44,436 nucleotides of DNA from a virus. The translations under genes and the position numbers were made by a program. The stretch is from positions 1 through 44,436 of the IMG/VR virus record IMGVR_UViG_3300037606_000337; one strand, written 5' to 3'. This document shows positions 1 to 44,436 of the stretch, piece after piece. How positions within the stretch are numbered: position 1 is the stretch's first letter; the number at the start of each line of letters is the position of its first letter. A model generated the notes under the pieces. It was not told the origin of the DNA. It did not search any database and was given only the letters and a program-made list of their open reading frames with translations.

Positions 1-1
1 C

Positions 2-2752
2 AAGGTGCGCAAGCAGATCGTTGCGCAAGAGCTGCGGTTGCTACTCAAGAGCGACCAGCCGGTGAGAATGCTGCGCAAGGCTGCCAAGAACGTGGCGATG
101 CAGCGCCTACGCGAGACGCCGGTGTCTGAAGTATCGGCCCACAAATACGCGGTCGGTGCAAAGCGCGCGCGACGTGATGCAGCGAGGGCGTTCAAGCAAG
201 GCGACCTGAATGCAGCGCGCGAAGCGAAGCGGCGCGAACTCATGGCCGAGACGATGGCCGGTGTAGCCGCCGACTTCCGCGCGGAGCGAGTGAAGGCTGA
301 GAAGGTTTGGGCCAAGGCGTTCCGCCCTGACTCCAAGCTCGGCAAGAACCGCGACATGAACGTAGTGCATATCTTGCGCTCGTTGTTGTCGACGCTCGAC
401 GCGGGCCGCAAGCAGACCGACCCCGACAAGCACCTCGCTTTAGTCCATAAGTATGCACCGGAGGTAGTGGCGCAGTGGGTTGATCGGCTCAACCGAGTGC
501 GCGAGATGGTTACCGAGAAGGGGCTACAAGTCCCGCGCGGCAACCGCCCCCGCTTCGAGGCGTTGACGGTCGACGAGTTCCGCGAGTTCGCGGCACTCGC
601 CAAGCACTTGTGGCACCAGACGCGTTTGATCCGCGAGGTTGAACTCGACGGCAAGCGCATGCTGCGTGAGGACGCGGTAGCGCAAGCACTCAACGACCTT
701 GAGACCACGATCGACACTCAAGACGAGCGCGGTGCTAAGTCTGATATCACCGTCAGCGAGGACGTGAGCGGAGGCATCGGCGACTACTTTGCCCACCTCA
801 CCCGCGTCGAGCACTTGTTCCGCCGCCTCGGTGGCATCTTCCCGAAGCTGTTCACGCGGGTGAAGGAGGCCGCCAACGCGAAGCGTAAGGCGATGCGCGC
901 TGCGGCTCTTGAGATCGAAGCCGAACTCAAGGGGCTCAACCTCGGCCCGAAGGGCACGATCGTGTCAAAGGAACTCGATTACGTGTTCGGCAGTCGAGTG
1001 CGCGCGAAGGCCGAGATCCTCGGCATGGCACTGCACTACTACAGCCACGGTGCGGAGAGCGAGGGCGTCAGCAACCGCGACAAACTTCTTAAGAGCTACC
1101 AATGGGACGCGGCGGCGGTCGAGCAGTTCCTCGACCGCATGCAAGAAGAAGGCGTGTTGACGCGCGCTGACTTCGCTTGGATGCAGAAGGTCTACGATCG
1201 CAACGGCTCTTACCTCGCCGACGTGCAGAAGGCGCACTATCGCGCCTACGGCTACTACATGCCTGTCGTCAAGACTGAAGCCTTCGAGACCAAGTTCGGT
1301 GAGTTCCCCGGCGGCTACGTGCCAGCGCGCGGCAACCCGAAGAAGGTCAGCCGCATTGCCAAGTTCGACCAAGACAAACTCGCTCAAGCCTACTCAACGT
1401 GGCCGGTCTACGCGCGAGGGTTCACCGAGCAGCGGAGTGCAGACGTTGCGGTTCGTCTCGACTTCAACATCGGCAACCAGATCATCCACGTCGAATCGGT
1501 GCTCAACTTCATTCACATGCACCCGGCGGTGCGCGACGTGTCGATGGTGCTGACCAACGCGGAAGTTCAAAACGTCATCAGCCGTGACCTCGGGCACAAG
1601 TTTGTGAACACCGTCATCGAGCCGTGGTTGAAGCGATCGGCTGAGCAAACGCTCGGCCCGCCGCCTGACTCAGTGATGACTAAGTGGCTGTCGTGGTTGG
1701 CGCGTGGCGCCCAGATGTCGACGATGTTCCTTAACGCCGTCAACGCCCTGCAAAACTACACGGGCTTCGGGCCGATCCTGCGCGAGACCAAGGCCGCTTT
1801 CGTTGGACGTGCCACCGCGCGCTACATGCGCTCGCCTCGCCAGATGGGGCGCGACGCATCGAAGATAAGCGCCGAGATGGCTGAGCGTCTTGAGCGTCAA
1901 GTGTTCGAGATCACCAAGGAATCGAACGAGATCCTGCTCGGTGACAACTGGATCAAGAAGGGTGCGCAGAAGATCGAGCGCAACACCTACATCCTTCAGA
2001 CGGCGACGCAGCACACGGTCGACGTGATCGGTTGGTGGGCGCACCACGATCAAGTTTACTCGGAGCAACTAAAGCTCGGTGAGAGCACCGAGACCGCTGA
2101 GAAGACCGCGATCCGCGAAGCCGACTCGTTGATTCGGCGCACGCAGATGAGCGGCGCGCCCGAGGACATCAGCACGTTCGAAGGGCTCGGCGGAATGTGG
2201 AAGGCGATCGCGCCGTTCAAAAGTTGGTTCATCAACTGGTTCAACTACACCGCCACGCGCACGCGCATGGACTTGCGCAAGGAAGGCGTTGACCGCATCG
2301 CCGCGCTCGCTGCAACCTACGCGACCACCGTGCTCGTGCCCGGGGTAATCGCCACGCTGATCGCTGAAGGCTTGCGCGGCGACTTCGAGGACGAAGACGA
2401 AGATGGCTACCTCGACGACATGGGCTTGTTGCTCTTGCGTTCGCACGTCGACTTGATGAGTGGTCCGTTGCCGTTGGTCGGTGACGTGATGCGTATCACC
2501 AGCAACACGTTCCTCGACGACGAAGTATGGAACACCCGCATGCCGTCGGCGCCCTACGCCAAGCTCATGGAGAAGCTCGCGCAAGCACCGGCCAAGCTCG
2601 CCGCCGGTGAGAGCGCGCTCGACATGTTCGACGCGATCACCGCCATCGGGTCCGCGTTGCACGTGCCGCTCGAAGCCTTTGGCAAGCGCGTCAAGGTGCT
2701 CGCCGATGAGGACGACAGCGAGCTGCTGCGGCGGTTGCTGAGTGGACGGTAG
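2..2752 (+). CDS. C-terminal part of giant polyvalent internal virion protein (5' truncated)
   Basis: The frame is open from base 2, so the true start lies outside the window; 917 codons are present. The first ~100 residues are basic and helical (KVRKQIVAQEL, then RLRETPVSEV and FKQGDLNAAREAKRRELM), a style I know from the C-terminal half of very large polyvalent phage proteins. Near residues 570-780 there is a helical block with MFLNAVNALQNYTG and FKSWFINWFNY, followed by a hydrophobic segment (AALAATYATTVLVPGVIATLI) and an acidic DEDEDGYLDD stretch. This resembles the large polyvalent protein-associated (LPD38-like) C-terminus. It is the last gene of the rightward operon and ends just before a terminator. 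I infer that it is the continuation of the open frame at the right end of the window. Such proteins are thought to be ejected with the DNA; the function here is unproven. Confidence 0.8.
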   Translation, partial: KVRKQIVAQELRLLLKSDQPVRMLRKAAKNVAMQRLRETPVSEVSAHKYAVGAKRARRDAARAFKQGDLNAAREAKRRELMAETMAGVAADFRAERVKAEKVWAKAFRPDSKLGKNRDMNVVHILRSLLSTLDAGRKQTDPDKHLALVHKYAPEVVAQWVDRLNRVREMVTEKGLQVPRGNRPRFEALTVDEFREFAALAKHLWHQTRLIREVELDGKRMLREDAVAQALNDLETTIDTQDERGAKSDITVSEDVSGGIGDYFAHLTRVEHLFRRLGGIFPKLFTRVKEAANAKRKAMRAAALEIEAELKGLNLGPKGTIVSKELDYVFGSRVRAKAEILGMALHYYSHGAESEGVSNRDKLLKSYQWDAAAVEQFLDRMQEEGVLTRADFAWMQKVYDRNGSYLADVQKAHYRAYGYYMPVVKTEAFETKFGEFPGGYVPARGNPKKVSRIAKFDQDKLAQAYSTWPVYARGFTEQRSADVAVRLDFNIGNQIIHVESVLNFIHMHPAVRDVSMVLTNAEVQNVISRDLGHKFVNTVIEPWLKRSAEQTLGPPPDSVMTKWLSWLARGAQMSTMFLNAVNALQNYTGFGPILRETKAAFVGRATARYMRSPRQMGRDASKISAEMAERLERQVFEITKESNEILLGDNWIKKGAQKIERNTYILQTATQHTVDVIGWWAHHDQVYSEQLKLGESTETAEKTAIREADSLIRRTQMSGAPEDISTFEGLGGMWKAIAPFKSWFINWFNYTATRTRMDLRKEGVDRIAALAATYATTVLVPGVIATLIAEGLRGDFEDEDEDGYLDDMGLLLLRSHVDLMSGPLPLVGDVMRITSNTFLDDEVWNTRMPSAPYAKLMEKLAQAPAKLAAGESALDMFDAITAIGSALHVPLEAFGKRVKVLADEDDSELLRRLLSGR

Positions 2753-2759
2753 AAAAGGC

Positions 2760-2800
2760 GAAGCCCGCTGCACCCCTGACTAAAGGGCGCAACGGGCTTC
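2760..2800 (-). terminator. Leftward rho-independent terminator at the convergent gene junction
   Basis: GAAGCCCG (2760-2767) pairs with CGGGCTTC (2793-2800), an 8-bp perfect stem with a partly self-complementary loop. On the minus strand the stem is followed by GCCTTTTCTAC, a short U-rich tract, so it best fits the end of the leftward replication operon. It may also halt rightward late transcription, as the last late gene stops at 2752. Confidence 0.65.
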
Positions 2801-2827
2801 ACCAACCTCTCGTCTCTTCTCGCTCGC

Positions 2828-2864
2828 GCGCCCACGATAACACCGCCCCGGTGCTCGCGGGCGC
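2828..2864. terminator. Second compound hairpin in the convergent intergenic gap
   Basis: GCGCCC (2828-2833) pairs with GGGCGC (2859-2864), enclosing a second stem CACCG (2841-2845)/CGGTG (2849-2853) with a CCC loop. It lies between the two convergent operons. No clear U-tract is visible on either strand, so the terminator role is less certain than for the hairpin at 2760-2800. Confidence 0.35.
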
Positions 2865-2868
2865 CTCT

Positions 2869-3096
2869 CTACTCAAACTCTCGGCAGCTTGCGGCCGCCT
2901 GTGCGTCGATCTGAGCCCCTAAGTCTGGGGGGCTGTCAGTGTCGGCCCTCACGACTTTCGGACCGGAGCGACTACGCTGGCGCCGCGCATCGCGCTGGGC
3001 TTGCCTGAGCCACTTGACCGGGCGGTAGACCACCGTTGGGGTGGTCACGCCGTTCTCGACCACGTCGACAATCACCGCCATCATCCGCCCGTTCAT
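2869..3096 (-). CDS. Small hypothetical protein, last gene of leftward operon
   Basis: 75 residues from ATG at 3096 (MNGRMMAVIVDVVEN...). I chose this start because it overlaps the upstream gene's TGA as ATGA, the usual arrangement in this genome, and has GAGG about 7 nt upstream. A GTG at 3147 would give 92 residues but overlap the upstream gene by 55 bases. A beta-like N-terminus is followed by a basic stretch (RQAQRDARRQRSRSGPK) and an acidic/alanine-rich tail. I do not recognise the family. Its position suggests an early accessory role. Confidence 0.5.
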   Translation of the reverse strand: MNGRMMAVIVDVVENGVTTPTVVYRPVKWLRQAQRDARRQRSRSGPKVVRADTDSPPDLGAQIDAQAAASCREFE

Positions 3097-3275
3097 TGGG
3101 TGGCCTCGAATTGGTAGCACCAGTCGGTAGACATCACCGCGGGCCACTCAGCCTTGGCGTCGCCACCTAGGAAGTAGAGGGACGGGGGCGCCGCGTGGCA
3201 CTCAAGCCCGCACCCGGTGACGACCGACTTGACGCACGTGACGCAGCTATCGGGCGGGGTGTCGAAGGCGTCCAA
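3093..3275 (-). CDS. Small cysteine-rich protein, possible zinc-binding
   Basis: 60 residues starting at TTG 3275. The TTG start is supported by a strong Shine-Dalgarno, GGAGGTG, 5-6 nt upstream, and by tight packing behind the HTH gene that stops at 3278. Cysteines occur as SCVTC, then GCGLEC, then a late WC, which is compatible with a small zinc-binding fold. I do not recognise a named family. It is translated between the HTH protein and the terminal small gene of the operon. Confidence 0.55.
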   Translation of the reverse strand: MDAFDTPPDSCVTCVKSVVTGCGLECHAAPPSLYFLGGDAKAEWPAVMSTDWCYQFEATQ

Positions 3276-3277
3276 GG

Positions 3278-3547
3278 CTACACCTCCAAGCCTTTGGCCG
3301 CACGCCGAAGCGTCTCAGCCAACGCACGCTTGAGTGGAGCCTGCGGCACACCTAGCGCCGCAGCCAACTCGGCAAGCAGATCGGGCGAAGGGTTTGCGGT
3401 CAACCCGCGGGCGAGACGGCTCCACCACTGCGGGCTGACGCCCGCCATATCGAGCACGAGTTGCATCGGGATCGGGCGAGCCGTCTGCGGGCGCGCACGT
3501 GCGCGGTGAACGAACACCGCGAGAGTCTCTTGAGGTTTCTTTTTCAT
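3278..3547 (-). CDS. Small helix-turn-helix protein
   Basis: 89 residues from ATG 3547 (MKKKPQETLAVFVHRARAR...). The start overlaps the polymerase stop codon as ATGA; a longer frame to 3604 would run deep into the polymerase gene. Residues ~30-75 read as an XRE-like helix-turn-helix: QLVLDMAGVSPQWWSRLARG, then PSPDLLAELAAALGV. The basic N-terminus (MKKK, HRARAR) would favour DNA contact. It could be an early-operon transcription regulator or a DNA-binding accessory to the polymerase just upstream. The fold assignment is by motif only. Confidence 0.6.
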   Translation of the reverse strand: MKKKPQETLAVFVHRARARPQTARPIPMQLVLDMAGVSPQWWSRLARGLTANPSPDLLAELAAALGVPQAPLKRALAETLRRAAKGLEV

Positions 3548-5586
3548 CCTAGGAACACGGGGCTTCGGTAGCCTTCGGCGTCGATGGGTAGCCCGTCGGC
3601 CCAACGAGGTTGGTCGGTCAGAAGTTGGCAGAACTCTGCCGGGTCTCCTTCACCGAGGCGAACTTGTGCGCACGCTGCATCGTGCAGGTGCATCACGGGG
3701 GTATAGGTCGGATGAGCGTCGACCGTGCAAAGCGCATGCGCTAGCAGGTCGCGCGCCGTTGCTTGAGTGGCGTTCTCGGCGAGCTTGCCGCCGTAGGTCT
3801 CCTTCAGCACCATCTTCGCGCCACGCGGTCCCCAGAACTGAATCGTCTGAGTTTCCATGTCGCCGACCTCGACGAGTCCTTCATCGGTGACGTAGGGCAT
3901 CTGCTTCACTTGCGGGACCACACGCGGGTGCCAGTAGCTGAGCTGCCGCCCCGATGGCAGTTCGAGCACTAGCCGCTCGGCAGTGCGGCGCAAAGTGCAT
4001 CGGCCAACTGGCGCAGCACGGCCGGGCTTGCCAAGGATCAAGTTGCGGGCGGTGTCCTCGATGTCCTTCCAGAAGTTCACCGTCAGCGAGTTGCGGTCGC
4101 GCCACAAACGCTTGATGCGGCGAGCTTCGAGCAACTCCAAGTCGACCCCGTAGCCCGCAGCAGTGTCGCGAAACTTGATGTCGCCCATGCCGAACTGCAA
4201 CGCGAGTTCCTGGACCTTGCCAAGATTGCGCACGGTGCTGCCGACAGCCGCAGCCGAGAGAACGTAGATGTCCACACCGTCGGCGAAGACTTGCAGCTTC
4301 GCGTTGTCGAACGCGAGCCAAGGCAGCACGCGCGCCTCGATAGCGGAGTAGTCGCCGCCAATCAGCTCGAAGCCGGTCGGTGCGGCGATCATGCTGCGCA
4401 AGCTGAGCGACAGCGCGGATAGAACGTTCTGGTTGACTTCGCACTGACTCAAGAACGTTAGTGCACCCTTCTGCACGAGTGCGCGCACGAGCTGCGAGTG
4501 CTCGTAGCTACGACGGTCTTTCGGCGCGTTGTGGAGCTGCAGCCCTTTTGCCGACCACCGCCCCGTCTGAGAGGCACCGCAGTAGCGGAGCTGCCACCGC
4601 ACGCGGCCATCTCGCGACACTAGGCGGGTAGCCGCGTCTAGCTTCGCGAGCGAGGTGAGCTTGCCCATCTCGATCTTGTGCGTCAAAACCTTAGCAACGG
4701 CTGGGGGTAGATCGAGGCCGTGGTCGAGCAGCTCATAGCATGAGTCCAGGTCGAGCGACTCGGACCACTTACCATCGGCGCGCTTCCGGCGAGGCAGCTC
4801 GATGCCCATGCCCTTGACGAATGCCTTGGCTTCGGCAACGGGGTCGATGATGGCTTTGTCACCGGGGAGCACCGCCGTCGCTTCGAGGGTAGCTCCGTAG
4901 ACTCCCTTGCGCTGCAGACCCGCCACCTTCGCGAGAGCAGCGATGAACGGTTGATCGAGGAAGACCCCGCGCTCGTTGATCTTGGTGTCAGCAACCCAAG
5001 TCGCGCGCTCGGCGACGGAGAGCCCTGGCATCACCTTGTAGGCCGCCAACTGCGCGCGGTTGTCGCGCAAGCAATACAAACCGAGGCGGTCAAGCTCCCC
5101 ATCCTCGGGCGGGTGAACGTGCGTTCCGTCAGCGTGCAACTTGCACAGCTTCATCATCAGCGTGTGCCCTTCCTTGTCTTTCGCTTCGGGCAGCCCGAGC
5201 GCCTTCGTCAACCCGTCGAGCGACTGAGGTAGGTTGAGCGATGCAGCGAGAGCCATCGTGTCGTGCCACTGTTCGATAGCCGGTAGGGGCAAGCCGGGGA
5301 TCAACCCCGCCTTGGTCATCTCGATCTCGAACGCAGCGTTATGCGCAAGGCACGGCTTACCTAAGCGGATCCATGAGACCACCGACGGCGGGACCTTCTG
5401 CCCTGGCTGCCAAAGCCACTCAGCCGTCGTCTGCCGCCCCGACCGATCCAACACTAGGAACGTGAACGCGGCGCACAATGCGCGAGTAGTGGGGTGCTCG
5501 GCGTAGGCGGCCGATCCAACCTTCGGCAAGTCCGCGTGGCTCGCGGTCTCGTAGTCGATGCAAAGGATCTCGCGCGGGCTTGTCAC
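3544..5586 (-). CDS. DNA polymerase, family A, with 3'-5' exonuclease domain
   Basis: 680 residues from GTG 5586, which overlaps the helicase TGA as GTGA and has GAGG 7 nt upstream. An ATG at 5679 would overlap the helicase by ~95 bases and adds non-homologous residues. Exonuclease motifs are visible: ILCIDYET (D11, E13), AHNAAFEIEM and LYCLRDN. Polymerase motif A is GGDYSAIEARVL (catalytic D412). GKVQELALQFGMG is the motif-B-like helix of the phage bifunctional exonuclease/polymerase group. Motif C is LHDAAC (D636), with Ala where Pol I has Glu in HDE. It is the replicative polymerase of the phage and sits directly downstream of the RecD-like helicase in the same operon. There is no 5'-3' exonuclease domain. 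Confidence 0.95.
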   Translation of the reverse strand: MTSPREILCIDYETASHADLPKVGSAAYAEHPTTRALCAAFTFLVLDRSGRQTTAEWLWQPGQKVPPSVVSWIRLGKPCLAHNAAFEIEMTKAGLIPGLPLPAIEQWHDTMALAASLNLPQSLDGLTKALGLPEAKDKEGHTLMMKLCKLHADGTHVHPPEDGELDRLGLYCLRDNRAQLAAYKVMPGLSVAERATWVADTKINERGVFLDQPFIAALAKVAGLQRKGVYGATLEATAVLPGDKAIIDPVAEAKAFVKGMGIELPRRKRADGKWSESLDLDSCYELLDHGLDLPPAVAKVLTHKIEMGKLTSLAKLDAATRLVSRDGRVRWQLRYCGASQTGRWSAKGLQLHNAPKDRRSYEHSQLVRALVQKGALTFLSQCEVNQNVLSALSLSLRSMIAAPTGFELIGGDYSAIEARVLPWLAFDNAKLQVFADGVDIYVLSAAAVGSTVRNLGKVQELALQFGMGDIKFRDTAAGYGVDLELLEARRIKRLWRDRNSLTVNFWKDIEDTARNLILGKPGRAAPVGRCTLRRTAERLVLELPSGRQLSYWHPRVVPQVKQMPYVTDEGLVEVGDMETQTIQFWGPRGAKMVLKETYGGKLAENATQATARDLLAHALCTVDAHPTYTPVMHLHDAACAQVRLGEGDPAEFCQLLTDQPRWADGLPIDAEGYRSPVFLG

Positions 5587-6722
5587 CCGACTACCTCGGC
5601 GGTGCGCTTGACCGGCAAGGCGTTGAACGGCATCCAGATCAGCTTCTTCGCCGCACGCGTCGCGGCGGTGTAGCGCCACCGAGCTGCGTCCGTGTCGGGG
5701 GCTTCATCGACGACGGCGACGATGTCCCACTCACTACCTTGCGACGAGTGCGCGGTGATCGCGTAGCCGTAGTCGGCGAGCACGCCTTCAGACTCGAACT
5801 TCGTGCGGAAGGCCGCGCGCTTTTCCTTGTGCCAGTTGTTGGGGTGGAACCTCACTTTGAGCAAACTATCGGGGAGCTGCAGCACGCCCCAAGTGGGGTG
5901 CCGCGACTGCCGGTCCCACATGCCGACTTCGCAGTCGTAGACCTCACCGTTGAAGATCCCTTGTTCGTGGTAGTTGCTGCGGATCTGCACGGGGATCACG
6001 GCGGGGAAGTCCTGACCCTTCTCAGTGTGCGCCTTCAGCATCAGCATGTTGAGTTGCACGCGAGTGTAGTTGCGCCAGCACAACCACACGTTGACCGACG
6101 GCAAGCGCTTCAGCGGCACGCCCGGCGGGGCAATCAACACGTCGTTACGCGTCGGTTGGAACTCGAACGGGTCACCGCCCGCCCGGATGTGGTGGGCGAA
6201 GGTGAGTATCTCGTTACCGTTCGCTTGGCGCATCACGGTCTCAAGCCGCACGTCAGCGTCACGCATCAAACCGGGGTCGTTGCCGACCGGTGGCAGTTGC
6301 CCGTGGTCGCCGACGAACAAGAACCGCGCTCGCGTGCTGAGCAGTTGCCCCAAGGTATCCGAGTCGATCATGGACGCCTCGTCGATGACGAACAGCACAT
6401 GCGGCCCAGCTTGACCGGGGGTGAACTCGAACTCAGGTTGGCCCGACTCGCCTTTGCCTACATACGTGTAGAACACCGAGTGGATGGTTTGCGCGGGGAT
6501 GTCCTTCGAGCGCAGCACGCTCGAAGCCTTGTTGGTCGGTGCGAGGTAGCGGATTATCAACTGATCACCGACGTAGTCTCTGAGCACGCGCATCAGAGAA
6601 GTCTTGCCGGTGCCCGCAAGGCCAGCGAGCACGAAGCACTTGGTAGCGGTAGGGTCGTTGGCCCAGTCCGAGATTCGGGCTAGGGCTTCCGCTTGCTCGG
6701 CGGTGGGTGTGAAGGGTTGCAT
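5583..6722 (-). CDS. RecD/Dda-like superfamily 1B DNA helicase
   Basis: 379 residues from ATG 6722. ATPase motifs are in order: Walker A AGLAGTGKTS (~33-42), motif Ia YLAPTNKAS, Walker B FVIDEASMID, motif III GDHGQLPPVG, the MRQANGNEI region, then the C-terminal UvrD-like box YAITAHSSQGSEWD and YTAATRAAKKL. This is the 5'-3' helicase group of T4 Dda and RecD, expected to unwind DNA at the phage replication fork or during recombination. It is translationally coupled to the polymerase (GTGA overlap). Upstream lies a structured 134-nt gap, and no convincing Shine-Dalgarno precedes the ATG, so its translation may be controlled by that leader. Confidence 0.93.
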   Translation of the reverse strand: MQPFTPTAEQAEALARISDWANDPTATKCFVLAGLAGTGKTSLMRVLRDYVGDQLIIRYLAPTNKASSVLRSKDIPAQTIHSVFYTYVGKGESGQPEFEFTPGQAGPHVLFVIDEASMIDSDTLGQLLSTRARFLFVGDHGQLPPVGNDPGLMRDADVRLETVMRQANGNEILTFAHHIRAGGDPFEFQPTRNDVLIAPPGVPLKRLPSVNVWLCWRNYTRVQLNMLMLKAHTEKGQDFPAVIPVQIRSNYHEQGIFNGEVYDCEVGMWDRQSRHPTWGVLQLPDSLLKVRFHPNNWHKEKRAAFRTKFESEGVLADYGYAITAHSSQGSEWDIVAVVDEAPDTDAARWRYTAATRAAKKLIWMPFNALPVKRTAEVVG

Positions 6723-6749
6723 TGGTTTGGTCCGTCAGTGAGAAAAGGA

Positions 6750-6849
6750 GGGGGCACCCGGTGAGGTCAACACGCGCCGGTCAGAGCGCTGCGGGATGAA
6801 GGGGATTCTCCTACAAGGAGTGGGATACGGCTCCCGCGCGGGTGCCCCC
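6750..6849 (-). promoter_or_regulatory. Structured leader/intergenic RNA candidate before the RecD-like helicase
   Basis: An 11-bp perfect inverted repeat, GGGGGCACCCG (6750-6760) with CGGGTGCCCCC (6839-6849), closes a 78-nt interior. Inside are GCGGGA (6791-6796)/TCCCGC (6832-6837), with an apical CTCC (6808-6811)/GGAG (6817-6820), and a weaker GCGC/GCGC pair (6774-6777/6786-6789). Together these can form a branched junction. It separates the ssDNA-binding protein gene from the helicase gene on the leftward transcript. A U-tract is absent, so a simple terminator is unlikely. Confidence 0.45.
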
Positions 6850-6856
6850 AGTGTGG

Positions 6857-7459
6857 CTAGCCGAACAAGTCCTCAACGGACTGCGACGTGGCGGATGCCT
6901 TGTCGACCTTGCCGCCAAGCCCGGTGAATGCCTCCACCGGAGTGCCCGCCCCTTGGTTGGTCCCGGTGTTGAGCGACGGGCCTTCCTGCACGAATTGCAC
7001 GTGATTCAGGCCGATGCTCACGCCGGTGTCGTTGCCGTAGGACCACACGTATGCATTGACGTTGACGCGGACGTAGCAGCCCGACTTGAACACCGAGAGG
7101 TCAAGCTGGGGGCGGATGTGTGTGTCGACCATCCCGGGCTTGTCGGTGTTCTGAGCGTTGAAGAAGAAGAAGTCTTCCGCGTCGTCCAACTTGGCGAACA
7201 AGGACTCCTTGCCTTCGAGCGCGCGCTTTTGGTCCTCGATCTTGCAGGACTTGACGGGGTTGAAGCGGCCGACGAGCTTGACACCGCCCGCCTCAGCGGA
7301 CTCCTTCACCGCGGCTACGAGCATCTTCAGCTCTTCGCTGTCTTTGTGCAGCAGCACAAGCACACCATACTTGGGCTCGCCCCGGTCCTGCTTACGCGGG
7401 CGGGCGAGGTTGGGGAACATGATCCGAACGGGGTCGGGGGTAGAGAAGTTAGTAGCCAT
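6857..7459 (-). CDS. Single-stranded DNA-binding protein, Enc34 type (DUF2815)
   Basis: 200 residues from ATG 7459. The N-terminus (RIMFPNLARPRKQDRGEPKYGVLVLLHK) and the FFFFNAQNTDKPGMVD and GCYVRVNVNAYVW segments match what I know of the DUF2815/Enc34 ssDNA-binding family, an OB-fold protein common in phage replication operons. The C-terminus is a Gly/Thr/Gln linker ending in an acidic VEDLFG tip, like SSB partner-binding tails. It sits between the DUF2800 nuclease and the helicase/polymerase pair, the usual neighbourhood of this family. It should coat ssDNA at the fork and recruit replication enzymes. Confidence 0.88.
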   Translation of the reverse strand: MATNFSTPDPVRIMFPNLARPRKQDRGEPKYGVLVLLHKDSEELKMLVAAVKESAEAGGVKLVGRFNPVKSCKIEDQKRALEGKESLFAKLDDAEDFFFFNAQNTDKPGMVDTHIRPQLDLSVFKSGCYVRVNVNAYVWSYGNDTGVSIGLNHVQFVQEGPSLNTGTNQGAGTPVEAFTGLGGKVDKASATSQSVEDLFG

Positions 7460-7474
7460 CGTTTCAGTCTCAAA

Positions 7475-8641
7475 TCAAGCGGACGGGAAAAGGGCCGTTG
7501 GTGCGATCGCGGGCCGGGAATTGGAGTCAGGCACCATCTTGGAACCTGTGACGGGTCGCTCGACCAACGAGGCCAAGCTCATGCGGATGTTCGCCGCAGC
7601 TAGCCGACGCTCGGCCTCCGCTGGGGTTACAAGTGGGGCTTTACTCCACGGGTCGATTCCATTCATGGCCAACAGTGGCCCGGCGGAATCTGCGTCGATC
7701 CACCGACGGTTACCGATGGTCTCAACCAGCTTGTGGCCCGGCACGGACTCACCGCGTTCGAGCTTCTGCTGTGCGAACTTGTGGACCGCGTTGAGCCAGT
7801 CAGTGACCCGCGGCGCAAGCTCGATGATCCGAGCGAGTTGATCGGTGGTCAAGGTCTCGATAGGCGCGGGCGCCCTATTCGAGAAAACATCGCGCGCGGC
7901 CTCGTTGGCCTCACGGCCGCGCGCAGGGCACGTAGCTGCAGCGTCGCAGAACTGGCAATGCTCGCCCGTCTTCAACGTGCGACTGCCGCCTACGATCAAA
8001 GCCTCGTGCTTCAGCAACGTGGCTTCGGCGGACTCAAGCCCGGCGCGAGTCATCTCCCATTCACGCCAAGGCTCACCGCCCGCACGAGGTTGGTAGATGT
8101 GGATCACGACGGTCTCGACCATGGCCGCCGCCGCAGGGTCCGTCTTGGCGATCTCCTTCACCGAGCCAACTGCGTAGCAGATGCCTTGGTAGTTGCCCTC
8201 GACTTCGACGACCTTGCCCGCGCCATACTTCAAGTCGGCAACGTGCAGAGTCTTCTTGTCGTCTGACAGCAAGATCACGTCGGCGGTTCCCCAAACGTGT
8301 TCCGAGATGTGGACACGGGTTTCAATCAGAGGAGTGCCGCCCCACATCGTGGCTAGCGCCGAGACGAACTCGGCGTAGTTGTTGACGTGGCCCGCCATCT
8401 CCTCGGTGAACTCGAACTCACCATCGAGTTCGGGTTTCTTTACGTTCCGCGACTTCACGCGGAGGAAGCTGTTTGCGTCTTTGCCTTGCTCGATGCACTT
8501 CGCCGCGATCTCGTGAACGAACGTGCCTTCACGTGCGTAGACGGAATCCCGGTCGGGGGCTTTCGCGCACAGCTCTACCGAGCCGTGACACTCAAGCCAC
8601 CGGTGCGCCGACGAAGGCGAGAGCTTGGCGTGCTCGCTCAC
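7475..8641 (-). CDS. DUF2800 protein, Cas4/RecB-like PD-(D/E)XK nuclease
   Basis: 388 residues from GTG 8641, overlapping the upstream TGA. The N-terminal RWLECHGSV and [11 protein letters not shown] match the RecB/Cas4 helical start. The nuclease core is [11 protein letters not shown]...[10 protein letters not shown], giving the D...(D/E)xK pattern. [12 protein letters not shown] fits the QhxxY-like motif. [14 protein letters not shown] near residue 230, with C18, could hold a 4Fe-4S cluster as in Cas4 and AddB. The family is common next to Enc34-type SSBs and Pol A genes in phages and is presumed to process DNA ends in replication or recombination. The function here is inferred from family and neighbourhood. 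Confidence 0.85.
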
Positions 8642-9033
8642 GATTGAAGTGCCTCAAGCGCTGCGATCACCGAAGCGTATTGCGTCTTCTTCAAGGTGGG
8701 CAGCTTGACCACGCCATGATCGGCGAGCACCTTCTGCGACTCGGTGATGAGATTCATCCGCGCGTTCGCGCCGAGCACCTTGCGCACGTCGTCGATCGTC
8801 GGACCGTCGTCCTTCTCGGATGCATAGGCAGCCACTTCAGGCGCGACCTTAGCTTCCTCGGCCGCTTTCATCTCCGCCTTCGTGCGGCGCTTGACCTTCG
8901 GCTTGGGCGCGGCTGCGCCCTCACTCTCTGGTTCGGTATCGTCGGCTTGGTAGCCGGTGAGGGTTGAAAGCGCGCGCATCAGCTCAAGCTGTTCGGCTTC
9001 GGTGTTCGTCTCAATCGTGGTCGTGATCTTCAT
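8638..9033 (-). CDS. Hypothetical protein with lysine/alanine-rich linker
   Basis: 131 residues from ATG 9033. The N-terminal ~30 residues form a small acidic helix pair ([20 protein letters not shown]). A charged linker rich in A, K, P and E follows (~35-75). The C-terminal ~55 residues ([28 protein letters not shown]...) look like a compact helical domain. I have seen this general layout in small proteins of phage replication operons, but I cannot name a family. It is translationally coupled to the DUF2800 nuclease (4-bp overlap), suggesting joint expression and possibly an accessory role. Confidence 0.6.
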
Positions 9034-9199
9034 CGTTATTCTTCGGTAGGGGTTTCGGATCTAGGCTTTGCCGGTGCTCGCCGCACCAGTCTTCTTGTGA
9101 CTTGTAAGGGGAAGCGGGGAATCGACGGCATACGCCGAACCCTGGACCGTCGGGCAAGTCTTCGGGGTCGAAGAACTTGCAGGTGATGCATCTATTCAC
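9011..9199 (-). CDS. Small four-cysteine zinc-finger-like protein
   Basis: 62 residues from GTG 9199, with a GGGGG run upstream and a short overlap with the preceding gene. Cysteines are spaced CITC, then GVCRRFP, then DWCGEH: four Cys compatible with one bound zinc. The tail is acidic and histidine-rich (NNDEDHDHD). Similar CxxCxFF...CRRFP...WCGEH proteins are common in phages; their function is unknown to me. It overlaps the downstream hypothetical gene by 23 bases. Confidence 0.6.
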   Translation of the reverse strand: MNRCITCKFFDPEDLPDGPGFGVCRRFPASPYKSQEDWCGEHRQSLDPKPLPKNNDEDHDHD

Positions 9200-9482
9200 G
9201 GCCCCCGCTGACGGACTTCAGCTCAACCTCAGCTAACCCGAGGTGGAACTCAACTAGCGCGCGATCACGGACGTATTGACGCAAGTGGTCGGGGATCGCG
9301 TTCGTGATCTGCGCGCCCGCGCACAGCATCAACTGGCAGATGGCCGCGAGAACGACGGTGCGTTGGTCGTAGCCATCCGCACCCGCCAGTTGGGTGAAGG
9401 TGTTGTCGAGAGCTAATGCGAAGGCTCGTTTGCACGCGAGGAAATCACTGGCCAATTTGGCCTCAGACTTGCGCTTGCTCAT
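9192..9482 (-). CDS. Small helical hypothetical protein
   Basis: 96 residues from ATG 9482, overlapping the upstream gene's TGA as ATGA. The predicted fold is mostly helical with a hydrophobic middle (TVVLAAICQLMLCAGAQI), not clearly a membrane segment, flanked by charged ends. No family is recognised. It lies in a run of small overlapping genes between the DUF932 gene and the nuclease gene, so it is presumably an early accessory protein. Confidence 0.5.
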   Translation of the reverse strand: MSKRKSEAKLASDFLACKRAFALALDNTFTQLAGADGYDQRTVVLAAICQLMLCAGAQITNAIPDHLRQYVRDRALVEFHLGLAEVELKSVSGGRE

Positions 9483-9643
9483 ATCACTTGCTCAGGGTTA
9501 AGAAACACCGCGGCCATGAAGGCCGCGATCGAAAGGAGGGCGTAGGTGTCGCTGCGCAGGTAGTGCTGGCGCGAATCGGAGCGCGCCGCGGCGAAGGCCA
9601 ACCCCATGGCTAGCCCCGCGAGGGTGAGGGATAGGGCGTCCAC
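9479..9643 (-). CDS. Small two-helix membrane protein
   Basis: 54 residues from GTG 9643, four bases after the DUF932 stop. The longer frame up to 9919 would lie inside the DUF932 gene. There are two hydrophobic segments: ALSLTLAGLAMGLAFAA (~3-19) and YALLSIAAFMAAVFL (~33-47), separated by a charged loop (ARSDSRQHYLRSD). The layout is holin-like, but it sits in the replication operon, so an early membrane function such as host takeover is equally possible. No family is recognised. Confidence 0.5.
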   Translation of the reverse strand: MDALSLTLAGLAMGLAFAAARSDSRQHYLRSDTYALLSIAAFMAAVFLNPEQVI

Positions 9644-9647
9644 CGGG

Positions 9648-10532
9648 TTAAACCAGCTCCCGAGCGCGCTGCGCGCGTTGGCTGAGGTTGGTGAGGATGC
9701 GCAAGTTAAGCGCCGCGCCCGCGCCAGTGAGGTTCTGCTCCTCACGGCTTGAGTCGTACCCACGGTGGTGCGTGATCCAGTTCGTAGCCGCTTGGTAGGC
9801 GCCCCACAATGAGCCCGGATCAGCACCCGCGCCGGTGTAGTAGAGGTTCTCAACCATCTCAGCTTGGGCCTGAGCGCGGCTCCTGCGGATAGCGTGCTCA
9901 CCGCGCGGGAACCACTCACCGATGAGCGCTTGGAACCCGCTGTCGTTGAGGCGGGTGTCCGCCAGCGTCTGCAGCGTCGCCACGTGGGCGTCGAAACCGT
10001 CGATCTCCATGCGCAGCGCGCGCACTACCTCGATGTAGCGCTCGGTTAGTGACAGCGTGTGCCGTAGGCAAGTGGCCTTTACGTTAGCTATTCGCGTCAT
10101 GCCGTTCGTGCAAGCGAGGACTTCGTCTTGCGAGCCGATGCGCAGCGAGGTGGCACCGTCGAAACCATCCAAGAAGAACATGCGGTGCACGACCACCGAA
10201 CCAACCTTGCGTTGAGTCTTGACCTCGCCGCTGCGGCCGGTCTTTGCGCGGATTGCGATTCTTGCGCCGCCCTTCCAAGCGTCGCAGCGGACGGTGTCGG
10301 CTTGCACGTGGCCGCGGTCGATGAGCTGCTCGAACAGCTTGATCGTTACCGACGGCTGCACGAGGGTTTGGCGCGGGCCGACGAGCGCGATGGCCGCGCC
10401 GGTGTCGGAGCGGTAGGCAACCTTGCCTACATCCTTCGTGTCGGAGCGAACACCTTCGGGGGTGCGGTAGGCAACCGGGGCGTGGTGGACATCGAAGCGG
10501 AGCTCCGAGAAGCGATCTTGTGAGGTGGTCAT
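9648..10532 (-). CDS. DUF932 family protein
   Basis: 294 residues from ATG 10532 (MTTSQDRFSELRF...). The frame extends to 10619, but that extension overlaps the hairpin and palindrome region. RTPEGVRSDTKDVGKVAYRSDTGAAIALVGPRQTLVQP, DEVLACTNGMTRI and the LYYTGAGADPGSLWGAYQAATNWITHHRG region match the DUF932 family, which is common in phages and plasmids next to DNA metabolism genes. Its biochemical role is not established; a link to replication or recombination is inferred from context. It appears to begin its own transcription unit, since a 148-nt gap with a promoter-like palindrome precedes it. Confidence 0.82.
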   Translation of the reverse strand: MTTSQDRFSELRFDVHHAPVAYRTPEGVRSDTKDVGKVAYRSDTGAAIALVGPRQTLVQPSVTIKLFEQLIDRGHVQADTVRCDAWKGGARIAIRAKTGRSGEVKTQRKVGSVVVHRMFFLDGFDGATSLRIGSQDEVLACTNGMTRIANVKATCLRHTLSLTERYIEVVRALRMEIDGFDAHVATLQTLADTRLNDSGFQALIGEWFPRGEHAIRRSRAQAQAEMVENLYYTGAGADPGSLWGAYQAATNWITHHRGYDSSREEQNLTGAGAALNLRILTNLSQRAQRARELV

Positions 10533-10554
10533 GTTTTGAATCTTCAATCGGGGT

Positions 10555-10582
10555 TTGTCGCGAGCGGCGTTGCTCGCGACAA
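10555..10582 (-). promoter_or_regulatory. 10-bp perfect hairpin in the DUF932 leader
   Basis: TTGTCGCGAG (10555-10564) pairs perfectly with CTCGCGACAA (10573-10582) around an 8-nt loop. On the leftward transcript it lies in the 5' leader, about 22 nt upstream of the DUF932 start codon. No U-tract follows on either strand, so it is more likely a leader structure or protein-binding site than an intrinsic terminator. Confidence 0.45.
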
Positions 10583-10623
10583 GGGAGACACTACAGAGTC
10601 GGCAGAACTGCGCAAGCACCTTA

Positions 10624-10639
10624 AGTGAATTATTTCACT
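10624..10639 (-). promoter_or_regulatory. AT-rich palindrome with extended -10-like promoter element
   Basis: AGTGAA-TTAT-TTCACT is a perfect 6-bp inverted repeat in a locally AT-rich patch of a GC-rich genome. Read leftward it contains TGAAATAAT, close to an extended -10 (TGnTATAAT); no good -35 is seen at the expected distance (GAAGAA). It may be a promoter for DUF932 and the genes after it with an overlapping operator. Confidence 0.4.
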
Positions 10640-10680
10640 CTGCAATCGATCTTCTTCCATGCTTGGACCGAATAGGCCCT

Positions 10681-10956
10681 TCAGTTTGCTCCTGGTTTGG
10701 TTTGCTCCGCTAGCGCGTCGCGTTCGTCTAACAGCTCGGTGATCGCCTTGCCCACCATCTGCAACGCAGTCATGGGGTTGACGGGTAGTTGGTTGTAGCC
10801 GCAGCAGTCTTCAGCACCGCAGCGGCACGGCTCCATCACGCACGTTATCGCGGACGTGCCGGGCATCATCTGCAAGCTCACGATCGCGACTTCGCGACCG
10901 TGGAACTTGAAGTGGAAACGCCCGGTGACAATCGGGTCGAAGTCGGGCTTAGTCAC
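10681..10956 (-). CDS. Small hypothetical protein with cysteine cluster
   Basis: 91 residues from GTG 10956, with AAGGA about 9 nt upstream. The N-terminal half is beta-like (GRFHFKFHGREVAIVSLQMM). A cysteine cluster CVMEPCRCGAEDCCGY follows, possibly metal-binding. A C-terminal helix (MTALQMVGKAITELLDERDALAEQ) follows. I do not recognise the family. It is the last gene before the 148-nt gap that precedes DUF932. Confidence 0.55.
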   Translation of the reverse strand: MTKPDFDPIVTGRFHFKFHGREVAIVSLQMMPGTSAITCVMEPCRCGAEDCCGYNQLPVNPMTALQMVGKAITELLDERDALAEQTKPGAN

Positions 10957-10961
10957 TTGAC

Positions 10962-11396
10962 TTAGTCCTTGATCGCGCAGCTCGGTGGCGCGATCGCAAG
11001 CACCGGAGTCCAGGGCTTCAGGTTGTCGCGCGAAAGCAGGGCGCCAATCATCTCGGCAGCCTTCTTCATCGCGGCGATCTCAGCGTCCACGAGCTTGTCC
11101 ACCCATTGGATACCGCCCGCGCGGATGCGTGCGCGCATCGCAATCAGAACGCAGCTTTCTTGACTCTGCAGAAACGCCAACTGCAACCCGGCTGCTTCGC
11201 CATCGGTAAGCCCGCGGTAGTGCAAGTTCATCAACGAGCGCGGGCAGGCGCGTTCGACGGTACCAGAGTCGCGCTCCCTCAGATACGGGAGGTGTCCGCC
11301 CGGCTCTTTGTCGAGCCCCGCCGTCGAGCCTCGGGGGAACACTTCGCCCGCATTCGTCCCACTGAGCTTCTCATCGGTCTTCTTCATGTCATCCAT
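10962..11396 (-). CDS. Hypothetical protein with chimeric C-terminus
   Basis: 144 residues from ATG 11396, sharing bases with the SNF2 stop (TGATG) and preceded by AAGGAG about 10 nt upstream. The middle is helical (DGEAAGLQLAFLQSQESCVLIAMRARI...). The last ~21 codons before the stop are the antisense of a 63-bp segment (10971-11033) that also occurs at 36318-36380 inside a virion gene, with one mismatch. The C-terminal residues (~122-142) therefore appear to derive from a DNA duplication rather than from this gene's own ancestry. I do not recognise the N-terminal family; the function is unknown. Confidence 0.6.
   Translation of the reverse strand: MDDMKKTDEKLSGTNAGEVFPRGSTAGLDKEPGGHLPYLRERDSGTVERACPRSLMNLHYRGLTDGEAAGLQLAFLQSQESCVLIAMRARIRAGGIQWVDKLVDAEIAAMKKAAEMIGALLSRDNLKPWTPVLAIAPPSCAIKD
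10971..11033. repeat. 63-bp duplicated segment, copy A
   Basis: 62 of 63 bases match 36318-36380 in the same orientation on the plus strand; the only difference is G at 10988 versus A at 36335. Homology ends sharply on the left (T at 10970, A at 36317) and fades on the right after 11033. Here it codes, in antisense, the end of the leftward 144-residue protein gene. Confidence 0.95.
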
Positions 11397-12691
11397 CAGC
11401 CTAGCACTCCTTGTATTGCTGCTGTCTTACGCCGCAGCGCGCGCATGATGATCTCATCAACTGTGCCGTGCAGCGATGCAAAGCGCACGCGACACGGCTT
11501 GGTCTGTCCGATGCGGTAAATGCGATCGCGTGCTTGAGCGTTGTCGCCGGGCACAAACGAGCATTCCGCGAATATCACGTCGTCGCTGGCGGTGAGGGTC
11601 ACGCCAGCACCGCCCGCAACGATCTGGCACACCGCGACGCGCACGCTATCAGTTGTCTGGAACAACTCCACCGCGCGAGTGCGCTGCTTGGCGGGCGTGT
11701 CGCCTGTGATGCAAACGACGCCGAAGCGCTTCAGTCGATCGCGCAAAACGTGGGCTACGGCCTTGTGGTGGCAGAAGATCACACGCTTCGCTTTCGGGTC
11801 GTCGCGCAGTTCCATATCAACCAACTCAGCTACTAGCGGCGCTTTCATCTCACCGCAGCGGCGGCGGTAGCTAGCTAAGTCGGTGTCGTCGAGCAGCACG
11901 CGGAACGCTTGCTCGATCGACGTGGCAGCCGCCAACTGCTCGACCGCTTCGGTGGTCAGCACACCGTCAAGGTTGAGCATCTCGTGCGGCAGCCGCGCGT
12001 GCAACGTGATCTCCTCATGCCGCAGCGGCGGCAAGTCAAGCTCCTCACTCTTCAGACGGCGCAGCATCTTGCCCGCCATGCGAGCGCGTAGGTCGGTGAG
12101 GTTGCGCGTCCCAACGATACGGACGCCGTCGCCGTAGTTGCTCGGCACGAGGATGCAGTAGCGTTCGCGGAAGCTGTCGAAGTCCTCGGGGAACTCGTCG
12201 GGCCACAACCCGCTGAGCATGCGCCACATGTCCGTAGGCCACGATGGCATCGGCGTGCCCGTCAGCGCCCAAACGTATTGCGCGGGCGGCACAAGCTCAC
12301 CGAAGAACGCATCGGCCTTCTTACCCGCACGCCCGCGCAGCATGTGAACTTCATCACCGATGAGCAGATCAGGCGCGAACGCTTCGAGCTGCGCCATGAT
12401 GTTGGCGCTGAGCAGCATCCCGTGCGTAGTGACAATCAAGTCGGTGTCGGGGGCATACTTGTCACGTCCCGCCGCAAGCACCGCCACCTTGCGGTTGGTC
12501 CAGACCTCAGCTTCGCGCGCCCAGTTGTAGAGCACGACGGTCGGGCACACGACGACGATAGCGCGCGCGATCATGTCACCGGCGACGAGCGCGGAGATGG
12601 TCTTGCCGAGACCTTGGTCGTCAAAGAACCCGGCACGGTGGCGCGCCATCAGCCAAGGCAACGCGGTGGCTTGGTGGGGGTATAGGTTCAC
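11396..12691 (-). CDS. SNF2-family DNA helicase/translocase
   Basis: 431 residues from GTG 12691, overlapping the HNH stop as GTGA. Superfamily 2 motifs are in order: Q-like LYPHQATALPWLM; Walker A DDQGLGKTISAL; Ia VVCPTVVLYNW; II GDEVHML (DEVH box); III ALTGTPMPSWPTDMW; V QIVAGGAGVTLTASDDVIF; VI QARDRIYRIGQTKPC. The two RecA lobes are close together, with no large insertion, like the compact SMARCAL1-like phage enzymes. It probably remodels forks or displaces proteins on phage DNA, working with the RecD-like helicase and polymerase of the same operon. The family call is secure; the role is inferred. Confidence 0.93.
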   Translation of the reverse strand: MNLYPHQATALPWLMARHRAGFFDDQGLGKTISALVAGDMIARAIVVVCPTVVLYNWAREAEVWTNRKVAVLAAGRDKYAPDTDLIVTTHGMLLSANIMAQLEAFAPDLLIGDEVHMLRGRAGKKADAFFGELVPPAQYVWALTGTPMPSWPTDMWRMLSGLWPDEFPEDFDSFRERYCILVPSNYGDGVRIVGTRNLTDLRARMAGKMLRRLKSEELDLPPLRHEEITLHARLPHEMLNLDGVLTTEAVEQLAAATSIEQAFRVLLDDTDLASYRRRCGEMKAPLVAELVDMELRDDPKAKRVIFCHHKAVAHVLRDRLKRFGVVCITGDTPAKQRTRAVELFQTTDSVRVAVCQIVAGGAGVTLTASDDVIFAECSFVPGDNAQARDRIYRIGQTKPCRVRFASLHGTVDEIIMRALRRKTAAIQGVLG

Positions 12692-13527
12692 TTTGCCCTC
12701 GCTCGGCGGGCTTTCTTCCGAGCTTTGATCTCCTCGTGGTTTGCTTCGCGGTAGGCTTTATCCCGAGCTATGAGCTCCTCGCGGTTTGCTTCGCGGTAGG
12801 CTTTCTTCTGCGCTTTGATCTCCTCGTGGTTTGCTTCGCGGTAGGCTTTCATCCTCGCTTTGATCTCCTCGGGGTTTGCTTCGCGGTAGGCTTTCACCCG
12901 AGCTATGAGCTCCTCGCGGTTTGCTTCGCGGTAGGCTTTCATCCTCGCTTTGATCTCCTCGGGGTTTGCTTCGCGGTAGGCTTTCTTCTGCGCTTTGATC
13001 TCCTCGTGGTTTGCTTCGCGGTAGGCTTTCGCCTGAGCTGTGATCTCCTCGTGGTTTGCTTCGCGGTAGGCTTTCATCCTCGCTTCGATCTCCTCGCGGT
13101 TTGCTTCGCGGTAGGCTTTCGCCTTCGCTTTGGTGCAAGCGATGCACTGCCTACCCCCTCCCCTATTGTAGGTGAGGTTCCCGGCCACCATCGGATGTAG
13201 CCCCGCTCTGCACATACCACTACCTAGGTAAACGTCTCCCCGGCGCACGTTCTCCAAAGGCGAGACTTCCTCAAGGTGTCGAGGGTTGACACAACAGCGC
13301 ACGCGACACAAGTGGTCGAGCTGTTTACCCGCAGCGATGGGCCGCCTGTGGTAGTCCATGAAGTTGGCCCGGTGGGCTAGTATCGTCACTTCTACCCCGG
13401 CCAGGGTGGCATGGAAGCTCCCGTAGCCGTCGTGTGATTGGTACTTGTTCCACAAGTGGCAGCCGCCATTGACATCGTAGTCGATGCGCTCGTTCCACCA
13501 CTCAGGGCCTCGCTCGGCGTTGCTCAT
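12688..13527 (-). CDS. HNH endonuclease with nine-fold 15-residue repeat tail
   Basis: 279 residues from ATG 13527. The HNH_3-type core is at residues ~20-98: GGCHLWNKY, AHRANFMDYH, LDHLCRVRCCVNPRHLEEVSP (D71-H72, N81, H84). A zinc-ribbon-like CraGLH...CIAC follows (C106, H111, C128, C131). Residues 137-271 are nine tandem copies of KAYREANxEExxAxx, highly charged and probably one long helix or coiled coil. The gene ends in KARRARAK. HNH proteins of this type are often free-standing homing endonucleases in phages. It opens the leftward operon, with no clear Shine-Dalgarno and AT-rich DNA upstream. Whether it still cuts cannot be told from sequence. Confidence 0.88.
   Translation of the reverse strand: MSNAERGPEWWNERIDYDVNGGCHLWNKYQSHDGYGSFHATLAGVEVTILAHRANFMDYHRRPIAAGKQLDHLCRVRCCVNPRHLEEVSPLENVRRGDVYLGSGMCRAGLHPMVAGNLTYNRGGGRQCIACTKAKAKAYREANREEIEARMKAYREANHEEITAQAKAYREANHEEIKAQKKAYREANPEEIKARMKAYREANREELIARVKAYREANPEEIKARMKAYREANHEEIKAQKKAYREANREELIARDKAYREANHEEIKARKKARRARAK
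12715..13119 (-). repeat. Nine 45-bp tandem coding repeats in HNH gene
   Basis: Nine in-frame 45-bp units encode KAYREANxEExxAxx. The first ~21 bases of each unit are nearly invariant; variation is confined mostly to residue 8 (H, R or P) and residues 11-15. Two unit variants recur (..PEEIKARM and ..HEEIKAQK), suggesting expansion by slippage or unequal exchange in blocks. Confidence 0.95.
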
Positions 13528-13690
13528 GGTGAAGAAGGTAACCGGTGGGTGAATAATATCAACCCCCCTACATCTAGCGGCTAGCTAGTGGCCTTGGCCC
13601 GAGTAAAAGGAACGGCCCGCCGAAGCGGGCCGCACCAACTGAGGAGACCAAAGCAAGCCGGGTGAGCAACCCGGAAGGACCACGTTAGCT
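13528..13690. promoter_or_regulatory. Divergent intergenic region between the two operons
   Basis: This 163-nt gap separates the leftward and rightward operons and must hold, or lie near, their promoters. Leftward, TATTAT (13558-13553) is a fair -10 match in an AT-rich patch, but no good -35 is seen. CTAGC-G-GCTAG (around 13574-13584) is a short palindrome. Rightward, I see no convincing sigma70 promoter. A second hairpin, CCGGGT (13658-13663)/ACCCGG (13669-13674), lies just before the AGGA (13676-13679) Shine-Dalgarno of the primase-helicase gene. Confidence 0.5.
13613..13632 (-). terminator. Leftward intrinsic terminator upstream of the leftward operon
   Basis: CGGCCCGC (13613-13620) and GCGGGCCG (13625-13632) form an 8-bp perfect stem. 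On the minus strand the loop is UUCG closed by C-G, an extra-stable tetraloop, followed by GTTCCTTTTACTC, a U-rich tract. This is a good leftward rho-independent terminator, placed ahead of the first leftward gene, so it would stop transcripts arriving from inside the primase gene. Confidence 0.55.
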
Positions 13691-15766
13691 ATGACAGACC
13701 AAGACCACAAGTATCCACCGGCTGAGTTGATGATGCTCAAGCGCTGGATCGTTGCCGACCAGACCAAGAAGCCGATTCCCGGCACAGCGGCGCAGGACCC
13801 CGCGCACTGGATGAGCTACGACGCGGCTTACCAAAAGCTGCAAGACAACCCGCAAGCCGTGCATCTCGGCTTCAGCTTCTTCGAGGGTGTGGAGCGCGCG
13901 GGATACTGCCTCGTGTGCATCGACCTCGATAGTTGCTTCGACCCCGAGCGCAAGCTGAAGGGCTGGGCGCAGCAGATCGTCGACCACTACACGAGCTACA
14001 CCGAGCGCAGCGCGAGTGGGGAAGGTCTCCACGTCTTCCTTTGGGTCGGCGGTGAAAACGCCGACTACCCGAGCACGAAGCACTACGTTGACGGCAAGAA
14101 CGGCGACGCACTGAAGCAACCGCAGATCCAGGTCATCGGCGGCAACAAGGCGGGGTATGTCGCGATCACCGGGGATCTCTACGAGCGCGTGCCCGATCGC
14201 ATCACCGAGCACGATAGCTTGAACTGGCTGCGCGGTGCTTACCCGCCCGGCGGTGGGCGTGAGGTGGATGAGAACAAGAAGGTGCTTGAGCCAAGCTGGA
14301 AGGACGACAAGCCGGAGTTCACCGCGGTCGCCAAGCAGCTCGATGCGATGGGTGAGGACGTTGCCAATCTGCGCATAGGCAAGTGGACCAGCATCCGCGA
14401 CCTTGACGGCACGCAGCACTACGAGAGCGCGAGCGAAGCCTACTTCGCACTCGTTCACAAAGTGCTCAAGCTCTTCAACCGCGACGGCCACCGAACGCTT
14501 GAGTTCATGCTGTCCGAGTTCACGGGCACTTGGGGCGCCGGAACGGTCGAGTGCAGCGTTGAATCGGCGAAGTACGGCATTGAGGACTGGGTAGCCAATC
14601 GCGTGAAGAAGGCTACGGCGGTCACCCACGAAGAGCGGCCCAACTTCGTGATTGAGAAGGTGCTGAGCGACCTATTTGGCGAGGCTGAGGAAGTTGAGGA
14701 AGACGACCTAGGCTTCCTTCAGCCCGGCCCGTTCCGCATCAAGTTCGGTGGAGCAATTACGTTCATGGTCAATGGCTTGGTGCCTGCTACCGGAGTCGTG
14801 CAGTTCTACGGCAAGCCGAAGCACGGCAAGAGCCAAGTAATCCTGAGTCTCATCACCGCCGTCGCGAGCGGGGCTGAGACGTGTTGGGGGCAACGCGTGT
14901 TCATCCACGGCCCCGTGCTCGTGCTCGTTGGCGAGGACCATCACGGCGTCGCCAAGCGCACGTTGGCGCAGGAACTCGTCAGTGAGGTGGGGCTAGGCGC
15001 GGGTCAGCCAGACTTGCCGATCTACCTCACCGTCAGACCGGGCAATGTCACCGACGCTGCGGGCATCGCACGGCTCAACGCGCAGTGTGAGGCGATCAGG
15101 CCGGTGATGATCGTGCTCGATACCCAGATCGCGAACGCGGGCAACCTCGACGAGAACGACACGCAGGCGATGTCGGGCCTCATGAAGCTCGCTGAGGGCT
15201 TCAGTTTCAAGTTCAACTGCTTGGTCGCCCTCGTGCACCACACGGCCAAGAGCGGGCGCGGTGGGGCGCGTGGCAGCAGCGTGCAAGCGGGAGCTGTGTC
15301 CGCTGACTTCGAGTGCATCATCTCGGGCAAGGGCTTCGTCCGCCTGATTCCCCGGAACGCAAAGAACTGGCAAGCGCGAGACGAGATGCGGCTCGCGATC
15401 GAGACCCGGGAAGTTGGCTTCGACCCTGACGGCGAGCCTGAGCATTCACCGGCTATCGACTTCCGGGTAGACCCTTCAGCCGCTGAGTCGCTGCCTGTCG
15501 ACGATCCCAAGCCACCGGCTGAAGTCGGAACAGCCACCGGCGACGCCCCCGAGATCGCGCTCGTCATGTTCACGATCGAGAACGGTCGAGCGCTGCGGGC
15601 TGAGGTGGCCAAGCACATGCATGAGCTTGGTTACCTGAGCACGGGCACGACTGACGCATTACGCTACCTCGAAAAGAAGCTCGTTGAAGCGGGCAAGCTC
15701 ACCGTCGACTCAAGCAAGGTTAGGGGCGACTCGGGGGTGGTTTATGGGGCCCAAAGTGACAGGTAA
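13691..15766 (+). CDS. Primase-polymerase fused to RepA-like AAA ATPase (replicative primase-helicase)
   Basis: 691 residues from ATG 13691, with AGGA about 11 nt upstream. The N-terminal ~200 residues resemble the prim-pol domain of NrS-1-like phage enzymes: VCIDLDSCFD (D78, D80), then YTERSASGEGLHVFLWVGG (H114), and QIQVIGG. The C-terminal half is a RecA-fold ATPase of the RepA/AAA_25 type: Walker A GKPKHGKS (374-381), LVGEDHHGV, Walker B PVMIVLDTQ, and LVALVHHTAKSGRGGARGSS. The last ~100 residues look like a winged-helix region (EVAKHMHELGYLSTGTTDALRYL). It likely primes and unwinds phage DNA for the family A polymerase encoded in the opposite arm. Confidence 0.88.
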   Translation: MTDQDHKYPPAELMMLKRWIVADQTKKPIPGTAAQDPAHWMSYDAAYQKLQDNPQAVHLGFSFFEGVERAGYCLVCIDLDSCFDPERKLKGWAQQIVDHYTSYTERSASGEGLHVFLWVGGENADYPSTKHYVDGKNGDALKQPQIQVIGGNKAGYVAITGDLYERVPDRITEHDSLNWLRGAYPPGGGREVDENKKVLEPSWKDDKPEFTAVAKQLDAMGEDVANLRIGKWTSIRDLDGTQHYESASEAYFALVHKVLKLFNRDGHRTLEFMLSEFTGTWGAGTVECSVESAKYGIEDWVANRVKKATAVTHEERPNFVIEKVLSDLFGEAEEVEEDDLGFLQPGPFRIKFGGAITFMVNGLVPATGVVQFYGKPKHGKSQVILSLITAVASGAETCWGQRVFIHGPVLVLVGEDHHGVAKRTLAQELVSEVGLGAGQPDLPIYLTVRPGNVTDAAGIARLNAQCEAIRPVMIVLDTQIANAGNLDENDTQAMSGLMKLAEGFSFKFNCLVALVHHTAKSGRGGARGSSVQAGAVSADFECIISGKGFVRLIPRNAKNWQARDEMRLAIETREVGFDPDGEPEHSPAIDFRVDPSAAESLPVDDPKPPAEVGTATGDAPEIALVMFTIENGRALRAEVAKHMHELGYLSTGTTDALRYLEKKLVEAGKLTVDSSKVRGDSGVVYGAQSDR

Positions 15767-15971
15767 AAGTGAGTGGGGGCGCTTGAGCGGGACACTTCAG
15801 TTTACCTTTCTCGCAACTCCTTACGCTGCAAGCACTAAGCACGAGTGGGGGGTCAGTGGGAATAGACGGGTAACCCCTATAGAAGAGAGAGTGTGTGTGA
15901 AGTGCGTGGAGGGAGAGACGGAGTCTCCCCCCAGAGCGTCAACACTCACTCACGAGGGGATGAAAAGTTGA
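15747..15971 (+). CDS. Doubtful small ORF in a compositionally odd gap
   Basis: 74 codons from ATG 15747 (MGPKVTGKSEW...), overlapping the primase-helicase end. Its TGA (15969-15971) overlaps the TTG start of the nuclease gene, which is the only argument for translation. The codon use and composition (runs of GTGTGTG, GAGAGAG, CTCACTCACT) are unlike neighbouring genes, and the protein matches nothing I know. The segment may instead be untranslated leader or regulatory DNA; GGGAGA and TCTCCC near 15911-15930 can form a small hairpin. Confidence 0.25.
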   Translation, partial: GPKVTGKSEWGRLSGTLQFTFLATPYAASTKHEWGVSGNRRVTPIEERVCVKCVEGETESPPRASTLTHEGMKS

Positions 15972-16339
15972 GTAAGCCGCGGAAGAACAGCAGAATGAAA
16001 GGAGCGGTCGGTGAACGAGAATTCCGGCATCTGTTGGTTGAGTCAGGTTGGATCGAAGCAGCCCGTGGGCAGCAGCGATCTGGCTTGGAGCAGGCGGATG
16101 TCGTCGGTGGTCCTAGCACGCTTCACTTTGAGGTGAAGCGGGTTGAGGCTCTCAACCTTCGAACGGCGATGCGGCAGGCGGTGAGGGACGCAGGGGAGGC
16201 CCGGCATCCGGTGGTTGTGCATCGTCGCAACGGCGATACTCGGTGGCTGGCAACGCTTGACGCTCGGGTGCTGCTGCGTATGGTCTCGCTTCTTGAGATG
16301 TTCGGGTTAGACTTTCCCCCCGGTGAAACGATCCGCTGA
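15968..16339 (+). CDS. PD-(D/E)XK endonuclease, Holliday-resolvase-like
   Basis: 123 residues from TTG 15968 (MSKPRKNSRMKGAVGEREF...). I prefer this start to ATG 15995 because relatives typically carry a basic SR-K lead-in before the KGxxGEREF helix, and GAGGGG lies 8 nt upstream. Core residues fit the small phage PDDEXK nucleases: GERE (E), QADVVGG (catalytic D), FEVKRVE (ExK), then AMRQAVRDAG and PVVVHRRNG. It is a likely structure-specific or nicking nuclease for phage recombination intermediates or DNA packaging. It is followed with overlap by a small gene and then TerS. Confidence 0.78.
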   Translation: MSKPRKNSRMKGAVGEREFRHLLVESGWIEAARGQQRSGLEQADVVGGPSTLHFEVKRVEALNLRTAMRQAVRDAGEARHPVVVHRRNGDTRWLATLDARVLLRMVSLLEMFGLDFPPGETIR

Positions 16340-16571
16340 CACCGGTAGGCCCATAGGTGATGACCACCACCGCATTCGGATTACCGACTTCGAGGTGAAG
16401 GCGATGCGGGATGCCTACGAGCTGCGGCGGTGGACGATGGGGCAGGTGGCGGGCTACTGCTTCAGGAAGGGGTGCCAGAAGCCTTGCAAGCATGGGCACA
16501 CCCGCAACTTTTGGACGGTGAGGGCGATCCTGAGGTATGCTCGGCGGAACACGCAGTTGCGAATCGAATGA
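16323..16571 (+). CDS. Small basic protein, possible DNA-binding
   Basis: 82 residues from GTG 16323, overlapping the nuclease gene by 17 bases and TerS by ATGA. A helical region (ITDFEVKAMRDAYELRRWTMGQVAGYCF) could be a helix-turn-helix. It is followed by CQKPCKHGH, which may bind metal, and a basic C-terminus (RAILRYARRNTQLRIE). Its place between a nuclease and TerS would fit an HTH accessory to packaging or late regulation. The family is not recognised. Confidence 0.55.
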   Translation: MKRSADTGRPIGDDHHRIRITDFEVKAMRDAYELRRWTMGQVAGYCFRKGCQKPCKHGHTRNFWTVRAILRYARRNTQLRIE

Positions 16572-17014
16572 GCTACACACCGGAAGCCAAGGCATTCATC
16601 CTTGACGCGTTGATCTCGCACCTCGGTGCGGGGGGCATGCTGCGCGTGTTTGCGCGGGACTTTGGTATTGCCTTCACCACGCTCTACACGTGGGAAGCGG
16701 ACGCGGATGCTGAGCTAAAGGCACGCTTCGCGCACGCGCGCGCCTGTGGTTACGAGTGCTTGGCTGAGGAAACGATCGACATCATCGACGGCACGCACGA
16801 GCACAAGACCTACGACGTAGTGCGCGACAAGGCTCGCGCCCACGTCCGGCTGCAGCTTCTCTCGAAGTGGGCGCACGTGCGCTACGGTGACCGCTCACGC
16901 GTTGACCATGCAGGCGTGCCAAACCAACCCATCACGATCGTGACCGGCGTGCCTCAAGTCGAGCCGCCACCCCTTGACGAGCCACCCCCTGACTTATTGG
17001 CGGTGTTCGGGTGA
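16568..17014 (+). CDS. terS: Terminase small subunit
   Basis: 148 residues from ATG 16568, overlapping the previous stop (ATGA); the upstream extension to 16430 lies in the neighbouring gene's frame-shifted shadow. Residues ~15-45 form a helix-turn-helix (LRVFARDFGIAFTTLYTWEADADAEL). ARFAHARACGYECLAEETIDIID and KARAHVRLQLLSKWAHVRYGDR are typical of Sf6-like small terminases, which bind the pac/cos DNA and deliver it to TerL. The C-terminus is a proline-rich tail (PPPLDEPPPD). Unusually, TerL is ~4.5 kb downstream, with eight genes between. Confidence 0.85.
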   Translation: MSYTPEAKAFILDALISHLGAGGMLRVFARDFGIAFTTLYTWEADADAELKARFAHARACGYECLAEETIDIIDGTHEHKTYDVVRDKARAHVRLQLLSKWAHVRYGDRSRVDHAGVPNQPITIVTGVPQVEPPPLDEPPPDLLAVFG

Positions 17015-17397
17015 CTCAAGGCATCGGCCCGAAGCTGCCCGAGCGTCTGCGCAAGCTCAAGCGTGATGCACGTCAGGCGCTAGAGGCTGCGGATGCCGCG
17101 TCTGACGCCACCGATGCGGTAGTTGCGACGGTGGCAGCGATCGTAGTGCGAGTGTCCGCGGTGCTTGAAGCGTCTGCAGTGGGGTCAGTAGAAGAGTTAG
17201 CGCTTACTTTTGGGGGAGGGGCTTCGATGGGCGCATCAACGCCCGCAGTCCCGGTAGCCTCAGCGCGCACAATCGAAAGCGTGGCGGTGTCCTTCATCAC
17301 CACCAACATCCCCGGCAATTGGACCCTACGGCTGTTCAAGCGCAGCTCGACCTTTCCGCTGACTGAGGTTAGCACCTTTACCGTATCGACATCATAG
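17011..17397 (+). CDS. Putative structural protein with helical N-terminus
   Basis: 128 residues from GTG 17011, overlapping the TerS stop (GTGA). The N-terminal ~60 residues are alanine-rich and helical (ALEAADAASDATDAVVATVAAIVV), possibly coiled coil. The rest is Ser/Thr/Val-rich and beta-like (ESVAVSFITTNIPGNWTLRLFKRSS). I do not recognise the family. Position ahead of two other putative virion proteins and a beta-helix protein suggests a fibre or tail accessory. Confidence 0.5.
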   Translation: MTQGIGPKLPERLRKLKRDARQALEAADAASDATDAVVATVAAIVVRVSAVLEASAVGSVEELALTFGGGASMGASTPAVPVASARTIESVAVSFITTNIPGNWTLRLFKRSSTFPLTEVSTFTVSTS

Positions 17398-17401
17398 ACC
17401 C

Positions 17402-17839
17402 ATGGCATCAGTTACCAACGCGATCGCGATCACCCAGTGTAATGCAGCAGTCGACGCAATCGACGTGGGCGGCACAGGCACCTTGCTGCTCTACAGCGGC
17501 ACACCACCAGCCAACGTCGACGCCTCACTCAGCGGCAACACACTGCTCGCGACGCTGACATTCAGCGCGACGGCGTTCGGAGCTGCGGCAGACGCAACGC
17601 CGGGGGCAACCGCAACAGCGAGCGCGATCACCGAAGACTCGTCAGCAGACGCAACCGGCATCGCGACGTTCGCGCGTGCGGTGAGCGTCACCAACGGCGC
17701 GGTTCTGCAATTCTCCGTCGCAGGATCAACCGGCGGCGATGCTGAGATCCTCGTCGTCAGCGCAGACGCGAACGCCAACATCACGAGCGGTTTGCCGGTG
17801 TCGTGCTCGACGTTCACCTACACGCAACCGGAGTCGTAG
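17402..17839 (+). CDS. Putative virion structural protein
   Basis: 145 residues from ATG 17402. The sequence is beta-rich and Ala/Thr-rich, with LLLYSGTPPANVDASLSGNTLLATLTFSATAFG and a C-terminal LPVSCSTFTYTQPES. This pattern is familiar from small phage structural proteins found near tail or fibre genes; I know no biochemical role. It is followed by a gene starting within its own stop codon (TAGTG), so the two are probably translated together. Confidence 0.6.
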   Translation: MASVTNAIAITQCNAAVDAIDVGGTGTLLLYSGTPPANVDASLSGNTLLATLTFSATAFGAAADATPGATATASAITEDSSADATGIATFARAVSVTNGAVLQFSVAGSTGGDAEILVVSADANANITSGLPVSCSTFTYTQPES

Positions 17840-18360
17840 TGGTCCAGATCCTCGTATGGACCGGCCCCAACCGCCCCAGTGCGGAGGGCACACAACTCGG
17901 CGACATCGTTACGATCCTTGATGACGGGCAGCATCCCGGCCGCAAGATCGTGACGGGCGCCGGGTGGGATGGTCCATGCGACTACTCGACCTTGCGCGGG
18001 CGTGCGCTGACCTCCGCAGAGATGGCAGGAGGCGAGCGGCCCGACTTCAACATCGTCGACATTGACAACACCACGATCGCGCAGTTCAAGAATGCGCTCG
18101 GCGTCAAGATCGCTGAGGCGCTCTCGCTTGCTGTCGTTCCACGACGTTTGAAACGCCTGCCGAAGATCTCCAAGATCAATCCTGCGGCGCTGCCGACTGC
18201 TGCTAGGCGCTCGCTGCGTAACACCGGGCGCGTGCTCGCCACAGGGGCGCAGTTCTTGGGTGTGCTTGCACTCAAGGACGGCGTGACGAAGGCCAAGATC
18301 ATTGAGATGGTTACTCGCCAAGGGAGAGATTCAGGCGAGCTTGTTGAGACGGAGGATTAG
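17839..18360 (+). CDS. Hypothetical protein in the tail/fibre module
   Basis: 173 residues from GTG 17839, overlapping the previous stop by one base. The N-terminal ~60 residues are beta-like (VQILVWTGPNRPSAEGTQLGDIVTIL). A basic helical stretch follows (VVPRRLKRLPKISKI, LPTAARRSLRNTG). The C-terminus (FLGVLALKDGVTKAKIIEMVTRQ) is charged. I recognise no family. The neighbours suggest a virion or tail assembly role. Confidence 0.5.
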   Translation: MVQILVWTGPNRPSAEGTQLGDIVTILDDGQHPGRKIVTGAGWDGPCDYSTLRGRALTSAEMAGGERPDFNIVDIDNTTIAQFKNALGVKIAEALSLAVVPRRLKRLPKISKINPAALPTAARRSLRNTGRVLATGAQFLGVLALKDGVTKAKIIEMVTRQGRDSGELVETED

Positions 18361-18362
18361 CC

Positions 18363-20048
18363 TTGGTCACCACTACCCATACCATTGGCTCCACAGGCGA
18401 CTACGCAAACCTCGGGGCATGGGAGAGTGCCCGACAGACGGCGAGCAGTAGCGGCGACACCGAGCGGGCAGAGCTGGAGAGCGAATTACATACGGGCCAA
18501 GTCACATTGTCGGGGTGGACCTCCGGCGTACTGATCGAGATCGGAGCAGAGGACGCGCAAGACGGGGACTGGGCCGCGGGTGCTCGATACACGGTGTCAG
18601 GCATCATGATCAAGGTGTCGGTCAACAACAACCTCACGGTCTCCGATATTGTGTTTAACGGCCCCGGCATTGGGGGGCTTTTCGATCGGCCCATCTGGGG
18701 AGAGGGAAACGTTCAAACAGACATGCATGCAGCTCGATGCATGTTCCGCGACATAAACGGTTATGCTTCAGCAGCGATCGGCACGGAATCTGACTACCCA
18801 AGTGGAAGGCAGACGATCACCGCCGAGAACTGTGTGTTCTCTGATGTGCGAGCGGCGGTAAACCCCAACTCGTGGGCCGCATACGTAGACGTCCTTTGTG
18901 ACGTGACGATGGCTGGCTGCACCTTATACGACTCAAGCATCCTTGCCGTTCTGGCCAGTCCGTTGAGTGACCTAGTGCTTATTGCGACCGGGTGCCTGAT
19001 GGAAGGCCATGGCAGCTACGAGTCGCTGACGTTCGGAGCGACTACGGGCACTCGGGCATCAACCAGCACCTACAACATCGTTGGGGAATCCAGCACTGCG
19101 CACAACGCAACATGGGACACGGTCACCGGTCTCTCAGCGAGTGCCACATGGGTCACTGGCACGCCCGGGTCCGGCGAGGTTGGGTTTACCAACATTGGGA
19201 CAGAGGACTTCTCGCTAGTCGATCACGCCAACAACATAGCGATCGACTTCGTGGCCTCTGGCACGATGCCGACGACGGACATCCTCGGCGCGACACGGGG
19301 GGCTACCGAGGATGCTGGCGCGTTTGAGGTGGTGTCGGCTGGCGTTGATGCAACCGGCGCTGCGGTTGGCCTTCTCGGCGTCGGCGCCGCCGTCGGCACG
19401 CAGACGACTACAGCAACAGGTGCTGGCGTTGGCTTGCTCGGCACCGGCTCTGCAACCGCAACGCAGTCGATCAACGCAACCGGATCTGCAGTCGGCCTTC
19501 TTGGCGTTGGCGCTGCATCTGCAACGCAGTCGATTGACGCAACCGGCACCGCTGTTGGCCTGCTCGGTGCCGCGAGCGCGAGCGTATCGCAGTCGACGGA
19601 CGCAGTAGGCACCGCAGTAGGCTTGCTCGGCGTTGGCGCTGCATCTGTAGCGCAGTCAATCGACGCGAGCGCGGCGGCGGTGGGCTTGCTTGGCGTGGGC
19701 TCGGCTGCGCTCGCCCAAGAGATAACCTCACAAGGCACCGCGCTGGGGCTACTCGGTGTTGGTGCCGCTACGCTGGGTCAAGGCACGGAGTTCACCAGTG
19801 CCGCGCTGGGCTTGCTTGGCGTCGGCGTGGCGGCTGTGTCCCAGCAGATAGGTTTCACCGGGGTAAGTGTTGGGGCGCTGGGGGTTGGTTACGCACTACT
19901 CACTCAAGTAGTTGGCCCGGTGGTCACAGTGGGGGCGTGGTCCCCTGAAGTGTCATTCGCTGCGGGTGACGAGTGGTTGTTGGTGCTCGACGGGCCGAGT
20001 GCTGACGCTCCCGCCGCTCGCGTTGAGGTTGTCTTCAGGTTAGATTGA
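18363..20048 (+). CDS. Beta-helix receptor-binding/tail protein with nine-fold hydrophobic repeat
   Basis: 561 residues from TTG 18363, supported by GGAGG 7 nt upstream. Residues ~5-320 look like a right-handed parallel beta-helix: HTIGSTGDYANLGAWESA at the N-terminus, then rungs such as DIVFNGPGIGG, AENCVFSDV and AGCTLYDS. Residues 329-517 are nine 21-residue repeats with the core AVGLLGVGAA, separated by A-T-Q-S turns. The last ~45 residues (VTVGAWSPEVSFAAGDEWLLVL) form a small beta domain. The beta-helix suggests host-surface binding or polysaccharide contact; catalytic residues are not evident. The repeat block is hydrophobic and glycine-rich, unlike usual fibre shafts. Confidence 0.65.
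   Translation: MVTTTHTIGSTGDYANLGAWESARQTASSSGDTERAELESELHTGQVTLSGWTSGVLIEIGAEDAQDGDWAAGARYTVSGIMIKVSVNNNLTVSDIVFNGPGIGGLFDRPIWGEGNVQTDMHAARCMFRDINGYASAAIGTESDYPSGRQTITAENCVFSDVRAAVNPNSWAAYVDVLCDVTMAGCTLYDSSILAVLASPLSDLVLIATGCLMEGHGSYESLTFGATTGTRASTSTYNIVGESSTAHNATWDTVTGLSASATWVTGTPGSGEVGFTNIGTEDFSLVDHANNIAIDFVASGTMPTTDILGATRGATEDAGAFEVVSAGVDATGAAVGLLGVGAAVGTQTTTATGAGVGLLGTGSATATQSINATGSAVGLLGVGAASATQSIDATGTAVGLLGAASASVSQSTDAVGTAVGLLGVGAASVAQSIDASAAAVGLLGVGSAALAQEITSQGTALGLLGVGAATLGQGTEFTSAALGLLGVGVAAVSQQIGFTGVSVGALGVGYALLTQVVGPVVTVGAWSPEVSFAAGDEWLLVLDGPSADAPAARVEVVFRLD
19347..19913 (+). repeat. Nine 63-bp coding repeats (21 residues each)
   Basis: In-frame repeats inside the beta-helix protein gene, residues 329-517. 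Units 2-5 are most alike (ATGxAVGLLGVGAASATQS type); units 6-9 diverge toward the 3' end. The GLLGVG core is kept in most units. The gradient of similarity suggests growth by internal duplication. Confidence 0.9.
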
Positions 20049-20052
20049 TCGC

Positions 20053-20295
20053 ATGAAGAACCACGCAACCATGCCGAGCGGCCTCATCGTCCCCACCCAA
20101 GGCACGCCACACGGCTATATCAAACTGCGCCGCGCGGTGGATGGCTCGCCACTCATCGTCAGCGCCGCGTTCGTCGTCGCTGTCATGTGCGGTGACGATG
20201 TCACGTATGTGCAGACGACCACGAGTGACGAGAGCATCGAGGTGCGCGAGGCGTTTGACACGGTCATGCGCTTGCTGTGCGAGGTGCTGGGGTGA
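20053..20295 (+). CDS. Small hypothetical protein
   Basis: 80 residues from ATG 20053. It is probably mixed alpha/beta: SPLIVSAAFVVAVMCGDDVTYVQTT then a helix (EVREAFDTVMRLLCEVLG). No family is recognised. It overlaps the next gene by GTGA, so it is likely co-translated with the signal-sequence protein downstream. Confidence 0.55.
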   Translation: MKNHATMPSGLIVPTQGTPHGYIKLRRAVDGSPLIVSAAFVVAVMCGDDVTYVQTTTSDESIEVREAFDTVMRLLCEVLG

Positions 20296-20909
20296 GGCGT
20301 GCCGCCGTTGCATTCGCGTTGTTGTTTTGGGCTGGGCTGACGGTGGCTTGTGCGCTAGTGCTCGACCACCCGGAGCCCGTGCCTAGGCAAGCACCGAGCT
20401 ACTTCGATACGGTCACCGCCAACCCAACGACGAGCTTCATCGAGTCGCCGAGTGCGGCGATGCTCGAAGACGCGGTGACTACTGCCAAAGCACGCGCGAC
20501 AATCCGCTACCCCACCTCGCTGGCTAACGTCGGCGGTGGACTGCCCCTCGTGGTCCCGCCCGCGTCGCTCCCGGTAGTCGGCCGCCCGTTCACCGTTGGC
20601 TGGACGACTCGCCCGTCAGCGGGGTTTCCTAACTCGCGCACCGCGCTACTTGCCACGCTGCAGCCACCGCCCGCCCCTTCGCTGATCCCAAACGGCGGCG
20701 GTGGTATGTTGATGGTGCCGCCTGACTACGTGATCATTCCGGGCTCGGTGCCGTGGCTCACGCAAGACGCGGGGCGGGTGCGCTTCGACATCACGCTGCT
20801 ACCTCAGCTCGCCGGGCTGCGCATGTGGATGCAGCTCCTCGTGGCTGACGCTCGCGTGCCCGCAGGCGTCACGGTCTCGCCCATGCTTGAGCTTGTCTTC
20901 GGCTCGTGA
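20292..20909 (+). CDS. Exported or membrane-anchored hypothetical protein
   Basis: 205 residues from GTG 20292, overlapping the previous TGA. The N-terminus is VRRAAVAFALLFWAGLTVACALV, a basic start plus hydrophobic segment with a Cys that makes a weak lipobox (TVAC). The remainder is Pro/Val-rich and beta-like (PLVVPPASLPVVGRPFTVGW, then PPDYVIIPGSVPW and GLRMWMQLLVADARVPAGVTVSP). It could be an anchored or exported virion or lysis-associated protein; no family is recognised. Confidence 0.5.
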   Translation: MRRAAVAFALLFWAGLTVACALVLDHPEPVPRQAPSYFDTVTANPTTSFIESPSAAMLEDAVTTAKARATIRYPTSLANVGGGLPLVVPPASLPVVGRPFTVGWTTRPSAGFPNSRTALLATLQPPPAPSLIPNGGGGMLMVPPDYVIIPGSVPWLTQDAGRVRFDITLLPQLAGLRMWMQLLVADARVPAGVTVSPMLELVFGS

Positions 20910-21196
20910 ATCATCGCCGGGGACGCGGAGGTAGGCGTCCGGCCAACCCTCGCGGACCCGTCGGCAATGGCCCGCAGAATAGCTACGCGCTCGACCAGCC
21001 TATCCGCAGCTTGCTGACTGACCTACTCGACGCGGTCCCGTTCATCTGCCAATACCGCATCAGGACCTTGAGGCCGTGCGGTCAGCTCGCCGCGTGGGTG
21101 AGTCCAACGGGCGCCAAGTGGTGTGAGGCGCACAAGCATTGCAGCGCGGAAGTCGCGCCCTTGGTAGTATCCCCAGATGCAGACACCGGATACTAA
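20906..21196 (+). CDS. Small basic protein with possible zinc-binding cysteines
   Basis: 96 residues from GTG 20906, overlapping the previous stop (GTGA). The N-terminus is arginine/glycine-rich (RRGRGGRRPANPRGP). Cysteines occur as FICQYRIRTLRPCGQ and WCEAHKHCS, which may bind one zinc. Position just upstream of TerL could suggest an HNH-like or packaging accessory, but no catalytic motif is visible. Function unknown. Confidence 0.5.
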   Translation: MNHRRGRGGRRPANPRGPVGNGPQNSYALDQPIRSLLTDLLDAVPFICQYRIRTLRPCGQLAAWVSPTGAKWCEAHKHCSAEVAPLVVSPDADTGY

Positions 21197-21449
21197 CCCG
21201 CCCCCGACTTGGCTGATCCGGATGAAGCGCCACGACAGCGCGCCCTCGTTTTGGTGCGGGGGCAAGGAGGGGTTGACGTGGGGTGACGTTGACTTTGCGG
21301 TGTTGTTCCGCTCCGAGCTGGACGCTGAGGCAGTGATGCGAATCCTGAAGCAGAAGCCTGAGTTTGCCAACCTGGACTTAGCGGTTGAGTCCGTGGTTGA
21401 GCCCGTGGTTGAGCTGCCCCTTGAGCCCTGGGGCATGCAAAAGCGTTAA
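21177..21449 (+). CDS. Small hypothetical protein before TerL
   Basis: 90 residues from ATG 21177, overlapping the previous gene by 20 bases. The middle contains TWGDVDFAVLFRSELDAEAVMRILKQ. The end has an imperfect short repeat (VESVVEPVVELPLEP). No family is recognised. It sits 17 bases upstream of TerL in the same direction. Confidence 0.5.
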   Translation: MQTPDTNPPPTWLIRMKRHDSAPSFWCGGKEGLTWGDVDFAVLFRSELDAEAVMRILKQKPEFANLDLAVESVVEPVVELPLEPWGMQKR

Positions 21450-21466
21450 TTGAGTCTGAGCACCCA

Positions 21467-22801
21467 ATGCAGTTGAGCCTCAACTACAAGCCGCGCAATT
21501 GGCAGGACGTGTTCCACCGGACACGCACGCACTACGCGGTGCTCGCAGTGTGTCGACGCGCGGGCAAGACCAAGGCCGCGTTGATGGACCTAGCCGACGC
21601 CGCGATGAGGTTCACCCTCGATCGTGGCTTGTTCGCCTACATCGCGCCGCTGCGCACACAAGCGAAACAGATCGCGTGGGCCGAACTCAAGTCAACGCTG
21701 CGGCACTTAATCGTCACCGGGCACGTGACCATCAGCGAGAGCGAGCTGTCTGTCACGTTTTGGAACGGCGCAATCATCAAGCTGTTCGGGTCTGACGACC
21801 CCGACTCGCTTCGTGGCTTCCGCTTCGACCGCGTCGTCATGGACGAAGTTGCTCAGATGAAGAGCGACGTTTGGAGTGAGGTAGTGATGCCCGCGTGCCA
21901 AGACCGTGATGCGCCGGTGCTGTTCATCGGCACACCCAAGGGCGTCGACCTATTCAGCGAGCTGTTCTACAAAGGCTTGCGTGGCGCAAACCCGAAGTGG
22001 TCTTCGCATCGGTGGACGATCTACGACGTTGGCATCTTCACCCCCGCCAAGATTGAAGAGATCCGCGGCTCGATGTCTGAGAAGGCATTCGCGCGCGAGT
22101 TCCTTTGCGACTTCGAGGCGGGCGCCGAGGATCAGCTTATTTCGTTCGCCGACGTGCAACTCGCTTCGCAGCGTGTGGCAACTCTTGAGATGGCGTTCGG
22201 CGCGCCGGTCATCCTTGGCGTTGATCCCGCCCGCTTCGGTGACGACCGCACTGTGATCGTCAGGCGGCAGGGGGTTGTTGCCTACCCGCCGATTATCATC
22301 AACGACGCCGACAACATGGAAGTGGCGTCCGCGGTCGCGTTGGAGATCAACAAGCACAACCCGGCGGCGGTGTTCATCGACATTGGCCAAGGCGCAGGCG
22401 TGGTAGACCGGCTGCGCCAACTCGGCTACCCAGTGATCGAGGTGCCATTCGGAGGCAAGGCGCACAAGTCCGAGCTTTACTTCAACCGCCGGTCGGAGAT
22501 GTGGGCCGAGACCCGTGATTGGCTGCGCGCGGGCGGGGTGCTGCCAGATGACCTCGGGCTCAAGCAAGAGTTGTGCGCTCCGACCTACACGTTCGACCCA
22601 AGGGGGCGTATCAAACTTGAGTCGAAGGACGACATCTTGACGCGCATCCCCGAGATGTCGCCGGACAAGGCGGACGCGCTAGCGCTCACATTCGCGTCCC
22701 CGGTGGCCGCCCCCACGCTTGAGAGTGAGTTGCGCCGCCGGATCCCCAACTTAGGGAACGCCAGCAACGACGAGCCTGAAGCGTGGAACCCCTGGGCGTA
22801 G
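21467..22801 (+). CDS. terL: Terminase large subunit (packaging ATPase and nuclease)
   Basis: 444 residues from ATG 21467. ATPase domain: Walker A CRRAGKT (29-35), Walker B DRVVMDE (D126, E127), coupling motif FIGTPKG. Nuclease domain: ILGVDPARFGDDRT (D253), VFIDIGQGAG and MSPDKADALALTF supply the RNase H-like acidic residues. With TerS it cuts concatemers and pumps DNA through the portal. The length is normal for podovirus TerL. The stop codon is directly followed by a stem-loop shared with the end of the gene at 25841-26101. Confidence 0.95.
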   Translation: MQLSLNYKPRNWQDVFHRTRTHYAVLAVCRRAGKTKAALMDLADAAMRFTLDRGLFAYIAPLRTQAKQIAWAELKSTLRHLIVTGHVTISESELSVTFWNGAIIKLFGSDDPDSLRGFRFDRVVMDEVAQMKSDVWSEVVMPACQDRDAPVLFIGTPKGVDLFSELFYKGLRGANPKWSSHRWTIYDVGIFTPAKIEEIRGSMSEKAFAREFLCDFEAGAEDQLISFADVQLASQRVATLEMAFGAPVILGVDPARFGDDRTVIVRRQGVVAYPPIIINDADNMEVASAVALEINKHNPAAVFIDIGQGAGVVDRLRQLGYPVIEVPFGGKAHKSELYFNRRSEMWAETRDWLRAGGVLPDDLGLKQELCAPTYTFDPRGRIKLESKDDILTRIPEMSPDKADALALTFASPVAAPTLESELRRRIPNLGNASNDEPEAWNPWA

Positions 22802-22842
22802 GGGGCACATAACGCCCTCGCCGGTCGGGCACGATGCCGGGA
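22801..22842 (+). promoter_or_regulatory. Conserved intergenic stem-loop, copy 1
   Basis: GGGGGC (22801-22806) pairs with GCCCTC (22814-22819, one G-U) around loop ACATAAC. It shares its first 12 bases with 26101-26112 and sits exactly 42 bases before the next ATG, as does the second copy. No U-tract follows, so it is probably not a classical terminator. Confidence 0.5.
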
Positions 22843-23316
22843 ATGATCTCGACCATCGCGCATGTGGCCTCGCTGTCGGTGGCTGAGTTAGAAGCCGAAG
22901 GCGGGCCGCTGTTCCAACAGCACTTCGACGAGATCCGCAGCGGGGACACTTACCAAGTCGACCCGGACTGGAAGCAATACCGCGCGCTTGAGAACCTAGG
23001 CATGCTGCTGGCGTTCGGTGCGCGCGACGGGCTGACCAAGGGGGCACCGCTCATCGGGTATCTGCTGGCTATCTTCGTTGAGCGTCACTTGCACTACCAG
23101 CTCAGCTACGCGCAGGTCGACGTGGCGTTTGTCAGCTCCAGCCACCGAGGCAGCTCGGCGATGTCGAACATGTCCACCCTGCTGCGCGAGTCGGCCCGGG
23201 CCCTCGGTGCGAGCGAACTCATTTGGCACGCAGCGCCGGACTCAGCGATGCAGACTATTGCTGAGAAGTCGCGCCGCTTCCGGTTACGCGATCACAACTA
23301 TTCGGAGTCAATCTAA
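22843..23316 (+). CDS. GNAT-fold (acetyltransferase-like) phage protein
   Basis: 157 residues from ATG 22843; the alternative ATG 22834 lies inside the conserved intergenic element, and the second copy of that element places its ATG at this same offset. The C-terminal half has the GNAT signature order: VAFVSSSHRGSSAMSNMSTLLRESARALGASELIWHA, then RFRLRDHNYS. The serine-rich loop stands where acetyl-CoA pyrophosphate binding (R/Q-x-x-G-x-G/A) is expected, but the motif is degenerate. Such proteins occur between terminase and portal in podoviruses and are sometimes compared with T7 gp13. The role (virion or modifying enzyme) is uncertain. Confidence 0.6.
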   Translation: MISTIAHVASLSVAELEAEGGPLFQQHFDEIRSGDTYQVDPDWKQYRALENLGMLLAFGARDGLTKGAPLIGYLLAIFVERHLHYQLSYAQVDVAFVSSSHRGSSAMSNMSTLLRESARALGASELIWHAAPDSAMQTIAEKSRRFRLRDHNYSESI

Positions 23317-23609
23317 TGGTATTCGCAACAGCAGCAGCCGCGATCGTCGGCGCGGCCTACGGCATCTACTCAGGTGAGTCGCAGTCGAAGCAAGCGCGCA
23401 AGGGTCGCAACCGCCAAGCGGCTGCCCAGAACCAAGCGATGAGCCAGCAGTCAGCCACCGCCGCGCGGTCGCAAGGGCGTGAAGCTCAGCGCCGTCGGGG
23501 GAGGCAGATCGCAATCGCGAACTCGATCTCCGTCAGGTCACCCACCACCCCGACCGCGCTCGATTCCACCACCACCCCCAACGCGGGCACGTCTCGTGTG
23601 CTCGGTTAA
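23316..23609 (+). CDS. Small virion-associated protein with N-terminal hydrophobic helix
   Basis: 97 residues from ATG 23316 (TAATG overlap). The hydrophobic/glycine N-terminus (MVFATAAAAIVGAAYGIYSGE) is followed by a long basic glutamine/arginine-rich helix (QSKQARKGRNRQAAAQNQAMSQQ...) and a Thr/Pro-rich tail. This layout is common for small proteins directly before the portal gene in podoviruses and echoes the N-terminus of internal virion protein gp14-like genes. It overlaps the portal start (TAATG). Confidence 0.6.
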   Translation: MVFATAAAAIVGAAYGIYSGESQSKQARKGRNRQAAAQNQAMSQQSATAARSQGREAQRRRGRQIAIANSISVRSPTTPTALDSTTTPNAGTSRVLG

Positions 23610-25306
23610 TGACCATCGCTGAAGCCAAGAAGGCGGGTACTCGCTCGTCGGAGGAGCTGTTGCTCCAACGGTTGCTTGACCGCCACACGCGGTTGAAGTC
23701 GGAGTATTCCGATCAGCGCCCGGGCCACGAAGATATCACGCACCAACTCTGCCCGTGGCGAGGCAGGTTCAACCCGAAGAGCCGAGCGAACAAGACCGTC
23801 GAGCCCGACCGAGCTGTCGTCGACTCGACCGGCTACCGCGCGATTCGCGGCATGGGCGCGTTCCTCATGGGCGGCGGTTCTTCACCTGCGCGCAATTGGT
23901 TTCGGCTCGCTTGCCCAGATCCCGCACTCGCGGAACTCTACTCGGTGCGCACCTTCTACGCTGAGGCAGCGCGGCGCATGCGCTTTGTCCTCTCGCGGTC
24001 GAATGCATACCAAGCGATGCACAACGTCTACGAGGAAGTGAGCGCCTACGGCACCGCGTGCGCGCTGCTTGAGCGCAACTTCGACAACGTGCTGCACATG
24101 CACGTGCTCACGGTGGGCCAGTATTTCTTGAGCACGGACCCCTACGGGGCGGTGAACACCGTCTACCGCGAGTTCGAGATGACCAATGCTCAGCTACAGT
24201 CTGAGTTTGGTTTAGAGACCCTGACGCCCGAGATGCAGGCGCAGATCAAGAACGGTCAGCTTGAGACGCTGCACACGGTGATCCACGCCGTCGAGCCGCG
24301 CGAGGATCGAGTGCAGAGTTTGTCCGATCAGAACAACATGCCGTTCCGCTCGGTCTACTTCCTCCGCGGTGAGCGGAGAGACCACACCACACGCGGAGTT
24401 CTGCGCGAGGGCGGCTACAAGCTGTTCCCCTACCTCGTGCCGCGTTGGTCGGTGACGGACTTGAACGCGTGGGGTTACGGCCCGGGCCATGAAGCCGTGC
24501 CGCACGCACAGCGTCTGCAGAAGATGCAGTACGCCATGGGCAAGGCTGTCGCGTTTGGCGTTGAACCCCCGATGCAAGGCCCCGCGGGGCTGACGCAGCG
24601 TGAGATCAAACAGCGCCCCGGCGGCTACACCGCAGTTCCGAACGGCGGCAACCAGAAGATCGAGAACTTGTTCAACGTCAACCTCGACGTGAACGCGTTG
24701 AGCGACCAGATCGACCGCACGCAAGAGCAGATCCAACGCGCGTGCTACAACGACTTGTTCTTGCTCGTCATGAACAGCCGCCGCGCGAAGACCGCGACGG
24801 AAGTTGACGAGATGCACGAAGAGAAGATGCTCATGCTCGGCCCGGCGTTGGAGCGGTTGCACAATGAGATGCTGCGGCCGTTCATCGAACGCGTGTTCGA
24901 CTACATGGACGAAGCAGAGCTACTGCCACCGCTGCCAACTGAGCTTGAAGGTGTGCCGTTGCAAGTCGAGTTCGTCTCGATGCTGCAGCAGTTGCAACAA
25001 GCGAGTGGCGTTGTCACCCTTGAACGATTCCTAGGCATGATTGCGGCGGGCTCGGCAGCCTTCCCCGAGATGCTCGACGTGGTCGACGCCGACAACGTGG
25101 CACGTGACTACGCGAACATGCTGGCGATCGAACCGGATAACCTGAAGGACCCTGACGTTGTGGCTCAGCTACGCCAAGCGCGCAATGAAGCCCAAGCGAT
25201 GCAAGCTCAGTCCGAGGCAGCGGCGGTGCAAGCCAAAGCCACTCGCGACGTAGCTGCCGCGTCGCGAGACGCGCCTGAACTCATCAACCAATTCACGGGA
25301 TACTAA
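23609..25306 (+). CDS. Portal protein (podovirus head-to-tail connector)
   Basis: 565 residues from ATG 23609. The N-terminal RLLDRHTRLKSEYSDQRPGHEDITHQ, the GGGSSPARNWFRL region, and the central LVPRWSVTDLNAWGYGPGHEAVPHAQRLQKM are hallmarks of the head-to-tail connecting protein family of T7-like virions. TEVDEMHEEKMLMLGPALERLHNEMLRPFIERVF forms the long helices of the stem/wing. A C-terminal alanine/glutamine-rich helix (NEAQAMQAQSEAAAVQAKA) fits the crown/barrel. It forms the dodecameric DNA gate on which TerL and the tail tubular proteins dock. Length is in the usual range. Confidence 0.93.
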   Translation: MTIAEAKKAGTRSSEELLLQRLLDRHTRLKSEYSDQRPGHEDITHQLCPWRGRFNPKSRANKTVEPDRAVVDSTGYRAIRGMGAFLMGGGSSPARNWFRLACPDPALAELYSVRTFYAEAARRMRFVLSRSNAYQAMHNVYEEVSAYGTACALLERNFDNVLHMHVLTVGQYFLSTDPYGAVNTVYREFEMTNAQLQSEFGLETLTPEMQAQIKNGQLETLHTVIHAVEPREDRVQSLSDQNNMPFRSVYFLRGERRDHTTRGVLREGGYKLFPYLVPRWSVTDLNAWGYGPGHEAVPHAQRLQKMQYAMGKAVAFGVEPPMQGPAGLTQREIKQRPGGYTAVPNGGNQKIENLFNVNLDVNALSDQIDRTQEQIQRACYNDLFLLVMNSRRAKTATEVDEMHEEKMLMLGPALERLHNEMLRPFIERVFDYMDEAELLPPLPTELEGVPLQVEFVSMLQQLQQASGVVTLERFLGMIAAGSAAFPEMLDVVDADNVARDYANMLAIEPDNLKDPDVVAQLRQARNEAQAMQAQSEAAAVQAKATRDVAAASRDAPELINQFTGY

Positions 25307-25308
25307 AC

Positions 25309-25626
25309 GTGACCGAACCCGCGACGGTGTTTCCATGGGTCGAGTTGGCGGGTAGCGGCGGTGTCGCCGCCGCCCTCTCGATGTGTTGGATGTTCCTCAA
25401 GCATCTGAAGGATCAGAAGCTCGCGGAGAACGAAGCCTTGAAAGAGATCACCTCGCAGTTTGCTCAAACCATCCGCATAGCGAGCACCGACGTGAAGGAA
25501 GGCATGGCGGTGTTCCAAGCTCACACGGCGGTGCTGTTGGCCGACGGCCGCGACCGCGAGACTCGGATGCATGAACTGCTGCGCGAAACCCGAGCTGCGC
25601 TAACCGCAGCCCCCTTGACCCAATGA
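25309..25626 (+). CDS. Single-pass membrane protein with coiled coil, possible holin or i-spanin-like
   Basis: 105 residues from GTG 25309, two bases after the portal stop. One hydrophobic segment (VELAGSGGVAAALSMCWMFL, ~11-30) is followed by a long charged helix (KHLKDQKLAENEALKEITSQFAQ...). It overlaps the lipoprotein gene that follows (ATGA-type). A membrane anchor with a periplasmic coiled coil next to a small lipoprotein resembles an i-spanin/o-spanin pair; a holin is the other option. No sequence family is recognised, so the lysis role is inference. Confidence 0.5.
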   Translation: MTEPATVFPWVELAGSGGVAAALSMCWMFLKHLKDQKLAENEALKEITSQFAQTIRIASTDVKEGMAVFQAHTAVLLADGRDRETRMHELLRETRAALTAAPLTQ

Positions 25627-25844
25627 AAAAGCTCCTACTACTAGGCGGGCTCTTGCTCGCGTCATGCACTGCCCCGAGCAGCGCCTACGCCCTCGCGGAC
25701 CGTGACACGTTCAACGCTGTGGCTCCTGAGTATCAAGCATACGTGCTTGCCGACGGCAGGCTCTCGCAGTTGGAGAAGGACCGCCGCTTGCTGACGGTTG
25801 AGACGTGGCGCATGCGCCTCGCTGCTGCGGAGGGGGTCAAGTGA
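25623..25844 (+). CDS. Small lipoprotein, possible o-spanin-like
   Basis: 73 residues from ATG 25623. A clear lipoprotein signal is present: MKKLLLLGGLLLASC, with lipobox LASC and Cys15 as lipidation site. The mature part is ~58 residues and acidic/helical (VLADGRLSQLEKDRRLLTVETW). It overlaps both neighbours. In a phage of a Gram-negative host such a lipoprotein after a membrane protein gene could be the outer-membrane spanin subunit, though proline-rich Rz1-like composition is absent. Confidence 0.6.
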   Translation: MKKLLLLGGLLLASCTAPSSAYALADRDTFNAVAPEYQAYVLADGRLSQLEKDRRLLTVETWRMRLAAAEGVK

Positions 25845-26101
25845 TCGACACCAAGGATCTGATCGCGCAGCTTGAAACTGTTTTCGTCGACCCCGACAAG
25901 CGGACGTTGCTTGCGCATGTAGCGGCGGACGCAGTGACGGTAGCCGCGCGGGCACTCATCGACCCGGAAGGCGCCGCAAAAGAAGCACTACACATCCGAG
26001 CGCAGCTCTCAAACCTAACCGCGGCTGAAGTGCAGATGTTCAGCAGCGTGCTCGCCTCATGGGCTGCCCGCGTGGTGTTCACGGCTATCGTGGCGGGCTA
26101 G
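25841..26101 (+). CDS. Small hypothetical protein
   Basis: 86 residues from GTG 25841, overlapping the lipoprotein TGA (GTGA) with a GGAGGGGG run 6-7 nt upstream; the ATG at 25805 would overlap by 40 bases. It is helical, with hydrophobic stretches (VAADAVTVAARALI and VLASWAARVVFTAIVAG) that might be one membrane segment at the C-terminus. The family is unknown. Its stop codon runs into the second conserved stem-loop. Confidence 0.55.
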   Translation: MIDTKDLIAQLETVFVDPDKRTLLAHVAADAVTVAARALIDPEGAAKEALHIRAQLSNLTAAEVQMFSSVLASWAARVVFTAIVAG

Positions 26102-26142
26102 GGGGCACATAAGCCCCCGGCGGCAGGTGTAGGTTCCGGGGA
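26101..26142 (+). promoter_or_regulatory. Conserved intergenic stem-loop, copy 2
   Basis: GGGGGC (26101-26106) pairs perfectly with GCCCCC (26113-26118) around loop ACATAA. It is the partner of the element at 22801-22842: the same first 12 bases, the same loop, the same 42-base distance to the next ATG, and both end in CGGG(G)A before ATG. It may be a processing, regulatory or transcription element for the capsid gene block. Confidence 0.5.
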
Positions 26143-26394
26143 ATGGTGCCCCCTGAAGACGACTCGCCCCAAGCGATCGACGAAGCGATGCGCTGGCTGA
26201 TCGGCCAGCCGCATGGCCGTCGGGTCCTTCAGTGGCTCTCGCAAACTGCGGGCCTCATGGCCGAGCAGTTTCACACCAATAACTCACAGATGAGTTTCAA
26301 CGTCGGCCGCCGCTCGGTGGCAGTTGAAGCGCATCAAGCGGCCCGTCGCGCTGACGAGGCCCGCTACCTAGCCCACATCAGCGATCTACTGTGA
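26143..26394 (+). CDS. Bbp19-like phage protein
   Basis: 83 residues from ATG 26143. The pattern (AMRWLIGQPHGRRVLQWLSQTAGL...NVGRRSVAVEAHQAARRADEARYLAHISDLL) matches my memory of the Bbp19 family of Bordetella phage BPP-1 and relatives, small proteins encoded between portal and scaffold genes. Its function is not established; the location suggests head assembly. It is coupled to the scaffold gene by a GTGA overlap. Confidence 0.65.
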   Translation: MVPPEDDSPQAIDEAMRWLIGQPHGRRVLQWLSQTAGLMAEQFHTNNSQMSFNVGRRSVAVEAHQAARRADEARYLAHISDLL

Positions 26395-27077
26395 CAATTC
26401 CACAAACAGTCGAGCCAGTTGTAGCGCCCGCGGCACCAGCCGCAGGCAATTCTCAGGAACCGCAGACCGCGGATACGAAGATCACCTTGACGCTCCCCGA
26501 TGCAGATGCATCGGCCAAGCCGACGCCTGATCCAGTCGATCCGAAAGACGGTGGTAAAGAGCCATCTGCCGACCCCGCTGAGCTGGAAGCCTTCAAGTTC
26601 GACGTGCCTGAGACCATGTCGCTCGATGAAGGATCCATCGCCAAGCTCAGCGAGACCGCGCGCGAACTCAACCTCACCTCAGACCAAGTGCAGAAGCTCT
26701 TGGAGTCCGTTGCTCCTTCGATGGATGCAGCGAACACCGCGATGCTGAAAGAGACGCGCGAGGGCTGGGCCAAAGAGATCGCGGATGACCTTGTGCTCGG
26801 TGGCTCGAAGCTGCCCGAGAACATGGCCATCGCGGACAAAGCCGTCAAAGCCTTCGGCGACGAAGGGCTGCAAGACCTACTCAACGCCGGTGAGCTTCCG
26901 TTGGGCAAAGAGCCTCGGATGTTCCGCTTCCTAGTGAAGATCGGCGCGGCGATCAGTGAAGCGAAGGCAGTTACTCCGGGCGTCAACGGGAAGCCCGGGC
27001 CTAAGCCGATCACCGGGGACGTGTTCCAAAACACGGCACACGCGGCCTCGATCATGTATCCGAACCAACAAGAGTGA
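26391..27077 (+). CDS. Capsid scaffold/assembly protein
   Basis: 228 residues from GTG 26391. A disordered Pro/Ala/Asp-rich N-terminus (~1-65) is followed by FKFDVPETMSLDEGSIAKLSETARELNLTSDQVQKLLE, the helical pattern of podovirus scaffolding proteins. Then come EIADDLVLGGSKLPENMAIADKAVKAFGDEGLQDLLNAGELPLGKEPRMFRFLVKIG and a short basic tail. It directs procapsid assembly and is lost before packaging. Immediately upstream of the major capsid gene, as is standard. Confidence 0.85.
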   Translation: MTIPQTVEPVVAPAAPAAGNSQEPQTADTKITLTLPDADASAKPTPDPVDPKDGGKEPSADPAELEAFKFDVPETMSLDEGSIAKLSETARELNLTSDQVQKLLESVAPSMDAANTAMLKETREGWAKEIADDLVLGGSKLPENMAIADKAVKAFGDEGLQDLLNAGELPLGKEPRMFRFLVKIGAAISEAKAVTPGVNGKPGPKPITGDVFQNTAHAASIMYPNQQE

Positions 27078-27087
27078 GTAGTTAGTC

Positions 27088-28125
27088 ATGGCACTTCTTA
27101 GCAGCACCAACTTGACCTTGGCCGACTGGGCCAAGCTGTTCGATCCAGACGGCAAGCTCGCCGTCATCACTAACGTTCTGTCGCAGACGAACGAGATCCT
27201 TGAAGACTGCGTTTTCAAGCAAGCCAACGGCAAGACGCATCACCGCGTCACGATCGCCACCGGTCTACCCGCCGTCTACTGGCGCCAGATCAACCAAGGC
27301 ATCCCGCCGAGCAAGCAAACCACTGCGCAAGTCGATGAAGGCATCGGCATGCTCGAAGCACGCTCCGAGACCGACTGTGTCCTCGCACGGCTGAGCGGTG
27401 ACGTTGGCAAGTTCCGGATGAGCGCAGCTCTCAGTCACATGGAGTCGATGGGTCAGACCCAAGCGCGCACCATGTTTTACGGCAACACGACCACGCAACC
27501 CGCGAGCTACCTCGGCTTGTCCGACCGCTTCGGTGTGGCGTCCGGCGCAGCCAACTCGCAAAACGTTTTGCTTGGCGGCAGCTTGGGTGGGCAGACGGAT
27601 AACATGTCCGTGTGGCTCGTGGGCTGGGGTGACGAAACCGTCTACTGCACGTTCCCTGAGGGTTCGCAAGCGGGCTTGATTCACCAAAACCTCGGCGAGC
27701 AAACGGTCTACGGCGCAGGTGGCGTTGCAGCCAACCGCATGCAGGCGTTTGTGGACCTGTATCAGTGGCACCACGGCATGGTCGTGCAGGATTGGCGCTA
27801 CGTCGTCCGCATCGCAAACCTCGACGCAGGCGACGCGAACACACTCGGAGGCTTCCAATCCCCGACCGACCTGAACAACATCCTTCACCAGATGGTTAAG
27901 GCGGTCTACCGCGTGCCGAACCTCAACATGTGCCGCCCGGCGTTCTACGTGAACCGCCTCGCGCACAGCGCTTTGAGCCGCATCGCGATGGAGAAGAGCC
28001 AGACCGCTTTGGCTCTGCAGTCGGGGTTGACTCAGTTCGGTTCGCCGACGAACTACCTCACGTGTCTCGGCATTCCGATTCGCCGTTGCGACACCCTCGC
28101 CGTCAACGAGACGCGCGTCGTCTAG
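27088..28125 (+). CDS. Major capsid protein
   Basis: 345 residues from ATG 27088. LTLADWAKLFDPDGKLAVITNVLSQTNEILEDCVFK and KTHHRVTIATGLPAVYWRQINQGIPPSKQTTAQVDEGIGMLEARSETD match the capsid proteins of BPP-1/BcepC6B-like podoviruses. NSALSHMESMGQTQ-like segments, FYGNTTTQPASYLGLSDRFG and the C-terminal TNYLTCLGIPIRRCDTLAVNE are also typical. It is expected to adopt the HK97 fold. Preceded by scaffold and followed by a palindromic hairpin and the cement-like proteins. Confidence 0.9.
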   Translation: MALLSSTNLTLADWAKLFDPDGKLAVITNVLSQTNEILEDCVFKQANGKTHHRVTIATGLPAVYWRQINQGIPPSKQTTAQVDEGIGMLEARSETDCVLARLSGDVGKFRMSAALSHMESMGQTQARTMFYGNTTTQPASYLGLSDRFGVASGAANSQNVLLGGSLGGQTDNMSVWLVGWGDETVYCTFPEGSQAGLIHQNLGEQTVYGAGGVAANRMQAFVDLYQWHHGMVVQDWRYVVRIANLDAGDANTLGGFQSPTDLNNILHQMVKAVYRVPNLNMCRPAFYVNRLAHSALSRIAMEKSQTALALQSGLTQFGSPTNYLTCLGIPIRRCDTLAVNETRVV

Positions 28126-28128
28126 TCC

Positions 28129-28150
28129 GCAGCAGCCCTAGGGCTGCTGC
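28129..28150 (+). terminator. Perfect 22-bp palindrome after the major capsid gene
   Basis: GCAGCAGCCCT followed by its exact reverse complement AGGGCTGCTGC; as RNA a 9-bp stem with a CTAG loop. It begins 3 nt after the capsid stop codon. A weak TTCC follows. Many podoviruses have a terminator or attenuator here to set capsid versus downstream expression. Confidence 0.55.
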
Positions 28151-28170
28151 TTCCACAACGGAGCACTCAA

Positions 28171-28704
28171 ATGATCTCAGACATCAACCTTCAAGTAATG
28201 ACCGCGCAGGTGCTGACCACCGCAGCCGGTGCGCGCACCGTGTCGAACAACACGGTCGACATCGGCAGCGTCGCGCTCAGCGCGATGACCAGCCCGACGG
28301 GCGGCGCAAACATCGCGGCGGGCGCATCGCTACCGCGCGACATCAGCGAGGGCGAGCCCCTCTATATGGTGTTCACCAACGTCGGCGGGGCAACGTTCAC
28401 GGGCGTAACTACGGTTACGTTCGAGATCATCACCTCGGCGAGTTCGGCGCTCACTTCGCCCCGGATCTTGGTCCGCTCAGACGCTATCCCGGTCGCAACC
28501 ATGGTTGCCGGCAAGGAGATCGTCATGCGGATTCAACTCGACTCGAAGGCCAAGAACAGCACGCTTGACCGCTACCTCGGCGCGGCGGTGTCAGCCGTTG
28601 GCGGCACGACTCTCGCGAACGCGACGCTTGACGCGCACATCGTTCACGGCAACCAGAAGGGCGGGAATAAGTTCTACGCGACTTCGATCATCGTCACCCC
28701 GTAA
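28171..28704 (+). CDS. Bbp16-like capsid cement protein, copy 1
   Basis: 177 residues from ATG 28171, with GGAG about 12 nt upstream. DIGSVALSAM, RDISEGEPLYMVFTNVGGATFTG, TVTFEIITS and PVATMVAGKEIVMRIQL follow the Bbp16 pattern of Bordetella phage BPP-1 (capsid cement). It would bind the outer capsid surface and stabilise the shell. It is followed at once by a second, diverged member of the same family, so two cement-like proteins are encoded. Confidence 0.75.
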   Translation: MISDINLQVMTAQVLTTAAGARTVSNNTVDIGSVALSAMTSPTGGANIAAGASLPRDISEGEPLYMVFTNVGGATFTGVTTVTFEIITSASSALTSPRILVRSDAIPVATMVAGKEIVMRIQLDSKAKNSTLDRYLGAAVSAVGGTTLANATLDAHIVHGNQKGGNKFYATSIIVTP

Positions 28705-28712
28705 GGAGCCTC

Positions 28713-29330
28713 ATGATCCGCGACTCTCTAGGACTGTTTTCAGACGCTCAAGCCCTCTCTTACACGAGCGGGGGTGTAGGCATCAGCAACATCTCCAGCG
28801 ACAACTGGATGGATCTCGGAGTCTACACGGATGCGCTCGGGGTCACGACGTCGCGGGACATCGCGCCGGGTGAACCCGTCTACATCCAATTCAGGGTGAC
28901 GACGGCTTTCCTCAACGCAGCCGACGCGAACGCTTCGTTTCAAGCGGTCGTGTTCATCGACACCGCAGACCCCCCGCTTCCGGCAAACACGTCGGCGACT
29001 TACCTCCCGTCAAGTCACCCGATCTCGAACAACGTGGCAACCTTGGCTCTTGGCTTTGCCAACAGCCTCGCGCTTGGCTCGACGTTCTCGCTCCCCTTGA
29101 CTTCGCCTCAAGGGGGCGCGCTCAACGCTGACGCGCTCGTGATCAGCCGGTCACTCGGCAAGCGCTTCTTGCGCGTTGCCTACTCCATCCGGCACTCAGC
29201 GGCGAGCACGACAACGGGCTCTATCGAGGCAATCTTGGTAGGTCAGTCGTCGGTGCGTGGCCCAAGGCCCGCCCTCGGCTCATACGTGGACGGGATCTAC
29301 CCGTCCTCGGTCGACTGGGGCATCAGCTAG
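28713..29330 (+). CDS. Bbp16-like protein, copy 2
   Basis: 205 residues from ATG 28713, with AAGGAG upstream. MIRDSLGLFSDAQALSYTSG, SRDIAPGEPVYIQFRVTTAF, ASFQAVVFIDTAD and GKRFLRVAYSIRHSAASTTTGSIEAILVG are the canonical Bbp16 features, clearer than in the gene upstream. It ends in an extra C-terminal tail (GSYVDGIYPSSVDWGIS). Probably a second capsid decoration or cement protein, or a specialised version at vertices; the division of labour is unknown. Confidence 0.75.
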   Translation: MIRDSLGLFSDAQALSYTSGGVGISNISSDNWMDLGVYTDALGVTTSRDIAPGEPVYIQFRVTTAFLNAADANASFQAVVFIDTADPPLPANTSATYLPSSHPISNNVATLALGFANSLALGSTFSLPLTSPQGGALNADALVISRSLGKRFLRVAYSIRHSAASTTTGSIEAILVGQSSVRGPRPALGSYVDGIYPSSVDWGIS

Positions 29331-29338
29331 CCCGATCA

Positions 29339-29364
29339 GCCGCGCGCGGGAAACTGCGCGCGGC
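29339..29364 (+). terminator. GC-rich hairpin before the esterase-tail tubular fusion gene
   Basis: GCCGCGCGC (29339-29347) pairs perfectly with GCGCGCGGC (29356-29364) around GGGAAACT. It is followed by ATAATCCC and then the ATG at 29373, so there is no U-tract. It could attenuate transcription or shield the start site of the next gene. Confidence 0.45.
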
Positions 29365-29372
29365 ATAATCCC

Positions 29373-32285
29373 ATGCCTGAGCAATACGCAATCTTGTGCG
29401 GTGGCCAATCCCAAGGCCTGAAGGTCAGCGAGCTTTCAAAGTTCGAAGACCGAACGCCCGAGACTTCACCGCGGAACCCCGCGGTGTTTCCTCGCACCGC
29501 GCTAGCAAGCCGCGCGTTCACTCAGGACACGTTCACGCTGCCGGGCGTCTGGCCTGCGAAGTATACGAATATGCGGTTGCGCGGGCGCGCGTCGACCGCG
29601 GTGATGAGGCTCACGCCTTACAACCCGACCGCCTCCTACTACGAGCTGCAGAACGTGGGTGTAGGACCCCTCGCGTATAACGGCCACATCACGCGCGCCT
29701 ATCCCGGCTACGCAGCGGCTCAAGACTACCAAGCGGTGAACAGCCGCACGCGGCTGAGCCTTATGTGCGCGTTTCAAGCTGACCCCGCGGGGTTGACGCT
29801 CACGCGCGAGAGCACGGGCACTACCCACTTGATCGCGGCGGGCTGGGTGAACACTGCGCCCGGCACGGTGATTCTTGCGCAGCCGCTTGAGTCGCCACTG
29901 CAACAAGGCGAGGTGTTCAAGCTCCCGTTGGTGTGCCGGTCCAGCGTCACAACGCGGCAGGTTGCGAGCAATGTCCGCTTCGGCGGGTTCAACGATATTG
30001 GCTCAGCGTTCGAACAGCTCTTTGGCACGTCGATCACTGTCGGCAACAACAAGGCAGTCGAGTATCCGATCTTGTTCCCCGCGGTGATGATCGGCACCCC
30101 TGTGGCTATCGAAGCAAAGAGCCGATACCACCGCGCCGGGCAGAAGGTGCGGATCGCTAGCGTGGGAGCGCAGCACACGGACATTGCCGCCGCCACCGAT
30201 TATTGGATCACGCGCGTCGACTTCAGCATCGTGAACGCGCCGAGGCTCTACATCTCGCCGCTGCGCAACGGGCCTGAGGTTGTCTACTCGGGAACCCCAC
30301 CAGTGGAGGCGCACAAGATGGCGCAGATCCCGCAATCGGTGGGCACCACCATGGCGGGCATGCAAGTGAGATTCACGTCCGGCGCGATGAACGGGCAGGC
30401 GTTCGCGCTCGATGACAACGTGCTAGTGGCGAACACGCCAACCGACGACTTCAACTTGCAGACCATCGAGATAATGCCCTCGGTGCCGCAAGCGGCCGAC
30501 ACCTTCGTAGTGGAGCCGCAGCCGATCAACGGCGACGACGTGCCTTGGGATGAGTTTGCATACTTCACGCCCGAGTGCTCGATGGACGGGCAGAGCTACG
30601 GCCAAATCACCCCCGTGGCTGCTAACTACCCGACCACGGCGCCGGGCACCCCTGTAACCCTCACCTTCCCGGTCGGGCACGTCTACGAAGGCTTGAGGTT
30701 TCGGGCCTTCGACTACTACAACGTGGCGGCGCTTACCACGACCACGGCCCCGATCTCAGGAGGGCTGCTCGGTGTTGGGCAGGTGCTCTACGCGGTGAAC
30801 GTGAACTACGCCACCGGTGCGTGCAACGTGTCCGCGACGTATGGCGGAGCCCCCATCAGCAACGCAACACTCACCGCCTCAGTGGTTGGTGTCGCGCATG
30901 ACGAGCACCCCGATCGCGGCAACCCGATGCCGCCCGGCTGGAACTTTGACAACGCCAACTCGGTGCCCTACGTCTACCAACCCTACTTCGGTGCTGAGCC
31001 CACGCTCTACACCGGCGACAAGGGCGCGACCTTCACCACATCGCTCGGTCTCGCGATGCACCAGCGGCTCGGGCAGTCGGTCTACGTCATCCACACGAAC
31101 GTCGGAGGCTCTTCGCTCGCGAGGCGCGAGACGACTACCGCGGACTTGCTGACGGTGAACGCAGCGGCGCACTCGTGGTTTGACCCGTCCGTCATGCTTG
31201 ATTGGACGCCGAACGCTGAGGTTGAAGGCTGCTATGCACGCACCGCCAAGTCTCTCGTCATGGCGAAGCGCGCAGCTCTAGCCGCGGGTCACACGTTGAA
31301 GATCGTCGGTGTGTTCTTCCCTCAAGGGGAGTCAGACATTCTCTTCGCGGGGATGCTCGACCGATACGCCGCCAACATCCGCGCGCTGATTGCAGCGACT
31401 CGCGCGCTGATCGTCGAGTTAGGGCTCTGGGATGGCCCAGCTTCTTCTATCCCATGGTGGCAGCCGCACGTTCCCCTCACAGTTGGCAACGACTGGGGCG
31501 GTGACGGCTACGCCAGCAACGCGGTGTTCAACGACATCCTGGACGACCTCGCCGACGAAGACCCTTACTTCGTCACGCGCCCGGTGGACGACGCGACCGT
31601 CGGATACGATCAAGTTCACTACAGCGGTGACTACCAGTTCACGCTTGGGCTCCACGCCTTCGCGGATTGGGACGCAGTCGCACAAGACGTTGGTGATCGC
31701 ACGCAAGTCGACATCTGCAACCAAGCGTTGAAGAACGTAGGTGAGTCACGCGTGATCGAGTCGCTGACGGAGACCACCGCGGCAGCCTCCATCTGCCGCC
31801 GCTACTACCCGGTCGCCGTGCGCACGCTGCTTGAGGCGTTCCCGTGGGAGTTCGCGAGCAAGACGAAAACGCTCACCGCAGTTGCCAACCCGCGCGAGGC
31901 GCTAGACTGGGCGTACGCCTACAGGCTGCCCTCCAACTTCTTGGCGGTGGTCGGCATCGGCCCCGACATCGCGGCGGTGCTCGATGTAGTCGACGTTGAG
32001 CACACTGTGCTCGGCAACGTGCTTTACTGCAACCTATCCGAAGTGACGTTGCGCTATTCGACGATCGCGCCTGACCCGGCTCGGTATACCCAGCACTTCA
32101 CGAACGCACTCGCGCACCAACTGGCTTCAGAGATCGCGCCCGCGCTCGCTCAAGGCGACAAGGGCGCAGCGCTGGCTCAGTCTCAAATGCAGCTCGCGCG
32201 ATACTTCATCGACCAAGCGCGCGAGCACTCGGCGGTGCGGTTGCGCCACGCCAACCCGACCCCCACTAAATACGCTTGGGACTAG
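29373..32285 (+). CDS. SGNH esterase fused to tail tubular protein A
   Basis: 970 residues from ATG 29373, one uninterrupted frame. SGNH/sialate-O-acetylesterase-like blocks are visible: CGGQSQG (nucleophile S13), TNVGGSSLA (~575), PQGESD (651-655) and YDQVHYSGDYQF (D746, H749). A ~500-residue beta-rich insert separates the first two blocks. Residues ~776-970 are a full-length tail tubular protein A (T7 gp11-like): VDICNQALKNVGESRVIESLTE, ICRRYYPVAVRTLLEAFPWEFASK, YRLPSNFLAVVG, HQLASEIAPAL. No in-frame ATG lies near the junction. The protein would place an esterase on the head-tail interface ring, able to deacetylate host surface glycans during adsorption. Tail tubular B follows directly, supporting the tail role. 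Confidence 0.85.
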   Translation: MPEQYAILCGGQSQGLKVSELSKFEDRTPETSPRNPAVFPRTALASRAFTQDTFTLPGVWPAKYTNMRLRGRASTAVMRLTPYNPTASYYELQNVGVGPLAYNGHITRAYPGYAAAQDYQAVNSRTRLSLMCAFQADPAGLTLTRESTGTTHLIAAGWVNTAPGTVILAQPLESPLQQGEVFKLPLVCRSSVTTRQVASNVRFGGFNDIGSAFEQLFGTSITVGNNKAVEYPILFPAVMIGTPVAIEAKSRYHRAGQKVRIASVGAQHTDIAAATDYWITRVDFSIVNAPRLYISPLRNGPEVVYSGTPPVEAHKMAQIPQSVGTTMAGMQVRFTSGAMNGQAFALDDNVLVANTPTDDFNLQTIEIMPSVPQAADTFVVEPQPINGDDVPWDEFAYFTPECSMDGQSYGQITPVAANYPTTAPGTPVTLTFPVGHVYEGLRFRAFDYYNVAALTTTTAPISGGLLGVGQVLYAVNVNYATGACNVSATYGGAPISNATLTASVVGVAHDEHPDRGNPMPPGWNFDNANSVPYVYQPYFGAEPTLYTGDKGATFTTSLGLAMHQRLGQSVYVIHTNVGGSSLARRETTTADLLTVNAAAHSWFDPSVMLDWTPNAEVEGCYARTAKSLVMAKRAALAAGHTLKIVGVFFPQGESDILFAGMLDRYAANIRALIAATRALIVELGLWDGPASSIPWWQPHVPLTVGNDWGGDGYASNAVFNDILDDLADEDPYFVTRPVDDATVGYDQVHYSGDYQFTLGLHAFADWDAVAQDVGDRTQVDICNQALKNVGESRVIESLTETTAAASICRRYYPVAVRTLLEAFPWEFASKTKTLTAVANPREALDWAYAYRLPSNFLAVVGIGPDIAAVLDVVDVEHTVLGNVLYCNLSEVTLRYSTIAPDPARYTQHFTNALAHQLASEIAPALAQGDKGAALAQSQMQLARYFIDQAREHSAVRLRHANPTPTKYAWD

Positions 32286-35200
32286 ATGACCAACACGAAG
32301 CTGCTGCACAACTCGTTCAACGCTGGCGAGATCAGCCCCGAACTCTTCAGTCGTGTGGACACTCAACAGTTTCGGTTTGGCGCGGCGAAGGCTCGTAACT
32401 GGATCACCAAGGCGTCGGGTGCCGCGCAGCTACGCCCCGGTTTCGAGGTGCTGTCGACCTCAGCGGCCAAGCCTCGGCTAGTCGCGTTCCGAGATGATGG
32501 TGACGACTACATCATCTCGGTTGAGGTGGGGCGGTTCCGCTTGTTCCGCAACGGCGTGCCGATCAGCGTGCAGGGCGGAGCTAATGATGTGTTTTTCTGC
32601 GGCGACCAAGAGACCAGCGGCAACATTGACTTAGTCAACAACGTCATCTACACGACTCGGCCTCACAACTTCGAGGAGCTTGAGGAAGTGCGCGTCACGT
32701 CGGTGGGTGGCACCGGTGAGCCGGGAGGGCTCAGTAGCGTGTTCGTCTACGAGGCGAGGACTCAAGGCCCCTACGGCCTTCAGTTCAAGATAGGGGCAGC
32801 CGACCCCGTCGACATCACCACACTCAACACCGGGCTGCTCTTCATCTGGCACGAGGCGGGGCTGCCCGAGGACTACGTAGGGCCACTTCCGCTATCGAGC
32901 GTGTCAGCCCTCGGAGTCGGCATTGGAGGCTTTGGGGGCTACGACGCCGACTACTCGACTGTGACGCTAACTTCGCCGCACGGGTGGCCTGTAGGGACTC
33001 AGTTCAAGTGGTTGGAGTCAGGCGGCGGTGTAGCACCCGTCACCCGAGGGGTGAACGGCTACCCCAACCCCTACCAAGGCGAGACGTTCTTCACCGTCGA
33101 GCCCACGGGCACCCTCACGACTTCGCAGTTCGACGCCTCGCAAACGAAGTTCGGCTACACGCTTTCGATCACCCCTACGGGGGTTACCACTCCGTTCACC
33201 CCTACGGTCTCCGCATCGCGCAAATACCTAGCGGGCCAAGTTATGTTCCTGCGTGCGTCGGTGGGTGCGTTCGCCGCTAACACCTTCATCCGAGCTAAGG
33301 TCGACGTGTTCGCCGACGCGGCGGGCCCACAATCCGCCGAGTGGGAGGTTGCACCGTCCCCGTGGCTAGAGATCCCCAACAACTACACCGCGAGCGAGTT
33401 GTTTGAGCTGACCTACGCTCAGACCGCGGGGGTCATACGCTTCGCGCACCGCAACCATCCGGTGTTGGAGCTATACAAAGACGGCACCACGTGGGCCTAC
33501 CGCAACCCTCTGGCAGCGTCGGCGATAACCCTCGCGCCCACTGTCGTGCCAACTCGCGGCGCGCAGATCGGCATTGCGTCCTCGACTGCGGGGGCCTTCG
33601 GCACCATCACGCTTCGAGCTGACACGGGGCTAGGCGCAGGCGATCTCGTGTATGCGATCGGGAGCCTCGCGGTGCCCGATGGGTTCTACGTCATCGGGCG
33701 AGTGGCTTCCGCGGGCAAGGTCATCGACGAAATGATGAACTTGACCGGCGCGCTCGCGACCTCGGCGTTGTCCAGCGGAGGCGGGACACTCATCCCGGTC
33801 GAGTCGACTGCGGACTCGAACACTCGCTACGTCATCACCGCGGTCGATAAGAACGGCCGCGAGTTCGCACGGTCGTCACCGTCTGCCTCGACGTTCAACT
33901 TGCTGACGAACTCGGAGGCTTACAACGAAGTTTCGTGGACCACTACCGGGGAAGCGGCAGCCTACCGAGTCTACAAAGAGACCGACGGCACGGAGCTGTT
34001 CGGCTTCATCTCGGAGGTTGGCACTCCCCCTTTCCTCGACCGCAACGTTCCGCCGGATTACGCAACGCTCGCCCCCGAGATCGACACCGAGCTGCAGCTC
34101 GACTACCCCGGCGCGGTGGGCTTTTTCGATCAGCGCGGTGCGTTTGGCGGTAACACTGCCAAGCCTCAAGGCGTGTGGCTCAGCTCGACCGGGCGCGACG
34201 ATGAGTTAGTAACTCGACGCACGCAGCTCGACACTGACCGCATCGCTTTGGAGATCAGCGCGGGCGAAGCCCAGTCGGTGCGGCACCTCGTATCGGTGAC
34301 TGAGCTGCTCATACTCACCAATACCGCGACGTGGGCACTCACCACGCAGAACACCGACGCGCTCACACCGAATTCGGCTGCGGTGCGCTTGCAGACAACC
34401 GTCGGCGCGAGCTACGTCCGCCCGGTGATGATGGACAACGCCGTGCTCTACGCATCGGGGGGCGGACACATCTACCGCCTCGGCTACCAACTCACCGAGA
34501 ACAGCTTCGGCGGCCCCAACTTGTCGACTCGTGCCTCGCACTTGTTTGACTCGGTAACCTTGAATGACTCGGCAGGCACCAAATCGCGAGTCAGCGCCGC
34601 GTGGTTCACCGACTCAGCGGGCGGACTGCTCGGGCTGACCTACTCCGAGGAAGAGCAGGTAGCGGGTTGGCACCGCCACACGCTGCGAGACTTCGACATT
34701 GTCTCGGTGGCCGCAGCTCAAGAAGCGGGCGAGGACCGGCTCTACGTCGCCATCGAGCGAGATGGGGTCTTCTACATCGTGCGGCAGCAGTCGTTGAACA
34801 TCACCGGGGCGATGAGTAGCGCGCATCTCGACATGTGCTTCACGCGCAACACGCTGGCGTCAAGCGGCACCTTGACGGTGCTCGGGTCGACTCGCGTCGG
34901 CGCGTCGGTGCGGGTCACTGCGAGCGCGAGGGCGTTCGACTTCGACATGATCGGCGAGACGATCTACTTCCCCGAATCGACGCTGACGGTGAAGATCACC
35001 TCGCGCACGTCCAACGCCGAAGTGCAAGCGTTGGTCCTCACCGCGGGCTCGGTGACAACCTCCACAAACTGGGGCGTGTCGGTGACTCACCAACGCAACC
35101 GCGGGGTTCAAGGCACGGAGCCGGGGCGCCAAACGACCGCCGTGCTCCAAGCGGTTGACGGCTCGGTGTCGATTCAAACGTTGACCGTCGACACGAACGG

Positions 35201-35549
35201 GATGGTGCGCTTGCCGTTCCCGTGCCGCACGTTGCACTTGGGCATTCCATACCCGAACGAACTTCGCACGATGCCGGTGACGGCTCAAATGGAAGCGCTT
35301 GGGTTGGGGCGCATGAAGGCAATCTCGCACGCCTACGTGCGAGTTTACCAGTCCGCGGGCCTCGGTGTCGGCCCCGACGCTGCGCGCACTTCCACGCTCT
35401 ACCCTGACGACAACGAGTTACACTCCGAAGAGAACCGCGAGCTTGTAGAGCAGTCTTGGACCCGAGACGGGCAAGTCTCGTTTGTTCAACACTTGCCACT
35501 GCCCGCAACCGTTGTCGGGGTGACGCTCGACGTTTCCTTCGGAGGCTAA
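32286..35549 (+). CDS. Tail tubular protein B (tail nozzle protein)
   Basis: 1087 residues from ATG 32286, directly after the fusion gene's stop codon. The N-terminus LLHNSFNAGEISPELFSRVDTQQFRFGAAKARNWITKASGAAQLRPGFEVL is the signature of T7 gp12-like tubular B/nozzle proteins. Later segments (RLVAFRDDGDDYIISVEVGRFRLFRNG, SSTGRDDELVTRRTQLDTDRIALEISAGEAQSVRHLVSVTELLILTNTATWAL, WHRHTLRDFDIVSVAAAQEAGEDRLYVAI) are also typical. It is longer than T7 gp12 (~794 residues), the extra part being beta-rich domains in the middle. It forms the conical nozzle below the tail tubular A ring. Confidence 0.9.
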   Translation: MTNTKLLHNSFNAGEISPELFSRVDTQQFRFGAAKARNWITKASGAAQLRPGFEVLSTSAAKPRLVAFRDDGDDYIISVEVGRFRLFRNGVPISVQGGANDVFFCGDQETSGNIDLVNNVIYTTRPHNFEELEEVRVTSVGGTGEPGGLSSVFVYEARTQGPYGLQFKIGAADPVDITTLNTGLLFIWHEAGLPEDYVGPLPLSSVSALGVGIGGFGGYDADYSTVTLTSPHGWPVGTQFKWLESGGGVAPVTRGVNGYPNPYQGETFFTVEPTGTLTTSQFDASQTKFGYTLSITPTGVTTPFTPTVSASRKYLAGQVMFLRASVGAFAANTFIRAKVDVFADAAGPQSAEWEVAPSPWLEIPNNYTASELFELTYAQTAGVIRFAHRNHPVLELYKDGTTWAYRNPLAASAITLAPTVVPTRGAQIGIASSTAGAFGTITLRADTGLGAGDLVYAIGSLAVPDGFYVIGRVASAGKVIDEMMNLTGALATSALSSGGGTLIPVESTADSNTRYVITAVDKNGREFARSSPSASTFNLLTNSEAYNEVSWTTTGEAAAYRVYKETDGTELFGFISEVGTPPFLDRNVPPDYATLAPEIDTELQLDYPGAVGFFDQRGAFGGNTAKPQGVWLSSTGRDDELVTRRTQLDTDRIALEISAGEAQSVRHLVSVTELLILTNTATWALTTQNTDALTPNSAAVRLQTTVGASYVRPVMMDNAVLYASGGGHIYRLGYQLTENSFGGPNLSTRASHLFDSVTLNDSAGTKSRVSAAWFTDSAGGLLGLTYSEEEQVAGWHRHTLRDFDIVSVAAAQEAGEDRLYVAIERDGVFYIVRQQSLNITGAMSSAHLDMCFTRNTLASSGTLTVLGSTRVGASVRVTASARAFDFDMIGETIYFPESTLTVKITSRTSNAEVQALVLTAGSVTTSTNWGVSVTHQRNRGVQGTEPGRQTTAVLQAVDGSVSIQTLTVDTNGMVRLPFPCRTLHLGIPYPNELRTMPVTAQMEALGLGRMKAISHAYVRVYQSAGLGVGPDAARTSTLYPDDNELHSEENRELVEQSWTRDGQVSFVQHLPLPATVVGVTLDVSFGG

Positions 35550-35551
35550 CT

Positions 35552-36223
35552 ATGCCAAACCCACAAGGCCCGCCCTCATTGCGCGGGCTGACCTACCAAC
35601 AAGCCCAACAGACCACGCTGCAATACAACACCGATCGAGGCTACCAAAGCTTCCTCGATCGGCTCAGCAGCGTGAGCATCGTTGCCTCAGTCGGGGGCTC
35701 GGCGCTCCAAGCGGTTGGCAACTTCTACGCCGTCAAGGCGCAAGAAGACCAGATGAAGGCGCAAGCCCTCTCGCTCGACTTCGCTCAGCAAGCCGCGCAG
35801 TTCAACTCGCGGTTGATTCAGCAACAAGCGGCGCGCGTCGAGCAGTCGATGCAACAGCAAGTCGGCTTGTCGCGTATGCGCGGTGCGGAAGCCCAAGCAT
35901 CGGCGCGAGCAAGCGCGGCTGCGCGAGGCGTGAAGGTCGACAGCGGCTCGGCACGCGAGCAGCAAGACGCGATTGAATTGATGTCCCAGATCGACGCCAT
36001 GACGATCGAGTCGAACATCGGCAACCTGATCTCCGGGTTGGAGCGCAGCGCCACCGACCAAAGCAACCAAGGGTTGCTGGCGGGCGTCTCCGCGCGCAAC
36101 ATTCGCGCGTCGGCAAAGTCGCTCAACCCCGCGAGCGCCTACCTGACTACTGAGATCGGCAACGCCGGTCGAGTCGCCGGAATGTTCTACGACCGCTTCG
36201 GCCGCAGCGGAGGCCAACGCTAA
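35552..36223 (+). CDS. Internal virion protein (T7 gp14-like)
   Basis: 223 residues from ATG 35552, two bases after the nozzle gene stop. A glycine/alanine hydrophobic segment (IVASVGGSALQAVGNFYAVKAQ) is followed by a long glutamine-rich helix (QAAQFNSRLIQQQAARVEQSMQQQ) and SRMRGAEAQASARASAAARGVKVDSGSAREQQ. This is the layout of gp14-type ejection proteins, which exit first and are thought to form a channel in the outer membrane. Followed with overlap by the second internal protein. Confidence 0.78.
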   Translation: MPNPQGPPSLRGLTYQQAQQTTLQYNTDRGYQSFLDRLSSVSIVASVGGSALQAVGNFYAVKAQEDQMKAQALSLDFAQQAAQFNSRLIQQQAARVEQSMQQQVGLSRMRGAEAQASARASAAARGVKVDSGSAREQQDAIELMSQIDAMTIESNIGNLISGLERSATDQSNQGLLAGVSARNIRASAKSLNPASAYLTTEIGNAGRVAGMFYDRFGRSGGQR

Positions 36224-38592
36224 TGTCAACCCCGCGCGAAACACTTCAAGGCTCGGGCTCCGGTGGCCTTGTCTCAGCCCCGACAGTCACGCCGGTGCAA
36301 GGCACCCAAGCGCAGCAGATCGCGCAGCTCGGTGACGCGATCGCAAGCACCGGAGTCCAGGGCTTCAGGTTGTCGCGCGACATGCAGCACGACTTCGACA
36401 ACGCCAAGTATCAAGAAGCCAGCGCCCGCTACGCGGAGCTGCTGGCAAACGAAGAAGCGCAGTTCGACCATCTGACCGGCGAAGACGCGCACACCGCGTT
36501 TCCAAAGCTGCAGGAGAAGTTGCATATCAAGCGCAACGAACTCGACAAGAACCTCACTTCAGAGACTCAGCGACGGGCGTTCGGGCGTGACTCCTCGATG
36601 CGTCAGACGGTGGCGCTGAATCGCATGAACGCTCGCCGCGCCGAGCAACTGAAGATTCACCGGCTAGGCGCTGCGTCGGCCTCGCTTGAGCAGGAGATGC
36701 GCGACCGCGTTCACTCTGCGATCAAAGGCGACGCGCCCGACTACATCCGCAAGTCGGCGGTGATGGCGTTCAAGTTGCACCAGCTCGCTGAGTTGAACAA
36801 CTTGCCCGAAGAAGTCGCCGAGCTTGCGCGCGAGACCGCTGAGTCGGCGGTGAACACCGCCATCGTCGAAGGTCTCATCGAGACGGGTGCGGCTGGCCGC
36901 GCTGCCAACTTCCTCGAAGAGAACGGCGAGCTGATCCAAGACCCCGTGAAGCGCGAGGCGTTGAAGAAGCGGATCAGCACGCTCAACGTCAAGCAACGCG
37001 CCGAGAGCTTGGTCGACGTTGCGCGCGGGCAAGGCGACCTAATCAAGCAGCGTCGTTTCATCCGCGACCTCGATGAGTCTCAGGAAGTGAAGGATGAACT
37101 GCTACGCCGCGCGCGCGACCTCGCTTCTGAGGATCTGCAGCAGGACGGCTACCGCAAAACGGAAGCACTCGGTAGAGCGAGCGAGCTGCGCCTAGCGGGC
37201 GAGCCGTGGCCTGAGGCGCTTGAGACTGAGCTAGGTGAACTCGGCATCTTGAACCAAGCCAAACACATGGCGCGGAACGTGACCACCGACGCAGGCGGCC
37301 ACTTCATGGAGACGGTGTCGGGGAATCAGCTACTGCTTTTCTCAACGTCTGAGTCCCTGATTGCGGCGGTGGGAGGTGAACTCTCTGACAGTGATCGACG
37401 GATACTCGCCGAGATGTGGCGGCGCACCGCCTCCACCGAGATGCTGAGGCAGAACGACATCGCCGAGCAGAAGGGTCAACGCAACGGCAGCGGCACGGGC
37501 CAACGTTCGGGCTTCACCGCCCCAGGTGAGAAGACCGTGTTTGACTTGGACACCAACGCGGTAATCGACCAGTACCTCACCGACCACTACGAGAACTGGC
37601 GCTCGGCCGACATGGCGAAGCTGCCGATCGCGATGGTGAACCGCCGTCGTAGCATCCGCAACGCGGTGGCCCTCAAGGCTGACGCGATCGCGCGCTCGCT
37701 AGGTCAGACCAGCCCAACAAACGAGACCATCAACGCAGCAGTCCGAGAGGTGCTCAAGGTCAAGACGACTACCGGGTTGTCAGCCGCGGGGCTTTCACCG
37801 CAGGAGTTGGAAGCCTCAACGTTGATCTTCGACATTGAGGGCAAGCCCCAACACCTCAGGGTCTCGACGATCGGGTTGCCCGGTGAGGGTCCCAACGAGT
37901 CGGCCAAGCGTCGCTTTACCAGCACGCGCGCCGCGCTCATCGAGGCGGCCATGCCTGAGTTGTCAGCCCACCTCGAAGGTGTCCCGCCTGACGAGCTGCG
38001 TCGCATCGCGGAAGGCTTGGTGAGCACGCAGGACGTTTACAAAGACCTCGCGCGCCAAGAGCGCTTCGACGCCGCCACCGCAAGAGAAGCCGCCCCCTTG
38101 CTCGAAGCGGGGCGCGAGCTGAGCCCTGATCTGCGCAGGCGCCTCGGTGCGTCCGCCAGCCAAGGCGGCCCGCTCCAACGTGAGACCGACGCCGGGCAAA
38201 CGATGGCCCGCAACTTGTGGACGGGCACGCTGGCGTTTGGTCTTCAAGATGAGGACGACGACACCTCGCGCGATGACATTGCTTTCATCAAGATGTGGCC
38301 GAAGTTCCGCGACCTCCACTCAGACCACTTGCGCGCGATGTTCCCCGGCGTGCTCGGTGCAGACGACGGGGCGTTGCGGGACAAGATGGTTGAACTGCTG
38401 TTCCCCGACGCCACGCCGGAGCAGCAACGTCGGTTACGCTTCGCAGCGAACCCGATCCCGCACAACGCGGGCCCCAACCTCCCCCGGAGAGGGGTCAACG
38501 CTGAGGGGCTAGACCGATACCTCAGCGAGAACCCCGAAGAGATCGAGTTCGGTTACACCCTCAACGGCCAACGCATCCAACGAACTGAATGA
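36223..38592 (+). CDS. Internal virion protein (gp15-like position)
   Basis: 789 residues from ATG 36223, overlapping the previous stop. Long helical, charged regions with repeated E/R/A-rich segments; there are no transmembrane helices and no enzyme motif visible. The N-terminal QQIAQLGDAIASTGVQGFRLSRD is followed by DFDNAKYQEASARYAELLA. Its place between the gp14-like and the giant protein fits the middle ejection protein. Codons 33-53 are duplicated as DNA at 10971-11033. It overlaps the giant gene by ATGA. Confidence 0.75.
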   Translation: MSTPRETLQGSGSGGLVSAPTVTPVQGTQAQQIAQLGDAIASTGVQGFRLSRDMQHDFDNAKYQEASARYAELLANEEAQFDHLTGEDAHTAFPKLQEKLHIKRNELDKNLTSETQRRAFGRDSSMRQTVALNRMNARRAEQLKIHRLGAASASLEQEMRDRVHSAIKGDAPDYIRKSAVMAFKLHQLAELNNLPEEVAELARETAESAVNTAIVEGLIETGAAGRAANFLEENGELIQDPVKREALKKRISTLNVKQRAESLVDVARGQGDLIKQRRFIRDLDESQEVKDELLRRARDLASEDLQQDGYRKTEALGRASELRLAGEPWPEALETELGELGILNQAKHMARNVTTDAGGHFMETVSGNQLLLFSTSESLIAAVGGELSDSDRRILAEMWRRTASTEMLRQNDIAEQKGQRNGSGTGQRSGFTAPGEKTVFDLDTNAVIDQYLTDHYENWRSADMAKLPIAMVNRRRSIRNAVALKADAIARSLGQTSPTNETINAAVREVLKVKTTTGLSAAGLSPQELEASTLIFDIEGKPQHLRVSTIGLPGEGPNESAKRRFTSTRAALIEAAMPELSAHLEGVPPDELRRIAEGLVSTQDVYKDLARQERFDAATAREAAPLLEAGRELSPDLRRRLGASASQGGPLQRETDAGQTMARNLWTGTLAFGLQDEDDDTSRDDIAFIKMWPKFRDLHSDHLRAMFPGVLGADDGALRDKMVELLFPDATPEQQRRLRFAANPIPHNAGPNLPRRGVNAEGLDRYLSENPEEIEFGYTLNGQRIQRTE
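36318..36380. repeat. 63-bp duplicated segment, copy B
   Basis: 62 of 63 bases identical to 10971-11033, same orientation on the plus strand. Here it is sense coding (IAQLGDAIASTGVQGFRLSR) and starts 95 bases downstream of the internal virion protein's start codon. As this reading frame flows naturally through both flanks, B is probably the source copy. Confidence 0.95.
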
Positions 38593-41500
38593 CCGACCTA
38601 GGCGCGATCCCGCGTGACGACTTCCGCGATGAGTTTCGGGAGCGTTTGCGCTCCCTGCGCCTTGACCGAGCTGCTCGGGTCAGTGTCGCGATGTCCGAGA
38701 AGCGATCGGCTGAGGCGCTCGGAGAGGCCCGTCAGCTCGCTGAGCGCTTGGGCAGCCCAATGGCCAACGTCTTGGCGGACGTTGAACACGCGAAGCGCGT
38801 GGCCGCTCAGCGGCGCGTCACGGCCCCGAGCTTCGACCGGGACTTCCCGGCGCTAGCCTCCAAGATCGACGGTGACTTCGACTTCCTGACGATGTCCCGC
38901 GACGACATGGGCAACCTCGAATCCACCGAGGGGGCTTTGAAGTGGGTTGGGCGGTCGTTCGACAACAGCGCCGACGGAGTGCTCGGCTCGATCCGAACCA
39001 CGCTAGGACGCGCAGGGTTCGACGTTAAGAAGCTCAGCCCAGCAGAGAAGCAGGTATACCGCGAACGCCAGCAGATCGCCGCACAGCGCGACGGGGACAA
39101 CTGGGGCGCGGACGCCATCAACGTGTTTACCTCGATGGGCGCCACCGTCGGCGCGGGCGCGGTCGGCTTCGCGGTCGGTGGCCCGGTGGGCGCTGCAGCC
39201 GGCGCGTCGGCGGTGTCGTTCGCGATGTCGTCAGGCGAAGTATACAACGACCTGATCGACTCGGGCTACACGCCCGACCAAGCCGCACCGCTCGCTGACG
39301 GATGGGGTGGGGTAATGGCCGCGCTGGACGTGGTCGGTGCTGGCCGCACCGCCTCAGCGTTCTCGAAGACCTACGGCAAGAAGCTCTTGCCAATGCTGTT
39401 CAAGAAGGGGCTGCCCCTGGATACGCGCAAGAGCTTGCTGCTGTCGGCGGTGAAGGATTACGCGCTAGACATTGGCGTTGAGTCGGCCACCGAGGTGATG
39501 CAGCAAGCCGCCTCGATCGCGGCTCGCTACCAAGCGCACAACAACTACCGCTCAGGGGAGTTCGATGTCGACGTGTCGGCCGAGCTGTGGGACACGTTCG
39601 TTCACACCGCCCGCGGGATGACTCTCGTAGGCATGCCGGGCGCGGGAATGCGCATCCGCAGCGGCATGACGCAAGCCGCCAACGCCAAGCAGACGATGGT
39701 GGCGCACGAGAGGTTGGGGAAGATCGAAGCTGAATCCAAGCTCGGTAAGCGTTCACCGAGTGCTCGCGCGGAGTTCGTGACCGCTGCAGCGCCCGACGGG
39801 ATCAAGACGGTCTACGTGCGGCCTGACAAGTTGCTCGACACGATCGACAAACTTGAGCAAGACCCGGCGCACTCCGAAGTGCGAGCCGAGTTGCTGGAGA
39901 CGTTCCCCAACATCCTCGCCCAAGCAAAGCAGGCGCTTGAGGAAGGCACCGACGTGCAGTTGCCGATCGGTGACTGGCAAACGAAGCTCGCGCAAAGTGA
40001 ACTCGGTCGGCGGTTGATGCCGCACGCAGTGTTCCACCAAGACGCGGACACACCTTCCGAGCGAGAGGAACTCGCACCGCTGGAAGGGGACTTCTCGGCG
40101 GTGATGAACGAGGCGGCGGCGCGGGCTGAAGTCGACCAAGCCTACGGCGACGCGCTTGAGAAGGTCTACTCGGATGCCTACACGCAATCGCTCGCTACGG
40201 GCCGCCCGGCTGAGGAAGCTCGCGCGGCTGCGTTGTTCATCCGCAACATGTCGGTCGCGCTCGCGAAGCACGAAGGCATCGAGTTGAAGGAGTTCATCGA
40301 GCGCAACACCATGCTCGCCGTCGAGCGCGGCGCAGGCGTGAACGCTCGCCCTGACGCGCTGTTCCAAGATGAAGTGATCCAGGACGTAACCGAGGCGCGC
40401 CGCACTGGCGGCGACATCAACCAGAACCCGAACCCTGAGAAGGTGATCGCGGGGTTCCAAGTTCGAGCTTTGCGTGAGGGGGCTTTCGAGTTCCAGAGTG
40501 ACAACGTTGCAGGTGCGTTCGTGCTCAGCGAGTCGGGTCACGCGGTCACTGACGGGGTGAGCACTCGGGCGGGAAAGTTCGACACCTACAGCTACCGAAT
40601 GTTCCTGCGGGCCCTCGCCGATCAGTTCGGGTCTGTGACGAGCGGAGAAGATCTCACCTACGACGAAAATAACGCGTGGGCGTCGTCGGGGGCGCAGCTC
40701 AACAAGGCGGGCGATTACGTGTTGAAGCGCGCGGGCGCCCCAAAGTTCCAACTCTTCTCGGCGGTGCAACGCGAGCTTGAGTCGGTGCAAGCGAAAGCAC
40801 TCCCGCCAGTCGGGTGGCGCGACACAATTAACAGCCTCATCACCAAAGGCAAAGTGAAGCGGGCCGAGATCGACGCTTCAGGCATCCTTGATTGGCTCGC
40901 GCTGCAGACGGGCAAGGTCACCCGTGAGGCGGTTGTCAAAGAGTTCGACCGGCTCTCAGTGAAAGTGGCCATGCCGCTCGCGCCGCCGATCGTTCGCGAC
41001 CTAAGGTCAGACGGCGAATTCCTTGAGCGTTGGGGCGTCTACTACGAAGGCAACCTCGAAGGCTACTACCCAAGCGAAGACGACGCCCTGTCGACGGCGT
41101 ACGACTATAACGACAGGCTGCTGCGAGAAGACTACTGGGTCACCGCTGAGACTGAGAGAGACTCAACGCCCTTCTATCGGCCCTATGTCTACCTAGGCCG
41201 AGTCCAATCGGACTTGACTGATGCGATGGTTGAGCTGATCGACGCAACCGGCGGGGTCCATTCAGTGGGATACGACGTCGAGGGTAACCCGGCTCGCGTT
41301 TGGCTGTCAGACGAGGAGAGTAACTACGACGACGAGCAAGCGGCTCAAGACTTGCTCGACGAACTCGAAGAGACCTACGGCGAGCAGTTGCCCGGCGCGA
41401 GCTTCAGCATCGCCGAGGTTTACGGCGAGCAAGACGTGTGGGTGTTGAACACTCCTAGCGGAGACACCCGTTTCTACGACGAAGCCGAAGCATACACCGC

Positions 41501-44436
41501 GTTGGAGCAAGCGCGCCAGAACTTCGAAGGCGGCTACTACGTGTTGGAGGATGCAGAGCACAACCAACGAATCGCAGGGTTGAACGAAGAGCGCCGCCAA
41601 CTCGAAGAAGACGGGGTTCTCGACGACGACGAGACTGTTGAGCGACAAGTAGCGTTTGCGAACTACACCGTCGAAGGCCAGAAGGACAGCTACGAAGAGC
41701 ACGTGATTGTGCTTGAACGGGTGAAGGGCGCGGCGGTGACTGACGTGAAGTTCGGCGCGAAGTTCGACGCGGCCTCGATTAACCACGGCATGATGGCCGA
41801 GATTCGGAATGTCAACCGCTTGCTGCATATCCGCACTAGCCGCCGACTGAACTCTGACAACGAGCCTGTGCTGTTTGTCGAAGAGCTACAGAGTGACTGG
41901 GCACAGCGGTCGTCCGACGGCTTCTTGACCAGCAGGGAGCAGCGGAAGGCCGACATTGACGTTCTGCGTCAGGAACGCGAACCGTTCACCGACGAAGACC
42001 CCGAATTCCAATCCTTATCCAACGCGATCGCGGCGGTGGGGAGCGGGTTCCCTTTGGCGAAGGCGCGAGCGCACGGCGACCTGACTTGGCAGCGGCGGCT
42101 AGCTAAGAAACGCGCGATAGCCGCCATCCAACCCGAGGACGTTGACGCGGCCGAGGTGGAGTCGAGCCGCCTCTACGACGAGTTGCTTGAGTTCAAAGAC
42201 CTGCAGCATGAGTCCGCGCCCTTGATCGCGACGCGAGCGTTTGCCGTCGAAGTAGACGGGGAGCAGCTCACCGACAAGAACGGCAATCCGCAGCGGTTCG
42301 GCTCGGCGGTGGAAGCTGAGGCTTACATCAAGAAGGCGAAGAAGGGGGCAGTTGTAGACCTAGGCGATAGCGCTAACTCGAAGTCTTGGGTAACGCTAGG
42401 GCTGAAACGGATCATGTTGATCGCGGCCTCGCGCGGCATCAAGCACGTGGCGTTCGCGTCGGGGCAGCAGAACGCGGACCACTACAGCTTGAGCAGCCAC
42501 GTGCGCAAGGTGACCTTTGTTGCCGACCGCTCGAAGCACCCAGTCAATACCTCCGCGCGGAACCTCAAGGAAGTTCGGCTCGACTTCGCGGGCGGCAACA
42601 GCAGCCTCATCCTCTACGTGAACTCGCTAGGGCGCGTCCGCATTGCGAACGGTCCAGGGTCCTACAGAGTTGAAGGTGAGAAACTGTCGGAGGTGCTCGG
42701 CAAAGAGTGGGCGGACAAAGCTCTATCCTTGGCCCCAGGTGAAAGCCTCGACTTGAGCGTCGACATCGGGGGCAAGGGCATGAAGGCGTTCTACGACGAG
42801 ATGATTCCGCAAACGGCGAAGCCTTTGTTGAAGAAGCTCGGGCTTCAGATGGGGGTGATCCCCATCAACGCGGTCAACAAATACGCACGCACTGAGGTGA
42901 CGCGTGAGCAGGCGCTAGTAGGGATGCAGAGTAGGGCTCCAGCCTTCGTGACGTTTGACAACGGGCTAACGCGCCGAGTTGACGAGGCAGGAGAGCTTCA
43001 CGCACTTGAGGCGCCGCGCGACACGCATACCACTCGAAGCGTCTCGGTTGACATGCTCCCCAAGAGTCAGATGGACCTCGACCTTTTGGAAGGGGAAGAC
43101 CGCACCACATACTCTTGGGGCATGGCGAGTCCGACCGGGGTAGTGAACCCGGCGTTATGGAACCCAGTCCACGACTACGCGCAGCTTGAACAGCTCGTAG
43201 CTGACCCGACGATCGTGTTCCGGGAGGTGGTCCGTGAGCCTAAGCCGGGGAGGGTGCCGGTGAAGTTTGAGCAAGGGTCGGGCGTAATGACTCAGCAGGG
43301 TTTCACGCTCACCGACGAAGCGATGGCGGAGCTGGAGCAAGGGCTCGCGTTGTTCCAAGACGGCGACGGTGAAGCCCGCGGGGGTTTCGAGCCCGTCATC
43401 AACCGCATCTTGATGAACAAGGACTCAGACAGTTCGACGCTCTTCCACGAGATGTCGCACTACTACCTCGAAGAACTTTCGCGCATCGCAACGCTGACGG
43501 GGCAAGACTCGACTGCGGCCAACGAGCTTGGCATCGTTCTAGCGTGGGCCGGTGAAGACCCCACCCAGTGGTCCGCGAAGACCATCGACCAGCGGCGCAA
43601 AACACATGAGGCGTTCGCCATCAACTTCGAGAAGTGGCTCTACGAAGGCGTCGCGCCAACTGAAGAGATGCGCGGCTTGTTCTCGCGGCTGCGCGCGATG
43701 ATGGTTGCGGTCTACACCGACGTAATCACGAAGCTCAACAAAGCATTCAAACGACGCTTCGGCGAGGACCTCCCCGGTCTGACCCCGGAGATCCGCCAAG
43801 TGTTCGGCCGCATGGTTGCCACCGAGGCCGAGGTGCATGCCGCGTTCGAAGCTGAAGGCTTCGAGGCGCTGTTCCAGTCGTCTGAAGAGTTCGTCAAGAA
43901 CGGCGGCACCGAGGACGAATACCTCAAGCTGCAGAAGCTCCACCAGGACACCGAGAACCTCGCGATCGAAGAGCTGACGCGCAAGCGCCTTCGCTCGATG
44001 GAACTGGCGAGCGGTGCAACCCAAGGCGAGCTGAAGCGTCTGCAGCAAGCGCACGTCGTGCGTCGGCGTGAGATCCGCAAGGAAGTCGAAGCCGAGTTGA
44101 AACTGTCGCAGGTTGAACGCTTGCGCTCGTGGCTGCGAAACGGGGAGCACCTCGACACCGAAGGCAACATCGCGTCGACCATGGGGGCGAACACCGTCCA
44201 CCGACTCAACCGCAGCGAAGTGGTTGCCCGTGTCCCTGAGCCCGCGAGGCTCCGCAAGCTCGACAAGCAGAACGCACTCACCCTCTCGGGGCTCAGCGTC
44301 GACACGGTTGCCCCGTTGTTCGACTACGAGAGCGGTGAGCAGTTGCTCGACGCACTCATCGAGTCGCCTGAGTTCGGTGACGCGGTGAAGAGCACCACCG
44401 ACCAGCGGATGAAGGATGAGCATCCCGAGCTAACTG
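38589..44436 (+). CDS. Giant polyvalent internal virion protein with zincin-like motif (3' truncated)
   Basis: Open frame from ATG 38589 (ATGA overlap) to the window edge: 1949 complete codons with no stop. Residues ~183-210 are a glycine/alanine-rich hydrophobic segment (GATVGAGAVGFAVGGPVG), as in membrane-penetrating ejection proteins. Residues ~1085-1260 hold a polyvalent-protein domain: LLHIRTSRR, LFVEELQSDWAQ (E1098-W1104), then GLKRIMLIAASRGIKHVAFASGQQ. A HEMSHYYLE zincin-like metal site lies at H1620-E-M-S-H1624. The end is helical and charged (QRMKDEHPELT). It is the gp16-equivalent position, the last and largest ejection protein. It probably continues in the open frame at 2-2752. No lysozyme/transglycosylase motif was seen. 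Confidence 0.85.
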   Translation, partial: MTDLGAIPRDDFRDEFRERLRSLRLDRAARVSVAMSEKRSAEALGEARQLAERLGSPMANVLADVEHAKRVAAQRRVTAPSFDRDFPALASKIDGDFDFLTMSRDDMGNLESTEGALKWVGRSFDNSADGVLGSIRTTLGRAGFDVKKLSPAEKQVYRERQQIAAQRDGDNWGADAINVFTSMGATVGAGAVGFAVGGPVGAAAGASAVSFAMSSGEVYNDLIDSGYTPDQAAPLADGWGGVMAALDVVGAGRTASAFSKTYGKKLLPMLFKKGLPLDTRKSLLLSAVKDYALDIGVESATEVMQQAASIAARYQAHNNYRSGEFDVDVSAELWDTFVHTARGMTLVGMPGAGMRIRSGMTQAANAKQTMVAHERLGKIEAESKLGKRSPSARAEFVTAAAPDGIKTVYVRPDKLLDTIDKLEQDPAHSEVRAELLETFPNILAQAKQALEEGTDVQLPIGDWQTKLAQSELGRRLMPHAVFHQDADTPSEREELAPLEGDFSAVMNEAAARAEVDQAYGDALEKVYSDAYTQSLATGRPAEEARAAALFIRNMSVALAKHEGIELKEFIERNTMLAVERGAGVNARPDALFQDEVIQDVTEARRTGGDINQNPNPEKVIAGFQVRALREGAFEFQSDNVAGAFVLSESGHAVTDGVSTRAGKFDTYSYRMFLRALADQFGSVTSGEDLTYDENNAWASSGAQLNKAGDYVLKRAGAPKFQLFSAVQRELESVQAKALPPVGWRDTINSLITKGKVKRAEIDASGILDWLALQTGKVTREAVVKEFDRLSVKVAMPLAPPIVRDLRSDGEFLERWGVYYEGNLEGYYPSEDDALSTAYDYNDRLLREDYWVTAETERDSTPFYRPYVYLGRVQSDLTDAMVELIDATGGVHSVGYDVEGNPARVWLSDEESNYDDEQAAQDLLDELEETYGEQLPGASFSIAEVYGEQDVWVLNTPSGDTRFYDEAEAYTALEQARQNFEGGYYVLEDAEHNQRIAGLNEERRQLEEDGVLDDDETVERQVAFANYTVEGQKDSYEEHVIVLERVKGAAVTDVKFGAKFDAASINHGMMAEIRNVNRLLHIRTSRRLNSDNEPVLFVEELQSDWAQRSSDGFLTSREQRKADIDVLRQEREPFTDEDPEFQSLSNAIAAVGSGFPLAKARAHGDLTWQRRLAKKRAIAAIQPEDVDAAEVESSRLYDELLEFKDLQHESAPLIATRAFAVEVDGEQLTDKNGNPQRFGSAVEAEAYIKKAKKGAVVDLGDSANSKSWVTLGLKRIMLIAASRGIKHVAFASGQQNADHYSLSSHVRKVTFVADRSKHPVNTSARNLKEVRLDFAGGNSSLILYVNSLGRVRIANGPGSYRVEGEKLSEVLGKEWADKALSLAPGESLDLSVDIGGKGMKAFYDEMIPQTAKPLLKKLGLQMGVIPINAVNKYARTEVTREQALVGMQSRAPAFVTFDNGLTRRVDEAGELHALEAPRDTHTTRSVSVDMLPKSQMDLDLLEGEDRTTYSWGMASPTGVVNPALWNPVHDYAQLEQLVADPTIVFREVVREPKPGRVPVKFEQGSGVMTQQGFTLTDEAMAELEQGLALFQDGDGEARGGFEPVINRILMNKDSDSSTLFHEMSHYYLEELSRIATLTGQDSTAANELGIVLAWAGEDPTQWSAKTIDQRRKTHEAFAINFEKWLYEGVAPTEEMRGLFSRLRAMMVAVYTDVITKLNKAFKRRFGEDLPGLTPEIRQVFGRMVATEAEVHAAFEAEGFEALFQSSEEFVKNGGTEDEYLKLQKLHQDTENLAIEELTRKRLRSMELASGATQGELKRLQQAHVVRRREIRKEVEAELKLSQVERLRSWLRNGEHLDTEGNIASTMGANTVHRLNRSEVVARVPEPARLRKLDKQNALTLSGLSVDTVAPLFDYESGEQLLDALIESPEFGDAVKSTTDQRMKDEHPELT

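Follow-up and report, generated by a model that had tools for sequence, protein, structure and literature searches.

The window, by which we mean the whole stretch of DNA analysed, is the viral record IMGVR_UViG_3300037606_000337 over its full 44,436 bases. On the plus strand, nucleotides 29373–32285 form one uninterrupted ATG-to-stop frame of 970 codons, as read in the initial annotation, in which an esterase-like module precedes a tail tubular protein A (TTA, portal-adaptor) domain (residues 776–970, 31698–32285, plus strand). The phage lineage is fixed, by sequence homology, by a major capsid protein of the epsilon15 gp7 type (27088–28125, plus strand; PF20911, 5.7e-101), and this protein, together with a Bbp16-like protein, a portal (23609–25306; PHROG_332) and the gene order, places the virus among BPP-1/epsilon15-like podoviruses. 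A single giant virion protein of PHROG_9880 is split by the record ends (38589–44435 and 2–2752, plus strand), with positions 933–1284 at the right end and 1303–2205 at the left, which makes it likely that the record is a circularly permuted genome and close to complete.

Immediately 3' of the stop codon of the fusion gene lies the start codon of a nozzle (tail tubular B-like) gene (32286–35549, plus strand; PHROG_376, 3.4e-107); large open reading frames (ORFs) in the nozzle slot also follow stand-alone TTAs in the contigs L011 and L013. The gap on the 5' side, between a decoration-type gene and the fusion gene, contains a GC-rich stem-loop (29339–29364, plus strand; −26 kcal/mol). Hairpins of differing sequence occupy the same slot in the contigs L005, L006, L008 and L009, in Limnohabitans phage DC33, in MW202640 and in BPP-1, the last with a T-run that makes it terminator-like. 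In T7, the Tphi terminator stands at the equivalent place.

Other features of these genomes were noted in passing. An ORF of 561 aa in the window (18363–20048, plus strand) has a TTG start and a C-terminal half built of ~20-residue repeats (VGLLGVGAAS...); nothing in Pfam, PHROGs or the phage records matches it, and it is a candidate fibre-like protein. The 50.8-kb contig IMGVR_UViG_3300009124_000025 (L006/L007) holds two copies of the capsid gene ~46.3 kb apart, as expected if a ~46-kb genome were terminally redundant. Phage DC33 (PQ492659.1, L003), which its record classes under Inoviridae, has the gene order of a BPP-1-like podovirus.

A tail tubular protein A domain without its own start

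Residues 777–960 match PHROG_394 over profile positions 3–177 of 190 (E = 1.4e-39), a full-length domain match that bears out the complete gp11-like domain proposed in the initial annotation. In the PDB, the domain matches 8ck1_E ("Connector Protein", 6.8e-13) and 9efk_T (12 chains). These C-terminal 195 residues are homologous to T7 gp11/TTA (PHROG_394) and to BPP-1 Bbp14, which share the slot of the fusion gene, behind capsid and decoration genes and ahead of the nozzle gene; the fused TTA thus occupies the TTA position, directly before the nozzle (TTB, PHROG_376) gene. Known TTAs are free proteins of ~190–225 aa, whereas that of the window is preceded by a 775-aa enzyme module and has no initiator codon of its own, beginning in alignments where the stand-alone proteins have their initiator Met. 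The window, L005 and L006 each hold only the fused TTA and no other, so that, barring processing, the fused chain is the expected building block of the adaptor ring. No fibre anchor was found in the fusion protein with Pfam or PHROGs, its C-terminus being the adaptor, and it does not appear to be a fibre or spike protein with a virion-anchor domain of its own. In the TTA proteins of L022–L025, the domain is interrupted midway by ~70 inserted residues.

One frame, shared by related contigs

Relatives were gathered by searching viral contigs with the window capsid protein. The same full-length fusion is present, as one frame, in L005 (965 aa, 56% identity along the whole chain) and in L006 (997 aa, 47% identity), which brings the full TTA fusion to three contigs, window included, among the viral contigs searched; a copy in L008 is interrupted within the insert by the contig end. 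The search for further carriers suggested earlier has therefore yielded two complete copies and a partial one. In L009, whose capsid protein is more distant (51%), the TTA is a free protein of 222 aa. Near the junction, mismatches to L005 fall mostly at codon position 3 (0.61, vs 0.24 and 0.17 for the other two), and this pattern is unbroken across the joint between esterase and TTA. A frameshift or assembly artefact was ruled out because the same fusion occurs in two other viral contigs, derived from different datasets, at these levels of identity; the frameshift or stop near 31690 that had been named as grounds for abandoning the fusion is seen in none of the three contigs, L005 and L006 sharing the single-frame joint. 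An internal start yielding a free TTA was also rejected, since no in-frame ATG, GTG or TTG lies within about 10 codons on either side of the junction in the window, L005 or L006.

An SGNH/SASA-type module with a large insert

From their sequence, residues 1–775 are assigned as an SGNH/SASA-type esterase with a large insert after the first catalytic block. Block I, GQSQG (residues 11–15, 29403–29417), contains the predicted nucleophile S13, and its GQS is invariant in all seven copies. The catalytic core (residues 516–775, 30918–31697), identified by matches to PF03629 and by Foldseek matches to 2apj, CE20 and SIAE, contains the other blocks, all on the plus strand like block I: block II, NVGG (residues 576–579, 31098–31109); block III, QGESD (residues 651–655, 31323–31337), of which QGExD is invariant in the six copies covering it; and block V, D746-x-x-H749 (31608–31619), in which H749 and the following Y750 are invariant. 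Across the seven copies, where covered, S13, Q651-G652-E653, D655 and H749 are invariant, at identities between different copies of 26–55%. Block II is looser: VGG is kept in the window, L005 and L030 and replaced by PA in L006 and by DG in L031 and L039 (L030, L031 and L039 are described below), so that the glycine of the oxyanion hole is lost in L006. The Asp of DxxH is present in the window, L005 and L006; in L030, L031 and L039 it is missing or does not align. Given these two departures, some copies may be inactive. The motif positions in the initial annotation (S13, NVGG, QGESD, D746 and H749) were correct, but D746 is not universal, being confined to the TTA-fused clade. A second GQS-like motif (residues 406–408, MDGQSYG) was considered as the true nucleophile and rejected, as it is not conserved (MQGPAS, MDGPAA, MNGPSF).

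Against the SASA family PF03629, the window protein scores 15.1 bits (E = 0.018), below the Pfam cut-off of 24.8 bits, which L005 (28.6 bits) and L030 (32.6 bits) exceed; when five records were searched, SASA was found at E < 1e-3 in every one, the window protein giving 9.0e-5 there. The scores of L005 and L030 and the retained motifs support the split SGNH esterase recognised at the outset. Two AlphaFold models of the module, made from a 4-row alignment, are of low confidence (mean pLDDT 42.7 and 46.0). With these models, Foldseek returned as best PDB match the SASA-family plant esterase AT4G34215 (probability 1.00), followed at lower rank by CE20, PatB, Est24 and rabbit sialic acid esterase; no PDB match reached E < 0.001. 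The SASA matches cover ~220 columns, too short to span the N-terminal Ser block plus the core. In BFVD, two viral proteins align across 576 and 955 columns at 20–24% identity (E <= 1e-20). Neither the BFVD nor the PDB alignments bear on the location of S13.

The insert (about residues 28–515, 29454–30917, plus strand; ~490 residues) follows the first catalytic block and is beta-rich, with strands in the low-confidence models. It is the least conserved part of the protein and evolves faster than the core and the TTA: identity to L005 is 47.7% in the insert, 64.6% in the core and 69.2% in the TTA. A sub-insert (residues 239–326, 30087–30350, plus strand) occurs in the TTA-fused clade and is absent from L030, L031 and L039; the lowest identity to L006 (0.15, residues 281–320) falls in this region. 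This pattern of conservation is compatible with an enzyme whose insert varies and faces outward; it is not proof of activity.

The same module on another connector

A scan with L006 and L008 recovered the module, at ~29% identity, in proteins of 691 aa (L030) and 692 aa (L031), with E values of 1e-34 to 1e-38 against a best of 0.13 for shuffled controls. In place of the TTA, both proteins end in a ~75-residue domain that matches PHROG_2545, "head-tail adaptor Ad1" (4.6e-9 and 3.1e-6), as well as PHROG_118 and PHROG_5774; Pfam gave no hit to this part at E <= 0.1. The two fusion genes lie between a GpA-type terminase (GpA_ATPase) and a lambda-type portal (Phage_portal_2), a slot that corresponds to that of lambda gpW, and in each contig the fused copy is the sole match to PHROG_2545. 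By profile match and gene slot together, their C-termini are assigned as gpW/Ad1-type adaptors, and this form of the fusion is represented by two contigs. Residues 111–168 of the R4C siphophage adaptor align weakly with the connector part of L030 (E = 0.12). The L030 contig has a tail-tip family match (PF13550) and no sheath match, and that of L031 a lambda FII-like gene, so both are probably from long-tailed, non-contractile phages.

A third partner form is found in L039 (6001–8331), where the module precedes a 159-residue C-terminus that had no hit to the Mu gp36 and gp19 connector families; the 5' neighbour is a 449-aa ORF without phage matches. In a phylogenetic tree, the TTA-fused group and the group of the other copies are each fully supported. 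The occurrence of one module on TTA and on the PHROG_2545 adaptor means that at least two unrelated connector proteins have gained it as an N-terminal part: the partner changes and the N-terminal position of the module is constant. For two unrelated proteins that bind the portal or neck, selection for placing the module there is the best explanation. Elsewhere, tblastn with the modules of the window, L005, L030 and L039 gave nothing convincing among 50,697 phage records, and the module was found neither in plasmids, with the L031 module as query, nor in GTDB genomes.

Discussion

The sequences themselves give the fusion and its conservation, assign each half to a family and show the module reused on a second connector. 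From there, we consider it fairly probable that the esterase is carried on the portal-adaptor ring, in ~12 copies, and deacetylates host surface glycans. A single polypeptide would supply both parts, its C-terminal 195 residues entering the ring and its N-terminal ~775 residues forming the esterase; we infer this location from homology. Ring assembly would then place about 12 modules outside the neck, as the ring is 12-fold in T7 and SU10 and 9efk has 12 chains. There they might strip ester groups, most likely O-acetyl, from polysaccharide on the host surface as the short tail makes its way to the cell, and the insert may serve to bind the glycan or hold it in position. The proposal that the esterase is built into the head-tail ring thus stands as regards covalent fusion to the sole TTA, and the gpW/Ad1-type adaptor fusions in lambda-like loci lend further weight to an enzyme carried at the neck.

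Several known systems resemble parts of this arrangement. The adaptors of T7 (gp11) and SU10 are dodecameric rings with fibres docked outside (PMC6702177, PMC9509320). TTPA gp31 of Klebsiella phage KP32 combines a structural role with claimed hydrolysis of host exopolysaccharide (PMC5440376), an activity ascribed to the ~190-residue TTA itself, whereas the window protein has a separate, recognisable esterase domain fused to it. The SGNH enzymes G7C gp63.1 and Possum gp66 deacetylate host O-polysaccharide (PMC9569702) from tail-bound fibres or spikes; the window esterase is instead covalently part of the ring protein. The 12-copy adaptor of R4C (PDB 8gtd) bears an additional domain at its N-terminus, outside the capsid (PMC10276861), but this is an Ig-like attachment domain of ~106 residues, while that of the window is enzyme-like. 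The suggestion that the arrangement is undescribed held in part. The literature searched, in which few subscription journals were covered, yielded no head-tail connector with an esterase fused to it, and an esterase on a connector is new as far as our searches went; large N-terminal extensions of TTA are not, since the TTAs of two deposited podoviruses, UOF77486.1 (MW202478) and UOF77207.1 (MW202473), have extensions of about 420–520 residues. Neither extension gave an esterase hit, and that of UOF77486.1 is of the beta-repeat type. In their records, MW202478.1 (1741–3699, L027; 652 aa) and MW202473.1 (3001–5262, L032; 753 aa), these proteins are annotated just as tail tubular protein A.

A structural whisker or adhesin at the neck, in which the esterase fold is a scaffold for a glycan-binding insert and catalysis is weak or missing, is in our judgement unlikely. 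It would suit the loss of the block II Gly in L006 and its alteration in L031 and L039, the restriction of the DxxH Asp to the TTA clade, and an insert that is the larger and most variable part; other TTAs bear beta-repeat extensions without an esterase hit, and the neck passage proteins of TP901-1 have carbohydrate-binding ends (PMC10747895). The latter are likewise neck appendages, although separate from the adaptor and with no esterase domain reported, whereas the window module is fused. What makes a dead scaffold unlikely is that Ser, QGExD and His are invariant in copies down to 26–31% identity. The candidate fibre-like ORF at 18363–20048 could be the main adhesin, which would be a point against the enzyme on the ring as the best explanation.

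Processing offers another route to an ordinary ring: were the chain cut after synthesis, or translation of the TTA begun internally, the esterase could be released or attached elsewhere. Phage structural proteins are often processed, and an ORF upstream of the capsid gene appears to be of protease or scaffold type, but we noticed no shared cleavage motif, the three genomes offer no start codon near the junction, and fusion to a different connector in L030 and L031 argues that tethering is selected; we hold this to be quite improbable. Still lower, in our estimate, is the probability that the enzyme has a substrate other than surface polysaccharide, such as a lipid ester or O-acetylated peptidoglycan met while crossing the envelope. 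The fold match to the peptidoglycan O-acetyltransferase PatB and the description of P22 gp4, also a portal adaptor, as a peptidoglycan hydrolase (PMC5440376) point in that direction, whereas the closest matches are carbohydrate esterases (2apj, CE20, SIAE) and the large insert better suits a bulky surface glycan. As for a missing base that joins two adjacent genes, a one-base indel near 31700 is possible in principle in a metagenomic contig, yet the identical joint in L005 and L006 and the continuous codon-position signal leave it a vanishingly small chance.

Beyond the enzyme on the adaptor ring of the window phage, we put at roughly even the broader reading that this is a transferable neck-enzyme module, its variable insert facing the glycan, carried by at least two and perhaps three unrelated connectors in podovirus-like and siphovirus-like phages, and that the ring serves as a general mount for enzymes that modify host glycans, next to fibres, spikes and baseplates. 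For the siphovirus-like relatives, contact with the envelope is less obvious, as their necks presumably lie a long way from the cell surface. Because one module recurs on two unrelated connectors, the idea can be tested directly.

Searches for phage depolymerases and deacetylases are directed at fibres, spikes and baseplates. Were such enzymes carried on connector rings as well, current annotation would be missing them: the genes resemble ordinary tail or neck genes and, in this case, the family scores of the enzyme half are weak. It would also mean that a dodecameric ring can tolerate an enzyme of ~700 residues without assembly being stopped, and that the virion neck can take part in the handling of host glycans. 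Together, the two kinds of fusion suggest that the phage neck, like the tail fibres, can be a site for surface-modifying enzymes.
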